64,000 nt of DNA from Trileptium ribeirensis (lineage: Eukaryota > Nematoda > Enoplea > Enoplida > Thoracostomopsidae). Location of the stretch: the NCBI GenBank assembly GCA_030248225.1, contig JASANE010000546.1, positions 36,411 to 100,410 on the forward strand, given 5' to 3'. Position 1 is the first letter of the stretch; each line of letters begins with the position of its first letter. The notes under the pieces are model-generated. The model saw only the letters and a program-made list of their open reading frames with translations, was not told where the DNA came from and ran no database searches. The position numbers and the translations under genes are program-made. Shown here piece after piece: positions 1 to 64,000 of this stretch.

Positions 1-3000
1 TGGGAGTCTGCCCTCCCTATAACCTGAATTCCCCGCGAGGGCGTTTCCCCCTGAGACTACCCCTGACGATCTCTCCTTTCCCCCTAGGAACTCTACGCCA
101 TGAGCCCACTTGAGACGGCGTTCGCGTCTGTTTCATGGAATGAACGTTAAAAAGAAATGCTTTTATTGATTTTTGTTTCTAAATAAATGCCTCCATATCG
201 CGATTAGTTTTTGTGTTGTTTCGACAACTTCAAAAGTTCTCACTGCTAGACACACGCGCAGCGCGCTGCCTTCTGCATTATGTAGATACATGCGCATTGC
301 TGGTGACCCCTTGAGATCGGATTCCCTCGAGAGCGAAACACTCACACTCCGACTGGTCAGCTAACTACTCTTAGCGCCGCCTCAGGTGCTAAAAACACAG
401 GAGACGAAAACGTCGCACTGCTTTACCCCCGAAAGTGCTCAACGCCCCCATCACCGAAGGCGCCGCACCTGAACCTCCAGCGCCGAAGCCGGCACCCTCC
501 CCCCAGCTCCCATTTCAGGCAGCCTGCCACTCTGATGCCTCGGACATCGTATATTTTGCCCTTCCGTTTGGTTTAGTCTTGAGCAAAACCAGATCTATTA
601 CTTTAGCAATATCTCTCCATCGTAATTACTGTGTCCGCGAGTTTTCGAAGGCGATGAAGGGAGCGTATGCTTAAGATGGAGTAAATTTGGTTTCGGGGAG
701 GAAGTTCACACCCTCCAAGCCTTCCGGATGGCAACCCCCTTCGTGATAACTCAGTGGTAATATCACATATCTCGGGAGGGGGGTGCGGAGCCTGCAGAGG
801 TTAGTTTGCCTTGAGGGGTAGTCCCACCCTAATAGTGTGTAACTCCTATCATTACCTGTGGCTCAAAGTAATTTTGCGGACGTAATACCGTTGAAATTTG
901 CGGAGATTTGACTTTTAGATACAAAGCTAGCTACTACAAATCATGCAAGAAGCCAAAAAAGTAGTCATGCGAGATATACTGCTTAGTGTAGTGCCCAGGC
1001 CGGTGCTTGTGACTATTCTGATTTGTGAGCACAGCCCAGCTAATAGCTTTCATATTAAAAGGGTCTGGCGCAACTCGTAAAATGTCACAACAGCTGGGTC
1101 AGGCTTGCCAAGAAGAACGTTACGGCTGGGGCGGGCTGTGACAAATTCCGGCCCTAGTGCACACACCTTAAAGTAAATGACGCATTAAAGCACTCATGAC
1201 CTCAGAGTCGTTTGAGGCCCGAGTTGCAGAGCGACACGACGCGTCCACGGGTGGGGAAAAGGGAACGGCTTTCAGCATGAATGTTAGCTACGAATAAGGC
1301 CATTGGCCCAATAAGCAGTCGCGGACCAAGCAAAGTCAGATCCCGAGGGTGCAGCTGGGTTGTAGGGTTGCGCCTACTTCTCTATAAAATGGTTGCATAA
1401 ACCCAGCGACGGCTCTGTGTCAAGGAGAGTAAAGACCGCTTCAGGCCTGATCTACTTGATGGTTGACAAACTACATTAAAAAGTCAATCCTTTCAAATCA
1501 AATCCAGCTCTGCGACTGCTAGTATCTAGACTTAAATTTGTGAAATCCAGCTGTTTTATAATCGGCGGATTCTAGCAACTTACCTATAACTTCCCATCAG
1601 ACCTTTTAAAATATATTAGGTTGATAAAGATCGGTCGGTCCTAGAAGCCAGATAAGGATGCTATGTAAAATACTCGTGATTTTTACGCGATCAACGATTG
1701 GACGGTCGCAAACAAGGCAACAAATACCCTGAAACATCACACTGTTCATTTTATCGTTCCGGCTATAAGCACCAATGCAGTTATCGGCATTATTTTTCAA
1801 ATAAAGTAAACCCCGTTTGTTGGCTATTTATAAATTTTATGTTTAACTAGTATCTTCAATATATGATATTGACTAGTGATTATTTTTAAAGTCTCCAATC
1901 TTCCAAACCACACCGATGCCCGTTATTCAATACCAGGTAAGATTTTGACCAACTTGGCAAACAAACCTTTAAATAAAATGTGTATTTTACATCGTTGCTT
2001 TCAAAAAATACTTCGGGTTGGCAAACTGAAACTGGCCAAATTTAGACTTTACGCTTAAGGCGGCACCAGTTTACCTGCGGTATTAAGGTACATTTAAAAT
2101 ATACAATTTGAAAAACAAATTATAAAAGCTATCATTAATGTGGGCTACCAGTATTTTAGAAACTACATACAATTCAACCTACACAGCTGGTAAATAAACT
2201 GAAAACCCGAGATATTATATTTCCGTAGTGCGTCTCAGGGGCGTAGCTTAACCACACCTGACGAACTTATAACTATGGTTTTTGGCGAACTTTTTTGGCA
2301 CCAGGAGGTGGGCGATAAATAACGCTTAGGGGTCCCACCCTTAGACATGCAGTACCCCGTAGCGATGGATAGTTATGCACTGCATGTAGATTCTGATCAC
2401 CTTTCCGCACATTGCTGCTTGATGATGGGAAGTTTTGCTAGTGACTAAAGACCGTGAACTTTTGTTACAGAAATTCTTTTTGTAGCAGTATAATAGCATA
2501 GCACAATACAGTCCATTGTCACTTTTAGGGTTCGCAAGTTTTCATAGAATACCTATATTTAACATGGGCCAAATGTTTTTATAGCATTGTTGTGGGCCTA
2601 AAATGGAACCATAAACAAAAAGAGAGTTCTGTTGTCAGCAACATTTGTTCACGGAAGCAATTAGGGCCGTTAAGCATGGCTTCAGCTCTCGTTAAATTCG
2701 TAACGTAAGACACTGGGAACCAATCAAACATTCACTTTGTTCCGCAATTATGGGACCCACACGCTCTGATAATAAATGTAATATATATAGTGTAAACAAC
2801 GAAAGTTTCATATCACTCAAATTAACAAATTATTTATAATTTGGAGTCCTATTTACAAAATTGACAACAGCTGTGCGTTTATGAGTTTGAAAATCGTTCG
2901 AAACGTTGTATTTGAACATTTTGAACTATCTTTGCATTATATTTTGTTTCAAACATTTACGTTTTAGCAATCCAAAGCGTCTTAATTTCAAATGTCAGTT

Positions 3001-4436
3001 GCTTTGTGTAACGATGTGTTGCCTTGGGAACAAGTTCCCTCGTGTGAAACTGGGGGACGTATTAAGTTGTAAACCCCAAGCACGGCGAGCCGAAGCTTTT
3101 AACTTCACTCCACATGGGGGAATCTGTTTTTTATAAAATGTAGTGGAAACCTAAACGTAGTTGCGTCATCTTTGTGTTTATACAGTGTGTTATGTTTGTA
3201 GAACGTGTTGTTTACCTGTGTGTTGTAGTACAGAGCATATATTATACAAACACGTGTGAATTTATTTACTGTTTGTGTTTTTAAGAATTATATAAGTATG
3301 ATATAGAAAATATGTATAATGGTGGTGTGACGTTTATATATTATATTTTGTGCCGTGTGTATAAAAATCGTAAACGATTTGCTGTTTTGAAAATAGCAAA
3401 GTTCTCAGCATGTTGTATCCATAGCAGAAATTCATACAACTCCGGTCAGGTGGGATGGTTTGGGCATATGCGGATTTTATGCCAAATGCCATAGGGGACT
3501 CTGTAGATTATCTATACCAAATTTGGCTTCATTTGGCCCACTCTTTAAGGATTTACGAATCTCATCCCCTAGATCATTTCTGGTAATAACAATTTATTTA
3601 GTTCTTGGAAATTATATCTTTAAGAGAGTTTTACAACAACTTATAATTTTACAATTTCTGTACCGGAGTTATAATTTGCTTACTTATCCAATTTGAGTCT
3701 AGCGCCTGGGTGCCTTAACTGTTACACTTACATTAGCGGATATAAGTGTGTTTCTGACGAATTTTCTTGAAAATCTTAAATTTTGTTTTGATTTAGGGAT
3801 TCCAAGAATTTCATAACACGGGGTTTCCTAACGCAAAAATTAAAATTTATGTTAGAGAGCGAATTTTACAATCCTAAGAATTCGTAACCCGGTTGGCAGC
3901 AATTCTATTAAAAATTAACTGGTTAGAAAGATTATTTCAGAACTAGGTTTCTTTTGAGTTCCAAGAAATCGGGATTAGAAAGTTTATTTAAACGGTTGCG
4001 CAGTTAGATCAGAGCCTCAGTCGGCCTCAGAAACTGCGCAATCAAGGTGGGTACGGTTCAGCCGTTTATTTGTTAAAGTGTGTAAAGTTTGTAGTTTGTT
4101 ATAGTGCGTGAAATAAACTGTCTGAATTATTAGTGTTACACATTAAGGCCTTAGGAATAAGCTCATAAAATACACAGCCCTTGGTGCTTGTATTGGTGTA
4201 TCTCGTAGTAACCTGCTGTTAGTTTGTGTGTAATCTACGGTGGGACTAAATACCCAAGGACTACGTAGGCTACACTTGGGCTTCGTGTGCATATAAAATA
4301 TTCTAAAAACGAAAAGTATTTCTTTCGTCGAATCCGCTTTCTCCTACCCACAACCAGAAAAGTTTATTTCATGAATCATTAGTAGAATAGATATATTCGC
4401 GCACTTGTAACGCACACGCGCTGATTCCGTAAACAG
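1..4436. other. No recognisable gene (flanking non-coding DNA)
   Basis: I see no convincing coding region, RNA gene or transposon end here. Open frames are all under 80 codons and lack family resemblance. 360-560 is locally GC-rich and 2750-3700 is AT-rich. A pyrimidine tract ending in CCCCCTAG near position 90 followed by about 20 open codons could be a 3' splice site but nothing else supports an exon. Confidence 0.5.
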
Positions 4437-4704
4437 TCTATCGGTGAAGCGAACAAACGCCACGTCAGCAGCTAGAACACTCTGGAAGACTCATGAGGAC
4501 TATAAAAGCTGTTGGCGTTCAGACTGAGAAGAGCGTTTTCCTTTTTCACTGGGTGTAAACTTTATTGTTGGTTTCGCTATTCAAAAAAGAGTTCCGTTTT
4601 TGGCTCTGTTGGTTTAGCCTCGCAATATATATTTAACTTTTCACACACTTATCAGCATCATTCTCACACTTATCAGCATTAATTGCATTCAGGTTTATAT
4701 AATT

Positions 4705-5656
4705 ATGTCTGTTAGTAATATTAATGATCAATTTGTGAATGATGGTGCTGAATTTGGAGACTCCAGCCGCAAGTCTCTTCGGTCATCCGCGCCAGAATCT
4801 ACGCCTGATATATTGTGCTACAACCCAAGCTGTACCACAAAAATAATCAACACTGAATATGGTGATCCTGCCATTCCATGTTCATTCTGCGAAAGGACAT
4901 TTCACAAAAAGTGCGCCGGGATATCTTCTCAAACAGCAGCTGATCTTCTGAAGCCAAACACTCAGGTTATGTGGAACTGTAGTCATTGTAGCCCTAAGGT
5001 TCAGAACTTACTTAAAGGTGTCCAGATGAACCATGCAAAAATTGAAGCACTTACTAAACGTGTTGAAAAGCTGGAAACTACACAATCGCAGTGTGCAAAC
5101 AACGGTATAACTGGTATTCATGTAGTCTCGGAAATGCGTGAAATTGAACTGCGTAAGCCTAATATCATGCTATTTATCTTCCTGAGCCAGATAGCACGGA
5201 TCCCCAGGCTCGCAAAGATATGGATAAATGGATAAAACTAAAGTTCTGAATCTTGTGGATACAATGAAACTTTGCTCTTCTAATACTAATATAAAGTATT
5301 TGGTACGTATAGGCAAAAAAAATGATGTTACTAATAATGGAGAAGTTAAGCCACGGCCACTCAAAGTCGTGTTTGAATCTGAAGTTGAGAAACGACTCGT
5401 ACTGCAAAATGCAAAATACTTAAATGGATCTGAGTTCCATAACGTGTCAGTAAAGCCTGATCTAACGAAATTCCAGTTTGAGGCAGACCGCAAGGTCCGA
5501 GAAGAAGTGAAAGCAGAAATCAATAAAGGTAAATTTGCTACTATACGTGGCGGTCGATTGTCACGCAGAAAACGGCTTGAATCTGGTGGAGTAACCGTGA
5601 CCCCTTTAGGCGTAACCAGCGTTCCAGTAGCTCATCAGACCCCATCCACCCACTAG
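4705..5656 (+). pseudogene. LINE ORF1 with PHD finger, frameshifted
   Basis: The first part (4705-5235) has a Ser-rich leader, then a PHD-type zinc finger with Cys/His pairs spanning about residues 39-94 (motifs CYNPSC, CSFCERTFHKKC, WNCSHC), followed by a short coiled coil (about 105-127). The second part (5228-5656) continues the same protein in another frame, with an RNA-binding-like fold region and a basic segment (GGRLSRRKRLESGG). At least two indels between about 5170 and 5245 separate the parts. ORF1 proteins of this class bind the element RNA; this copy cannot make a full protein. Confidence 0.8.
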
Positions 5657-5694
5657 AATGTTCAGCCACCGCTTCTAAGAACAATCTTGACTAT

Positions 5695-7077
5695 ATGTTA
5701 TCTTGTAATACTAATAATGTTTTATTTTGTAATACGAACACTGCTTTATGTACCAATACGAACAATGCTATATGTTGTAATACGAGTACTGTTAATAATT
5801 CTTATAATGCGAACAATATTACGTTTTGTAACGTGAGCAATGTCGGATCGGTAGTTAAACTGCTTACGTCTTCGAACTTGAACAATAGAAATTGCGATAC
5901 TTTGCATCATTGTAGCGTTAACACTAGATCTGTCTTTAAACATAAACGCTATTCAAGTACTCTTTTGAATTGTTTGTCCCTAAATGCCAGGAGTCTAGTC
6001 AACAAAATTCATTTGTTACGCCAGTTAACATTGAGTTATAATTATGATGTTATATTCATAACCGAGTCGTGGGGTCGTGCCTCAGTACTAGATGGTGAGT
6101 TCAGTATTGACGGGTAGGATACCTTTAGATCAGATATAAAACACTCTACTGGTGGTGGGGTACTCATCTATGTCAATACTTACTTGAATGCAACATTGTT
6201 TGACCTGGGCCCCATAGAATATGACGACATAGTTGCACGTTTAGTTGTTTCAAACAAGACAGTGCTAGTATGTGCTTATCGCTCTCCCAGCAACAGTCTA
6301 CAACAAAACGACGCACTCTATGCAAAAATAGACTACGTCTGTTGCACCGTCGCTACCCATATTGTTATTGCGGGTGATTTTAACTATGCTGAAGTCGACT
6401 GGGATAATGATTTGTGGCCGAGTTCTGCTGATAGTTTTATAGAATGCATCAAATCAAATAATTTAAATCAATTCGTTTATAGCCCAACCAGCAACACTGC
6501 CATACTCGACCTAGTTCTATCAAACGAACCACACTGTATAGATGAACTGGAAACTTTTCCTCCTCTTGGGGCATCTGATCATTTGTGTTTGGTTTTCACC
6601 ATCCGGCTTAAAACAATCTTACAACGTGCACCAAATTTACATAACAATATCAACATCTGGAGAGCTGATTGGAAACGTATTAATACATCAATTCAGTGTG
6701 CCCTGGAACAACATTCCACAGATCAAAACGAGTCAACAGCAACGAATGTTACCGCAGATTGGAATTTTCTCAAAATATCAGCAATGAATGCACTTACCAC
6801 ACACAGTCCAGTAAGACTCAAACGTAATCAAGGCCCTCCCTGGGCAAATCGTGGAGCCCATAATGCTCATCGTATGATGAAAAATGCATACCGCGCATGG
6901 AGCCGCTCATATACGGCCCGATCTTATGATATTTACCTGGTCACAAAACAATACTTCGAATACATATGCAACAGATCCGTTTGGCTGTTCGAGCGCAACC
7001 TTGTTCATAACTTGAAAACCAATCCAAAGTCCTTTTGGGCCTACATCAACAGAAAAACTCGTCCAAGCCTAAGATAG
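5695..7077 (+). pseudogene. LINE ORF2 N-terminal part, APE-type endonuclease, interrupted
   Basis: The frame begins with a low-complexity Asn/Thr/Cys-rich stretch and then shows the apurinic-endonuclease-like fold used by LINEs to nick target DNA: LSLNARSL near the start, FITESWG, then after an in-frame TAG at 6115-6117 GGGVLIY, IAGDFNYAEVDW and the terminal ASDHLCLVF (the catalytic SDH). The stop at 6117 splits the domain into 5695-6117 and 6184-7077. After the endonuclease the connector region is present to about 7075, but the reverse transcriptase is missing. No function is expected. Confidence 0.85.
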
Positions 7078-7140
7078 GTCCTTTGAAAATCGACAGCGAC
7101 CTAGTCACTTCCGACATAGATTGTGCTGAGCATTTAACCA

Positions 7141-7660
7141 ACTTTCCCCCCCCTTTTCCTTGCCGGCCGGGGCCCTTCCCCCCCCCCCCTTCCTTCGAGC
7201 CCCCTCTAATTCCAAAAAAAAAACTAAATTTCCCCCCCCCGGCCCGATACGGAACTACTGCCCAAAACTTGCCTTTCTCCCCCCCCCCTCTCTTTTTTCC
7301 CCTCCCCCTTCGATCCCCCCTTTCTTCCCCCCTCCCCCCCCAACCCACCCGGACCCTCCCCTTTCTCCCCACCCACCCCTCCCCTCTACGTCCACCCATA
7401 CAAAAAAAACCAAACAATCCCATACGCAAAAAAAAAAATTTTCCTCCCCCCTTCCGTCCCCCTTTCTTTCTGCCTCCCCCGACACCCCCTCCTCCAGAAT
7501 AAAAACACTTCACAAAAAATTTACAACGCAAACCTCCCCTTTATTTTATTAAGAAGCTCCTCCCCCCCCCCCCCAACTCCCCCCCTCCCAACCAACCTGC
7601 CAATTAGGAAATTGCACTGATAAAAAAAAAAAAAAAAAAACCCCCCCCCCCACCGGTGGG
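7141..7660. repeat. C/T-rich low-complexity tract, possible assembly artefact
   Basis: Roughly 500 bases made of long C runs, T runs and A runs, ending in about 20 A followed by about 12 C. It begins abruptly inside the LINE connector region. The open frames across it are composition artefacts (Pro-rich one way, Gly-rich the other). It may be a genuine pyrimidine tract or low-quality gap fill. Confidence 0.6.
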
Positions 7661-8099
7661 CGGTGGTGGTGGTGAGTTATATGTTGGGGATTGCTATTAT
7701 TTATATGTATAGGTATATATGTCTAGCATACATGTATAAATATATGAACTTTAAATATATATAGATATATATATAAAGATATATGCAAATAAATACATAC
7801 ACACATAAACATACGTATAACTTTAAATTGATCTGAGATAGATGTTGGCTTGCTATACGTATACTTATGTACACAGAAATACATGTATTTAATGTATATA
7901 TAGCATACATGTATGTATATTGCAAGTATGGTGACAGATACAAACGTTTCGGCCGTACCAAGGGCCTCATCAGGCGGCTGTAGGCTACCGCTACGTTTTT
8001 TCTTTATTGAAAAAATTACATAATAATACAGATAAAGTATAATATACACACACAACATATACAGCAAAATATAAATGTTAACATATATAATATCTTCAT
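7661..8099. repeat. AT-rich microsatellite-like region
   Basis: Dominated by TATATA, ATACATGTAT and related words. The phrase AGCATACATGTAT occurs twice (about 7727 and 7903). Apart from the ribozyme-like motif near 7930-7990 I see no gene. Confidence 0.6.
7930..7990 (-). ncRNA. Hammerhead-ribozyme-like core, copy 1
   Basis: On the minus strand CTGATGA (7967-7973) is followed by a stem (GGCCC, loop, CGGCC with a GU/GC-rich helix), then GAAAC and a possible two-base-pair stem III with loop GUUU and A before the expected cleavage point. This is the arrangement of the hammerhead catalytic core. Hammerheads are known in Penelope-like elements and retrozymes. Stem I is only partly convincing (CUGU with ACAG), with extra unpaired bases before CUGAUGA, so activity is uncertain. 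Confidence 0.5.
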
Positions 8100-8504
8100 T
8101 TATTCCCTTTTAGCACCATATTGATGCACCAATTGATATTTTCGTCGCCGCGCATGAACTGGGTGGTCGTAGACGAATGCCGTTATGACTACATTGCCTT
8201 CTGTCACCACACATAATATGCAGCCTGGTTCACCCGTCCATCCTCGAAACCCAATGACTTTGTTGAATGTTTTGAAGTGCTCCACCCGATTATCGTGTCG
8301 CTTGAAGTGATCATCGCCGTTGTACACCGTTTCGTAGATATTTGCTTGGTAATCGTTGATGAGACGTGAATTTCCACTGGCAACGTGACCAGTATGACCA
8401 TGTACAAAGTGTTTACTGAAGTGGAGAAACATAAGCGACCGTTCGCAACGAATGAAAGTGTAAACTGATTTAATAAATTGAAATACACTGGTATATATAA
8501 ACAT
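8100..8504 (-). CDS. Unknown 134-aa ORF between two ribozyme-like motifs
   Basis: The reading frame is open for 134 codons. The product has a hydrophobic/aromatic start, a His-rich middle and a basic C-terminus (HARRRKYQLVHQYGAKRE). I recognise no domain. The first ATG (8504) lies inside the second hammerhead-like core (GAA-ATG-TTTATA), which makes that start doubtful; an internal Met at about residue 25 (8432) is an alternative. It is the last frame on the left side of the Maverick-like element, but it could instead belong to a ribozyme-bearing repeat inserted there. It lacks the promoter motif found upstream of the capsid genes. Confidence 0.35.
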   Translation of the reverse strand: MFIYTSVFQFIKSVYTFIRCERSLMFLHFSKHFVHGHTGHVASGNSRLINDYQANIYETVYNGDDHFKRHDNRVEHFKTFNKVIGFRGWTGEPGCILCVVTEGNVVITAFVYDHPVHARRRKYQLVHQYGAKRE

Positions 8505-8575
8505 TTCATCCCTGCCAAAGGAATCATCAGATGGCTTTACACCGTATACACGGTATTGGCTACCATTATGTTTTT
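8490..8575 (-). ncRNA. Hammerhead-ribozyme-like core, copy 2 (degenerate)
   Basis: On the minus strand CTGATGA (8524-8530) is followed by a stem (AUUCC/GGGAU), GAAAU, and stem III AU-GUUU-AU followed by A. Relative to copy 1 the stem III pair C-G is replaced by U-A, a compensatory change. The upstream flank shares words with copy 1 (AAAGAAAAAA, then GGTAGCC), so the two are diverged copies about 560 bp apart. A possible stem I is UAUACC/GGUGUA, separated from CUGAUGA by unpaired bases. Confidence 0.4.
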
Positions 8576-8581
8576 TTCTTT

Positions 8582-8887
8582 TTACTTCAAATCAAACATA
8601 TAACACAACTTAATAATATCATCATAATAATCAACATACAACATAGGGTATGACAATGATAATTCATACAAAGACTGTTTAAAAGTGTTTTCGTTCTTCA
8701 TTATAAATTCCACCGCCTTGATAATTGCTTGTCGTCGTCGTTGAACCTTGAACAAATTTTCTTCCTCTTTCGATCGCCCGTCGATATAGTCGCCTGTTGC
8801 TTCACATTGACGTCGAAACTCATCCACCCGATGTTGCCAATAATCAATATCCTTTTGAAGATAAACGTTGCGCACGTATTGTTCCAT
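8582..8887 (-). CDS. Small charged helical protein of the Maverick-like element
   Basis: About 101 residues from the ATG at 8887 (MEQYVRNV...). The sequence is rich in Glu, Arg, Lys and Tyr with long predicted helices (DIDYWQHRVDEFRRQCEA, then KEEENLFKVQRRRQAIIKAVEF), consistent with a coiled coil, and it ends in a hydrophobic/aromatic segment. It overlaps the end of the membrane-protein gene by about 44 nt. It has no recognised domain and no promoter motif of its own, so it may be read from the upstream transcript, or it may be a frameshifted continuation of that gene. The stop lies just before the second ribozyme-like motif. Confidence 0.5.
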   Translation of the reverse strand: MEQYVRNVYLQKDIDYWQHRVDEFRRQCEATGDYIDGRSKEEENLFKVQRRRQAIIKAVEFIMKNENTFKQSLYELSLSYPMLYVDYYDDIIKLCYMFDLK

Positions 8888-9383
8888 ACGCTTCACGAAT
8901 ATTGATTCCAATGTATCGTTGACGAATCACTTTATCCAAATCATACGTTGCGAGATGTTTCATAAATCTTGCTCCCATATAATGGTTGGTGAACGTATAT
9001 CCTCGATAAATACCAACCGATCGTACCAATATAAGTCCGTGTTGATAAGGTATCGATAAGTTCATAAACAAATGTTCAAATACGTCGAATAGATAAACCA
9101 TCTGTGCGTTCCATTTAAGACCTTTAGGTGGTTTGAGTCGAACGTTGAAGTGTAGATTTGATGATGTTTTATTGATCCATTTAATATCATAACCATTTGC
9201 CGGATCCCATTTTTCGCTTGATCCGGTTGTCCAGTCGTCGAAGCATAGACTTTTCGTACAATTTTCGAGGTTCCACGTGGTAGTAGTATTGCTACGCTTT
9301 ACACTTATGAACAATATAACCGTCTCCACAACAACAGCTACAAATAACATAGCATACAATAGAATAAAACGTTTGTTATCCAT
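8844..9383 (-). CDS. Putative membrane glycoprotein of the Maverick-like element
   Basis: 179 residues. A single strong hydrophobic segment lies at about residues 7-28, preceded by MDNKR, which predicts an N-terminal signal anchor with the rest outside or in the lumen. The remainder has two Cys close together (ENCTKSLCF) and several N-x-S/T sites, including NKTS and NLSI. I recognise no family. The ATG at 9383 lies 31 nt below the A of the promoter-like motif at 9408-9418, matching the spacing at other genes of the element. It directly follows the major capsid gene, so a role in the virion or at membranes is possible, but that is only inferred. Confidence 0.6.
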   Translation of the reverse strand: MDNKRFILLYAMLFVAVVVETVILFISVKRSNTTTTWNLENCTKSLCFDDWTTGSSEKWDPANGYDIKWINKTSSNLHFNVRLKPPKGLKWNAQMVYLFDVFEHLFMNLSIPYQHGLILVRSVGIYRGYTFTNHYMGARFMKHLATYDLDKVIRQRYIGINIREAYGTIRAQRLSSKGY

Positions 9384-9407
9384 GTTTGATTCAACTGCTT
9401 TCTAGAG

Positions 9408-9418
9408 CTATTTAAGAC
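9408..9418 (-). promoter_or_regulatory. Element promoter motif upstream of membrane-protein gene
   Basis: Minus-strand GTCTTAAATAG, a one-base variant of the element consensus, 31 nt upstream of the ATG at 9383. The TAA in it is the stop codon of the capsid gene. Confidence 0.6.
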
Positions 9419-10707
9419 ATTTTATTCCAAAATACTTCTTTATTTGAGTTTATGTTCAATTCAGCTGTAAATTCTCCCATTGCGAAAACCACAATAGCCT
9501 TCTTCAACTCCTCTACAAAATCAATAGAAAGTCTAAGTTGTCCATCTGGTGGGTTTGAAAGATAATTGCAATCACTGCTATGATCTCTGCTCAAATCAAT
9601 ACAAAATATTTGATAACCTGCACCATGTCGAAAGCCAACTTCAGTTAATCCTAAATTCTCTGTTCTACCGTTCAATGCATATAATGTATTATAAAACAAT
9701 CTCATATCATTACCAGCCTTACACGGTAAAGATATATTGCACGGGTATCTATCGTCATTCATAAACACGGTAAAACTATTCATATCTGGTAAACTCAACT
9801 TAAACAAGTTTGATTTTGGTGCACCAGCATATGCCTCTTGTGTTATTCCCCAAATGTATATTCTACGGGGTAATGATCCTTCAAAAATTGTCCAATCCAC
9901 GTTTTGTAATCCTTTATTTACTGAAAGGGTTTGAATCTTGTACCGTATACTAGGAAATTTGACCCCACTACTATTTAAAATTTTATCTTGATATTCCAGA
10001 GCTTGTTTTGTCAGCCTTGCTTTTGGTATATAAAGTTTAAAATCGTTTATTCTAACTAAAAGTTTATTAGCTGGTTCATGCAATAATATCAATGATGGTG
10101 AACTTCGAGTAAATTTAAACTCTAGTCTACTTTTCGGGGGTAAATAAGTCGGTGTTAACTGTGAGTCTGTAATGATGGGAAAGTAAAGTTCACATTTTTG
10201 TGACAATGAAGTCAAAGCATTCCTATAAACTGAGCCTTCGTTATCTTGTAGATCATCAAACATGTACGTCTGATCTGGTTTATAGAGACACCCTGCTAAA
10301 TATTGTTTTCTTTGCTCTTCACTCATATGTAGCATGTACAGCACATAAGTCATCCAAGGGTAATGCTTTTGGTTAAAGGTTATTGGTTCTCCATTAATTT
10401 TCATTTCAACTGAAGAAAAAAGTGCGTAGCCAAACATATTGCATGGTGTAAATTTAAGATTTGCCTCTTTAATCTCTTTGCCATCACCCTTTATAATTTG
10501 AAATTCAATATATGCAAAAATTTCTGATATATCAACTAAATCAAAAGCACTTTCACCAATTTTAAAACGAAACGAATCATCCGTATCTATGCTTGGTAAC
10601 GTTGTTTCACATGCGACTTCCACCAGCTGTGTCGAGATGATCGATTGCTGAACGGGGTATTGATTCCCCTGCCAGTTAAGTTTTTCGACGCCGCATTCGT
10701 TTGCCAT
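9412..10707 (-). CDS. Major capsid (hexon-like) protein of Maverick/adintovirus type
   Basis: 431 residues. It resembles the family annotated in animal genomes as F54H12.2-like, which sits next to integrase F54H12.3 in the C. elegans Polinton and is regarded as the double jelly-roll major capsid protein. The frame is complete and unbroken from ATG 10707 to TAA 9412. In virions such proteins form the trimeric capsomers of an icosahedral shell. No membrane segment or zinc motif is seen. The start is supported by the promoter motif at 10732-10744, 32 nt upstream, and by the gene start overlapping the tail of the small basic gene. The intact frame in a host chromosome suggests a recent insertion or continuing function. 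I identify it by resemblance and context, not by alignment. Confidence 0.8.
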   Translation of the reverse strand: MANECGVEKLNWQGNQYPVQQSIISTQLVEVACETTLPSIDTDDSFRFKIGESAFDLVDISEIFAYIEFQIIKGDGKEIKEANLKFTPCNMFGYALFSSVEMKINGEPITFNQKHYPWMTYVLYMLHMSEEQRKQYLAGCLYKPDQTYMFDDLQDNEGSVYRNALTSLSQKCELYFPIITDSQLTPTYLPPKSRLEFKFTRSSPSLILLHEPANKLLVRINDFKLYIPKARLTKQALEYQDKILNSSGVKFPSIRYKIQTLSVNKGLQNVDWTIFEGSLPRRIYIWGITQEAYAGAPKSNLFKLSLPDMNSFTVFMNDDRYPCNISLPCKAGNDMRLFYNTLYALNGRTENLGLTEVGFRHGAGYQIFCIDLSRDHSSDCNYLSNPPDGQLRLSIDFVEELKKAIVVFAMGEFTAELNINSNKEVFWNKMS

Positions 10708-10828
10708 GTTTGCTTTTCTTCTTCTTACGATCCTTTTTAAGACTTTTCTTCTTTACAGTTTTCTTAACGTTTTTGAGTGCTACTGCACTTAGTTGCCTTG
10801 ATGAATTGAAGCATAAAGGTAGCGCCAT
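10676..10828 (-). CDS. Tiny Lys/Arg-rich protein, candidate DNA-condensing core protein
   Basis: About 50 residues from the ATG at 10828; an ATG at 10849 would add seven residues. The C-terminal half is almost entirely basic (KKTVKKKSLKKDRKKKK, then KRMRRRKT). Short proteins of this composition serve as genome-condensing core proteins (mu/pX type) in adenoviruses, and comparable small basic ORFs have been proposed in adintoviruses. The second ATG is preferred because it lies 33 nt below the promoter motif at 10854-10866, the spacing seen elsewhere, whereas the first ATG lies only a few bases below the motif. It overlaps the start of the capsid gene in another frame, and the capsid gene's own promoter motif lies within it. 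Confidence 0.6.
   Translation of the reverse strand: MALPLCFNSSRQLSAVALKNVKKTVKKKSLKKDRKKKKSKHGKRMRRRKT
10732..10744 (-). promoter_or_regulatory. Element promoter motif upstream of capsid gene
   Basis: Minus-strand AGTCTTAAAAAGG, with the first T-to-A step 32 nt upstream of the capsid ATG. It lies inside the coding sequence of the small basic protein. Confidence 0.7.
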
Positions 10829-10853
10829 ATTGATGTATAACACTTGCATTAAT

Positions 10854-10866
10854 CCTTTTTAAGAAC
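10854..10866 (-). promoter_or_regulatory. Element promoter motif upstream of small basic gene
   Basis: Minus-strand GTTCTTAAAAAGG, directly after the stop of the penton-like gene. It is 33 nt upstream of the second ATG (10828) of the small basic gene, which decides the preferred start. Confidence 0.7.
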
Positions 10867-11481
10867 TTATGAGAACTGTAACCTAATGACCATTTTTGCT
10901 CCTTGAAAAAACTCCACTGGTTTGAATTCACAGTCTAATACCTCAAAACCCAGCACTTTAAACATACAATTATTCAAGTCTAACGATATAGTATTTTTGG
11001 GTGCTGATATTACATGTAGCAATGGTTTATATCTTCCATTAACTAATCGATCTTTTACAAATGAGCTCATAAGAAACGTAGGTTTGTACACTTTGAGATC
11101 CACACATTTATTCCCTGCGTGTCTACCATTTTTCAAATGAGGGTTTTCGAAGCCAAACAACTCCTGAATTTCGGGAAATAATTTTATTTCTGCGTTATCT
11201 AGCAAATATACACTAACCATGTCACAGCATGGGTTGACAGTAAACTCAATGCTGGTACTGAACATGTTTAGGTATGAGAGTAGATTATCAATTGTATAGT
11301 ATCCTTTTTCAACCTTAAATTGTTTCCACGACTTGTTTGAAAAATACTCAACGGTGCCTCCCCGTATGTTTACATACCTATCGGGAAGCTGTACATCCAT
11401 TACTCTAACTCTGGTTGCACAAAATGCCGTTGGAAACTCAACAGCCGGTTCGCTCAAGTCACAAACAACTACAACTTCCAT
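10867..11481 (-). CDS. Putative penton/minor capsid protein
   Basis: 204 residues from ATG 11481 (MEVVVVCDLSEP...). The frame is open further upstream to 11553, but the start at 11481 lies 32 nt below the promoter motif, and the extra upstream residues are encoded by bases belonging to the end of the TBP-like gene. The protein is beta-rich, with alternating hydrophobic stretches and no membrane segment, as expected for a single jelly-roll vertex protein. Its position just before the small basic and major capsid genes matches the minor-capsid position in Maverick-type elements. The penton call rests on size and position, so it is a candidate only. Confidence 0.55.
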   Translation of the reverse strand: MEVVVVCDLSEPAVEFPTAFCATRVRVMDVQLPDRYVNIRGGTVEYFSNKSWKQFKVEKGYYTIDNLLSYLNMFSTSIEFTVNPCCDMVSVYLLDNAEIKLFPEIQELFGFENPHLKNGRHAGNKCVDLKVYKPTFLMSSFVKDRLVNGRYKPLLHVISAPKNTISLDLNNCMFKVLGFEVLDCEFKPVEFFQGAKMVIRLQFS

Positions 11482-11500
11482 TATTGATGATAAGAGTTTA

Positions 11501-12007
11501 TTAAAGCCTTTTAAGAATATTATACACTGTATTGCACAACAAATAAAAATCATTTGTATATTTACATCCAGTAACTACCACATTCCCACTACTGAAAATC
11601 AAAGCTATACCTTTATTTAGGGTTAATTTCATGCTATTATGCAATTCGGTTTCATACATTACGGGGTAACTACCTCTTAGTTGCTCGTAAAGACGTGATA
11701 AGTTTATTTTAAATCCACTTCTTAGTAAACCAGCTACATTTACAACATGTTGTTCAAGTTTTGAAAAGCACTGATAGTCCAATTTTTGCAATTTTTCTCT
11801 CGCTCTATTAAAAATTTCATTTCCTTCAAATTCTGACCTAACACCAACTAATACAAGCTTTCCATTTGAAAAAGTTAATATAGTTCCTCTAGGTTGAAAT
11901 TTCCAAATACCACCATTAAACCGCAACATATCATAATCAAAGTTATCAATTTCACATGATAAGTACATCAAGTCAACACTACATCCAATGTTCGTTGTTA
12001 TTGTCAT
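11501..12007 (-). CDS. TATA-binding-protein-like transcription factor encoded by the element
   Basis: 168 residues from ATG 12007, close to the ~180-residue core of TBP. Two direct repeats are visible: residues about 2-85 (TTNIGCSVDL, ILTFSNGKLVLVGVRSE, AREKLQKL) and about 86-168 (VVNVAGLLRSGFKINLSRL, IALIFSSGNVVVTG, VYNILKRL). These match the repeat signature of eukaryotic and archaeal TBP, including the phrase (A)LIFSSGxxVxTG. Three of the four DNA-intercalating Phe positions appear kept (F30, F46, F138); the fourth looks replaced near H123. The gene begins 5 nt after the NADAR stop and has no promoter motif of its own, implying a shared transcript. TBP bends promoter DNA and recruits RNA polymerase; here it may serve the element's own promoters. 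The last codons contain the promoter motif of the next gene. Confidence 0.82.
   Translation of the reverse strand: MTITTNIGCSVDLMYLSCEIDNFDYDMLRFNGGIWKFQPRGTILTFSNGKLVLVGVRSEFEGNEIFNRAREKLQKLDYQCFSKLEQHVVNVAGLLRSGFKINLSRLYEQLRGSYPVMYETELHNSMKLTLNKGIALIFSSGNVVVTGCKYTNDFYLLCNTVYNILKRL
11507..11518 (-). promoter_or_regulatory. Element promoter motif upstream of penton-like gene
   Basis: Minus-strand ATTCTTAAAAGG, 32 nt upstream of ATG 11481. It is embedded in the last codons of the TBP-like gene (Ile-Leu-Lys-Arg). Confidence 0.65.
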
Positions 12008-12012
12008 ATTAG

Positions 12013-12516
12013 TTATTTCGCTTCGTCTCGAATTTCCATCCAAAGTCCACCCAAAATGTTCTTTCCTTTCCATTTCTCCACGTCCTTGCTGTTTGCATCC
12101 TGAATGTTGATCCCGATTCCCCAATATTGATCCCATTCCGACGCCTCCGCTATGATTGCTTGCTCCGTTCCGATCAATGCCGCTCGCACATGAGGTAGTT
12201 GCTCCAACTTTGCCCGTAGTCCAATCATCATTATTGACGCCGCATTGTCGTACCATTTCTCCGCGTCGAAGTTTTTGATCTGACGACCCAGCTTCTTCTG
12301 TTGTGACGGTTTGAATGTTGACATTATTAATTGATATGTTTCCATGTCGTTGAAGAACCGCGCCTTTTCGCTTTGATACCATTGTTCCACGCAATTGTAC
12401 TTGACACCGTTGATCAATATCCGTCCCACATTGAAGTTGCTGAACACGCTCCATCCCGAACGAAATAAGACGAGTGGTGTTCCGTCGGTTGTTGTACAAT
12501 ATTTAGTATGTTCCAT
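12013..12516 (-). CDS. NADAR-domain protein (YbiA-like N-glycosidase family)
   Basis: 167 residues, one full NADAR domain. Family landmarks in order: FSNF after a Gly-Trp, GVKYNCVEQWYQSEKARFF, LGRQIKNFDAEKW, AKLEQ, EASEWDQYWGIGI, and NILGGLWMEIRDE at the C-terminus. NADAR proteins cleave N-glycosidic bonds: bacterial YbiA removes reactive riboflavin-pathway intermediates, and others remove ADP-ribose from guanine in DNA. In this element it may undo ADP-ribosylation of element DNA or deal with nicotinamide/ADP-ribose metabolites; that is inference. It is followed after 5 nt by the TBP-like gene and preceded by a TATA box and initiator about 135-165 nt upstream, so the pair probably shares one transcript. 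Confidence 0.88.
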   Translation of the reverse strand: MEHTKYCTTTDGTPLVLFRSGWSVFSNFNVGRILINGVKYNCVEQWYQSEKARFFNDMETYQLIMSTFKPSQQKKLGRQIKNFDAEKWYDNAASIMMIGLRAKLEQLPHVRAALIGTEQAIIAEASEWDQYWGIGINIQDANSKDVEKWKGKNILGGLWMEIRDEAK

Positions 12517-12717
12517 GTTATTTAATAGTATATTACTATTTAATAATGTTAGCTAATATATTGCTACTATTTAATAAAATCGTAACAATGCTTTAGATGG
12601 AGAGCGATTAAACAAAACACGACCAATTTCAATGAAAGCAAAACTAAGACTGATCAGCTTTTGAAAATACACGTCTTTATATAGTTGTATGCTCGATTTT
12701 GATTGGTTGATGCCTTT
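12517..12717 (-). promoter_or_regulatory. TATA + initiator promoter of the NADAR-TBP gene pair
   Basis: Minus-strand TATATAAAG (12675-12683) is followed 32 nt later by TCAGTC (12648-12653, +1 A near 12651), a classic metazoan TATA-initiator pair. The implied leader is about 135 nt and contains three AT-rich repeats of the word TATTTAATA or its complement (about 12529-12577) just before the ATG. There is no element-type motif next to the ATG. One copy does occur 197 nt upstream, at 12713-12725. Confidence 0.6.
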
Positions 12718-12725
12718 TTAAGAAT
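12713..12725 (-). promoter_or_regulatory. Orphan copy of the element promoter motif
   Basis: Minus-strand TATTCTTAAAAAGG overlaps the stop codon of the 139-residue gene. No ATG follows at the usual distance; the next gene (NADAR) starts 197 nt downstream. It may provide a second, later promoter for the NADAR-TBP pair. Confidence 0.5.
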
Positions 12726-13137
12726 AAAGTGTTCTCCATTTAGTTTTATGTTCCACAGCTCTACTTTTTCTCCCCCTCCCAAATGCTGATAGGGGTACAC
12801 TGCCTAGTAGCGTTTCAAATTTGTCGGAGTCAAGAGGTCGAGGGGGTGAAAAGTTAACATCTGATACAAAGTACTTGACCAAATCAAATATGTTGGAACC
12901 AACAGTTTTATCCGGGTAAATCACTTGGTTGTTATCATTCAACCTTAAATCTTTTATATTGTTTAACATTAATTTAGCTTTATTTCGTAAATTTTTAGGA
13001 AACATTAGCGACAAGTCTGGTTTTTCTTTGCTTTCGTAAACAGTTACTTCATTTCTAACTGGTACTTTATCCTGCAGCCCACCATTTTTCATGACATCTA
13101 GCCAACTTACTGGTACCACCGCCATTTTACGTGCCAT
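12718..13137 (-). CDS. Conserved-type small virion protein, unknown function (139 aa)
   Basis: 139 residues. The N-terminus reads MARKMAVVPVSWL; the middle is charged and helical (FPKNLRNKAKLMLNNIKDL), followed by a Pro-rich segment (FSPPRPL) and a basic end (FGRGRKSRAVEHKTKWRTLYS). Maverick-type elements carry proteins of this general character near the packaging ATPase, thought to be virion or maturation substrates; I cannot name a family. The start overlaps the end of the preceding 91-residue gene by 11 nt, suggesting coupled translation. No promoter motif precedes it. Its stop codon is part of the motif at 12713-12725. Confidence 0.6.
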   Translation of the reverse strand: MARKMAVVPVSWLDVMKNGGLQDKVPVRNEVTVYESKEKPDLSLMFPKNLRNKAKLMLNNIKDLRLNDNNQVIYPDKTVGSNIFDLVKYFVSDVNFSPPRPLDSDKFETLLGSVPLSAFGRGRKSRAVEHKTKWRTLYS

Positions 13138-13402
13138 AATGTTTATTAAAGTAATTAATCAAATACTTTACAACAGTAGGTTTAAGCAACTTTTTCTTTC
13201 TTGAAACCGAAATGCGTTTACTTGCAATACTTTTAAGACCTTTACGTTTGGTTTTGGGGTTTTGTACTATGTTATATGCAATCTCCGCAAATGCGTGAAG
13301 TAGAGATAGAGGTGCAACTTTGATAACAGCTGAAATAACTTTAGACGATGATCCACCAAGAAACTTTAACGCTGGTAAATTACGTTCAATATTTCGAGAC
13401 AT
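13127..13402 (-). CDS. Small basic protein, candidate minor capsid or DNA-associated
   Basis: 91 residues. The N-terminal half is amphipathic/hydrophobic (LPALKFLGGSSSKVISAVIKVAPLSLLHAFAEIAYNI) and the C-terminal half strongly basic (KTKRKGLKSIASKRISVSRKKKLLKPTV). A short protein with this composition (LPxLK... then Lys/Arg-rich) is a recurrent neighbour of the ATPase in animal Maverick elements. A role in packaging or as an adenovirus pVI/pX-like internal protein is plausible but unproven. The start is supported by the promoter motif at 13428-13440, 33 nt upstream. It overlaps the next gene by 11 nt. Confidence 0.65.
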   Translation of the reverse strand: MSRNIERNLPALKFLGGSSSKVISAVIKVAPLSLLHAFAEIAYNIVQNPKTKRKGLKSIASKRISVSRKKKLLKPTVVKYLINYFNKHYGT

Positions 13403-13427
13403 AATGCGAATTATATTATGAATAAAT

Positions 13428-13440
13428 CCTTTTTAAGAAT
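13428..13440 (-). promoter_or_regulatory. Element promoter motif upstream of 91-aa gene
   Basis: Minus-strand ATTCTTAAAAAGG, 33 nt upstream of ATG 13402. The TAA in it is the stop codon of the ATPase gene. Confidence 0.7.
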
Positions 13441-14191
13441 ATACAAACAACTGTTCATCGTCCGGGAATATATTCTGTCGTACCCTCAATATATTTTCAG
13501 TTGCTGGTTTCAAATCAAGAAATAAATAACCAAACGGTTCTCTTGTTGCTTGCTCAAATGCGCTTGATAGAAAGTTTGGTTTAGAAGGCCACATTTGCCT
13601 TCCCAAGGTATGTATCATTGACTGATCTCGAAAGTTGGGAAACAAGACCATATACTGAGCATTGCGGGTGATTGTTCGCATATACTTGCCCTCATGGTAC
13701 AAGTTTTGGGTTACAAATATCGTACTGAGCTTGTTGTGACGCATGCGAGAAAACGCTGCTGCAAGCTTTTTATCATTTGCTGCCTCTATCATTAGATCAT
13801 CCAAAACACATACAGTGTTACCATCGGTGGTTGGAAACTCTATGGGTATACCTTCGTATAGTTCTAAATTTGGTATCTCGTTCATCATATTACTATAAAT
13901 ATCTTGAAAAATGCTATAACAGTATAAAATTTTATCTATCTTTTCATCAAATAGCCCATGTTTCAATAATCGATATATCCATCTAGTTTTTCCACTACCA
14001 GTTTGTCCGCTTACGACGCATGTGAATGGTAGCTCCAATGGTAATAGTACGCTATCAGTATCACAACTTTGAACGTCAACATGACAAATTGATGACACAG
14101 TTTTCGGTTGAGCTCTACAAGTTTTCTTATGTCTATGCAAATGCTGACGAGAAGTGTAAGCACGATTGCAGTCGAGACATACATGATCCAT
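13433..14191 (-). CDS. FtsK/HerA-type genome-packaging ATPase with N-terminal zinc finger
   Basis: 252 residues. Residues 5-25 form a C2H2/C2HC zinc finger (CLDC...HLHRHKKTC). Walker A is GQTGSGKT at 62-69 and Walker B is VCVLDD at about 127-132, followed by a sensor-like FVTQNLYHEG, consistent with the A32/HerA packaging ATPases of Maverick elements and large DNA viruses. The protein would pump element DNA into preformed capsids. All catalytic motifs are intact. The start is supported by the promoter motif at 14216-14229, 32 nt upstream. The zinc finger resembles those at the N-terminus of the element's polymerase. Confidence 0.9.
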   Translation of the reverse strand: MDHVCLDCNRAYTSRQHLHRHKKTCRAQPKTVSSICHVDVQSCDTDSVLLPLELPFTCVVSGQTGSGKTRWIYRLLKHGLFDEKIDKILYCYSIFQDIYSNMMNEIPNLELYEGIPIEFPTTDGNTVCVLDDLMIEAANDKKLAAAFSRMRHNKLSTIFVTQNLYHEGKYMRTITRNAQYMVLFPNFRDQSMIHTLGRQMWPSKPNFLSSAFEQATREPFGYLFLDLKPATENILRVRQNIFPDDEQLFVYS

Positions 14192-14215
14192 TGTTTATGT
14201 AAGCTGTTAATTGCT

Positions 14216-14229
14216 CCTTTTTAAGACAT
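14216..14229 (-). promoter_or_regulatory. Element promoter motif upstream of ATPase gene
   Basis: Minus-strand ATGTCTTAAAAAGG, 32 nt upstream of ATG 14191, just past the end of the repeat array. Confidence 0.7.
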
Positions 14230-14556
14230 TTGTACCCCTGTGTATCTCTATTCTATGCCTCTGTTGTGCACCCATATTCTGTACCCCTATAGGTCTCATT
14301 TGAACCTCCATGTACCCCTGTACCCCTTTAGGTGCCACTTGTACCCCTATTCTGTACCTCTATGTGCCCCTATTATGCACTCTTACGGGTACGCATTGTA
14401 GCTCTATGGGTACGCTTTGTACCCCTATTCTGTACCCCTACAAGTATGTTTGAACCCATATGGTTACACTGTATACCCATATTCTGTACCCATCTAGGTG
14501 CGTTTTGTATCCCCATGTACCCATGTTCTGCAGCTCTACGGCTACGTTTTGTACCC
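14230..14556. repeat. Degenerate tandem array between integrase and ATPase genes
   Basis: Many variants of TTGTACCCCTATTCTGTACCC and TACGGGTACG follow one another, giving an irregular unit of roughly 16-35 bp. No coding frame in it resembles a protein. Words such as CTCTATGGGTA recur in the array at 20.1-20.5 kb on the other side of the polymerase gene. Confidence 0.75.
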
Positions 14557-15618
14557 TTAAATAGGTCGCAAATCGCGTTCATGTACCCATGAGTTCATTG
14601 ATTTGGGGTACCCCAACCACTTGACTAGGTATTCTGTACCTTCCTTAGTCTTGCGTTTACGTATTATTTTTTCAATCTTATAGGTATCATCTGCAACATA
14701 TACTTTTTGAAGTTCCTGAGTATAAAATCTACCTAAAATAGTTTCATTATTTGCATCATTTATCTCATATACCGGAGGGTTGAATGGAAGTTGATTATTA
14801 ACTGTAAATACTTCACGCGACCAAAGCTGATTGAAGCCACGCTCAAACGGTAAACGTTCTTTGCTTATTCGTACAATGTCTCCGAGTTGAAATTTATATC
14901 GTACTTCAATGTCGTCAGCCGGGAATAGTTTATCTCGTATTTCTTCTTCATTATCTACAGACACTTTGGAAGGAACATATCCATAGCGATTTTCGGTGTT
15001 GTTATAGCTATCAACGAATGACTGCAAATGGTCTACATATCGTGTCGTGTTATTTGCTGTAAGAAACTTGTAAATTTTACCTTTAAGAGTTCGTATAAAA
15101 CGCTCAGCCATACTTGCCTTAGTTTCTTTATTCTTTGCTGTATATACGTTAATACCTTTAGTTTTACAATAGTCATAAACTAAACTATTTACAAACTCTT
15201 TACCATTATCGGTTTGAAAATTTTCGGGTTTACTTGTTTCAAATACTTGTTTCAGTGCTTTGAGAATTGTGGGTGCTGTTTTATTTTTTACTGGGACAAC
15301 CCATGCATACTTTGAAAAGCAGTCAATTACAATTAGTAAGTACTTGAAACCATCGTTATATGCTGAAAGATTTGATATATCCGCCAAATCAGCCTGATAA
15401 AGATCACGCAATCCTTTCACAACTGTGCGTCGTCGCTTAAATCTAAGTCTTCGGGGTTTATGTAACGTGTGTGTTTCTTGTGCTCGTAACCAGTCTTGTA
15501 CATCTTTCAACTTAACATTTACACCACGTTTACGAGCCTCATGATATAATTTCGATGCCGTAGAAAATCCAGCAACATTAGATGCATCATAATAAATCGA
15601 CTTTAGCTTGTCATCCAT
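14557..15618 (-). CDS. Retrovirus-like integrase with C-terminal chromodomain
   Basis: 353 residues, complete. After a helical N-terminal region, an rve-type catalytic core carries D77 (QADLAD), D137 (TDNGKEF) and E172 (MAERFIRT), with the expected spacing of about 35 residues between the second Asp and the Glu. A DNA-contacting region with the phrase KFQLGDIVRISKER follows, then a chromodomain at about 313-353 (EYLVKWLGYPKSMNSW). Integrases of this form (F54H12.3-like in animal annotations) insert Maverick/Polinton DNA into chromosomes, and the chromodomain may direct target choice. It lies between the polymerase gene and a repeat array. The ATG lies 36 nt below the motif at 15648-15660. Confidence 0.93.
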   Translation of the reverse strand: MDDKLKSIYYDASNVAGFSTASKLYHEARKRGVNVKLKDVQDWLRAQETHTLHKPRRLRFKRRRTVVKGLRDLYQADLADISNLSAYNDGFKYLLIVIDCFSKYAWVVPVKNKTAPTILKALKQVFETSKPENFQTDNGKEFVNSLVYDYCKTKGINVYTAKNKETKASMAERFIRTLKGKIYKFLTANNTTRYVDHLQSFVDSYNNTENRYGYVPSKVSVDNEEEIRDKLFPADDIEVRYKFQLGDIVRISKERLPFERGFNQLWSREVFTVNNQLPFNPPVYEINDANNETILGRFYTQELQKVYVADDTYKIEKIIRKRKTKEGTEYLVKWLGYPKSMNSWVHERDLRPI

Positions 15619-15647
15619 TGCAACTGTATGTTATGAAAACAGCAGTA

Positions 15648-15660
15648 GCTTTTAAGACAT
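15648..15660 (-). promoter_or_regulatory. Element promoter motif upstream of integrase gene
   Basis: Minus-strand ATGTCTTAAAAGC, 36 nt upstream of ATG 15618. It is slightly weaker and further away than at the capsid genes. Confidence 0.55.
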
Positions 15661-15818
15661 TCCTGCATGTTTAACACCTTCCAGTGCGCAGGTTGTCTAT
15701 ATCAGCTCGAGCGAAATAACAAGGTTGATAACACATTTTATTAAAACAATACATATAACACATGACATAAAATCATAGATATAGCACATAGTACGATAAT
15801 ACACAAATATTCACTGTT

Positions 15819-18023
15819 TCAATCATGATTATGCATACACTCCAATAAGTTTAGAAACTTTATATCACAATGTCCATAAGCATAAGATGTAACTCCGTCG
15901 TTCAGAATGTATCTTTTATCATCAAAAGCTGATAAACTAGTCTTGTTCAATGTAACTGTGTTCAATAAATGTTTATTCGACCAAATCATGTTCATCTGGT
16001 GTCGCAGCTTGCTGCTATTCAATAATGTATCCACGTAGTTTTGATGTTTAAGTTCATTCTTCACAACTACCTTCTTGATGCCTTTTGCCCGCTTCTTCTC
16101 TTCATCCCCGCATTTGATACTGTACATTTTGGAACGCAATCCCACAAACTCTTCTATTGCGATCCCCACCGTTTCGTCTTTCATCTTTCCCAATACCTTT
16201 TTGTTAACTGTTGAATAATGTGGGTGATCCATCGGGTAGTCGCTTGTATCGAAGAATGAATTGTTGTGTGCCATGTCGTCGTAAATGTCATTGGTGTTGA
16301 CTTGATAACATAATGAATCTGTATCCGTAAAAAGGAGTCGACATTGGTTTCCATACATCGCTTTCATGTAACCGTAATGAAATTCATACATAAGGGTTTT
16401 TGAAAGGTCTAGAATGGTAAAACCGACGTAAATAGGTTTGCATAAATTGATCGTTTTACGATGCATCTTCACTGCAACGAGGTCTTCTTTAAAGATTGAT
16501 GACATTGAATATCGGGGGTTTGCAACTAATTTCGTGTATCGTTTTTTGTCCGTGACTAGGTGCACATCAACGTAGCCCCTCACGTTCTCCATTGTTTTAC
16601 CATACACCGCATTGTTGAGAAGTTTGTAAAGATCTTTTTCGAAATCGCTAGTCGCCGCCTTTCGCATTTCTGTATTGAACGTTACATACCGCTCGATCCA
16701 CGCCCATTGAAAGAATGATACAACACGGTGTACCTTTGTAAGTTTTATTCCGAGATTTAGATATTGCTGTAGGTTGCGAATATGTACTTTGTAGTACTTT
16801 TTGTTATTAAGGTTTGGTACCAACTTTTGCACTGTCGAATTTGTGACGTTGAGTGATTGCTTGATCACCGTGCAATACGATGATAACTTATCGCACGTGA
16901 TATTCAGACGTTCCGGTGCGAGTGGGTAATCGTTGTGTAAATCGTGGAGTTCATCGGGGTACTCCAAATCCACTTCCAATATATACCCAGTGTCACCATT
17001 AGTATCAACTGATGTCCAATCAATTGTCTCAATCTCATTGCGCGACATCCATTTAAATGTATGACATGGTAACTTCTGTACCATCGACCATCCATATAAA
17101 TTGTTTGCATCGAGGTATATGATGTAGTTGCTGGGTTGCGATGGGTCGTATCCGTCGATATAGGGGTTGTTTGCCCTCGCATATCGGTGTGAAATTACCG
17201 ACACCCCACCGCGTATGCCTTCTTCGAAGAAGGAATACATATCGCCATCGTCTATAAGATCCAATTTGACGCCGGTGAACTTGAGACATGCATCCCACGC
17301 GAAACTGGGGAGTGTGATGTAATGAACTGGGTCGAGTTGGTATTTGTTTATTGCAAATCTTCGAAAGTTCTCGAACACATCGCATAATAGTAAAACGTCC
17401 GTTTTGAGATATAGATCGTGGTACTCGCCCATGTTGTTGATCCCCATCGTCTTCCACACTGTTTGAGCATGTATGTAATCCTCATTGTTGACGCTGTCGC
17501 CATTGAGAGATGAATAGAACGCTGACTTTGGGGGTAGTGACGTTTCGTTGAATCTATCCTCATTATCCATGTATTCGTAGGGGTAGACACCTTTACGTAC
17601 CATTAGATCGATTTTGTCACCAAATGATTTCTTCGTAGCATTGAATGCATCGGTGCCATTCTTTTTCAAGTTGCTGGTAAGTGATTGTAACGATGTGGTG
17701 AGAAATTGAAACGTATCAACAAATCGAATCTTCCATCCAATTTCTTCCTGTTCGTCTTCCTTGTCGTCATTGCCCAATATAAAGTCCACCCCATCAACAT
17801 CTTCATCCCAACATTCCTCATCATCATCATTGCCCTCATCATCAGCTGTATCCAATATAAAAGGGTTTTTGTTTCTACCGATACAGCTAACTTGTCGTCC
17901 CTTCTTGCCTTTCTTTGATTTCCGTTTGATTGAGAATGTCATGTAGTCTTCCATCCCCTTCGCGATACATTCGATCTCGAGTCCTTGCTCTCTACAAACT
18001 GCTCCGATTTCTTGCATGATCAA
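15819..18023 (-). pseudogene. Protein-primed DNA polymerase B, C-terminal part (exo III and palm)
   Basis: 734 codons open from about 18023. Visible motifs: Exo III region YHDLYLKTDVLLLCDVF (about 201-217), polymerase motif A YLDANNLYGW with D305, motif B KLLNNAVYGKT, and motif C FTDTDSLCYQ with both catalytic Asp. This is the protein-primed family B polymerase of Polintons. An acidic insert at about 61-95 (DDEGNDDDEE and on) is unusual. Homology runs straight on from the preceding frame, so the ATG at 18023 is probably not a true start: the gene is one polymerase split by a single-base frameshift near 18030-18050, in the exonuclease domain. The catalytic palm is intact. Confidence 0.85.
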
Positions 18024-19858
18024 ATGTCCATCATACCGTCGTAGGTTATGAAATAAACCGTGACGTCACGACTAAGATGGTAGCCAATGTTACATTTGAG
18101 GTGTGCTGCACCACGATAACGCCCACATATATGACAATGATCCTTAGCTTTGTTGTCTTTTGTCAACCACCCACCACATAGATAACACTTTATCGCATCC
18201 CTATGATTGATACGATCTTCATCTGTCATTATGATTGATTTTTGGTTGTTCATAAGATGTTCTTGGAACGATGTTGAGAGTTCTATCACATTGCGAAGAA
18301 ATTTCTTGACCACGTCGTCACCGCGATATACAATGGGGTCTCCAATTTTGATCATGTCGTAACAGCACCCAAACGCTTCCACTAGACCATATCCACATGG
18401 GGTATGTCGCTGATATACGCTAGTGTATGATGTAGTAGATGAAGGTTCACATGTATCAATTTTTTGTAGTATACATTCGAAGTCCGCGTAAATAACGTAT
18501 GGTGCACGTTGCATGCGTTGAAGGTTGCGAAATTCGAGAGTTGAGTTGGGAAGGGGGACCTGTACGCGAGATGGTTGGTCGTTGCGACATTGTTTCACAT
18601 GTTCATTGCGTTGTTCCCTGGTGTAGCATGGAATTAAACACTTGTCGCAAAAATATTTCTTCGTCTTATGTCGTCTTTGATCATGTAATAATGCATCCAA
18701 GCTGCGTACCAAACAATAATGTCCTTTGTATAATAGGAGATGGATATATTGCTGGTGTAGAGTCTTTGAAATGTATAGTGGGTAAATATCGCCATCCTCC
18801 AATCCATAAACGTTCACTGCTATATTGTTTTGCAGCTCGACTCGTGGTATGTCGAGAAGCCTGACGGGGTATTCGATTCCATCCATATTGAGTTCTTCCG
18901 CAAATGGTTCGTAGTTGCTAACTCGTTCCGCGTGTTGCTTGTAATCCAACGGTTTAACCGCGGCCAAGACCGACCACAAGAAGCATTTGTTGTCGTTGTT
19001 CTGAATGTTGAGAACAGCATGCTTGTTTCGAATTGACGCTGGAAGTTGGTGGTATGAAGACGCTCTTAGGGGTCGGTAGATGCTGATATGAACATCAGCG
19101 TGTTTCACATCTTGTAGAATCCAACCTGATCCGCGTGCCTCGAAATCCTCGAAATTCTTGGTGATTTCTTGATAAACATCTGCAATTTCATCCGGTACGT
19201 TTGATCCTGGTAGTATCGATCGTGATTTTGCGTTAAAATGTGCTATCATGGTCGACCCGTCGAGCTTTGTGAGAACGCACTGAACGCTGATCCACAACTT
19301 GACTCCATGCTGTCGTCGCCGAAAAACTATATTTTCCAATATCGATCTTGATTGATTGAGGAACGTTGAAAGATCGTTAATTACATGCTTCGGGACCATG
19401 TAGTAACTGCGAATATATCCTTTGAGTGCGGTGATCCATTGACATACGTCGATTGATTTTGTTTGTTCCACCAATGTTGTCTGCTGCTTGCACCCGTTTG
19501 TATTGTTCGCCATATTCGTCAATTTATCGAGATCATCTTCAACACATCGCGTTTTTGCTGGTATTATTTCATCTCGGTCCGCCGATCGTTTCTGCGCCGT
19601 TGTTTCGTACTGTGGTACTGCTTGACTGAGCTCTGAAACGCTGTTGTGCTGCTTGTCTGATATCTTAGATTTTTGACCTGTTGACGTTGTCTGGTTGTGC
19701 CATCGCTTGACGTGTCGCACCAACGTGTCTTTGCGTGAAAACACATTGCCACATTGTTCGCACTTCCATTCCATCGCTTTGTGAATACTTTGATTGTGTC
19801 GTGTTAAATGATCACGTCTCGAGAATTCGATATTACATTGAACACACCGTAGTGCCAT
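18020..19858 (-). pseudogene. Protein-primed DNA polymerase B, N-terminal part, ends at a frameshift
   Basis: 612 codons from ATG 19858. Two C2H2 zinc fingers at residues 5-26 and 33-54 open the protein. A mid region with a Cys cluster (CDKCLIPC...H...C) follows, then exonuclease motif I YADFEC (D459, E461), and near the end a second zinc/HNH-like cluster (CYLCGG...DHCHICGRYRGAAH...C). The frame leaves homology in the last dozen codons, where the Exo II segment should start, because of a one-base deletion relative to the downstream frame. The defect could be a real mutation or a sequencing error. The ATG directly follows a weak motif copy (CTCTTAAAAGC), and a TATA box lies about 127 nt upstream. 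Confidence 0.85.
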
Positions 19859-19990
19859 AGCTTTTAAGAGATTATAACGTAAATTAAGTTACTAGCTTTA
19901 TTAATAATTTCCTAAAATCAATGACTGTTTGTTAGTGAGGCAAAACGAGAATTATTTGAAAAATATAAATTCACTTCTTTTTATACTCTA
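19859..19990 (-). promoter_or_regulatory. Polymerase gene promoter: TATA box and weak element motif
   Basis: Minus-strand TATAAAAAG at 19977-19985 is followed 28 nt later by TTCAAAT (A near 19957), a plausible start site, leaving a leader of about 100 nt. CTCTTAAAAGC at 19859-19870 abuts the ATG, so it does not share the 32-nt spacing of the other genes. Confidence 0.5.
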
Positions 19991-20109
19991 AAATCTGGCA
20001 CTGTGCCAACCAGCTAAACCACGCGCTGGTAGGGAAGAACATGTTTGAGTAATCTAATACATACACCAAATCTCCGATTTTCGAAAACTGTGCCTAAGAT
20101 TGCGATGGG

Positions 20110-20545
20110 TATGTTTCCCAGTGGAGAATAATGTGCTACCTCTATGGGTATATTAAAACACCAAAAACACTATACGCCTCTACGGACGTGTTAAAAAGCC
20201 TAAAACAATATTACACCCTTATGGATTTGTTAAAATACGGAAAATATTATCATACACTTACAGATGTGTTAAAACGTCGAAAGCAATATTACACCGTTAC
20301 GGGTGTGTTAAAATGTCGAAAACACCATTACACCCTTACGAATGTGTTTTCTAGTCGAAAATAATGTATTACTCCGACGAGAGTGTTTCCTGGTTGGAAA
20401 TAATGTATTACCCTGATGGTAGTGTTTCCTGGTCGCAAATAATATACTACCCTTACGGATATGTTTTCTAGTAGAAAAAATATACTACCCCGACAAGAGT
20501 GTTTGCTGATCGAAAATAATATACTGCCTTTAGGGATGTGTTTTA
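20110..20545. repeat. Tandem array of ~40-bp units with inner palindromes
   Basis: About ten diverged units such as TTACACCCTTACGGATGTGTT followed by AAAA(T/C)GTCGAAAA. Each unit has an imperfect palindrome (ACACC...GGGTGT) and so could form a small hairpin. It lies beyond the start of the polymerase gene, where a terminal or origin region of the element would be expected. Confidence 0.7.
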
Positions 20546-23167
20546 AAATGGAATGCGCATAGCACTGTAATGAGTATGTTTGCTATCCACAGTGATGACC
20601 ATCTTCCCAATTAGTCCTGATATAAACACCATACAAAGTTCCACCATGTTGAAAACAGGGATGCAGGGAAGGAAAGATTTAGAATTTCGTACACATAGGT
20701 ACCAAAAATTGTTTGGTCATTTAGTTGCCCCCCCGTAAAACAAATTTCTGCCTACACCTCTGGTTAGGAAGTTGGTGAAATATACCACTACGTATCATTT
20801 ATTATTAGTTTGGTTAAGAGCAGGATAAAACAGAGAGCTATAAATACGACCATCCATGGTCACGTCACGAGTCAAATGAAACCTTATTTAAAACCAAACT
20901 GAAGCCTAAAAATGAACATAAGGTGCTTGCATATTATATGAGCGTCACCTAATTAAATATTCTGATTTTTGTGCATAGCTAATGAGATATCTTGGCATAT
21001 GGTGTTTGCATACTTAATGAGCGTTAAGTAATTAAATATTCTGAGTTTTATGCATATTAAATGAGGTTGAGTTGTATAACTGACGTAACGTTTCTGTTTT
21101 GTTTTATTAAAAAGATTTAATTTTAACAGAGACACCTTAATATTTCAGCTTATCAAATCAACGAAAATTAAAGCTATATATATATATATATGTGAAGTAG
21201 ACATGTATACCAATATATATGTATGCCTGCGCACCTATGTACATACATTCAACCAACACACGACTCACCAACCGCCGACCTCCGCCGGCGGGGGGTAAAA
21301 CCCCCATTTTTCATCTACTGATGCAAAGGGAGAGAGATATGAGAGAATATATATATAGAAGAGATTTGGCGCGCTAGCTATGATAGATATATCAACGACG
21401 ACCAATCATAAACTACTCGCCCACGACCCATGACAAACCCACCAACAGCTTCAGCACCATACTACGCTTTCAGGCACTACAGAACGCACGAACGACGTAT
21501 CCGAACCCACAGCCACAAACTAGTAGCTACGCGAACCGAGTAGACATTGCAGAGGAACGGACATAAACAGGGAGAGAGCGGAAAACAGAAGAGCAACACA
21601 AAACAGAAAAAATCGAATGGAAGGGGAAGAACGACACAGACCGAGCAAGAACAGAGACAAGAGCACCACGCACGCGCGCAGCGGGCCACACGGATCACAC
21701 CGAGAACGAGAAGAACGAAAACTACACACACTACGTCTACCACAAACACCAAAAGCAATACAACGACTAGAAAAGCATAATGAAAAATGACAACAGAATA
21801 AGAAGGTACAGGGAGACGAGGAGACCAAATGACCCCGCCAAGCTACACTCCATTAGATAGGAGTCTGGAACACGCGCGGAACCACAGCATATTCAAAGAA
21901 TCAAGAGAACAAGATAGAAGACGAGAAGACACGAGAATAGACAAGACAGAGAAGACAAGAAGCGAAACGAAGGGACAAGAAGAACGAAAAGGGACGAGAG
22001 ACGAGAAAGAAAGAAAAGAGAAAGAGGAATCATGAAAATCTCTTTTTTCTCTGTCGCGTCATTCATAAATCAGTTTTGGATGGACGGATTTCGGCAATTT
22101 TTTATTTAGAAATAGTGACGACGATGTACCGTTTAGTTGTATACTAACAGCTCCGACCCGATCTTTCCGGTTTTTAAGGGTTCGTCGTCAAATCTAACCA
22201 TACGTATACACGTTTTTCACAGCCCATATCTCGCCATAGAGGCTTCGCATAGAAAAATAGAGAATCAACTTATCGAGATATACAACTTTACTAACAATGT
22301 TTTTTGTGGGAGCACTCACTGGGCCCGAATATGGTTCTAGTCCGAATATAATATAGCCAGAAATAGCGATTTTTCACATTTCGTCGTGTTAATGTTTATT
22401 TTTACGTACAATGCGTATCTATTAGATTATCAAGCACACTGGATACGATGGCTTTGCCATCTTGAGTCTAAATTGACTATATTATACCTTTTTATGGGGT
22501 TTGAAGGGTTTCAGACGATTTCATTTGGTTTATGGTCACTCAATCCGATTTCCAGAATATTGCCGACCTTCAATAATTTGGTATATGGTACATATATCTT
22601 CAGTAATTTGGTATATATAATCGAAAATACTCTATAATATATGGAGACTTTTCTGTATGCTGAATGCGGTGTTTGGCTGTATAGACTACAGCATGCATAT
22701 TTCATGGGTTTTCAAATGGTGTAGGCTCAATGAACACAATTTTCAAAATATAGTTTGTCTTGGGTTGTTCAATTATGTATTGTATACAGGTCATCAAAAA
22801 TTGTCTATATAGTTTTTCCGGCAGGCTGAATACGATAGTTTGGTTATCTAGAGCCAGACACAAGTAGTTGATGCGTTGTTAGTTGTTTTCGATGGGTGCA
22901 GTCTTCAAGAGGTCTTCGGGTGGTATGTACATCAAACACAGCGTGTTACATCAATTAAACAAAATGATAAATTAATCAAAAATGAAATCACGCCCGCTCT
23001 GTTTCACCCTCCATCGCATGCGAGATACTCATTTGTTGAGCTTAGCTTTTCACAATAATTACTATTTAAATTATTGTGTTATCATGGAGGTGGTGGAAGG
23101 GGAAAGTTTAATCTTTAACGATGAAGCATAGAATACAATTCTGGAGAACTGTATATATGTTTTTCAG
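20546..23167. other. Non-coding stretch with purine-rich and AT-rich segments
   Basis: No gene seen. 20920-21065 holds a diverged direct duplication (both copies contain ATTAAATATTCTGA). 21175-21230 is TA-rich. 21545-22035 is strongly purine-rich (GAAGA, GAGAA, AAGAG) on the plus strand. 22100-22800 is AT-rich without features. The right end of the Maverick-like element should lie somewhere near 20.5-21 kb, but I could not locate it. Confidence 0.5.
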
Positions 23168-23385
23168 ATAAGCCAAAAATTGATTCATTTTCACCTATTG
23201 ATAAACCAAATACAGTAATGGTTCGTCAGCTTCCTGGACAATCAGCGGAACTACGTTGTGTTGTAAGCGGAATCCCCGACCCCAGCATTGAATTTGTGCG
23301 CGGAGATAGTGGGACGACTGTACTGCCGTCGGAAAGTGTTACAATCGAAACCGAACAAGGAAATCCAGCTACTGCAACGATTAAG
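23168..23385 (+). CDS. NCAM-like exon: first half of last Ig domain
   Basis: It begins after TTTTTCAG and ends before GTATT. Phase in is 1 (two bases complete a codon); phase out is 0. The product holds the first Ig Cys (SAELRCVVSG) and the strand with SIEFVRGD, where Phe replaces the usual Trp of the Ig core, and ends in ATATIK. Confidence 0.85.
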
Positions 23386-24352
23386 GTATTATTTATTGTT
23401 GTTGAGCGGAGCTCGGCAAAGCCGAGCGAAGCGTTTTTATTTTCTGTCTGGGAGTAAAAAGGTCGATGTCCGTTCGTTCGTTCGGTCCGACGGATCTCAA
23501 TAACCACTGAACGGATTTTAAAAAAACTTTTTTTTTGTTTGAAAGCCTATCATGTCAGAGTGTGCACCTGATATTTGGGATTAAAAAATTTTGAGTGGTT
23601 AATTAGTAATTAGCTAATTAGTTAATTTTATGCAGCTAAAATGGAGAATTTTGCAATATTTGTGTTATTTATTGAAATAGAGTCGTTTCGATCGAACCAT
23701 TATAGGTTTTTGGGTCGAAGAATTCAAATATAATATTTTACCAATGATTAAGCCCTATGCAATGTAGTTACAACAACATGAAATTGAGTACATTCGTAAT
23801 GCCACAGCCCAAGCTCCGCTCACAAATGTAGTTCCACTACCGACTAGTTGAGCACATTTTGATATAGCATGAATTTCTCTATCACTGGTGCTAGTTAATA
23901 GTAGTTAATATAATAAGTAATACAATAAAGTACTTGTATACGTTGAGCATGATTGTGCCCTCACTTTTTCAACAAATTTAAGAATATAATTTTTTTAATT
24001 AAATGAACGAATTCGAATGCTTGAAGTTATATTTTGGCTTAAATGTATACCTGATGTTTATATTGAAAGTAGGAAAAATATATTGCACATGTAAGACAGT
24101 TTTTTCTGATTGTTGAAATAAGCAACGTAAGGGTGTTAGTTATCAGGCTAGTATCGATTAGGAAACAAGTCTCGATTCTCAGATGAACATTATGCTTACA
24201 TAGTTTGCAGCAAAAACTCTCATCATTATTTGGAGTAAACGCAAATATTAGCGTTGAAGTAAATCGTTTTTATTGCAATTTAATATTCAGTAAATATTCT
24301 CCATTTTACCAGAAGTCAGCACAAATATTTTTAGCATCTGAATTATTTTTAG
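23386..24352 (+). other. Intron with an unidentified interspersed repeat near its start
   Basis: At about 23400-23540 the sequence GAGCTCGGCAAAGCCGAGC forms a palindrome, followed by words (ACGGATCTCAATAACC) also present in the repeats at 25.4 and 29.8 kb. The rest is AT-rich with nothing recognised. Confidence 0.5.
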
Positions 24353-24452
24353 TTCAACTCGTTGAACAATGATGAGTTTGGCGCATACACATGTCGAGCT
24401 TCTAACACTTGGGACACTGTAGATTCGACACCTGTAAAGCTTATACTAGTTG
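24353..24452 (+). CDS. NCAM-like exon: second half of last Ig domain
   Basis: It begins after TTTTTAG (phase 0) and ends before GTGAGT (phase 1). It encodes NNDEFGAYTCRASNTWD, the classic Ig F-strand D-x-G-x-Y-x-C with the second Cys, and ends in VKLILV. Confidence 0.88.
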
Positions 24453-25080
24453 GTGAGTCTATTATTAGTTTTATTATGCAGCTCTTGTCCACAATATGAA
24501 TCAGTACTGCTGTTTGTGGCGATTGCAATAGCCAATGCGACATAATCATTGCGTAGACAAGACCCATTTGGCATTAGCTGGCTACAGGTGCATTCTGGGA
24601 GAAAACGAATACTGACAGTATAATTTGTCGCCGCTTGAATTGCTGCATATTTTTGTTACTCCTGATCAGAGTTTTGTGGTTTCGCGAGTACATAATTTAG
24701 CTATGCAGCACTACGATTACCGTTTGTATCACCATTTTTCAGATAGACCTATTTAAAAACTTATATAAATGGGTCTATTTGTCTCCACTACAGAGCTTTT
24801 ACTATACTAAACAGGAAGAAATCTAAAAATTAAAATGAATGTTGTTTTGCTATTCGAAAAAAATTCTAAACCATTTCGCAAGAATATTTCGATGCATTTC
24901 AATGAAGGTATATGTTGGAACTTTAAAGTAAAAATTTGGAAAAAATTGATAATAATGACGACTGAGTGCAGGAACGCAGTATTACATCGGTTAAAGAAAG
25001 TTTCTGGAGACGATATTTAAAAACTAAATGGACTTTCGGCCTAAATGACAAATTTGTTAATGAATCTTATAACCATCCAG

Positions 25081-25260
25081 CAGGGAATAACCGGAACCGG
25101 AACTGACCATTTAAACCGGATCCGTAACCGGAATTTTCCAATTTGTCGAAAATTTCAAACAAAATTTTAAAAATTCCTGTTCTGCTATGGTTTTTGCCTT
25201 TTGCCGGAACCGCAATCGGAACACACTTTTCGCCGGAACCGGAATTCCGGTTACTCCCTG
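25081..25260. mobile_element. hAT-type MITE with 8-bp target duplication
   Basis: 180 bp with inverted ends CAGGGAATAACCGGAA and its near-complement TTCCGGTTACTCCCTG. It is flanked on both sides by CCATCCAG, an exact 8-bp duplication as made by hAT transposases. No coding capacity. A related, decayed copy lies in each arm of the inverted duplication near 47.8-47.9 kb and 59.2-59.3 kb. Confidence 0.88.
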
Positions 25261-25393
25261 CCATCCAGTATGTTATAATTTTATGGGTATGGTTAAATGT
25301 GGGACTAAAAGTCATTCAAGGCGCAGGGCAAGTAGATTGATAGATAGATGGTCCATTAAAGTTTTAAATCAACTTACTCAATCTATTGACTAG

Positions 25394-26120
25394 TGAAGCT
25401 CGCTTGCGAGCCAGAATTCGAGTGGTGAGAACAATCCCCCGAAGCAGAAGTGTGAAAAATATTTGACACTCGCAATGAGCTTGTCGGCCCAGAAAACCCC
25501 ATAACCGACACTAAAACCAACAATAAACACACATTCAGGTGCTTTTCCCACGACTTCTCACCAAAAATTTCGAAAACGTCATTTTTTTATGCCAAGTATG
25601 AAGTGTAAAAAAATAATTGCCCAACAGTATTTTTAACACTTGCAATGAGTTTATCTGCCCAGAAAACCCCATATAAGACACTTAAAGCAACAAAAACACA
25701 CATTTAGGTGCATTTCCCACGACTTTTCACCAAATATGAAATTTGGCGCCAACTATAAGCTTATAGATTCCAGATTCGGAAGTAGTTGAAAAACTTGTTA
25801 TATATCATTGGAAAGCTATGGTAAAGCTACATGGAATATGCCTATTAGTTTGCGGATACCTCGTTTACTTTATGAGAAAAGTCGCAAAAACTGGAGGGGT
25901 GCCCGAAAAATAGGCCAAACTTTTCCTACGGCAAAAAATTCAAAAATCGGGATCCGTCACTACACCTAAATTGCCCATTGCGGTTCGAATGAGCTATCTT
26001 GCATCAAAATCCGCCCAACCGTTATCGAGATCCAGGTTCGACACACACGCACAGATAGGACTTCCTCAACCCCCCTCCAGAACCAAAATTGAAAATTCTC
26101 GTTCCAGTCGAATTCAATTA
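25394..26120 (+). repeat. Interspersed repeat copy 1 (unidentified family)
   Basis: It begins GTGAAGCTCGCTTGCGAGC (a palindromic word) and ends near GAAAATTCTCGTTCCAGTCG. The same sequence occurs inverted at 29765-30470. Here an inner segment of about 200 bp (with GCCCAGAAAACCCCAT and CACGACTTNTCACC) is present twice. No protein coding seen. Confidence 0.75.
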
Positions 26121-26992
26121 GGGAAGTTATATATGGATATGTTTTTTAACGCAAATTCGCAATTCTAATATGTTATATAATAGTGTATGTTAACGGTGAT
26201 CATAAATGTAGCTTCCAAAATATTATGAGGTATGATATTGATAAGCCGATATTTGATATTCTCGAATTCAAATAATGTCTAGTAATAAACATGAATACCG
26301 TAAAAGGAGAAGCTTTCTAAAAATAGAATATGATAACCCAGGTTTTGATAAATTTAGTCTCGCTAAAATTTTTTAAAATCATTATAAATTTATGGCCTAA
26401 GGAATCTTTGCCTGATAATACATATCACTGGGCTAATCCAATATTCTGTTTCACATACCATAACCCAATAAGGACTGCTGATGTTTAAGTATAGACAAAC
26501 GGTTTGTGAATTAGATATTAGAGAATATTTTTCGGATAATACAGTATGTTCATGTGATTCATTTAGGTATATGTATCCAGTACACAATCATTGTAACAGA
26601 TGATTTAACAATAATCTGTAGAAACAATTTTAGAAAAAATTTAGATTATGATCCTTCATACATATTACACAGAAAGGTTAATCCATATAAATAAATAAAA
26701 ATTTAATTTTCATCATAGTTTGAACTCATTATATCAACAAATTAATCGATAATTTTCTAGATGTAAACAAGTTATGGTTTAGCGAGTGAAAAATGCATGT
26801 ATGCCATGCAATTGCATAATATCATGAAATTAAATTTAAAATGGTCACTTGTGATACGGTTTTAAGTTCCAGTGATTGGAAATTTATTCAAATATTAAAA
26901 CATAAATATGTTATAAATATCACAGGTAAGACACCTTAAAATTCAGTTTTGTTTGTAAAAAGTTTATATTTACGCTATTGCTAGATAATTGT

Positions 26993-27898
26993 GTTATAAG
27001 TCCCGCGAACAACTGATTTAAAGTGATGTGTATTTACAAAGAAGCAGAAGGGCCGAGAATATTATTACAGAACAAGAATGTTTTATGATTCGTATCTTTT
27101 ATTGATAAATTTATTTGCTGGGACAAAGTAAGATTGTCTTTTATTCAAGCTTTACCAAAATTTTCATAAAAACCCGATTAACTTTAGGTATATACTTTTG
27201 AGCATATTTGTTTATAACAAATGAGTATATAAGATGCTGTGTAGTGTGTTCAGATTCATACATATTGCAAAATATAAGAGCTTTCATAAGACGATGTTAT
27301 AAGTCCCGCGAACAACTGATTTAAAGTGATGTGTATTTACAAAGAAGCAGAAGGGCCGAGAATATTATTACAGAACAAGAATGTTTTATGATTCGTATCT
27401 TTTATTGATAAATTTATTTTCTGGGACAAAGTAAGATTGTCTTTTATTCAAGCTTTACCAAAATTTTCATAAAAACCCGATTAACTTTAGGTATATACTT
27501 TTGAGCATATTTGTTTATAACAAATGAGTATATAAGATGCTGTGTAGTGTGTTCAGATTCATACATATTGCAAAATATAAGAGCTTTCATAAAACGATGT
27601 TATAAGTCCCGCGAACAACTGATTTAAAGTGATGTGTATTTACAAAGAAGCAGAAGGGCCGAGAATATTATTACAGAACAAGAATGTTTTATGATTCGTA
27701 TCTTTTATTGATAAATTTATTTGCTGGGACAAAGTAAGATTGTCTTTTATTCAAGCTTTACCAAAATTTCATAAAAACCCGATTAACTTTAGGTATATAA
27801 TTTTGAGCATATTTGTTTATAACAAATGAGTATATAAGATGCTGTGTAGTGTGTTCAGATTCATACATATTGCAAAATATAAGAGCTTTCATAAAACC
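26993..27898. repeat. Three tandem copies of a 303-bp unit
   Basis: Units begin at 26993, 27296 and 27599 with GTTATAAGTCCCGCGAACAA and are almost identical, differing at a handful of positions. Recent tandem amplification inside an intron. No open frame of note. Confidence 0.92.
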
Positions 27899-28718
27899 AT
27901 TATTTGCAGTAATGATAGAAAATTATACAGGTACATAAAGGTCTTAATATTAAAAGGAATGTCCTTACAGGCAATGTCCTTGCAGGTTTTGATTTTACAA
28001 CTATGCACGCTAAACTAGAAGCATACTGTCGATAGACTCTCTATAGTCGCCGACGATAGTTTTGCTATGTTTAATAAGAATTTGATTGCTTCTAACGAGG
28101 CAGAATCATTTGTTGTAATTCTTCTGTTAAAAATGCTACTTACGATTGTGTCGATTAGTTATGGGCAAAAAATCCAGATATATGGACACGATTTCATATC
28201 CGAATATACGCGGCGTCAGGATATGCGGATATTCTGACATTGCATCCGGTGCGCAGTTGCACCATTATGCTGATTTAGAAGCCGCAAACAGTTTATTTGA
28301 GATTACCGAAAATACACTGTTTACAAATATGTTTTCCTGTTGTCTTTTGAGAAGAGAATTATTGTCGTTATTGTGCGTCGGTCAGCTTTAGCGTATATAT
28401 TTGTCTTAGGCTAACGATGCGAAGGTACTTCAAGTGGCAGTCCCAGCTTAATGTTTAGTTGGAACCTCAAAATACTACCATTTTCAAAACTTGTTGCTCT
28501 TTTACCGTCTTTTCACCGTAAAACAATTTATGATACGGTGTTGTTGCTGCGGTCAAAATATATTTATAACGCGAATTTAAACTATATTTTTAATTTCTAT
28601 AACTAAAAAACATGTCGATATTTCGTATTTTCCTTGTTTTTTCAAATATTTTTTATCTCCTCGCTGGATGTATTCCCTTTGGAAAACACTTCAAATGTGC
28701 CTTAAATTTTGCGAACAG

Positions 28719-28958
28719 TTAATAAAACTGCGGTCAGCATAGTTCGAAACATCTCCGCAGGTGTCGTTGTTTCAGAAAAGCCGACCAATCCAGATTCAAC
28801 ACAGCCAATCGACGTGATCGATAAGATGTCTACGTACGTAACGTTTCGCCTGCCCGAATGGCAGGATTTGGCTGAGGACGATTCGCGCGCGCCCGAACAA
28901 ATCGAAATCGAGTACGGTGTTGACCAAAACTTTGGCGAAAGCGTGAATGTGGATTGGG
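28719..28958 (+). CDS. NCAM-like exon: first half of FnIII domain 1
   Basis: It begins after GCGAACAG, phase 1 (matching the previous exon), and ends before GTTAGT, phase 1. It encodes a linker and the first strands of a fibronectin III domain (STYVTFRLPEWQDL, then PEQIEIEYG). The acceptor has a weak pyrimidine tract. Confidence 0.75.
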
Positions 28959-29764
28959 GTTAGTGCGTATATTTTATATTTATTATGATTTTTTTCGGTG
29001 TCAGAAATTAATGTCTAATTAAGTGTATGGTGTGACAATGTGGTGCATACTTGTCATTTGCGTTAAACCTGCAGTATATGGCAAATCAGTCAATAGCTGT
29101 GGTATGTCTGGTCCCGGTTTGTGCTTGTGCGTCAAAATCACCCAGGTTTGTTATTTTCCTGTAGCCACAGACAAAACTGATTAGTAATAGGTTATATAAC
29201 CCAAAATTATTTTGTTCATTTTTTCCTAGACTAAAGCAATAGGGTTATAATACTCTATATTCCGATCTGATGCTTGTGTTAGATTCATTAATTAAGAATA
29301 TTTAGGTAAACTTTAAATACTTGGTGTTACTGTGGGTTTTGTAATAGTTATGCCTTCTCAAAATAAGTGGAATTCCCAGAATTTTCGGTACTATTTGGCG
29401 AAATTTTGGCCGGGGCCTTTGTCACCTGAAAGTTTTCGTCAACGTCTCTCCCATTTAAACATCTGCCGGTTAAGGCTAAAAATTGATATTTTTAATTCAA
29501 AACAAATTTTTTAAATACAAAGAATTTAGTTTACATTTGTTTCTAGACCCAAATGAGACATTTTTACGGTGTTTTTGAAGCAGTTTATAAAGCAATATTT
29601 ACCATAATTTTTCTACAAACGGCGAAATTTTTTGAATTTATAATTTCGAACCCTCGGTTGAGCGCGGAGGGTACAAGGCACCTGACAAGGTAGCGCAACC
29701 AGGGTTTCACTTGGGATGTATTAGTTACTTTAACATTTCAATGCCAACGGTTTAATTGAATTCG

Positions 29765-30470
29765 ATCATTCCACTCGCGAGGGAAGCGAGCGAGTGGAAC
29801 GAGAATTTTCAATTTTGGCTTTGAAGGGGGGGTTGAGGAGGTCCTGTCTGTGTGTCTGTCGCACCTGGATCTCGATAACGGTTGGGCGGATTTTGATGCA
29901 AGCCCGTTCGAACCGCAATGGTCGAATTAGTGTAGTGACGGAACCCGATTTTTGATTTTTTTCCCGTGGGAAAATTTATGGGGCAAAATGACGTCATTTT
30001 GGCCCATTTTTCGGGCACCCCCTCCAGTTTTTGCGACTTTTCTCAATAAGTACACGAGGTATCCGCAAACTAATAGGCCTATTCCATGTAGCTTTACCAG
30101 GGCTTTCCAATGATATATAACAAGTTTTTCAACTAATTCCCAATCTGGAGTCTATAATCTTATAGTTGGCGCCAAATTTCATATTTGGTGAAAAGTCGTG
30201 GGAAATGCACCTAAATATTTTTTTGCACTTCTGGTTCATACTTGGCATAAAAAATGACGTTTTCGAAATTTTTGGTGAGAAGTTGTGGGAAAAGCACCTG
30301 AATGTGTGTTCATTGTTGGTTTTAGTGTCGGATATGGGGTTTTCTGGGCCGACAAGCTCATTGCGAATGTCAAAAATATTGTGTGGCAAATATTTTTCAC
30401 ACTTCTGCTTCGGGGGACTGTTCTCATCACTCGAATTCTGGCTCGCAAGCGAGCTTCACTGGTATTCATT
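29765..30470 (-). repeat. Interspersed repeat copy 2, inverted relative to copy 1
   Basis: Reverse complement of the repeat at 25394-26120. Its terminal word CACTCGCGAGGGAAGCGAGC is a hairpin-forming palindrome. The two copies face each other across about 3.6 kb, including an NCAM-like exon. Confidence 0.75.
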
Positions 30471-30607
30471 TAACCAAAATCAGCAGTGATATTGCTTTAA
30501 AATTTATATCTTTGTTGTATCACGCTTTTGTTTAAACGTTGTTTTTGAGCAATAACTTTCGTTACGGCATTTTTACACTGCATTGCACAATATTACTTAT
30601 TTTTCAG

Positions 30608-30739
30608 TATCAGGTCAGACAACAAAACTCCGTAATTTAGTGCCGGAGACAAGCTATTTTGCTCGATTCAAAGCTGTTAACCGAGCTGGTTCTTCCAATG
30701 CCACCTCATCTGTAGCCTTTACGACCACTGCAGCTGCAG
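30608..30739 (+). CDS. NCAM-like exon: second half of FnIII domain 1
   Basis: It begins after TTTTTCAG and ends before GTTAGT; phase 1 on both sides. It encodes LRNLVPETSYFARFKAVN and RAGSSN, the typical FnIII L-x-P-x-T-x-Y and N-x-x-G-x-S ending. Confidence 0.88.
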
Positions 30740-31500
30740 GTTAGTTCGTCTGGATTAGCCTTTTAATTGTTATACATTCCGTTTTTGATTGAAATTATTT
30801 TGGTACATGCAAAAGGGGAATTAGTATAATTGTTTTGAAAGCAGGATTATATTTTCTTGCGATTTTACATTGTTGTTAGTGTGAGTGAGCGTGAATATTT
30901 GTGTACAGTTTTTATCGTACTGGAAGTTACCCTGGTTTGGTGGCTACGATTATGGGCGACTCTAGGCTTAGCAAGATATTATTTTTTATCGAAATGCAAA
31001 ATATGTGAAACTTATTTAGTCGTTTATGGCTTTGTTGGCATGACATCTTGGTCCACATGTTAATAATGACAGATATTATAGTTATCGCCTGGCGGAATGT
31101 ACTGATTTGTGCAGTACTCGCCACAATTATTGACTGTCGCTTTAAGAGCGAGCGAGAGAACCAAAACAAATTATAATTTTAAAGTAAAATTATATTTTCC
31201 CACGAGCAAGTTGTAGGGGGACAACGGGCGAGCAGCAGTCAATAATAAATTGTTGCAAGTACTGCAGAAAACATTGATTAGGTTGTTCAATGCAGCTTCT
31301 ACGCATAATTAATATACTTGCTGCAAATGTGTACAATTATGTAGTTAATGGTTTTTGTTCTAATTGTGTTTGTATCCCATTTTCGGTTTGATTTATAAGT
31401 GTTTACGAAATATTTTTATTTTATCAATTAGGTGCAATTTTATAGTGTTAATTCGATTGCTCGATGCTTCTTTTAGACTATCTTTGTGTATTTTTTTCAG

Positions 31501-31658
31501 AGCCCGAAAAGCCGCAGTTTGTCGATGATATTTGGAGCGATGAAAACGGTAACAAAGTGCTCAAATGCCCAGCTCATGGTAATCCGTGCTTCATCCAATG
31601 GATCGAACCAGAGCATATGGGCTCGCAAATTACGGACTATGAAATACGTCATATTAAG
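31501..31658 (+). CDS. NCAM-like exon: first half of FnIII domain 2
   Basis: It begins after a long T tract and CAG (phase 1) and ends before GTGAAC (phase 0). It encodes EPEKPQFVDD at the domain start, CFIQWIEPE and ITDYEIRHIK, i.e. the Trp-bearing B strand and the Tyr of strand C. Confidence 0.88.
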
Positions 31659-32099
31659 GTGAACAAAGTAGTAATGGTTGTTTTGTGTGGTGATGTCACT
31701 TAATGTATCGACCCAGTTTTTGAGAACGATAAAATGTACAGGATCGAAATAATTCAATGGCGAATATTAATTTTTCTGGTATTTAATTGTTTAGCAGTAC
31801 AGTATCTTTACTGACACAACAATAAGTGTTAAACCATTGATTTCTCTTTTTAGCACAGTACTCGCAAAGCATGACTGTCGATCGACTGAGACTCGATCGA
31901 AAGAAACTTGTTCTAAAATAAAGTTTTTAATCGAATTTGAGCATATGAACTGTAACGAGCGAAGCGGAGAATTTTTCTTACCAACCGTACAGTGGTGAAA
32001 TTCCGTTACTGGGGTTACACTTATAATTCGACGCAAGAAAAGCTCTTCTCTCACCCCGAAAAAGCAGGCCGAAGGCTCGGGACAGGTCGTGAAGGGGTA

Positions 32100-33200
32100 A
32101 GAAAAATCACATTATTTATTGTATCTCGACAACTGTTGTAGATATCTAAGACAAATTGTTCTGATTTTGTAAAGCAAAGTAAACCTTTATAAGACTGTTG
32201 CTTTCTTTTATAAGACTAGAACACTTTGCTGCGCGGCTCTTTTAGGGTGTATAATTTGGGTTTAAGGGGGTTTTAAGTGACCCCCATAAATAGTTAAAAT
32301 CTCCGCAACCGGTCTAAGGTATATGGGTGTTTTAACCTAGTTTTGTGAAGTAATTTATTTTGTCATACATACAAATAGTATGCTGCTATTGTCATTATTT
32401 ACGGTGCCGGGTTGGGTCAAAATGGTTTGAATGGGTCCATTTTATCAAAAATACACGAAAAGCACAATTTTTATGTAAGCGCTCTTGCTATATGAGTATT
32501 ATTGGTCTTATATTGCGGAACAATTCATCCTCTGTGTCTACGTATCATGCTCTGTTATTTTCGATAATTACGCCGTAAGATTATGTGAATTGTTTCTTGG
32601 GACCCAAAATACACGAAAACGCCAATATATTGATTTTGTGAAGCAATTAATACTGTATTGCACACTACTAGTCCCTAAAAAGCAGGTATATAGCCTCAAC
32701 TATTCAAGCTACTTGGCTGATTTTGTAAGTTGATGCTCAACTGGGCTCTCCATTCGCTGAAAATTTTGCCGAGGGGAAATGAACCAGGGGGCCCATGGTT
32801 CCGAAACGGGGTGCTCGATATTGCCAGGGTGCATTTTGCCAAGAGAAAAACGGTTAAAAATCGTTTCAGAAACACTGCTAATACGCTTTTGAAGGAGAGA
32901 AAAGGGATTTTGAAGCAAATTTTCACAAAATTTGCGAAATTTTTAGCTTCAGAACGGAATTTGCTAACAAATTTTGATAAAAGTTTTTGTACTTTGGACC
33001 GATTGGAAACAAAAATTTTTCCAAGAGGCGGTGAACCGGGGGAAGTCCAAAATTTTACCAAGCGGCATAAACTGGGGGCACCTGTTCTGAACCGGGGGGA
33101 ACTGAAAATGCCACCCACAATTTGGAGAGCCCAGCAATACTAAGTTTCTCTAAATTACATATTCAACACTCAGAATCCACCGACGCTAAGATAAGCTGTT
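32100..33200 (+). repeat. Diverged interspersed repeat, copy 1, with nested MITE
   Basis: Shares words with 41660-42160 (GTAGATATCT, GGTATATGG, TGGGTCAAA, TCTCTAAATTACATAT, GACTCAGA or ACTCAGAA). It is split by the MITE at 32741-33134. No coding region is recognised. Confidence 0.5.
32741..33134. mobile_element. MITE with 12-bp perfect inverted ends
   Basis: 394 bp. It begins CTGGGCTCTCCA and ends with the exact complement TGGAGAGCCCAG. CAA occurs directly outside both ends, compatible with a 3-bp target duplication. Internal subterminal GC-rich stretches are also roughly inverted. No transposase is encoded; the superfamily is not clear to me. Confidence 0.75.
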
Positions 33201-33542
33201 AGTTTCAATACTAGATCGAGAATAGCTGGTGGCTCTTTCGAAATGAGCAGTCAATTCTGGCTTGTCCTGTAGTATGCTCGATTAATCAGCCAGATGTTTA
33301 GGGATTGTCTTTACAGCAAATACCATTTCGCAATAATTGAAACCCTGTTTTTACTATTTCTAAACAGATATCTAGGCATGCCCTATTCAGCTTATTAATC
33401 GTCTAAAGGGCAACAGTGTACTGCATAATTTATTGTTGTACGGAGATTTTTTCTGTAACATTTATTATTGCAATACGTGCAGGGGTTTGATACTTCTGTG
33501 TAAGTTAATTTTGGTCTCTTTTATTACGGTATCATGTTTTAG

Positions 33543-33765
33543 GTGAACCGCCACGACAATGGATCGTTCAGCGTTGTGCCGGGTGAAGACTATCGAACCG
33601 CCGAGTATAACGAAGGTCTGCCTGGTTCTGGTCAACCAATCAAAATCGACGTGGTTCTTGTTGCGGGTCTCGACGCGAATCAGTGGTACCGTGTCGAGTT
33701 GTATGCCAAAAACGAAATCGGTCGCTCGAAACCGTCCGATGTTAGGCATATCAAGACGGCGCCCG
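33543..33765 (+). CDS. NCAM-like exon: second half of FnIII domain 2
   Basis: It begins after ATGTTTTAG (phase 0) and ends before GTAAGC (phase 1). It encodes LDANQWYRVELYAKNEIG followed by RSKPSD, the closing strands of FnIII, and TAP at the exit. Confidence 0.88.
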
Positions 33766-34253
33766 GTAAGCTGTGCAGTGGAGACTCATGTGTATGTGTG
33801 TGCGCAGTTTTGATAGTTGCACTAGAGAATTGAGGGGGATTGGCGGGTTTAACGTGTAGTGTTTAGTTGCTAGGTAAAGACAAAACGAAGTGCATAAAAA
33901 CGAATGTAGGCGAGCGTAAACGACAACAGTTTCTTCGGAACAGCGGAAATCCGAAGGGATGCGGATTAGTAAATCAGAAAACACAACATTTTCATGAACC
34001 TTTCACAGTCCTTATAATGTAGTAACAACTAAATCGATTATTTTCGGCACATTTGAAAATTTTTAAAGATAACTGTCTCAATATCAGGATTTTAGGGTCC
34101 ATGTTTCAGATGATGTATGCAGTATGGATACACACAGTTACGATCAGAGTTAACCGTTCAAACATGAAATGAAATGGGCCTGTTACCTTTCATTAGAAAT
34201 ATAGTTCGATTGATCGCGATTAATGTAACCATGAGTTTGCGATGGTTTGTTCT

Positions 34254-34628
34254 TCTTGAAAAGACTATGGCACTTTTTGCCATCGCCACATACCCGAGTC
34301 GGGCATAAGGCGGTCACTGTCATTCTGACCTTACCCCTTGGCTCTGGAGCAGTGGTTACCCCTCACTGCTTAGGGGTTGTGGTATGATGGACAAATTTGT
34401 TCCGAGCTACCGCTACCCCATTGGGGCTGGTGTGAAACAGATGTTTTGTTCGACCACCCTCCACCAAAAACGGGGGGAGGGTCGGAACAAATGTTTATCC
34501 ATGATACCGTTATACCCTTGCCACAGTGTGAGGGATCACACACCCCAGGACGAGGGTAAAGCCGAAATATTTATAAGCCAGACGCGTTTACATGGCGATT
34601 TCGAAGAGTGTCATACCCTTATCAAGAA
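34254..34628. mobile_element. Foldback MITE, whole length one imperfect hairpin
   Basis: The outer ends CTTGAAAAGACTATGGCAC and GTGTCATACCCTTATCAAG are inverted partners, and the match continues inward through TTACCCCTTGG/TCCTGGGG, CCCTCAC/GTGAGGG, GGTATGATGGA/TCCATGATACC and TTTGTTCCGA/TCGGAACAAA to a centre near 34441. No target duplication is obvious. Confidence 0.7.
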
Positions 34629-35121
34629 ATCACCATGTGTGCTCTTGATGTAACGAATTACGATTACTTTAAAATGGCATAGTCATCGTTTAAACTTAGT
34701 TCGACCGAATTTTTTTCTGCTGACGAGCCTTGCATCGGTTTGACAGCATAAATCTGGCTTATTTACAAAATTTGTCGTTTATTTGTATGCCCGGAGTGTA
34801 ATATCAATTATAGCAATTATTGGTGTTTTGGTTTCACGACGTGCTTCCAGGGTACTGCATAACCGATACTGACTTTCCAAAGCGCCGGGGGACCTGTAGG
34901 CCCCAGCTCGAACTGGGAGCGAGAAATTGGGTCAGTCCCAGCTGAAATGATGGGACTGGAAGATGCGAAAATATAATGTAATGATTCACCGTTAAATGTA
35001 ATTTCAGCAAAAATTGGTTGACAAGTTGGATTTAACATGCAGACATCTCTTGCGTCGTTTCTGAAATCATATTGATTAACAGTTTTATTGTTTTTCGCTG
35101 AAAAATTTGAAATTTCGAAGT

Positions 35122-35395
35122 TGGGGCGCCCGCCTGTTCAAGCCAAGGGTCCCAGCTCTCTGTTCAAGCCAAGGTAAAGTCCAGCATTCATGCCCACCTG
35201 ACAACATTTTCAGCCAGTAGAGAAGCCAGTATATTATGTTTTTGCTTTTTCTGTCAAGCTGGGGCGCCCGCCTGTTCAAGCCAAGGGCCCCAGCCCTCTG
35301 TTCAAGCCAAGGTAAAGTCCAGCATTCATGCCCACCTGACAACATTTTCAGCCAGTAGAGAAGCCAGTATATTATGTTTTTGCTTTTTCTGTCAT
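35122..35395. repeat. Two tandem copies of a 138-bp unit
   Basis: Each unit begins TGGGGCGCCCGCCTGTTCAA and ends CTTTTTCTGTCA. The copies are nearly identical. Within each unit TGTTCAAGCCAAGG occurs twice. Confidence 0.92.
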
Positions 35396-36187
35396 ACTAT
35401 TTTGATAAAACTTTATTGACTTGTGACTGATTTAACGAATTTTTTGTGCAAACGAATATCTATGGATTGATATTTCTTTCAGTTTCATCTACGTTCGAAT
35501 TTATGTGCTCTTAATTTTGATTGTAATTGTACAACTCCAATATATACAGCTGCTGTCTTTACTAGCTCCATTTGATCCTATGGCCCTGAATGTGCTGTGC
35601 TAAATATAAAGATGATATGGGTCAGAATAACAGAGTGTTAAATTGCCATCAGTGGAATAAGATTCTGGATATAAAGTTTAGGTTGATATGAGTACCTATG
35701 TATGAGCAAACCTAAGCTGCGCCACGTACCATCCTCTTTTGTCAAAAGCAAATGCGATTCCGTTGTTCACTGAACACGGATATCATTTTTATATAAAAGA
35801 ACATAAATTACTCCATTTTATATTTCATACATTATAATTTGATAATGTTCGCGTGCACATTGGTGTTAAAGTACACGGGCCGAATTGCATTCGCTAATGA
35901 TGTTATGGAACAGAAAAATGTCGAAATTGATATGGCTATTGAAATCCGAACTTTGTGTTATAATAACGTTTTGTAAATGGTGTCAAAAGAGGATGGTTGG
36001 CGGCGCATCTCAAGTTTACTACTGCACTACAGTTCAATGGGCCCCTAGTGTCATGTTCGTTTCTTGTGACGATTTCATGCACTCGAAATTTTTTGCAGTT
36101 ACTGTTTATTGCAGGGATATTAGCGTCTTCGAGTCACTAAAACATCAATACCGCGGTGCCAGTAGGTCTTATAAGATTTTGTTATAG

Positions 36188-36497
36188 CCTATACAAGCAA
36201 CGCAGCCGCATCGGGTGGAAGCGGTATGGTCAACGGACGGACGTCCACAACGATGACAACAACAAAAACAGCCGCTGTTCGTCTGACGACCGGTGCGATC
36301 GTTGCAATTGTTGCTGCCTCAATCATTGGCGTTATTCTAGTAATTGATGGCGCTTGCTATGCGCTAAATGGATGTGGCTTGTTGATGTGCATTTGTGTTC
36401 ACGCTTGCGGGAAAACACCACCCAGACTTTTGACTACGGCCAAGCAAGAGAAAGAGGCCGCCGGCGCTCTTGCTGTCGAGCAGGGAATTCCGCTTAG
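36188..36497 (+). CDS. NCAM-like exon: transmembrane segment and juxtamembrane tail
   Basis: It begins after TTGTTATAG (phase 1) and ends before GTACAT (phase 2). A Ser/Thr-rich stalk (STTMTTTKTA) leads to a hydrophobic segment (GAIVAIVAASIIGVILVI), then a Cys-rich juxtamembrane stretch (CGLLMCICVHACGK) typical of NCAM, where the cysteines are palmitoylation candidates, and a charged tail start (AKQEKEAAGA). Confidence 0.88.
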
Positions 36498-39400
36498 GTA
36501 CATAGAGCAGTTTTTTCTCATTTTGGTTTAAGCGTAGCTGCTACTACAATAATATGATAATATGACAATTATTTTGTTAAAATCAATTTGGAGAAGAACA
36601 ATATTTCGGGGAGAGTGAGTGTCCGTCGTGCGTAACAGCTTCTGTCTAGTCGGTCGGTGTGCCAAATTTCTAGGTGAAGTTTTTTGTGCGGCGCTTTAAT
36701 ATACTTGTCCTTGTGTTCCTCGTGTAGAAATAGTGTTGTGTTCTACTTATAGTGTTTCTTTAAAATTAACTATCATGGCCTGGTGCTAGGGTTATTTCGT
36801 GTCGCTGTGCAAAGTTTCGTTTTAAACTAATCGCGATGTTACCGGATCGCAAGAACGAACACGTTTCGATATAAATTTTTCAAACGAACAGCTTTTTTTC
36901 AAAAAGTTTTGGGCTTTTTGAACTTTTGCCGTAGCAACAAGCACCCAAGGCGCGCGGAAAATTTTCGATGAATTGACAAAAATTGCGTTAAGTTTGGGAA
37001 AAATTGGCAAAATATGTAGCAAAAATAGGAGAAATTAGATAAAGGTTGGGGTGTGGGGGAATTTTAGCAGAACAGAAGTTATGAGTTCTTAAAATTTATA
37101 AAATCCCCCGCCTGAAAACATGTTGCCCGGAACTTGGACACCTACGAGAGTGCTTTTCACATGGAAGTGCTCAGTATTTGCATGAATATAAAGTATCAGA
37201 ATATGTAAGAAAGGAAGCGAGATGCTGGAAGCGGCGTAAATTTTAAGCACTGGTTCACGATAACTAAATTTTGATATGAAATATTTAACTTAAGTACTCA
37301 GCGGACATGATTTCGCCATGGTAGGACTCTATTTTAAAACAATTTTTATGGATTTTCAAGTTTTTAAAACGTACGTCCGGACTCGTTTGAAAGACAAAAT
37401 ATTATTACTCGGACCTTGAGTTTTCGACCAAAACTACGCAAAAAGCTTCACTTTATTTGCATACGTATTCTGCTGGCTTCTCCAGGTTTTGGAAATTTTT
37501 CCTTTATATTTGAATTTTTTCAATTCTATTTATTATCTTATTTGTTATTTTTCAAATTTTGGGTTTTTTTCGCATCCCACCACACATTCTAGAGAACAAC
37601 ATTTCAACGAAGATATATTTACATTAAGCGGGGCTGTATTGTCTCGCGTAAGCGGTCAAAGTAGCGCGTTTGCAATCCGGTGTGTCCAAATGTACATTGC
37701 GGTACCCGTACCAGAGGGCTATCAAGCTTGCGAGGATGGTTTATAATTGCTTCGCGAAAAGTGGATTGGTCGAAAAAATGCCAAAAACCAGGAATATTCA
37801 TTTTTTTGGTTGGTGTAATGCCTAAAACCTTACGGGAGAACTTTTAATGCCTGACCAAATTCTCGTGTTTGGATGTAGTCTATCTCTGCTACCAATTTTC
37901 ATTGAAAGCAGTTGAATAAGGACAAGAAAGTTCCGCTGGTGTTTAACATAATAATTGCTACCACTAAAATTTTTGTAACGAAAGACACAAAGGAATATGG
38001 CCTAGATATTTATTGTGGCGCATAAACCCGCTCGGCTACACAACCGCAACGGACTAATAAGAGTAATAATGGACAAGCATAATATATGGATATCAGCTCT
38101 TATGCGGATATTATCTGCGGCTGTTGGGTTATAGTATGTTGCATAAATAGATATGACGTACACAAAATTATCTATTCGTTTTTGCCAAGAATCCATTATT
38201 AAATTTCGTGTTAGACTATGACATCGTACTATTGCGTAGTACTAGTAGTTACAAGAAAATCAGTGTTGAACGTAAACACGAGCTTTGATTTAAAATTAGA
38301 TTTTATAGTACTTTTATATGCCCCTACAAACTGGAGCTGTTAGACTGAAACTTATATATAATAGCAGATTTTTTTGTGGAAGAGCCACGATGCGCAGCCA
38401 TTCCAGTAAAAATTTGCGCAGCTATTCCGAAGTTATATAAGCCTTAAAACCACAATATTCTCGCTAACTTGTGACTGATTTAGTTTGAAGGAGAAGTAAT
38501 ACTTTTTCCTACTTCTGCTCCACTGTGGAAAAACTAATTAAAATAATGTGATTGCCTTATAATGGGGTAGCTAACCTAGGAGAACTAGGACCGGTGCCGG
38601 TAGTATAGAGGGGTGAGGAGTTTTGACATTAGGTGTTATAATGAATGGCTCGTGGTCTCTTGGTGGTTATTTCTCGCATTAGCTGTACCACTAGTTATTT
38701 GTTGATTGCACTCACTTGCTTAGGAGGTTAGCTGGTGTTGTAGTTGCACTGACTGGATTGTTAATAATAATATTATCCTTGGTGTTGTACATCTGTAGCG
38801 CCTATCCCTTCCGAGATTTTTAATAGAAATCTAGCCCTTTAAGGAATGCCTAAAATTCTGCTGCAGCTGTCGAATCATCGGTTTTTGCTTCTTATCAGCA
38901 GTGTAATTATTTTTTATTTTGTAGTTGTTTCGGTTTGTTAAAAATTGGCACAGTTTATATAGTAGTAGCGTTCATTGTATCAAGTATGGTATTAAATTAT
39001 TGAAAATTTAAGTTGTAAATACGGTATTGCAAGTATAGGAAAATCATAAGCTTTTAAATTGTACGTTTAGCGTGATGATTTTTGTGCGATAGCGGTTACA
39101 GCGGCTGTATTTGGATTCTGAGCTGTGATTTTCATTCTGTCACACTTTCGGTTATTACTTCTTAATCATGCTATTTCTTTCTTTTTTTAACATAGAACCA
39201 TAACTATTTGGGTACAGTCTTTCGCAAAAATAAGTGCAAAATCACAATCAGTCGAAATTTTATAAATTTAAAATTTATTTTGTAATTGCGCCAAAGTCAA
39301 AATCATACGTATTTTTGATCTCGTGGGTCCATTGAAAACAGTTTGACCGAGATCCTGCATCGTAAAAGAACCAAACAGCAAAGCATTATATACGACTTTC

Positions 39401-39970
39401 GGAGCTTTTTTGCCCTAGAAATTCAGTCTAATTTGACTAAACTGCCAGATGTCGAGACATAATTTGTAATGTGTTTTGAGTCTAACTGAAGGGTACAATA
39501 TAGAGATTTTAAGCTTTCGAGTGAATTATCGCCTAAATCAATCCGCCTAGCCCAAGTTGAGCTATGCTTGTCAACCCTAAAAACCACCGTGTAAATTTAC
39601 GCTGTGGCCAGTGAGAATTCTTTGCTGTGCTCGTTCAACTAGCTACACTCAGAATTCATTTATGTGAATGTGATATACGTTAAGGACCGCATTCGTGCAA
39701 GGAAATTCGCCAAAATTCTGTTCGGTCACTAGGTAAAATTTCTGGCACTTGGATTTGATTGTCCTCAATTTTTCGTTGTTAAAAAACCGAACGAAATTCA
39801 GCGTTTTTTCATAACAATGTTTGCGATTTTATAATGGTTGGTGGGGTTGCCTTAAATTTACTCACGCATAATCTTTTTTATTTTATCGTTTACTACTTGG
39901 GTCACGAGAATGTTTTATCAAAAACCCGAAAGCCCGCAGTTATATTTAACAACCCGCCGGCCCAGTCCTC

Positions 39971-40312
39971 TGGCTTCTCCCTAAGCTCCAAAATCAAGGG
40001 GGGATGAGCTGGGGGAACGGTCGACAAGGGGGATTTTCGAATTTATACATACATATACATATAATTATATATATTAAGGTGTATATATATAATATATATA
40101 ATTGTATATTTTATATACACTTTTCCGTATATTTAGGTACGTATATAATAGTAGTAGTAGTAGTATTATGAAACGAAAAGCATTAATATCAAATTATTTT
40201 ACCGCTAAAGGTTCAGGAAAAAATTTAAGGGGGGATGAGCTGAGGGAAGTCGGTCCGAATGGGGGGAGGTCAAAGAAGGGGGCACCCCTCCCCCCCCTTT
40301 AGGGAGAAGCCA
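39971..40312. mobile_element. MITE-like element with inverted ends TGGCTTCTCCCT
   Basis: The 12-bp terminal words are exact complements. Inside, the phrase AAGGGGGGATGAGCT occurs twice around a TA/TAG microsatellite (about 40030-40166). No target duplication or coding region seen. The phrase GGGGGGATGAGC recurs near 45965 and, inverted, near 61210. Confidence 0.55.
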
Positions 40313-41205
40313 AGTTCCAATTACAGAGAACAGTTTACGACCCGACAGTGTGAATTTATTGAGGTTTCCCTGTACAGCCGCAAACGCTAACATGTGTTTG
40401 TTAAGTGAGATAGATTCTTGCTAATATTACACCATATTTATAAAATCATAGTATGAAACTGCCGATTGTTTGTCCTTGAATGTCTTGGAAAATTCGGCAA
40501 ATTCACTCTTCATAAGCCCCAGGCACCCGGTGTCTTCGATGATCATTCGAAAAATTCTTAATTCTTTTCGACATGTGTTCGATTTTTTTTCGCGTTTTTC
40601 AGAAAGTATTCGACAGTAATTTCTGGCGATTACTGGTGTTGCATTATTCACTCACAGCGATGCAACAAATTGATGCGATACACGAAAATTGAGATGTATT
40701 TTGCGCAGTTTGGGAACCTCCACTTTGCGAATCTCAGTGTTTGTTAAATTTTCTCAATGTCGTTTCCCCCCACTCACCCAAAAAACCCATGTTTAACTGA
40801 ACCCATAATTTGTTAATCACCCTAAATTATGTTTTCTGTATATATACTTGTTTTATATAAATTAATTATTGCTATTTCTAGTGCTAAAACACTGTTTTAT
40901 TTGACTCAAAATCTTTGTACGAGAGGTAAAGTACCTGAAAATGGAGAAAAATTTCATTCTGATCCTACCGCCATTTTTGAAATTATATTTTCCGGAGGCC
41001 AAATTATAACCGATTTTTGCACGACATATTTCTGAACGCATTTTGATCTATTCGTTGATTGATTGCGTAGTTTGCATTCAAAAAACTATTTTATTCCAAA
41101 CCTTTTTGTATTATCCGTTATTAACTAGCTGAATTCTGAGTGTAGTGATTGTGGAAAAAGCGAATCGAAGAGCTTATTCTTACCGGCCACAACTGTGGTG
41201 CATTC

Positions 41206-41557
41206 TAGAGGTGAGAACGGGCTTGGATTTCAATTCCCAGCCCGTTTGCCTAGGCGCCTAAGCCCGGCCCGTTCTCTCCGAGATCAAGGCCCGGCCCGTT
41301 TGGTAAAATTTCTACGCAAGGCCCGGCCCGGCTTGTTTCGCTACTATATCAGCAACTTATCTTTTCGAAACTGTGTAGTACAAGTAAAAATAAACGATAA
41401 AAAGTGCTATTTCTCGCAATGGCAAAACGGGCCGGGTCGGGCTTTTTCCAAACAAACTCGGCCCGGCCCGTTGCTTCCAAGATTGGGGCCCGGCCCGTTT
41501 GCTATCTTGAGTAGGCCCGGCCAGAGGGCCGAACTTGGGCTATACTTCTCACTTCTA
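41206..41557. mobile_element. hAT-type MITE rich in GGCCCGGCCCG
   Basis: 352 bp. It begins TAGAGGTGAGAA, and its end is the complement of TAGAAGTGAGAA. The exact 8-bp duplication GTGCATTC flanks both ends. Inside are multiple GGCCCGGCCCGTT words in inverted order, a look shared by several hAT MITE families. Confidence 0.9.
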
Positions 41558-41659
41558 GTGCATTCTTTCAATGCCATTTTAATAGGTGTTTTTATAACTC
41601 GGAATTGGCTGGGCGGGTTGATTCAACCGTTAGAGCATTTGAAAGTTTGATATATCTTC

Positions 41660-42160
41660 ATTTGTGCCTTTTAGTTTGGCGCGAAGCCCTTTTCCAACAT
41701 CTCCCCCCCGGCCGAAAAAGCGGTACAAGGGGCTCACGTCGGACCCTGGAGAGGTCCAAGAATGACGTTACTTTGTAACGTAACTCCACAACCGGTGTAG
41801 ATATCTGGTCAACATAGGCTCATTTTATAGACCAAAATAAGCTTTTATGAAATTATACACAATGCTTTGCTCCGCGATTCTCTTATGACGTCGGAGTTGG
41901 GTCAAACGGGTTTTAAAATGGGCCCATGAGACTTAAAATACCCGAAAATAGTAATATCTCCGTACCACTCAGAAAGGTATATGGCTGTGTTGGTCTCATT
42001 TTGAAATGCAATTTACCCCTATGGAAAAATCGCTGATATTCGGTAGCTCATTTTATAATTGAATGCTCAATATATGTAGCTGTGTATGTCTCTAAATTAC
42101 ATATATCCAAGACTCAGAGTCAGTTGGCGATAAGACACACTATTAGTACATACATAACAC
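41660..42160 (+). repeat. Diverged interspersed repeat, copy 2
   Basis: Diverged partner of 32100-33200, in the same orientation and without the nested MITE. No coding region. Confidence 0.5.
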
Positions 42161-42218
42161 GCAAGTAAGTAGCGCCGGTGTCACAACTTTGGAACTGCAT
42201 ATGTATTAATAGCTTCTA

Positions 42219-42466
42219 CACTCAAAATACATTTTGTGAAATTTAAAAGAAATTTCTTTGAATTTTGCACCACCAGATATTCTTTTAAAATTCAAAGAAA
42301 TATTCCTTGAAATTTCAAAAAATTATCTGAATTTTCAAAGATATGTTATTCTTAAAAAACAATTGTTTGAGTTTCAAGGAATGTTTCTTTGAATTTTAAA
42401 AGAACATCAGGTGGTGCAAAATTCAAAGAAATTTCTTTTAAATTTTACAGAAACTTATTTTCAGTG
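42219..42466. mobile_element. MITE with long inverted ends (CACTNAAAAT...)
   Basis: About 248 bp. Both ends read CACT(C/G)AAAAT and then share about 40 bp including TTTAAAAGAAATTTCTTTG and GCACCACC in inverted orientation. The middle is made of AAATTCAAAGAAA words. No target duplication is certain. Confidence 0.75.
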
Positions 42467-44615
42467 CAGCAGCTTCAAAATGTGGATCACAATTAGGTAT
42501 AGGATTACACCAGCAACCCCAGTAAAGCTAATACTTTGCTAACCTTACTTAGTTATTCTATGTATATGTATGTACATTAGATGTTTTATGGCACCATGTA
42601 GAGTGTAGCCATCATTTGATTACAGTAGCATATTCGTGCATGATTTTAGTCAGTCGTACATTATATTTTTTTGTAGTTATAGCAGTCGTAGAATAAGCAA
42701 TATAATTAGAACTAATGTGATTATTGTTTCTGTAAACGATTAGTCTAGTTTTGTTTTTAGTCTGCTGTTTTTTATAATCTATCGCTACCCGTTTACGCTA
42801 ACACTTTCGCTTCACATTTGTTCGTTTATGTATGTCTCACAACTGTTCTGGGGCTCTATAATTGCATTTGGAGGTTTAAAAATAGGATTTAGTACCGTTC
42901 CAGTGTCTCAGAGTTATCTATGTAGTGTTTCGATGCCGTGCTTTGCTTTATCGTTCCCGCTTGTGGAGTACCTACGTATTTTTTCTTTTTAAATAGGGTT
43001 TAATGTACAGGCTGTCGTCTTTCGAACGGGCTAGCACTGGTCATTTACGACGTGTTCTCTACTGGGGATTTATCATTAAGTTACGGTACCTAACGCGGTT
43101 GATGCATTCGGGGTTTTTGGGTCAAATTTTATAGCCGATGCGACTCCCTAAGTCGCAGAGCAGCGGACACATTTAAAATACTACTGTTGTTGAAGTACTT
43201 AGTGTTTAGCTGTTGCATTAAGTGCGATAAAAAATTGAGGCAGAAATACACGCTCCAGTATACATAACACCATTATAATATAATAGTGGGGCGTTTCCTT
43301 ATTATATCGGTGTATTTTCAAACTAATCCCAAACTACGCTAAATCAAATTGTATTTATTGGTAGACAAATAATTCTCTGAGAAACTCATTTGAAAAAATG
43401 TCGAGGGAGGGGTAATTGAAAGTGTAGCGGGGGAGAGGGGTTGCCGCGACAGCTCCCTGTAAAAAACTCGGAATTATCAGACAATGCGTTGGTTCATATG
43501 CGCAATAAATTATTTTTCTATTTAAGACGTTAATATTTAATAATTAGTAGACATTAAAATTGAACAACCCAGTAAACAGAAACTTTTGATTGCCTAATTT
43601 GAGGTACTGTGAGCAAACCTATCATATTGTGCCCGAATTCCTGTCATGTAGATAAGGGTTCATTTTTACAACTTCATGAAACAGCAACTTCCGGATTTAT
43701 CTTTACGCTGCAATTTGTGGACCATCACATACATAGTTTGAAACGTAGCTTTGATTTGTTCGCTATCGTCGTGTCCGTTCGTAATACCGTGTTTTAGATA
43801 TATATTATTTTTATATTTTAAACTGGTTTCTCTGGGAGTATTGACCTGAAGCTCCACAGATGCGGGCTTGGGTGACTAAAAGCAGTGGCGTACCGATGGT
43901 ATGTGGCGTCCCGGAGCAACCAAATTTTATGCGTCCCCTACTCTATAAGCTTACGCCTCGTACTAAAATAAATTATTTTGCGCTCAAAAATTTTGTTTTC
44001 TGCCATTCGGAATTTTTTGTGCAGCATTTAAAATACCGCTGTGAAAGGAAGAGTTCCTGAGGCGTAAAAAACTATTTTACATTTTAAGATTTTGTATTTT
44101 ATTTCTTGCTTGCGAAGTAGTTGGGCGCCCTTTGGTCCATGCCCTCGCCCTCGCTGCGCCCCTGATTAAAAGTATCGATGGCACACGCTTTACCCGGGCG
44201 ATTTTCAGCTTAACTTTTTTTAGGAGTGGGTTCGTGTCGATCGCAAAATTTGGCTATTTCCTTTAAATTTAATTTCCTTTAAAACATTATATAACGTATT
44301 ATTATTTAGTCACTACGCCTGTACCTCTGCAGGTAAGCACAATGTCCTGGTCATTTGAAAGCCCACAAGTTTCACGGCTTTCCAGTGAAACTGATTTTCT
44401 CAGCTTGGCTTTGAAAAATACCTTGGCGCTCCTTTCAGGGGCAAAATATACACGGGGCAGTCATGCCGAAGCAGAAGTTCAAAGCTTATGCGACTTGCAA
44501 AGTTCGGCCTTTGTGGCTTACGTTACGTTACCTCTCGAGAGATTAGCATTTACGTTTTGGTGGCTGCGGTAGGAGCGGTAATGGTCATGAAGTGTTAGAA
44601 ATGTTTGGGTTGCAG

Positions 44616-44811
44616 GGAGGTTGAAGTTGTGACGAGCGAAGGAGTAGAGTTTGATAAAAATGGTGCTGCGTCGGGCAGAAACGGAGAAACCGTAAAGGTA
44701 CTGCTGCAAAAGCCTGACGAATACGACATTAGCAGCAACAACACTGCCGCTAATGGTAGCTATCATGGTTCTCCGCGCAGTGGCGATGACCAAAAACGAC
44801 CAATTGTTTGA
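44616..44811 (+). CDS. NCAM-like terminal coding exon (cytoplasmic tail)
   Basis: It begins after GGTTGCAG with phase 2, exactly what the preceding exon needs. It encodes a hydrophilic tail (REVEVVTSEGVEFDKNG ... KPDEYDISSNN ... GSPRSGDDQKRPIV) and ends at TGA 44809-44811. It lies in the left arm of the inverted duplication; the right arm has a frameshifted copy. A GTAACG just after the stop could be a donor used by an alternative form. Confidence 0.75.
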
Positions 44812-45382
44812 CGTCAGGTAACGAAGAACGCTAAGTTGAAAGCTATTCATGTAAATTGAAGCTTGTTCTCTGAACGTTGACACTGTGAAAAAACATTGTT
44901 CACAAGGGTATGGAATTTCCGAATATTGTATTTTGTGCTGAACGTACTGATTTTCCGAAGAAATGTTTCTTTTTAAGAAACGGTATTATAAGAAAGAAAC
45001 GATATTTTTGTTGCAATGTATATCGTTATCGTGGTTTCTATAATTGCCTAAAGACGTCCATTTTGATTCTTAAAAAGCATTGACCTGTATAATTGTCACA
45101 GTATATTGCAAGTTAGTTTTGACTTAATTTTGGGTCATATGCTAAACCTGAAGCCGGTTATACTATGATCTATGATTCTATAGTTCTGTTCTCTAATACT
45201 TGTGAGTGTGACCTACATAATCTCGACTTCGGCATATAAATTTATCGTTTATCAATTCACATATATAGAATAAACGACATAGGAAGGACTTCAATCGCGG
45301 TTTTTTAGTATCATGCTAATCCCATAATGATTTTATGTGTTATAAGTTCCTTGGAATAGAAACGAAACCAAACGTAAAAATT

Positions 45383-45462
45383 CAGGTGCCGGTGAGACTT
45401 GAACATACGCCTTCTGGGCTGGTTTGAAGGGACAGCGCGCTTGGCCACTCAGCTGCGTTTTA
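45383..45462 (-). repeat. tRNA-like sequence (SINE head or tRNA pseudogene), left arm
   Basis: On the minus strand GAGTGGCCAAGCGCG resembles an A box and TGTTCAAGTCTC a B box, at tRNA-like spacing with a Leu/Ser-type longer middle. The acceptor stem does not pair well. It is probably derived from a tRNA rather than functional. The right-arm copy is at 61725-61804. Confidence 0.5.
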
Positions 45463-48400
45463 ACAGACGTGTCTTGCATTACATTGTGGAGTCATTCGAA
45501 ATGTAGGGGAGTTTTCTAAAGAGATTTTAAGGCTTGCTAACGCTGCAGATATTCTAGTCTTAATAATTTAGATGATCAAACCCTGACCTCAAAATAGTAG
45601 TCGAAATCAAAAAAGTAAGTATATTATCGCAATTCGATAACAGCTCCCACTTCAAAATAAACAACTGTCGCAACAACTGGCTAAAATTTTATTTTAATCT
45701 ATGTTCGTCGCGTTTGGTTGATGTTTTTTGAATAAATTGAATTTTTTTCATGACGTCTCTGCTTCATTTCTCCGCTTTCGCAGCATCGCAAATGATTCTC
45801 AATTTGTAAAACCACACCATCGCTGTTTACTTATATTTTTACCATTAGAAAAAACAATTACAGTCAAATTATGATCAAAATTTAAGGTTATCTTTTAAAG
45901 TTATTGAACGTGTGAGCGCAGCTTAAATTGTATTAATAATTAGGGCGCCGATGCCTAAAAATAGGGGGGATGAGCATAGTGTTTCTTTAGTTCTTCTCCC
46001 CGGATCTTGATTTCTAAGGGGATGCAACCCCCTCACCCCAGCCCCCCCCCGGAGTCGCCGCACATGTTAATAGTCCATCGGTGTAGATAGATTGTGGTTT
46101 GCGCTGTTTTATATTTAGTAAGCCAGCCAGTTTGCTAACAAATCCGTTTCAATTATTTTTATGTAGTGTAAATGTACATGGTGGTCATAGGATTGTATCT
46201 ATCCGCTTGATTACGTTAGGTAACGTCCTGCTGTTTTAGTTGTAGTTCCAGTTTTATTCGGTCATTATCATCAATTATTTTTATGTGCAATGTAATTTAT
46301 TCTACACTGTGAACCTTATGAATTAGACTGCTGGTACTGATTAATTAAACTATTGTTATCTAACTTTACTTATTTTATTGCCGTAATTTTACTAGGGGTC
46401 AGTGATCCAAGGTCAGACCTGATCGCTAACAAGGATGGAGGCCGTGACTCGGGTTAAGCCCATGCTTTTTTTGGGAGAAATAGCCAAAAGTTGGGCAAAA
46501 TTTTTTTAACTAAAATTGAGGGAATTTGGTAGTAATTATTATATGGCAACATTTCAGCAAATTTTGGCCAATAATTGCGGTGGTCAAAAACGAAAATCTT
46601 AAAAGTCACAAAAGGAAATGGGGAGGCGTTGTTTTTGGGTTCATTTAAGGCCTATCAGGGATCCATTCCCCCCCTTTCAAAAGCACAACATTGTTTCGAG
46701 ATGTCCCACTAGATTAGCTAATTCTACATATATTATTTAGCTCTAATCGTGCTGGAGCAAAATTTTGGTCGACATTTTTCTTTTGTCTTGTTTTTGTGTA
46801 TTTACAATTTCGGGGACTTTATTTCGTTGCTTTCGGGGCCTTATATTTATGATATTATAATCATAGCTTTCAATAATTTTTGATATTAAGATTATATAAT
46901 TGATTGTTTTAAGAAAGAACGGCAGTTGCAGTCGGATTTGTCAGCTGTAATCATTTTATGTACTTCCATCTCATTTCACCAGTTTTGTCCGAAATCATTG
47001 AGACAATCTTTTTACTACAAACGGTGACAGTACAGACGGACGTTCAAACATTTGGGCGTCAGAAAAGTAATTAACAATAATTGGAAGCGACAATCAAAAT
47101 TGTCAACGTTTTATGCGCAAACCAATAGAAATAGTCGTGAAGACTGATGTTTTTGCAGTGGTAGAACCCCATTTCGACGCTTCTCCATGCCCCCTTAGCA
47201 AGTAGGCCCCTCATTTTCTACGCTAGTGCCAAGAAGTCACTAATATGTAGTGAAGTTGGCTTCTAATCTGCTGCCATAGCTGTTTTTGTCAATCGGTGCC
47301 TTTAACGGGTGCTCAGAAGCTCAAATTGGAACCTGAATTAGGTAATGAATCTAGGTTAACCCAGCTTGCCCGTTTCCAGCCAGCAGCGAATTACGATTTG
47401 TAGATTAGATAATTTTCAGCAATATTTGATATTACTACAAATGTTGTATATACCATCTCGACCATATGGAAATTAATTGACAAAGACACAATTGGCAGTA
47501 GTAGTCTGTTGTAGGATTCTAAGCGGGAACCGTTGGGAAATATCACAACTAAATAATTCTGGACTAAGGAGTTATGCTTGTTTCATTGGCTAGCGTTATT
47601 GCTCTGTGCCTTATAACCTGCTTATTAGAGATGGATAAAAGGCTTGTGGGAATCAAAGAGCTAATCATCGTAGCAGAGTAAACACAGACGTAAAATATTT
47701 TGTTTTTATCTTATAAAAGTAGCACAAACAATAGTGCTGCATATGGTTTAGTTTGTCAAATAATTTTGACTAGGAAATGAAAAAATTATCGCAAATTTCA
47801 CCATGCATATATGTAAAAGTGTTGAAACCGGAACTTCGATTCCGGCAAAAATTAGTCGGATTCGGAACTGGAGTTTCGGTTACTCCCTGCCATACAGGTG
47901 TTTTAGTTATGTTAGAGTTGGAAATAGGGCGCATCAACCGGGGCAGTTTAGAATATTACTCGAGTAATGCGTGCGACTAGTTGAAGTTCATTAATGGCTA
48001 CATAAACCTAACGAAGAGTAATATTAAGTTCAAAACTGTTTAAGCCGCGGACGTCGTTCATGGGACAATTTTTTTACTTACTGGACGTTGACATACCATC
48101 GTCGCCTTATTTCTATGACCTTTTTACAGCGGCGATGTAACAAACAACAGCAGTTGCGGAGTAAATAATCTGAGGCTCAGCATAGCGAGCTCAGCGGATT
48201 TCAGACATTTGATTGTATCAGAGCCAATATCAATTCAGGCTGGAAACAAAAAATCTAGTTAAACGTTTTCAAAGATTTGCATCATCGCACTATAGCTATT
48301 TCTAAAACTCCTGAGAGTATTATGTAACAGGTCGGTGATGTATTCGAAATATGTTTTTTGCAAATTTCGTGTTGTTTGCTACACTAATCCAGTTCTGCTT

Positions 48401-48760
48401 GTAATCATGATCAGTTTAGTGTGGAAATCAGCTACTACATTCCAAAAACGATACTGTGATATATGCAGTATTTGTCTTAGCTCAGGCTACCAGGGTTTGT
48501 AGTGCTTATTTAGTTTACTAGTAACACGTGTGGTGGAGCGGGGCGTGGCAGAATTTCCTGTCTTGCTTCTAAATCTGGTTGCACTAGTTATAAATGTTGC
48601 TAATCAGAAACAAGCTGTTATTATCATCGCCAATAACTCGAACAATAAAATACAAATTGTCTGTCCGTTAGGAAATTCTTAATCTATGAAATCTGTATAG
48701 ATTTTCCATTTTTATTCTTATATTTTCAACACCAAAAACATAATCCCAACTACTGGAATT
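45463..48760. other. Non-coding part of left arm
   Basis: No gene is recognised. It contains the GGGGGGATGAGC word near 45965 followed by a C-rich run, a decayed hAT MITE end near 47810-47900 (CGGTTACTCCCTG), and otherwise AT-rich sequence. Confidence 0.5.
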
Positions 48761-50958
48761 TTAACCCGTTTTTTCCCAGTGTCCGATTTTTCGGACACCA
48801 TGAATTATCATACGTAGAGTGGCATTCAGACAGAATTGTGCCACGGCATATTACATGATTGTAGCTTTGGTGTTTATCTATATATGTTGTTGAATTTTTT
48901 AGTTGAATTTTTAAAAATAGTCAATATAGTGGACGTCATTCAAGACTGAGTAGAGGTGAATGGATGCCAGAAAAATGTAAGTTCTTGTAACTTTGTCATA
49001 TGTGTCACTGTGTATTTTAGTCTGTTAATTGTATTTCCTAAATAGTCTATATTGCGCGTGCACCAATAACTTGCATAAACGGACCATTGATTCAATGCGA
49101 GCATAATAAATGTTGCCGTCCGATTTTTCGGACACTGAGCACAAAACGACAATTTGCGCAACTACTGTTTTGTAAAAAGTAGGGATAGAGTTTTCGGCTG
49201 ATATAATTTAGTTACTAACTGAATATTTGGGTTGTTGTAAGATACATGTATGATATATAGATTTATATAACTTATAGAATTTTGAATTAATTCGGTAACT
49301 TAGTACCGTTAATTCCTGATTTTTTTATGATCTTGAAAGTTTATCTTGTATTCAAAAATTTTCAGATTTTTCAAATTTTGTGCATAAGTTGTTAAACAAT
49401 CAATTTAATTTTGAATTTTTCAAATATATATAATTAATTTTTTATTCAAATCTGCTGGCCAGCCGAGAAGCGCTCGATATATTCGAGAGTCTAACAACAA
49501 AATTGAAAGGGATAGTTTCGACTCTGCAACTATTGCTATCAAACCACCTAACAACAGTACCGAAAGCAGAGATTGATACTCCAGACAGAAGACCAAAGGG
49601 CGTGCACCAACAAGAATCTCAAGTGGGGCTCAACTCAGAAGCACAAGCGGTGATAACGATGGCTGCGAAAAGTGATATAACGTGCTACGGACTCGAAAAT
49701 GAAGCAAGTGAGGGCAATGATACTCTAGACTGTTTAATAAGGTGCCATCTGCCAAAAAACAGCAACGGTCAATTGAAAAGACCGAAGCCAAGGTGGCAGA
49801 TTCGGGGCTAATACCCTGAAAAACGACAAATGGAAGAAGTGATTTACAAATTTCTGTAGATCAACCGAAAGCTACACCGGAATTTCCTCAACAGGTGGAA
49901 ATCAGTGAAACTTTTTGAAATGTTTTTCGACGACGAATATGATCGTTTTGCTTCAAAACAATGACTTGCGTGAATATCGACTACAACAATGGGATACTGG
50001 ACCTAAAGATTCAACAAGGCGTTTCGGTCGAGCGCACATGAATAACAACGAGGTCGGCGCGTGATATCAACTGTCAACGACAGTGTTCAACCATTTCTTC
50101 ACCCAACGCTAAGACTGGTCAGTGAACACAAGAAAGCTGAATTCACATTATAGCAAGCCAAACCTCATTGCCAAGTACAATACATTTATGGGCAGTGTGG
50201 ATAAAATGGATAGAAACATCAACAATTATCAAGTCAGTATTCAATCTCAGAATAGGGTGGTGGGCGTGCTTTGCCCTTGCGTTGGACACTACAGTGCACA
50301 ATATCATAGCAACTTAGTAGTATGGTGAGTGATGATTCTGCAAAGTTTAGGGCTGTTTCACCTTCATTAGGATCCATGATCAATTCTTATTTGAGGAAGC
50401 ATATGGAAAAGGTCCTGACTCTGGAGGTAGACCGCAAAGCTAGAAAATCAGCCAGCAAAACATGTAAATATAGCTAACTATAGACCGGATAAATACACCT
50501 GGATGATTGACAATGCAACTGAAATTCAATATGCCAAATGTCATGGAAAGACTCGCGAGAAAAATGTGAAAAATGCGCCATCACACCCCATGTGAACTGC
50601 TTTAAATCGTTTCATATGAACAATTAATGTTAGAACTAAAGAAAGATTCTGGCGATATTATCAAAATTATGTCTAGTTGCTATTAAATTTAAGCTCAAGT
50701 CATTTAAGCTGAACAATTGTTTTGATGCAAAGCAAAGGAAATAATCTTAAAATACAATTTGTATGATTTGAACGAGATTGCCCTCATCATGCCCAATATT
50801 CCGATTTTGGCGGACGGCGTTGTAACACACAAAAAAGTGGAACTTTAGAAAAGAAATCTATTTAATATGGGGCGACGTTGACGCAAAATATCTTTTAAAA
50901 ATCACAACGAATATTCAAAAATTCAAATTTTAGAAAAACTAGGGCAAAAACGATTTAA
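48761..50958. mobile_element. piggyBac-type element, internally deleted, left arm
   Basis: TTAA target sites at both ends (48761-48764 and 50955-50958) border inverted ends CCCGTTTTTTCCCAGTG and (degenerate) GGGCAAAAACG. Subterminal GTCCGATTTTTCGGACAC palindromes occur near 48780 and 49120, with a decayed partner near 50800. The transposase remains at 49480-50630 are broken by several frameshifts. Confidence 0.88.
49480..50630 (+). pseudogene. piggyBac transposase remnant, left arm
   Basis: Fragments in different frames keep KPNLIAKYNTFMGSVDKMDRN (third catalytic Asp region, near 50155-50220) and near 50520-50620 the C-terminal Cys/His region. The central part with the first catalytic residues is missing, as in the right-arm copy. 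It is more decayed than that copy. Confidence 0.8.
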
Positions 50959-51389
50959 TCATAGAATGTTACTTACCTGAAAAACATAGAGGCCAGAGAT
51001 TATCTTCGTTCACGCTTGATGGAAGGAATACGTAGGTTTTTTATAAAAATGATGGGGTTTATAGAAAACTAAGGGTTGTCGTAAAAATGCCCTCCAGACT
51101 GTAGAAAGATTGTACACTGGATGAATTCTTCGTGCAAATTTGCAGTACCAATGCGGAGAGCAGCGAAATATGCACTAAGTTGCAAGTATAGCGTTGCTAG
51201 TTGCTAACGGCAAAAATCGCAAAACTTTTTGTCCGTCTGTGGAATTCATAACTCATCACCAGATGGATGGATGGATCACCGCAAATTTCTTTATTTGATC
51301 AGAAATTCAATCTACTTGTGCCCTTTCATTAGACGCTAAACCCGTCGACCACTTCGTCTGAGTCAAAGGTCACATTTTTAAATTAGGCC

Positions 51390-51800
51390 TTCCGGGTATC
51401 TATCTTCGCGACCTGTATCTCGACATAGATGCTTCGAAATCATCTTCCAAAATCAGCTCAACAGCTAAAACTTTGATGAGCATCACTTTCTGTTCAGGGG
51501 ATTCTCCGGGCCGCTATGGTCCAAATAAATCAGTATCTGGCCCATTTTCACATAACACCGTTTTATGCTTTCTGACACGTTATTGCAGGGTATCAGCTTC
51601 ACGCTATTCATATATAGCTTTTCGAGCTTAATACAACTTTATTGCTGTTGGAGAGCTATGGATGGTGTATGATGCGCGTTTATGGGGATATGTTAAATGT
51701 TTTAGGGCCTGCCGAACTATTCTCACAGAATACAATTTTGCTTTTGTGACATGTTATTGCTGGAAGCGAGCTGGGGCTGACTTTTTATAGGTGGCATCGT
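51390..51800. repeat. Repeat cluster in left arm (short version)
   Basis: Units contain GACA(T/C)GTTATTGC and AATACAACTTT words at intervals of about 200 bp. The corresponding part of the right arm (54438-55800) is about 1 kb longer, so the arms differ in copy number. Confidence 0.5.
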
Positions 51801-52384
51801 GTGGGGAAAAGTGTTATTTTTTTCTTCGTTCAGCGTTTAAAATTGCTAGTTTTTGGCAATATAATAGATTCATACATAAAATTTATTTAATTAAACAGTT
51901 GTTACGATAACTTTTCGCTTAATATAACTTAATCAGTCAAATAATAGCGGTCTTGTGTCATATTTTATTGCTATTGACACTAGACTGGTTATGACAATTT
52001 CATTTCTTCGAAGGGGCCAGACATGTATAAAACCCCCCCGATGATTAATCATAAAACATAGTTTATAATCGTTTTTCATAAGGTCCAAGATTATAGTCAG
52101 GCTATAAATAAAACTGTGAAAAACTAATGAATCATGGTTGTTATCAACAAGTAAAATAATACATAAATTTATTGTCTCCAATTTCTGAATCGTTCGCAAA
52201 ACATCAAATGCTTTGCGGAACGATATCCGCAAAAACATTGAAGAAATTGAAGATCATAAGTTTTGCTTTTATTTTTAAGCGTGACGGCGCAACTGCCAAC
52301 AAGCATTCCTGTAAGTAGTATTATTTTGTTCCTTGATAACAATAGGTTTATAGATACATGTGTTTTGTTTTTATTGTATTTTAG

Positions 52385-52620
52385 TGACGGAGATGATCAT
52401 CAATTGTAACCACAAAAAGCCGACTATGAACCACAGCATTCGCAAAGCAAGCAAGGCTTACTTGACAATGATATCGAAGGCGGAAATAGTACAGTTCACG
52501 ATTTTCAGAAGGGACATCAATTATTATTATGAGACTGTAACGACAATAATAATTGCTATTACTTTTATTGTGTTTTGCGCGTTGTTATTTTTTATAACTT
52601 TATGCATACAAATGATGTAA
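52385..52620 (+). other. Candidate exon with transmembrane-type ORF, left arm copy
   Basis: After the acceptor-like TTATTGTATTTTAG, one frame stays open for about 77 codons and ends in a hydrophobic segment (TTIIIAITFIVFCALLFFI). The same frame is open in the right arm. A second, hydrophilic frame (SDGDDHQL...) is closed here by TAA but open in the right arm. A possible small upstream exon ends at CATTCCT before GTAAGT near 52310. No homology is recognised; this may be chance. Confidence 0.3.
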
Positions 52621-53604
52621 AACGCATCAGCTGCAAATGATCGTCACGAACGCAATGGAATGAAATCCAATAAGAAGTCACATACATTACTTACCAATGT
52701 AAAATGAATGCATAAACATAACAATGTAGCCAAGCGAATGCTTGATAAACGCAGCAATTAAAAACATTTGTATGAAAAACGTAGCAATTAAATCATTTGC
52801 TTGAAAAACGTAACACCAAAAACATTGATTGAAAAACATAGCAATTAAAACCTTTGCTTGAACAACATAGCAATTAAAACATTTCTTTGAAAAACGCTAA
52901 AAAATATTTTGCTTGAAAAAACGCAACAATTAACAACATTTGTTTGAAAAACGCAGCAATTAACAACATTTGGTTGAAAAACGCAGCAGTTAAAAACATT
53001 TTCTTGAAAAACACAGCAATTAAAAACATTTTCTGGAAAAACGCAGCAATTAAAACATTTTCTTGAAAAACACAGCAATTAAAAACATTTTCTTGAAAAA
53101 CGCAGCAATTAAAAACATTTTCTTGAAAAACACAACAATTAAGAACATTTGCTTGAAAAAACATTTTTTAATGTTGATTATTCTACGTCAATACTTTATC
53201 GCAATACCAATTTGCCATTTTGCTTCTGTAACGATCGAACTGTTGAACAACGTTTGACAAACGTCCTATATAAAAATATCTGCGGCAGGAACGTCGCAAG
53301 ACGGATGGGCGCCGCCTCCCCACTTTTACTGAAGATTGAAAAAATAAACATTCATCGTGTCTTGGCTCATAAAATCAACATTCAAGCAACGATTAATGAA
53401 TTTGTATTAGTAAATAAAAACACACCTGAATGTTTGGATATTTATAGTCACAACTTGCGGAACCGTTATCGTTTTTATATAACATTTCTAACCACTCTTT
53501 AAGGACATACAACGTACTTTGTTTCGGGCAAAATATTAAATGCTTTTTCCACGTCTTGCGACCGCTCAGCTATACCAGCGCAACTACAAAAGGAATAATG
53601 ATTT
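52607..53604. other. Spacer (loop) of the inverted duplication
   Basis: About 1 kb not shared between arms in inverted form. It contains the minisatellite below and 53166-53600, with no recognised gene; a 117-codon open frame at 53149-53502 starts inside the minisatellite and has no family resemblance. Confidence 0.7.
52740..53165. repeat. Minisatellite of ~29-bp units at the centre of the palindrome
   Basis: About 14 units of the form CTTGAAAAACGCAGCAATTAA followed by AAACATTT, with small variations. They are contiguous without spacers, so this is not a CRISPR array. Both strands are open over long stretches because of the repeat, not because of coding. Confidence 0.92.
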
Positions 53605-53824
53605 CATAAAGTTATAAAAAATAACAACGCGCAAAACACAATAAAAGTAATAGCAATTATTATTGTCGTTACAGTCTCATAATAATAATTGATGTCCCTT
53701 CTGAAAATCGTGAACTGTACTATTTCCGCCTTCGATATCATTGTCAAGTAAGCCTTGCTTGCTTTGCGAATGCTGTGGTTCATAGTCGGCTTTTTGTTGG
53801 TACAATTGATGATCATCTCCGTCA
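53604..53824 (-). other. Candidate exon with transmembrane-type ORF, right arm copy
   Basis: Minus-strand partner of 52385-52620. After TTGTATTTTAG at 53825 both the hydrophobic-ending frame and a hydrophilic frame (SDGDDHQLYQQKADYEPQ, ending at TGA near 53677) are open. The hydrophilic frame has the phase that the right-arm tail exon would need if spliced at its GTAACG. This is suggestive only. Confidence 0.3.
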
Positions 53825-54437
53825 CTAAAATACAATAAAAACAAAACACATGTATCTATAAACCTATTGTTATCAAGGAACAAAATAATACTCTACAGGA
53901 ATGCTTGTTGGCAGTTGCGCCGTCACGCTTAAAAATAAAAGCAAAACTTATGATCTTCAATTTCTTCAATGTTTTTGCGAATCGTTCGCAAAGCATTTGA
54001 TGTTTTGCGAACGATTCAGAAATTGGAGACAATAAATTTATGTATTATTTTACTTGTTGATAACAACCATGATTCATTAGTTTTTCACAGTTTTATTTAT
54101 AGCCTGACTATAATATTGGACCTTGCACCAAAACGATTATAAACTATGTTTGACGATCAACCATCGGGGGGTTTTATACATGTCTGGCACCCTTTCGAAG
54201 AAATGAAATTGTCATAACCAGTCTGAAAGCGTCAATAGCAATAAAATATGACACAAGACCGCTATTATTTGACTGATTAAGTTATATTAAGCGAAAAGTT
54301 ATCGTAACAACTGTTTAATTAAATAAATTTTATGTATGAATCTATTATATTGCCAAAAACTAGCAATTTTAAACGCTGAACGAAGAAAAAATAACACTTT
54401 TCCCCACACGATGCCACCTATAAAAAGTCAGCCCCAC

Positions 54438-55800
54438 GACCCCTAAAATTAAATGCTAAAACGTGTCCCTAAGACTCCTTGAACACCTAAAAACTGACAT
54501 ATTGACAGCCTTGCAAAAAGCGGTGGGAATAGATTTTTGCTCTACATGCTATACTTTTCCATATTTCAAACGAACGTATGTAGAAATATTTTTCAGCAAT
54601 AACAGTTTAGAAAACTCATACATAAATAAATCATGGATCTCGTTGAGCATGGTGGTTTCTGCTGAATGAGGGGCAACATTGGAGAAATGTTGTGAACATG
54701 CTGTGATTTGGAAAAACCCCTATTGCGGACAGTCCAGAAAAATTAAGCTACTGATATAAAATTGACATAAATTTTTTGTTAGATATCCATTTTTACTGTT
54801 ATAGGTATGTATATAGGTGCATGCTGTATTTAGGGCATCGGCTAAAGTATATATATTTGATTGTTATTTCTTTTGAGTGCTCTACGTTTACATGTTGATG
54901 AACATGTTAATACATTGGCGTTCCATCGCTTTGCGCCAGTGCGTTTCGAGATCTAGCCGTCCTAGTTAATACGTAAAACCGGTTGCTTAATTTTGAACGA
55001 ACTTCAATCATGTCGCCTTCGATTTTCATAAAGCCACATAATATTACCGATGACGCCGTCGTGCAACAACCCGTAGCGCTCCTTTGCACTAATTATCTCG
55101 CATGTGAGTGGCAACAGAGAATATTTTATGAAGTTATTCGCCAACTATGCGTCCGGGCTATTACAGCACTTGCGTTACTTTTATATACCGCAGATATTAT
55201 TTAACTACATAGTAGCCTGCAACAACTCCACAATACGAGGATGACTCAAATGCATTCAATCATGCAAAAATCCAAAAACTGACGTGGTGTTAATGGGTGG
55301 GCCAGCCCTAAAACTAGCTAAACCCCTGGAAGGATATAGTACAGCAACAGCGGCGATCAGATGGCAATAACATCGTACTCAGCGTGCTTGAAAACCTATA
55401 TAAGAATGTTTTGATGCTCGCATCGTGGAATAACGTGCCACAAAAGCAAAAATGGTGTTCTGTAAGAATAGGTCGGCACACCCTAAAACACCCCATATAC
55501 CCATGGAACATCATAGGTCTCCGAAAGTAATAAAGTTGTATTAAGTTAAGCATGCCCGAAATTCTAAATAAGGATTGCGTGACACTCGGACCACGCAATA
55601 ACATGTCAGGAAGGAAAAACGTTGTTATGTGAAAATGGGCCAATATAATTTATTTGGACCATAGCGGCCCGGAGAATCCCCTAACAGAAAGTAATGCACA
55701 ACAAAGTTGTAGCTGTTGAGCTGATTTTGGAAGATGATTTCGAAGCATCTATGTCGAGATACAGGTCGCGAAAGATAGATACCCGGAAGGCCTAATTTAA
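54438..55800. repeat. Repeat cluster in right arm (expanded version)
   Basis: Diverged units with words such as GCAATAACATGTCAG and AAAGTTGTATTAAG, spaced about 180-230 bp. No coding region is recognised. Confidence 0.5.
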
Positions 55801-56539
55801 AAAATGTGACCTTTGACTCAGACGAAGTGGTCGACGGGTTTAGCGTCTAATGAACGGGCACAAGTAGATTGAATTTCTGATCAAATAAAGAAATTTGCGG
55901 TGATCCATCCATCCATCTGGTGATGAGTTATGAAGTCCACAGACGGACAAAAAATTTTCGCGATTTTTGCCGTTAGCAACTAGCAACGCTATACTTGCAA
56001 CTTAGTGCATATTTCGCTGCTCTCCGCATTGGTACTGCAAATTTGCACGAAGAATTCATCCAGTGTACAATCTTTCTACAGTCTGGAGGGCATTTTTACG
56101 ACAACCCTTAGTTTTCTATAAACCCCATCATTTTTATAAAAAACCTACGTATTCCTTCCATCAAGCGTGAACCAAGATAATCTCTGGCCTCTATGTTTTC
56201 CAGGTAAGTAACATTCTATGATTAACCCGTTTTTGCCCGAGTTTTCTAAAATTTGAATTTTTGAATATTTGTTGTGATTTTCAAAACATTTGTGCTCAAG
56301 TTAAACTATATTAAATAGATTTTGAAACAAAATTTATTTTTTCGTGTGTTACAACGCCGTCCGAAAAATCGGACACTGGGCATGATGAGGCAATCTTGTT
56401 CAAATTATACAAATTCTATTTTAAGATTATTTCCGAAGCTTTATCAAAAGATCGTTCAGCCTAAACGACTCTAGCTTAAAATGAATAGTAAATAAACATA
56501 ATTCAATAGTATTGCCAGAACCTTTCTTTAGTTTGAACA

Positions 56540-57163
56540 TCAATTGTTTGTATGAAACGATTTGAAGCAGTTCACATGAAGTCCTACGGCGCATTTTTCA
56601 CATTTTTTCGTAGTCTTTCCATGACATTTCGCACATCGAATTTCAGTTGCATTGTCAATCATCCAGTGATCTATCCGGTCGAAGCGTACAGCATCTGTTA
56701 CACGTTTGCTGGCTGATTTTGAGCTCCGCGGTCTACCTCCAGAGTCAGGACGTTTTCCATACTTCCTCAAATAAGAAACGACGATGTATCGACGGAAGGC
56801 CAAATAGTCAAGCTTTGCAGAATCATCACTCACCATACGATGAAGTTGCCACGCATTGTGCACTGCAGTGTCCAACGCAAAGGCAAAGCACGCCCACCAC
56901 CATTTCTTAGATCGAATACCGACGCGATAATTGTTGATGTTTTGATCCATTCTATCCACACCGCCCATAAACGCATTGTACTGGGCAATGAGGTTTGGCT
57001 GCGAGACGCGAATTTTACTTTTTTCTGCTGACGACCAACGCGTTGCCTGTAGAACTGGTTGAACACTGTCGACAGTTGATATCATGTGCACAACTCTGTT
57101 GTCATTCCATGCTACCACCAAAACGCCCGTTGAATCGTCAAGTCGAGTATCCCATTGTCGCAA
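56540..57163 (-). pseudogene. piggyBac transposase, C-terminal part
   Basis: 207 open codons. Recognisable parts: STGVLVVAWNDNRVVHMIST (end of the catalytic core), QPNLIAQYNAFMGGVDRMDQ (late catalytic Asp region), WWWACFAFALDTAVHNAWQL, and a C-terminal Cys/His cluster CAKCHGKTTKKCEKCAVGLH typical of the piggyBac C-terminal zinc domain. The frame enters from an upstream part that lacks the first two catalytic Asp, so no active transposase is expected. It may be a non-autonomous element that kept part of the gene. Confidence 0.88.
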
Positions 57164-57678
57164 CCATATTTACGAGTCATTGTCTCAAGCAAAACTATCA
57201 CATCGTCGTCGAAAAACATTTCAAAAAGTTTCACTGGATCAACCTCCTCAGGAAATTCCGGTGTAGCTTTCGGTCCATCAACAGAAATTTGTAAATCACA
57301 CTTCTTCCATTGTCGTTTTTCAGGGTATGAGCCCGAATCTGCCACCTTGGCTTTGGTCTTTTCAGTTGACTGCCGCCGTTTTTTGGCAGATGGCACCTTA
57401 TTACAGTCTAGAGTATCATTGCCCTCACTGTCTTCATCTTCGAGTCCGTAGCACGTTATATCACTTTTTCTAGCGATCGTTACTACCGCTCGCGCTCTCA
57501 GTTGAGCCCCACGGAGATTGTTGTAACTGCCCCCTTTCGTTTTTGTTGTAAAATCAACGTTGCTTTCGGCACTGTCGCTTTAGGTGGTTCTATAGCAATA
57601 GTTGCAGAGTCGAAACTATCCCTTTCAATCTCTTCGTCAAGACTCTCCAACAGATCGAGCGCTTGCTGTGCAGTATAT
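57112..57678 (-). pseudogene. piggyBac transposase, N-terminal part, frameshifted
   Basis: An acceptor-like TTTTTATTCAG precedes 57678. The first block (57498-57678) is acidic and helical (QALDLLESLDEEIERDSFDS). A second block in another frame (57112-57396) has a basic segment (SAKKRRQSTEKTKAKV) and EVDPVKLFEMFFDDDVI, the start of the piggyBac dimerisation/insertion region. The frame shifts between 57396 and 57498. The large central deletion falls at about 57150. Confidence 0.75.
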
Positions 57679-58358
57679 CTGAATAAAAAATTAATTATAT
57701 ATATATTTAAGAAATTTAAAATGAATCGATTGTTTAACAACTTATGCAGAAAATTTAAAAATCTGAAAATTTTTGAATACAAATACAAGTTCAAGATCAT
57801 ATAAAAATCAGCAATTAACGGTATGAGTTACTGAATTAATTCAAAAATTTATAAGTTATATAAATCTATATATTATATATGTATCTTACAACAACCCAAT
57901 ATTTAGTTAGAATGTTATATCAGCCAAAACTCTAATCTGCTTTTTACAAAACACTAGTTGCGCAAATTGTCGTATTGTGCTCAGTGTCCGAAAAATCGGA
58001 CGGCAACATTTATTATGCTCACATTGAATCATTGGTCCGTATATGTAAGTTATTGGTGCACGTGCATTATAGACTATTAAGGGAATACAATTAACAGACT
58101 AAAATACACAATGACACATATGACAAAGTTACAAGAACTTACATTTTTCTGGCATCCATTCACCTCTACTCAGTCTTGAATGACGTCCACTATATTGACT
58201 ATTTTTAAAAATTCAACTAAAAAATTCAACAACATATATAGATAAACACCAAAGCTACAATCATGTAATATGCCGTGGCACAATTCTGTCTGAATGCCAC
58301 TCTACGTATGATAATTCATGGTGTCCGAAAAATCGGACACTGGGAAAAAACGGGTTAA

Positions 58359-61300
58359 AATTCCAGTAGTTGGGATTATGTTTTTGGTGTTGAAAATATA
58401 AGAATAAAAATGGAAAATCTATACAGATTTCATAGATTAAGAATTTCCTAACGGACAGACAATTTGTATTTTATTGTTCGAGTTATTGGCGATGATAATA
58501 ACAGCTTGTTTCTGATTAGCAACATTTATAACTAGTGCAACCAGATTTAGAAGCAAGACAGGAAATTCTGCCACGCCCCGCTCCACCACACGTGTTACTA
58601 GTAAACTAAATAAGCACTACAAACCCTGGTAGCCTGAGCTAAGACAAATACTGCATATATCACAGTATCGTTTTTGGAATGTAGTAGCTGATTTCCACAC
58701 TAAACTGATCATGATTACAAGCAGAACTGGATTAGTGTAGCAAACAACACGAAATTTGCAAAAAACATATTTCGAATACATCACCGACCTGTTACATAAT
58801 ACTCTCAGGAGTTTTAGAAATAGCTATAGTGCGATGATGCAAATCTTTGAAAACGTTTAACTAGATTTTTTGTTTCCAGCCTGAATTGATATTGGCTCTG
58901 ATACAATCAAATGTCTGAAGTCTGGCCTGAGCTCGCTATGCTGAGCCTTAGATTATTTACTCCGCAACTGCTGTTGTTTGTTACATCGCCGCTGTAAAAA
59001 GGTCATAGAAATAAGGCGACGATGGTATGTCAACGTCCAGTAAGTAAAAAAATTGTCCCATGAACGACGTCCGCGGCTTAAACAGTTTTGAACTTAATAT
59101 TACTCTTCGTTAGGTTTATGTAGCCATTAATGAACTTCAACTAGTCGCACGCATTACTGAGTAAATATTCTAAACTGCCCCGGTCTGATGCGCCCTATTT
59201 CCAACTCTAACAGAATGCTAAAACACCTGTATGGCAGGAAGTAACCGAAACTCCAGTTCCGAATCTGCAGTCAATTTTTGCCGGAATCGAAGTTCCGGTT
59301 TCAACACTTTTACACACATATACGCATGGTGAAATTTGCGATATTTTTTTCATTTTTTAGTCAAAATTATTTGAACAAACGAAACGATATGCTAACAATA
59401 TTGGTTTGGTGCTACTTTTACGAAATAAATATAAAAAAACAAAATATTTTACGTCTGTGTTTACTGTGATGACCTTATTAGCTTTTTGATTCCCAGCAAG
59501 CCTTTTATCGATTTCTTAAGAAATAAGCAGGTTATAAGGCAAAAGCAGGAAGTCTAAGACGATCAAACAAACATAACTCCTTAGTCCAAAATTATATGTC
59601 GAGTTGTGGAATATTTTCTAATGGTTCCCGTTTAAGAATCCTACAACAGACTACTACTGCCAATTGTGTCTTTGTCAATTAATTTCCATATGGTCGAGAT
59701 GGAAGATACAATATTTGAAGTAATATCAATATTGCTGAAAATTATCTAGAATCTACAAATCGTAATTCGCTGCTGGCTGGAAAACGGCAGCAAAAGCTGG
59801 GTTAACCTAGATTCATTACCTAATTCAGGTTCCAATTTGAGCTTCTGAGTAATTGTTAAAGGCACCTATTTACAAAAACAACGATGGCAGCAGATTAGAA
59901 GCCAACTTCACTACATATTAGTGACTTCTTGGCACTAGCGTAGAAAAGTGAGGGGCCTACTTGCTAAGGGGGCATGGAGAAGCGTCGAAATGGGGTTTTA
60001 CCACTGCAAAAACATCAGTCTTCACGACTATTTTTATTGGTTTGCGCATAAAACGTTGTCAGCAATTCCGATTGTCGCTTCCAATTATTGTTAATTACTT
60101 TTCTGACGCCCAAATGTTTGAACGTCCGTCTGTACTGTCACCGTTTGTAGTAAAAAGATTGTAACGACTTTGAATAAATGGCTGAAAAAACGAGATGGAA
60201 GTACATAAAATGATTACAGCTGACAAATCCGACTGCAATTGTCGTTTCTTTCTTAAAACGAATCAATGATACAAGGTCTTAATATCAAAAATTATTGAAA
60301 GCTATGATTATAATATCATAAATATAAGGCCCCGAAAGCAACGAAATAAAGTCCCCGAAATTGTAGATACAAAAAAAATAAACAAAAAAAAAATGTCGAC
60401 CAAAATTTTGCTCCAGCATGATTAGAGCTAAAATAATATATGTAGAATTAGCTAATCTAGTGGGACATCTCAAAACAATGTTGTGCTTTTGAAAAGGGGG
60501 AGTGGATCCACTTGAGTAGGCCTTAAATGAACCCTAAAACAACGCCTCCCCATTTCCTTTTGCGAACTTTTAAGATTTTCGTTTTTGACCACCGCAATTA
60601 TTGGCCAAAATTTGCTGAAATGTTGCCATATAATAATTACTACCAAATTCCCTCAATTTTAGTTAAAAAAATTTTGCCCAACTTTTGGCTATTTCTCCCA
60701 AAAAAAGCATGGGCTTAACCCTAGAACCACGGCCTCCATCCCTCGTTAGCGATCAGGTCTTACCTTGGATCATGAGACCCTCAGTAAAATTACGGCAATA
60801 AAATAAGTAAAGTTAGATAACAATAGTTCAAATTAAATCAGTACCAGCAGTCTAATTCATAAGGTTCACAGTGTAGAATAAATTACATTGCACATAAAAA
60901 TAATTGATGATAATGACCGAATAAAACTGGAACTACAACTAAAACAGCAGGACGTTACCTAACGTAATCAAGCGGATAGATACAATCCTATGACCACCAT
61001 GTACATTTACACTACATAAAAATAATTGAAACGGATTTGTTAGCAAACTGGCTGGCTTACTAAATATAAAACAGCGCAAACCACAATCTATCTATACTCT
61101 ATGGGACTATTAACATGTGCGGCGAGTCTGGAGGGGGGCTGGGGTTTTGGGGGTTGCATCCCCTTAGAAATCAAGATCCGGGGAGAAGAACTAAAGAAAC
61201 ACTATGCTCATCCCCCCTATTTTTAGGCATTGGTGCTGGAATTATTAATAGATAATTTAAAGCTGCGCTCACATGTTCAATAACTTTAAAAGATAACCTT

Positions 61301-61724
61301 AAATTTTGATCATAATTCAACTGTAACTGTTTTTTCTAATGGTAAAAATATAAGTAAACAGCGATGGTGTGGTTTTACAAAATTGAGAATCATTTGCGAT
61401 GCTGCGAAAGCGGAGAAATAAGCAGAGACGTCACGAAAAAAATATCTCATTTAATCCAAAACATCAACCAAACGACGACGAACATAGATTAAAATAAAAT
61501 TTTAGCCAGTTGTTGCGACAGTTGTTTATTTTGAAGTGGGAGCTGTTATCGAATTGCGATAATATACTGACTTTTTTGATTTCGACTACTATTTTGAGGT
61601 CAGGGTTTGATCATCGAAATTATTAAGACTAGAATATCTGCAGCGTTAGCAAGCCTTAAAATCTCTTTGAGAATTCTCTACATTTCGAAATGACGACCAC
61701 AATGTAACGGAAGATATGTCTGTT
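58359..61724. other. Non-coding part of right arm
   Basis: Inverted counterpart of 45463-48760. It holds the decayed hAT MITE end near 59225-59310 and the C/G-rich word cluster near 61130-61220. No gene seen. Confidence 0.5.
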
Positions 61725-61804
61725 AAAACGCAGCTGAGTGGCCAAGCGCGTTAGTCCCTTCAAACCAGCTCAGAAGGCGCATGTTCAAATTCGATCTGCA
61801 CCTG
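61725..61804 (+). repeat. tRNA-like sequence, right arm copy
   Basis: Inverted counterpart of 45383-45462; A-box-like GAGTGGCCAAGCGCG is kept, while the B-box-like part (TGTTCAAATTCGAT) has drifted. Confidence 0.45.
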
Positions 61805-62365
61805 AATTTTTACGTTTGGTTTCGTTTCTATTCCAAGGAACTTATAACACATAAAATCATTATGGGATTAGCACTAGACGAAAAAACTGCTATTAAGCCT
61901 CCCTATGTCGTTTATCTCTATATATGTGAATTGATAAATGATAAATTTATATGCCGAAGTCGAGATTATGTAGGTCACACTTACAAGTATTAGAGAACAG
62001 AACCATAGAATCATAGATCATAGTATAACCCGGCTTCAGGTTTAGCATATGACCCAAAATTAAGTCAAAACCAACCTGTAATAGACTTGGACAATCATAC
62101 AGGTCAATGCTTTTTAAGAATCAAAATGGGACGTCTTCAGGCAATTATAGAAACCACGATAACGATATACATTGCAACAAAATATTGTTTCTTTCTTATA
62201 ATACCGTTTCTTTAAAAAGAAACATTTCTTTGGAAAATCAGTACGTTCAGCACAAAATACAATATTCGGAAATTCCATACCCTTGTGAACAATGTTTTTC
62301 ACAGCGTCAACGTTCAGAGAACAAGCTTCAATTTACATGAATAGATTTCAACTTAGCGTTCTTTG

Positions 62366-62570
62366 TTACCTGACGTCAAACAATTTGTCGTTTTTGGTCA
62401 TCGCCACTGCGCGGAGAACCATGACACGACCATTAGCGGCAGTGTTGTTGCTGCTAATGTCGTATTCGTCAGGCTTTTGCAGCAGTACCTTTACGGTTTT
62501 TCCGTTTTTGCCCGACGCAGCACCATTTTTATCAAACTCTACTCCTTTGCTCGTCACAACTTCAACCTCC
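62366..62570 (-). pseudogene. Inverted copy of the NCAM-like tail exon, frameshifted
   Basis: The acceptor GGTTGCAG precedes 62570 and the first 50-odd codons match the left-arm exon (EVEVVTSKGVEFDKNG, KPDEYDISSNNTAANG). A 1-nt deletion after that (GGTCGTGTC against GGTAGCTATC in the left arm) changes the last 20 or so residues and removes the normal stop; the new frame runs to TAA at 62366, across the GTAACG donor-like site. Without the upstream exons on this strand it cannot be expressed as NCAM unless the orientation here is an assembly error. Confidence 0.75.
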
Positions 62571-64000
62571 CTGCAACCGAACATTTCTAACACTTCATGA
62601 CCATTACTGCTCCTACCGCAGCCACCAAAACGCAACGCCAATCTCTCGAGAGGTAACGTAACGTAAGCCACAAAGGCCGAACTTTGCAAGTCGCATAAGC
62701 TTTGAACTTCTGCTTCGGCATGACTGCCCCGTGTATATTTTGCCCCGAAAGGAGCGCCAAGGTATTTTTCAAAGCCAAGCTGAGAAAATCAGTTTCACTG
62801 GAAAGCCGTGAAAACTTGTGGGCTTTCAAATGACCAAGACATTGTGCTTACCTGCAGAGGTACAGGCGTAGTGACTAAAAATAATAATACGTTATATAAT
62901 GTTTTAAAGGAAATTAAATTTAAAGGAAATAGCCAAATTTTGCGATCGACACGAACCCACTCCTAAAAAAAGTTAAGCTGAAAATCGCCCGGGTAAAGCG
63001 TGTGCCATCGATACTTTTAATCAGGGGTGAAGTGAGGGTGAGGGTATGGACCTTAAAAGGTGATCAGTTAATTCCTGCAAGCAAGAAATAAAATACAAAA
63101 TCTTAAAATGTAAAATAGTTTTTTACGCCTCAGGAACTCTTCCTTTTCACAGCGGTATTTTAAATGCTGCACAAAAAATTCCGAATGGCAGAAAACAAAA
63201 TTTTTGAGCGCAAAATAATTTAATTTAGAACGAGGCGTAAGCTTATAGAGTAGGGGACGCATAAAAATTTGGTTGCTCCGGGACGCCACATACCATCGGT
63301 ACGCCACTGCTTTTAGTCACCCAAGCCCGCATCTGTGGAGCTTCAGGTCAATACTCCCAGAGAAACCAGTTTAAAATATAAAAATAATATATATCTAAAA
63401 CACGGTATTACTAACGGACACGACGATAGCGAACAAATCAAAGCTATGCTTCAAATGATGACGGCGATGGTCCACAAATTGCAGCGTAAAGATAAATCCG
63501 GAAGTTGCTGTTTCATGAAGTTGTAAAAATGAACCCTTATTCACATGACAGGAGTTCGGGCACAATATGATAGGTTTGCTCACAGTACCTCAAATTAGGC
63601 AATCAAAAAGTTTCTGTTTACTGGGTTGTTCAATTTTAAAGTTGATGAATTATTAAATATTAACGTCTTAAATAGAAAAATAATTTATTGCGCATATGAA
63701 CCAACGCATTGTCTGATAATTCCGAGTTTTTTAACAGGAAGCTGTCGCTGGTACCCCCTCTCCCCCGCTACACTTTCAATTACCCCCTCCCTCGACATTT
63801 TTTCAAATGAGTTTCTCAGAGAATTATTTGTCTACGAATAAATACAATTTGATTCAAGCGTAGTTTAAGATTAGTTTTGAAAATACACCGATATAATAAG
63901 GAAACGCCCCACGATTATATTATAATGGTGTTATGTATACTGGAGCGTGTATTTCTGCCTAAATTTTTTATCTCACTTAATGGAACAGCTAAAGATTAAG

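Follow-up and report, generated by a model that had tools for sequence, protein, structure and literature searches.

A TATA-binding protein as a core gene of Maverick-type elements in Trileptium ribeirensis, and its candidate variant TATA boxes

A TATA-binding protein (TBP) encoded by a Maverick-type element in the nematode Trileptium ribeirensis is a conserved core gene of these elements, not stray cargo. Distinct TATA-like boxes precede many element genes at a near-fixed distance, and their form varies with the type of TBP that the element carries. We consider it probable that the element TBP is a private core-promoter factor with a cognate variant TATA box, acting through host TFIIB and RNA polymerase II (Pol II).

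Gene content of the element

The window, that is, the whole 64-kb stretch of DNA that was analysed, contains one such element. All its genes, from PolB to orf109, are located on the minus strand. The gene set includes PolB (two overlapping frames), integrase (INT), ATPase (ATP), orf91, orf139, a NADAR-domain gene, TBP, PEN, MCP, orf179 and orf109, and profile support from Pfam was obtained for the integrase, its chromodomain, the ATPase, NADAR and TBP. The ORFs and the Pfam matches together confirm the earlier statement that TBP is flanked on both sides by element genes of the same strand. The following genes were assigned.

18020..19858, minus strand: N-terminal part of PolB with zinc fingers (ORF reading)
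15819..18023, minus strand: C-terminal part of PolB (DTDS motif read by eye)
14557..15618, minus strand: rve integrase with a C-terminal chromodomain (PF00665, 2.6e-13; PF00385, 4.5e-11)
13433..14191, minus strand: A32/FtsK-like packaging ATPase (PF04665, 1.8e-05)
13127..13402, minus strand: orf91, conserved element gene (synteny)
12718..13137, minus strand: orf139, conserved element gene (synteny; no motif at 28-48 nt)
12013..12516, minus strand: NADAR-domain gene, 5' neighbour of TBP in the tested loci (PF08719, 9.8e-39; synteny)
12008..12016, minus strand: I-T-N codons upstream of the first ATG of TBP, in frame and overlapping the NADAR stop (alignment of 25 element TBPs)
11501..12007, minus strand: element TBP, 168 aa as first read (PF00352, human TBP core match, AF2/Foldseek)
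10867..11481, minus strand: PEN, penton-position gene, read from MEVVVV inside an ORF listed to 11553 (position and conservation only)
9412..10707, minus strand: candidate MCP (low-confidence model with BFVD matches; synteny)
8844..9383, minus strand: orf179, conserved element gene (relatives in loci L064 and L066, there ahead of the integrase)

An rve integrase with a C-terminal chromodomain is named as a defining trait of the Maverick/Polinton-adintovirus group in PMC11071296. The element has this trait and an A32/FtsK-like ATPase, and it shares the integrase with chromodomain, the A32-like ATPase and the capsid-position genes with Maverick/Polinton and adintovirus elements. The putative PolB ORFs gave no PolB profile match, their motifs being read by eye, and no OTU profile match; in the window copy the PolB frame is interrupted at 18020-18023, between the two overlapping ORFs. 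Pfam searches with PEN and with the candidate ORFs for an adenovirus-like protease and a penton gave no match. At E<=0.001 the structural model of the candidate MCP (pLDDT 52) has 77 matches in BFVD. Most of those listed are capsid proteins of viruses, with adomavirus LO7 at the top, and the model is too poor for use beyond this general trend. Only two sequence relatives of MCP were found, both distant, and a PDB profile search with the MCP alignment returned nothing useful. The NADAR protein may reverse ADP-ribosylation, perhaps as a counter-defence, as judged from its family. A small Lys-rich ORF from 10828 (minus strand), a possible core protein, lies between PEN and MCP and has a motif of its own. 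No convincing pair of terminal inverted repeats was found within 6000-23000.

Identity and fold of the element TBP

The interval 11501..12007 is an open frame on the minus strand only, its plus strand being full of stops. The identification of the 168-residue product as a TBP in the preliminary description was borne out by profile and structure. The protein matches PF00352 with E 8.3e-26 (score 90.1 bits, cut-off 22.9) in two stretches that represent the two lobes, and the human TBP core was matched in a sequence search of the PDB (E 1.4e-15). The AF2 model, made for 171 residues with the upstream I-T-N included, has a mean pLDDT of 95.3 and the expected saddle fold; its top Foldseek match is human TBP within the pre-initiation complex (7egb_P; TMq 0.93, rmsd 1.4). 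A chance ORF or a misread fold is ruled out by the Pfam, PDB, AF2 and Foldseek results. Both repeat signatures quoted earlier, TFSNGKLVLVG and LIFSSGNVVVTG, are present, and three of the four intercalating phenylalanines are retained as described (F, F, H, F), the first Phe of lobe 2 being His. Four intercalating Phe are typical of cellular TBPs and are no requirement for membership in the family; since profile and fold both identify a TBP, the window protein is a variant inside the family. It has no extra C-terminal domain.

The start at ATG 12007, and with it the 168-residue reading, is probably too short. The in-frame I-T-N upstream matches the first strand of TBP, and its Asn is present in all 25 element TBPs compared. 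In the other aligned element TBPs the frame already begins before this ATG position, and its opening strand has Asn as the last residue (ITN, VMN or YTN). No ATG immediately precedes I-T-N in the window subfamily; judging by the aligned sequences, the true start probably lies at 12008..12016 or still further upstream.

Conservation of the TBP gene among element copies

The genome searched, which includes the window, comprises 687 Mb in 20,229 contigs. In the TBP family search the best 150 of 975 candidates were scored, all above the cut-off and located on 138 contigs; TBP matches thus listed, part of which were read, occur on at least 137 contigs besides C9496, which carries the host TBP gene. 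The latter is intron-bearing, and its protein is close to human TBP, as would suit an animal host. The element ATPase yielded at least 1196 first-look candidates, and the best 150, which were scored, have an identity of 70% or more, with an internal stop listed for 34 of them. From these best 150 of 1196 ATPase candidates, the Maverick expansion in this genome is very large.

The gene order INT-ATP-orf91-orf139-NADAR-TBP-PEN-MCP recurs among the copies. Among the 30 best ATPase loci, 26 have a TBP start immediately behind NADAR; of the remaining four, L029 and L036 are cut by a contig end, and L016 and L023 have a disrupted region. NADAR is ahead of TBP in all seven loci L002-L008 and in 19 further TBP loci. 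By comparison with the window protein, PEN follows TBP in all of these TBP loci except L005, L050 and L051, and in L050 and L051 a divergent ORF occupies the PEN position. The most distant families are represented by these two loci, fam50 (L050, contig C15360) and fam51 (L051, contig C19578), whose TBPs are 23% and 27% identical to the window TBP, respectively. Their pieces contain relatives of the integrase, ATPase, orf91 (weak), orf139, orf179 and MCP; unlike in the window element, orf179 is ahead of the integrase. NADAR adjoins TBP even in families where the NADAR proteins are 32-40% identical over the aligned parts.

One open frame runs through both lobes in 35 of the 48 element TBP loci read at full length (L002-L008, L040-L058 and L069-L090), a picked, non-random set in which 14 loci were chosen partly for short frames, three of these 14 being whole. 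Among 25 open element TBPs the median dN/dS is 0.20 (range 0.09-0.67), with 49 of 52 pairs below 0.5; these are the usable pairs out of 300 (dS 0.1-1.5), the TBPs are open by choice, and the pairs are not independent. The preliminary description had allowed for a chance insertion of host coding sequence in this copy only; instead, the sampled element families have the gene in a syntenic position, and it evolves under purifying selection.

Phylogeny and relatives in other genomes

In a maximum likelihood tree of 35 rows, 12 element TBPs and two proteins from other public contigs (P0004 and P0005, one contig being 10.5 kb) fall on one side of a branch with support 100/96; the root is the midpoint, and long branches could pull the element rows together. 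On the opposite side are the host TBP, other eukaryotic TBPs and two viral TBPs from IMG/VR, as well as two proteins labelled archaeal by their look. In the comparison with host TBP that had been proposed earlier, the element TBPs form one clade apart from it, the tree leaving the host TBP's own place unresolved. P0004 pairs with the fam50 TBP (99/93), which suggests that the element TBP lineage is likely not restricted to one genome.

IMG/VR scans with the single TBP, ATPase and MCP sequences and with the ATPase and MCP alignments revealed no relative. The scan with the TBP alignment found two viral contigs, L059 and L060 (79.7 and 132 kb), which encode full TBPs that group with cellular TBPs, outside the element clade. 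The phage collection gave just three haloarchaeal-virus records at E 0.6 and two Vibrio phage records at E 7.

The position of the gene and this phylogeny leave practically no chance that some copies recently captured host TBP without function: capture of such a eukaryotic gene is conceivable, but the separate deep clade, the purifying selection, the same position in the families read and the relatives P0004 and P0005 on other public contigs rule it out.

Two classes of upstream regions

Reading upstream of the window-element starts revealed TCTTAAAA at a near-fixed distance ahead of many of them. A canonical TATATAAA stands ahead of NADAR-TBP, and TATAAAAA ahead of PolB. The boxes are listed below.

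19978..19985, minus strand: TATAAAAA, 127 nt upstream of PolB
19862..19869, minus strand: TCTTAAAA, only ~10 nt before the PolB ATG, an outlier in spacing
15650..15657, minus strand: TCTTAAAA before the integrase
14219..14226, minus strand: TCTTAAAA before the ATPase
13431..13438, minus strand: TCTTAAAA before orf91, overlapping the ATPase stop codon
12676..12683, minus strand: canonical TATATAAA, 167 nt upstream of NADAR-TBP
11509..11516, minus strand: TCTTAAAA before PEN, inside the C-terminal codons of TBP
10857..10864, minus strand: TCTTAAAA before the small Lys-rich ORF (start 10828)
10735..10742, minus strand: TCTTAAAA before MCP, within codons of the small Lys-rich ORF
9411..9417, minus strand: TCTTAAA(T) before orf179

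Measured from the C of CTTAAAA, the distance to the start codon is 38 nt for INT, 34 nt for ATP, 35 nt for orf91, 34 nt for PEN, 35 nt for the Lys-rich ORF and 34 nt for MCP; orf179 has the form CTTAAAT at 33 nt. No box is present at 28-48 nt from the window starts of PolB (10 nt), orf139, NADAR, TBP and orf109. The longer word TCTTAAAAAGG occurs five times in the 64-kb window, each time on the element coding strand and inside the element. One TCTTAAAAAGG, at 12716-12723 (minus strand), overlaps the stop codon of orf139, some 40 nt ahead of the NADAR TATATAAA, and has no start assigned to it; the motif at 13238 likewise precedes no assignable start. Boxes within the codons of the preceding gene (PEN in the end of TBP, MCP in the Lys-rich ORF, and the fam50 and fam51 ATPase in the end of the integrase) may owe part of their conservation to coding constraint.

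The two box types separate the genes of the near copies of the window element (L009-L038, at least 80 nt of upstream sequence). In these copies CTTAAAA is found at 28-48 nt before ATP (28/29), orf91 (30/30) and INT (9/9), and never before NADAR (0/28), TBP (0/26) and orf139 (0/30). TATAWAAR within 200 nt upstream is found for NADAR (31/35) and once for orf139 (1/33), and is absent from ATP (0/29), orf91 (0/30), TBP (0/32), MCP (0/5) and INT (0/1). The 31 NADAR cases are all 28 near copies and three of seven other loci (L002, L006, L008); none was found within 200 nt of NADAR in L003, L004, L005 and L007, nor within 250 nt in fam50 and fam51. The split into early and late classes is based on window-type copies, and most class counts come from near copies. 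The TATATAAA ahead of NADAR-TBP is likely a host-read early promoter.

Repeats occur next to some of these regions. The integrase-ATPase gap (14220-14592) is filled by degenerate TGTACCCCTAT-type repeats, and similar GGGGTACA words are found ahead of the ATPase in other copies. Divergent repeats of the type AACACxxCCGTAAGGGTGTAAT, read by eye, lie upstream of PolB (19859-20600).

Family-specific boxes

The box reads CTTAAAA in window-type elements, whereas the two distant families have CATAAAA and CATGAAA; most boxes lie 31-46 nt ahead of the ATG. In fam50, CATAAAA precedes MCP, orf179, INT, ATP and PEN, and CATGAAA precedes orf91 and NADAR; in fam51, CATGAAA precedes MCP, a 60-aa ORF, orf179, INT, ATP, orf91, NADAR and PEN. 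The fam50 and fam51 motifs ahead of orf139 fall beyond the range tested (57 and 51 nt, respectively), and the TBP genes of these families have no motif upstream.

The enrichment test considered the commonest 7-mer starting 28-48 nt before gene starts, not named beforehand. It was TCTTAAA in the window element (7 of 12 starts; CTTAAAA, 6 of 12), CTTAAAA in six other window-type families (18 of 36 starts), ACATAAA/CATAAAA in fam50 (5 of 9, plus two CATGAAA) and CATGAAA, with shifts of it, in fam51 (8 of 10). With random positions and random ATGs as the two controls, 2000 trials each, the enrichment was matched by none of the 2000 trials in any of the four groups under either control; the best random value was 7 in the 36-start group and 3-5 in the others. 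Shared ancestry does not inflate the window, fam50 and fam51 tests, because each uses different genes of one element; the six-family group consists of related copies. Across the four groups, occurrences of the own motif on the sense and antisense strands number 9:0, 33:5, 8:0 and 14:1.

The boxes are mutually exclusive at 28-48 nt between the window type and the distant families: CTTAAAA is absent from all nine fam50 and all ten fam51 starts, and CATAAAA and CATGAAA are each absent from all 48 starts of window-type families. Within the seven window-type families, CTTAAA precedes INT (4/4), ATP (4/4), orf91 (3/3), PEN (7/7) and MCP (5/6); the counts for orf139, NADAR and TBP are 0/7, 0/7 and 1/6. 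The motif of the fam003 MCP is at 71 nt. Of 45 loci, many of which are related copies, 44 have a box before PEN, at 33-44 nt, that agrees with their type of TBP: CTTAAAA in 31 of 32 (the miss being L072), CATAAAA in 5 of 5 and CATGAAA in 8 of 8. These 45 are the loci among the 48 with a placeable PEN ATG (all but L005, L055 and L077), and the box was counted within 52 nt.

Residues at DNA and TFIIB contacts

Contact residues were counted in the alignment of 25 element TBPs. In lobe 2, the first Phe position is His in 22, Phe in two and Tyr in one; the second is Phe in 20 and Tyr in five; the Pro position is Asn in 23 and Pro in two; and the Asn position is Asn in 22, Ser in two and His in one. 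In lobe 1, the second Phe is kept in 23 with Trp in two, and the Thr position is Val in 23 and Leu in two. The lobe-1 Asn, the lobe-1 first Phe and the lobe-2 Thr are kept in all 25, and the glutamates that contact TFIIB are kept in 24 and 25 of 25. The changes at DNA contacts track the clades. Window-type proteins combine Phe-to-His/Tyr with Pro-to-Asn in lobe 2 (23/25), and the distant families have lobe-2 Asn-to-Ser with lobe-1 Phe-to-Trp (2/2, and also P0004 and P0005).

Aligned to TATAAAAAG, all three forms of the element box have C at position 1; the window type has T for A at position 2, and fam51 has G at position 4. Lobe 2 of TBP contacts the 5' half of the TATA box, and two Asn contact its centre; such contacts would be consistent with the changes seen in the window type (positions 1-2) and in fam51 (position 4). 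The fit is less simple for fam50, where Ser is present but the box mostly has A at position 4, and for the Pro kept in the distant families. PMC12529657 reports that this lobe-2 Pro favours T as the first base of the TATA box. An explanation of C at box position 1 by loss of this Pro alone fails for the distant families, which keep the Pro in three of four sequences and yet have C there, so the Pro residue alone does not explain the box.

Proposed mechanism and alternatives

The preliminary description had raised the possibility that these elements program their own promoters. Family-specific TATA-like motifs at a near-fixed distance are indeed present; beyond that, we infer that the motif acts as a core promoter element read by the element TBP and not the host TBP, that host TFIIB and Pol II are used, and in what order the genes are expressed. 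The element TBP would bind the variant box of its family about 35 nt upstream of the integrase, ATPase and capsid-region genes, take the place of host TBP there and then recruit host TFIIB and Pol II. Host TFIIB is favoured by the kept glutamates and by the Pfam scans, in which no ORF of the window element matched TFIIB (a divergent TFIIB could escape them). As the box lies about 35 nt from the ATG, transcription would begin shortly before the start codon. In window-type elements, host TBP would read the canonical TATATAAA before NADAR-TBP and TATAAAAA before PolB early; the element TBP would next turn on the integrase, ATPase and capsid-region genes from the CTTAAAA boxes. In fam50 and fam51 NADAR-TBP itself bears the variant box, and the system would be self-activating.

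We also lean, somewhat less firmly, towards a wider reading, in which each lineage has its own TBP and a variant box (CTTAAAA, CATAAAA or CATGAAA) that diverge together. Such orthogonal pairs would coexist with the host's pair in one nucleus and reprogram host Pol II by a change of TBP alone. The mixture of CATAAAA and CATGAAA in fam50 complicates this pairing.

Alternatively, host TBP or another host factor could read the boxes, with the element TBP as a decoy that would lower host transcription by sequestering TFIIB or other partners. The kept TFIIB-contact glutamates agree with such a role, as does the change of basic residues of helix H2 in most copies. Nevertheless, three boxes of similar spacing that vary with the TBP type in the same genome are unexpected if one host TBP reads them all, and the many DNA-contact residues kept, including the three invariant ones (25/25), go beyond the need of a decoy; we regard this explanation as unlikely.

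Less probable still is that the motif is an RNA-level signal, for re-initiation or processing, and that the TBP acts elsewhere. The tight packing of the genes and the overlap of several motif copies with the stop or last codons of the preceding gene would suit it. Against this, the INT and ATPase motifs of the window element are 162 and 331 nt past the preceding stop, the fam51 form contains an ATG, a triplet one would not expect in an mRNA leader, and all forms of the box resemble TATAAAAAG.

That the element TBP serves element or host genes transcribed by RNA polymerase III or I seems very improbable. Several polymerases use TBP, and PMC7221094 describes the TFIIB/Brf surface as shared, but the motifs precede protein-coding genes, and no Rfam family reached its gathering score within the window.

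Relation to known viral TBPs

Virus-encoded TBPs are already known from giant viruses and mirusviruses, and as a herpesvirus mimic. A close parallel to the proposed element factor is ORF24 of KSHV, with its relatives in beta- and gamma-herpesviruses, a TBP mimic that steers host Pol II to TATTWAA at late genes (PMC12529657). Both would combine a virus-encoded TBP-like factor with a divergent TATA box. ORF24 needs a C-terminal domain and partner proteins and is without the TFIIB glutamates, whereas the element protein is a bare two-lobe TBP with these glutamates kept and CTTAAAA, CATAAAA or CATGAAA as boxes.

TBP-like proteins of Nucleocytoviricota have a viral TBP saddle like that of the element, and the best BFVD match of the element TBP is from Heterosigma akashiwo virus (TMq 0.83, 17% identity). 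In PMC7221094, nearly all viruses with a TBP-like protein are stated to encode a TFIIB-like protein as well, and the first TFIIB-contact glutamate to be kept in ~40% of viral TBPs. Unlike giant viruses, the element keeps the TFIIB glutamates, and no TFIIB gene was seen with Pfam. TBP is present in 59% of mirusvirus genomes, with 0% given for Nucleocytoviricota, according to PMC10132985; it is thus a common gene in mirusviruses too, but these are a different, larger kind of virus. Related endogenous mavirus-like elements (EMALEs) in one genome have different promoter motifs, as is the case here; PMC8547959 takes these motifs to imply interaction with different giant viruses, whereas every family in the present genome carries a TBP of its own.

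Searches of the open-licence literature yielded no published TBP of a Maverick or adintovirus, and TATA, TBP and NADAR are absent as terms from the main text of the Maverick/Polinton/adintovirus papers looked up. The new findings are that TBP belongs to the core genes of Maverick-type elements, that NADAR constantly accompanies it, and that the TATA-like boxes are specific to families and match the TBP type. TBP is among the most conserved eukaryotic proteins, and its DNA specificity hardly changes. If the proposed reading is true, diverged TBPs that each stand beside their own box in one genome show how TBP-TATA specificity evolves, Maverick-type elements join the viruses that encode TBP, and they offer a virus-like system of small size in which host Pol II is switched from early to late genes in a simple way.

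Neighbouring features in the window

Two further features of the window were noted. At 4705-7077 (plus strand), ORFs that resemble by eye a PHD-type finger protein and an endonuclease-type protein are likely a broken LINE adjoining the element. Inverted repeat arms of 54 nt, 94% complementary and with flanking pairs, bound ~3.8 kb at 25966-29930; this region, which contains 300-nt repeats with a spacing of 303 bp (26992-27897), is likely a separate DNA transposon.
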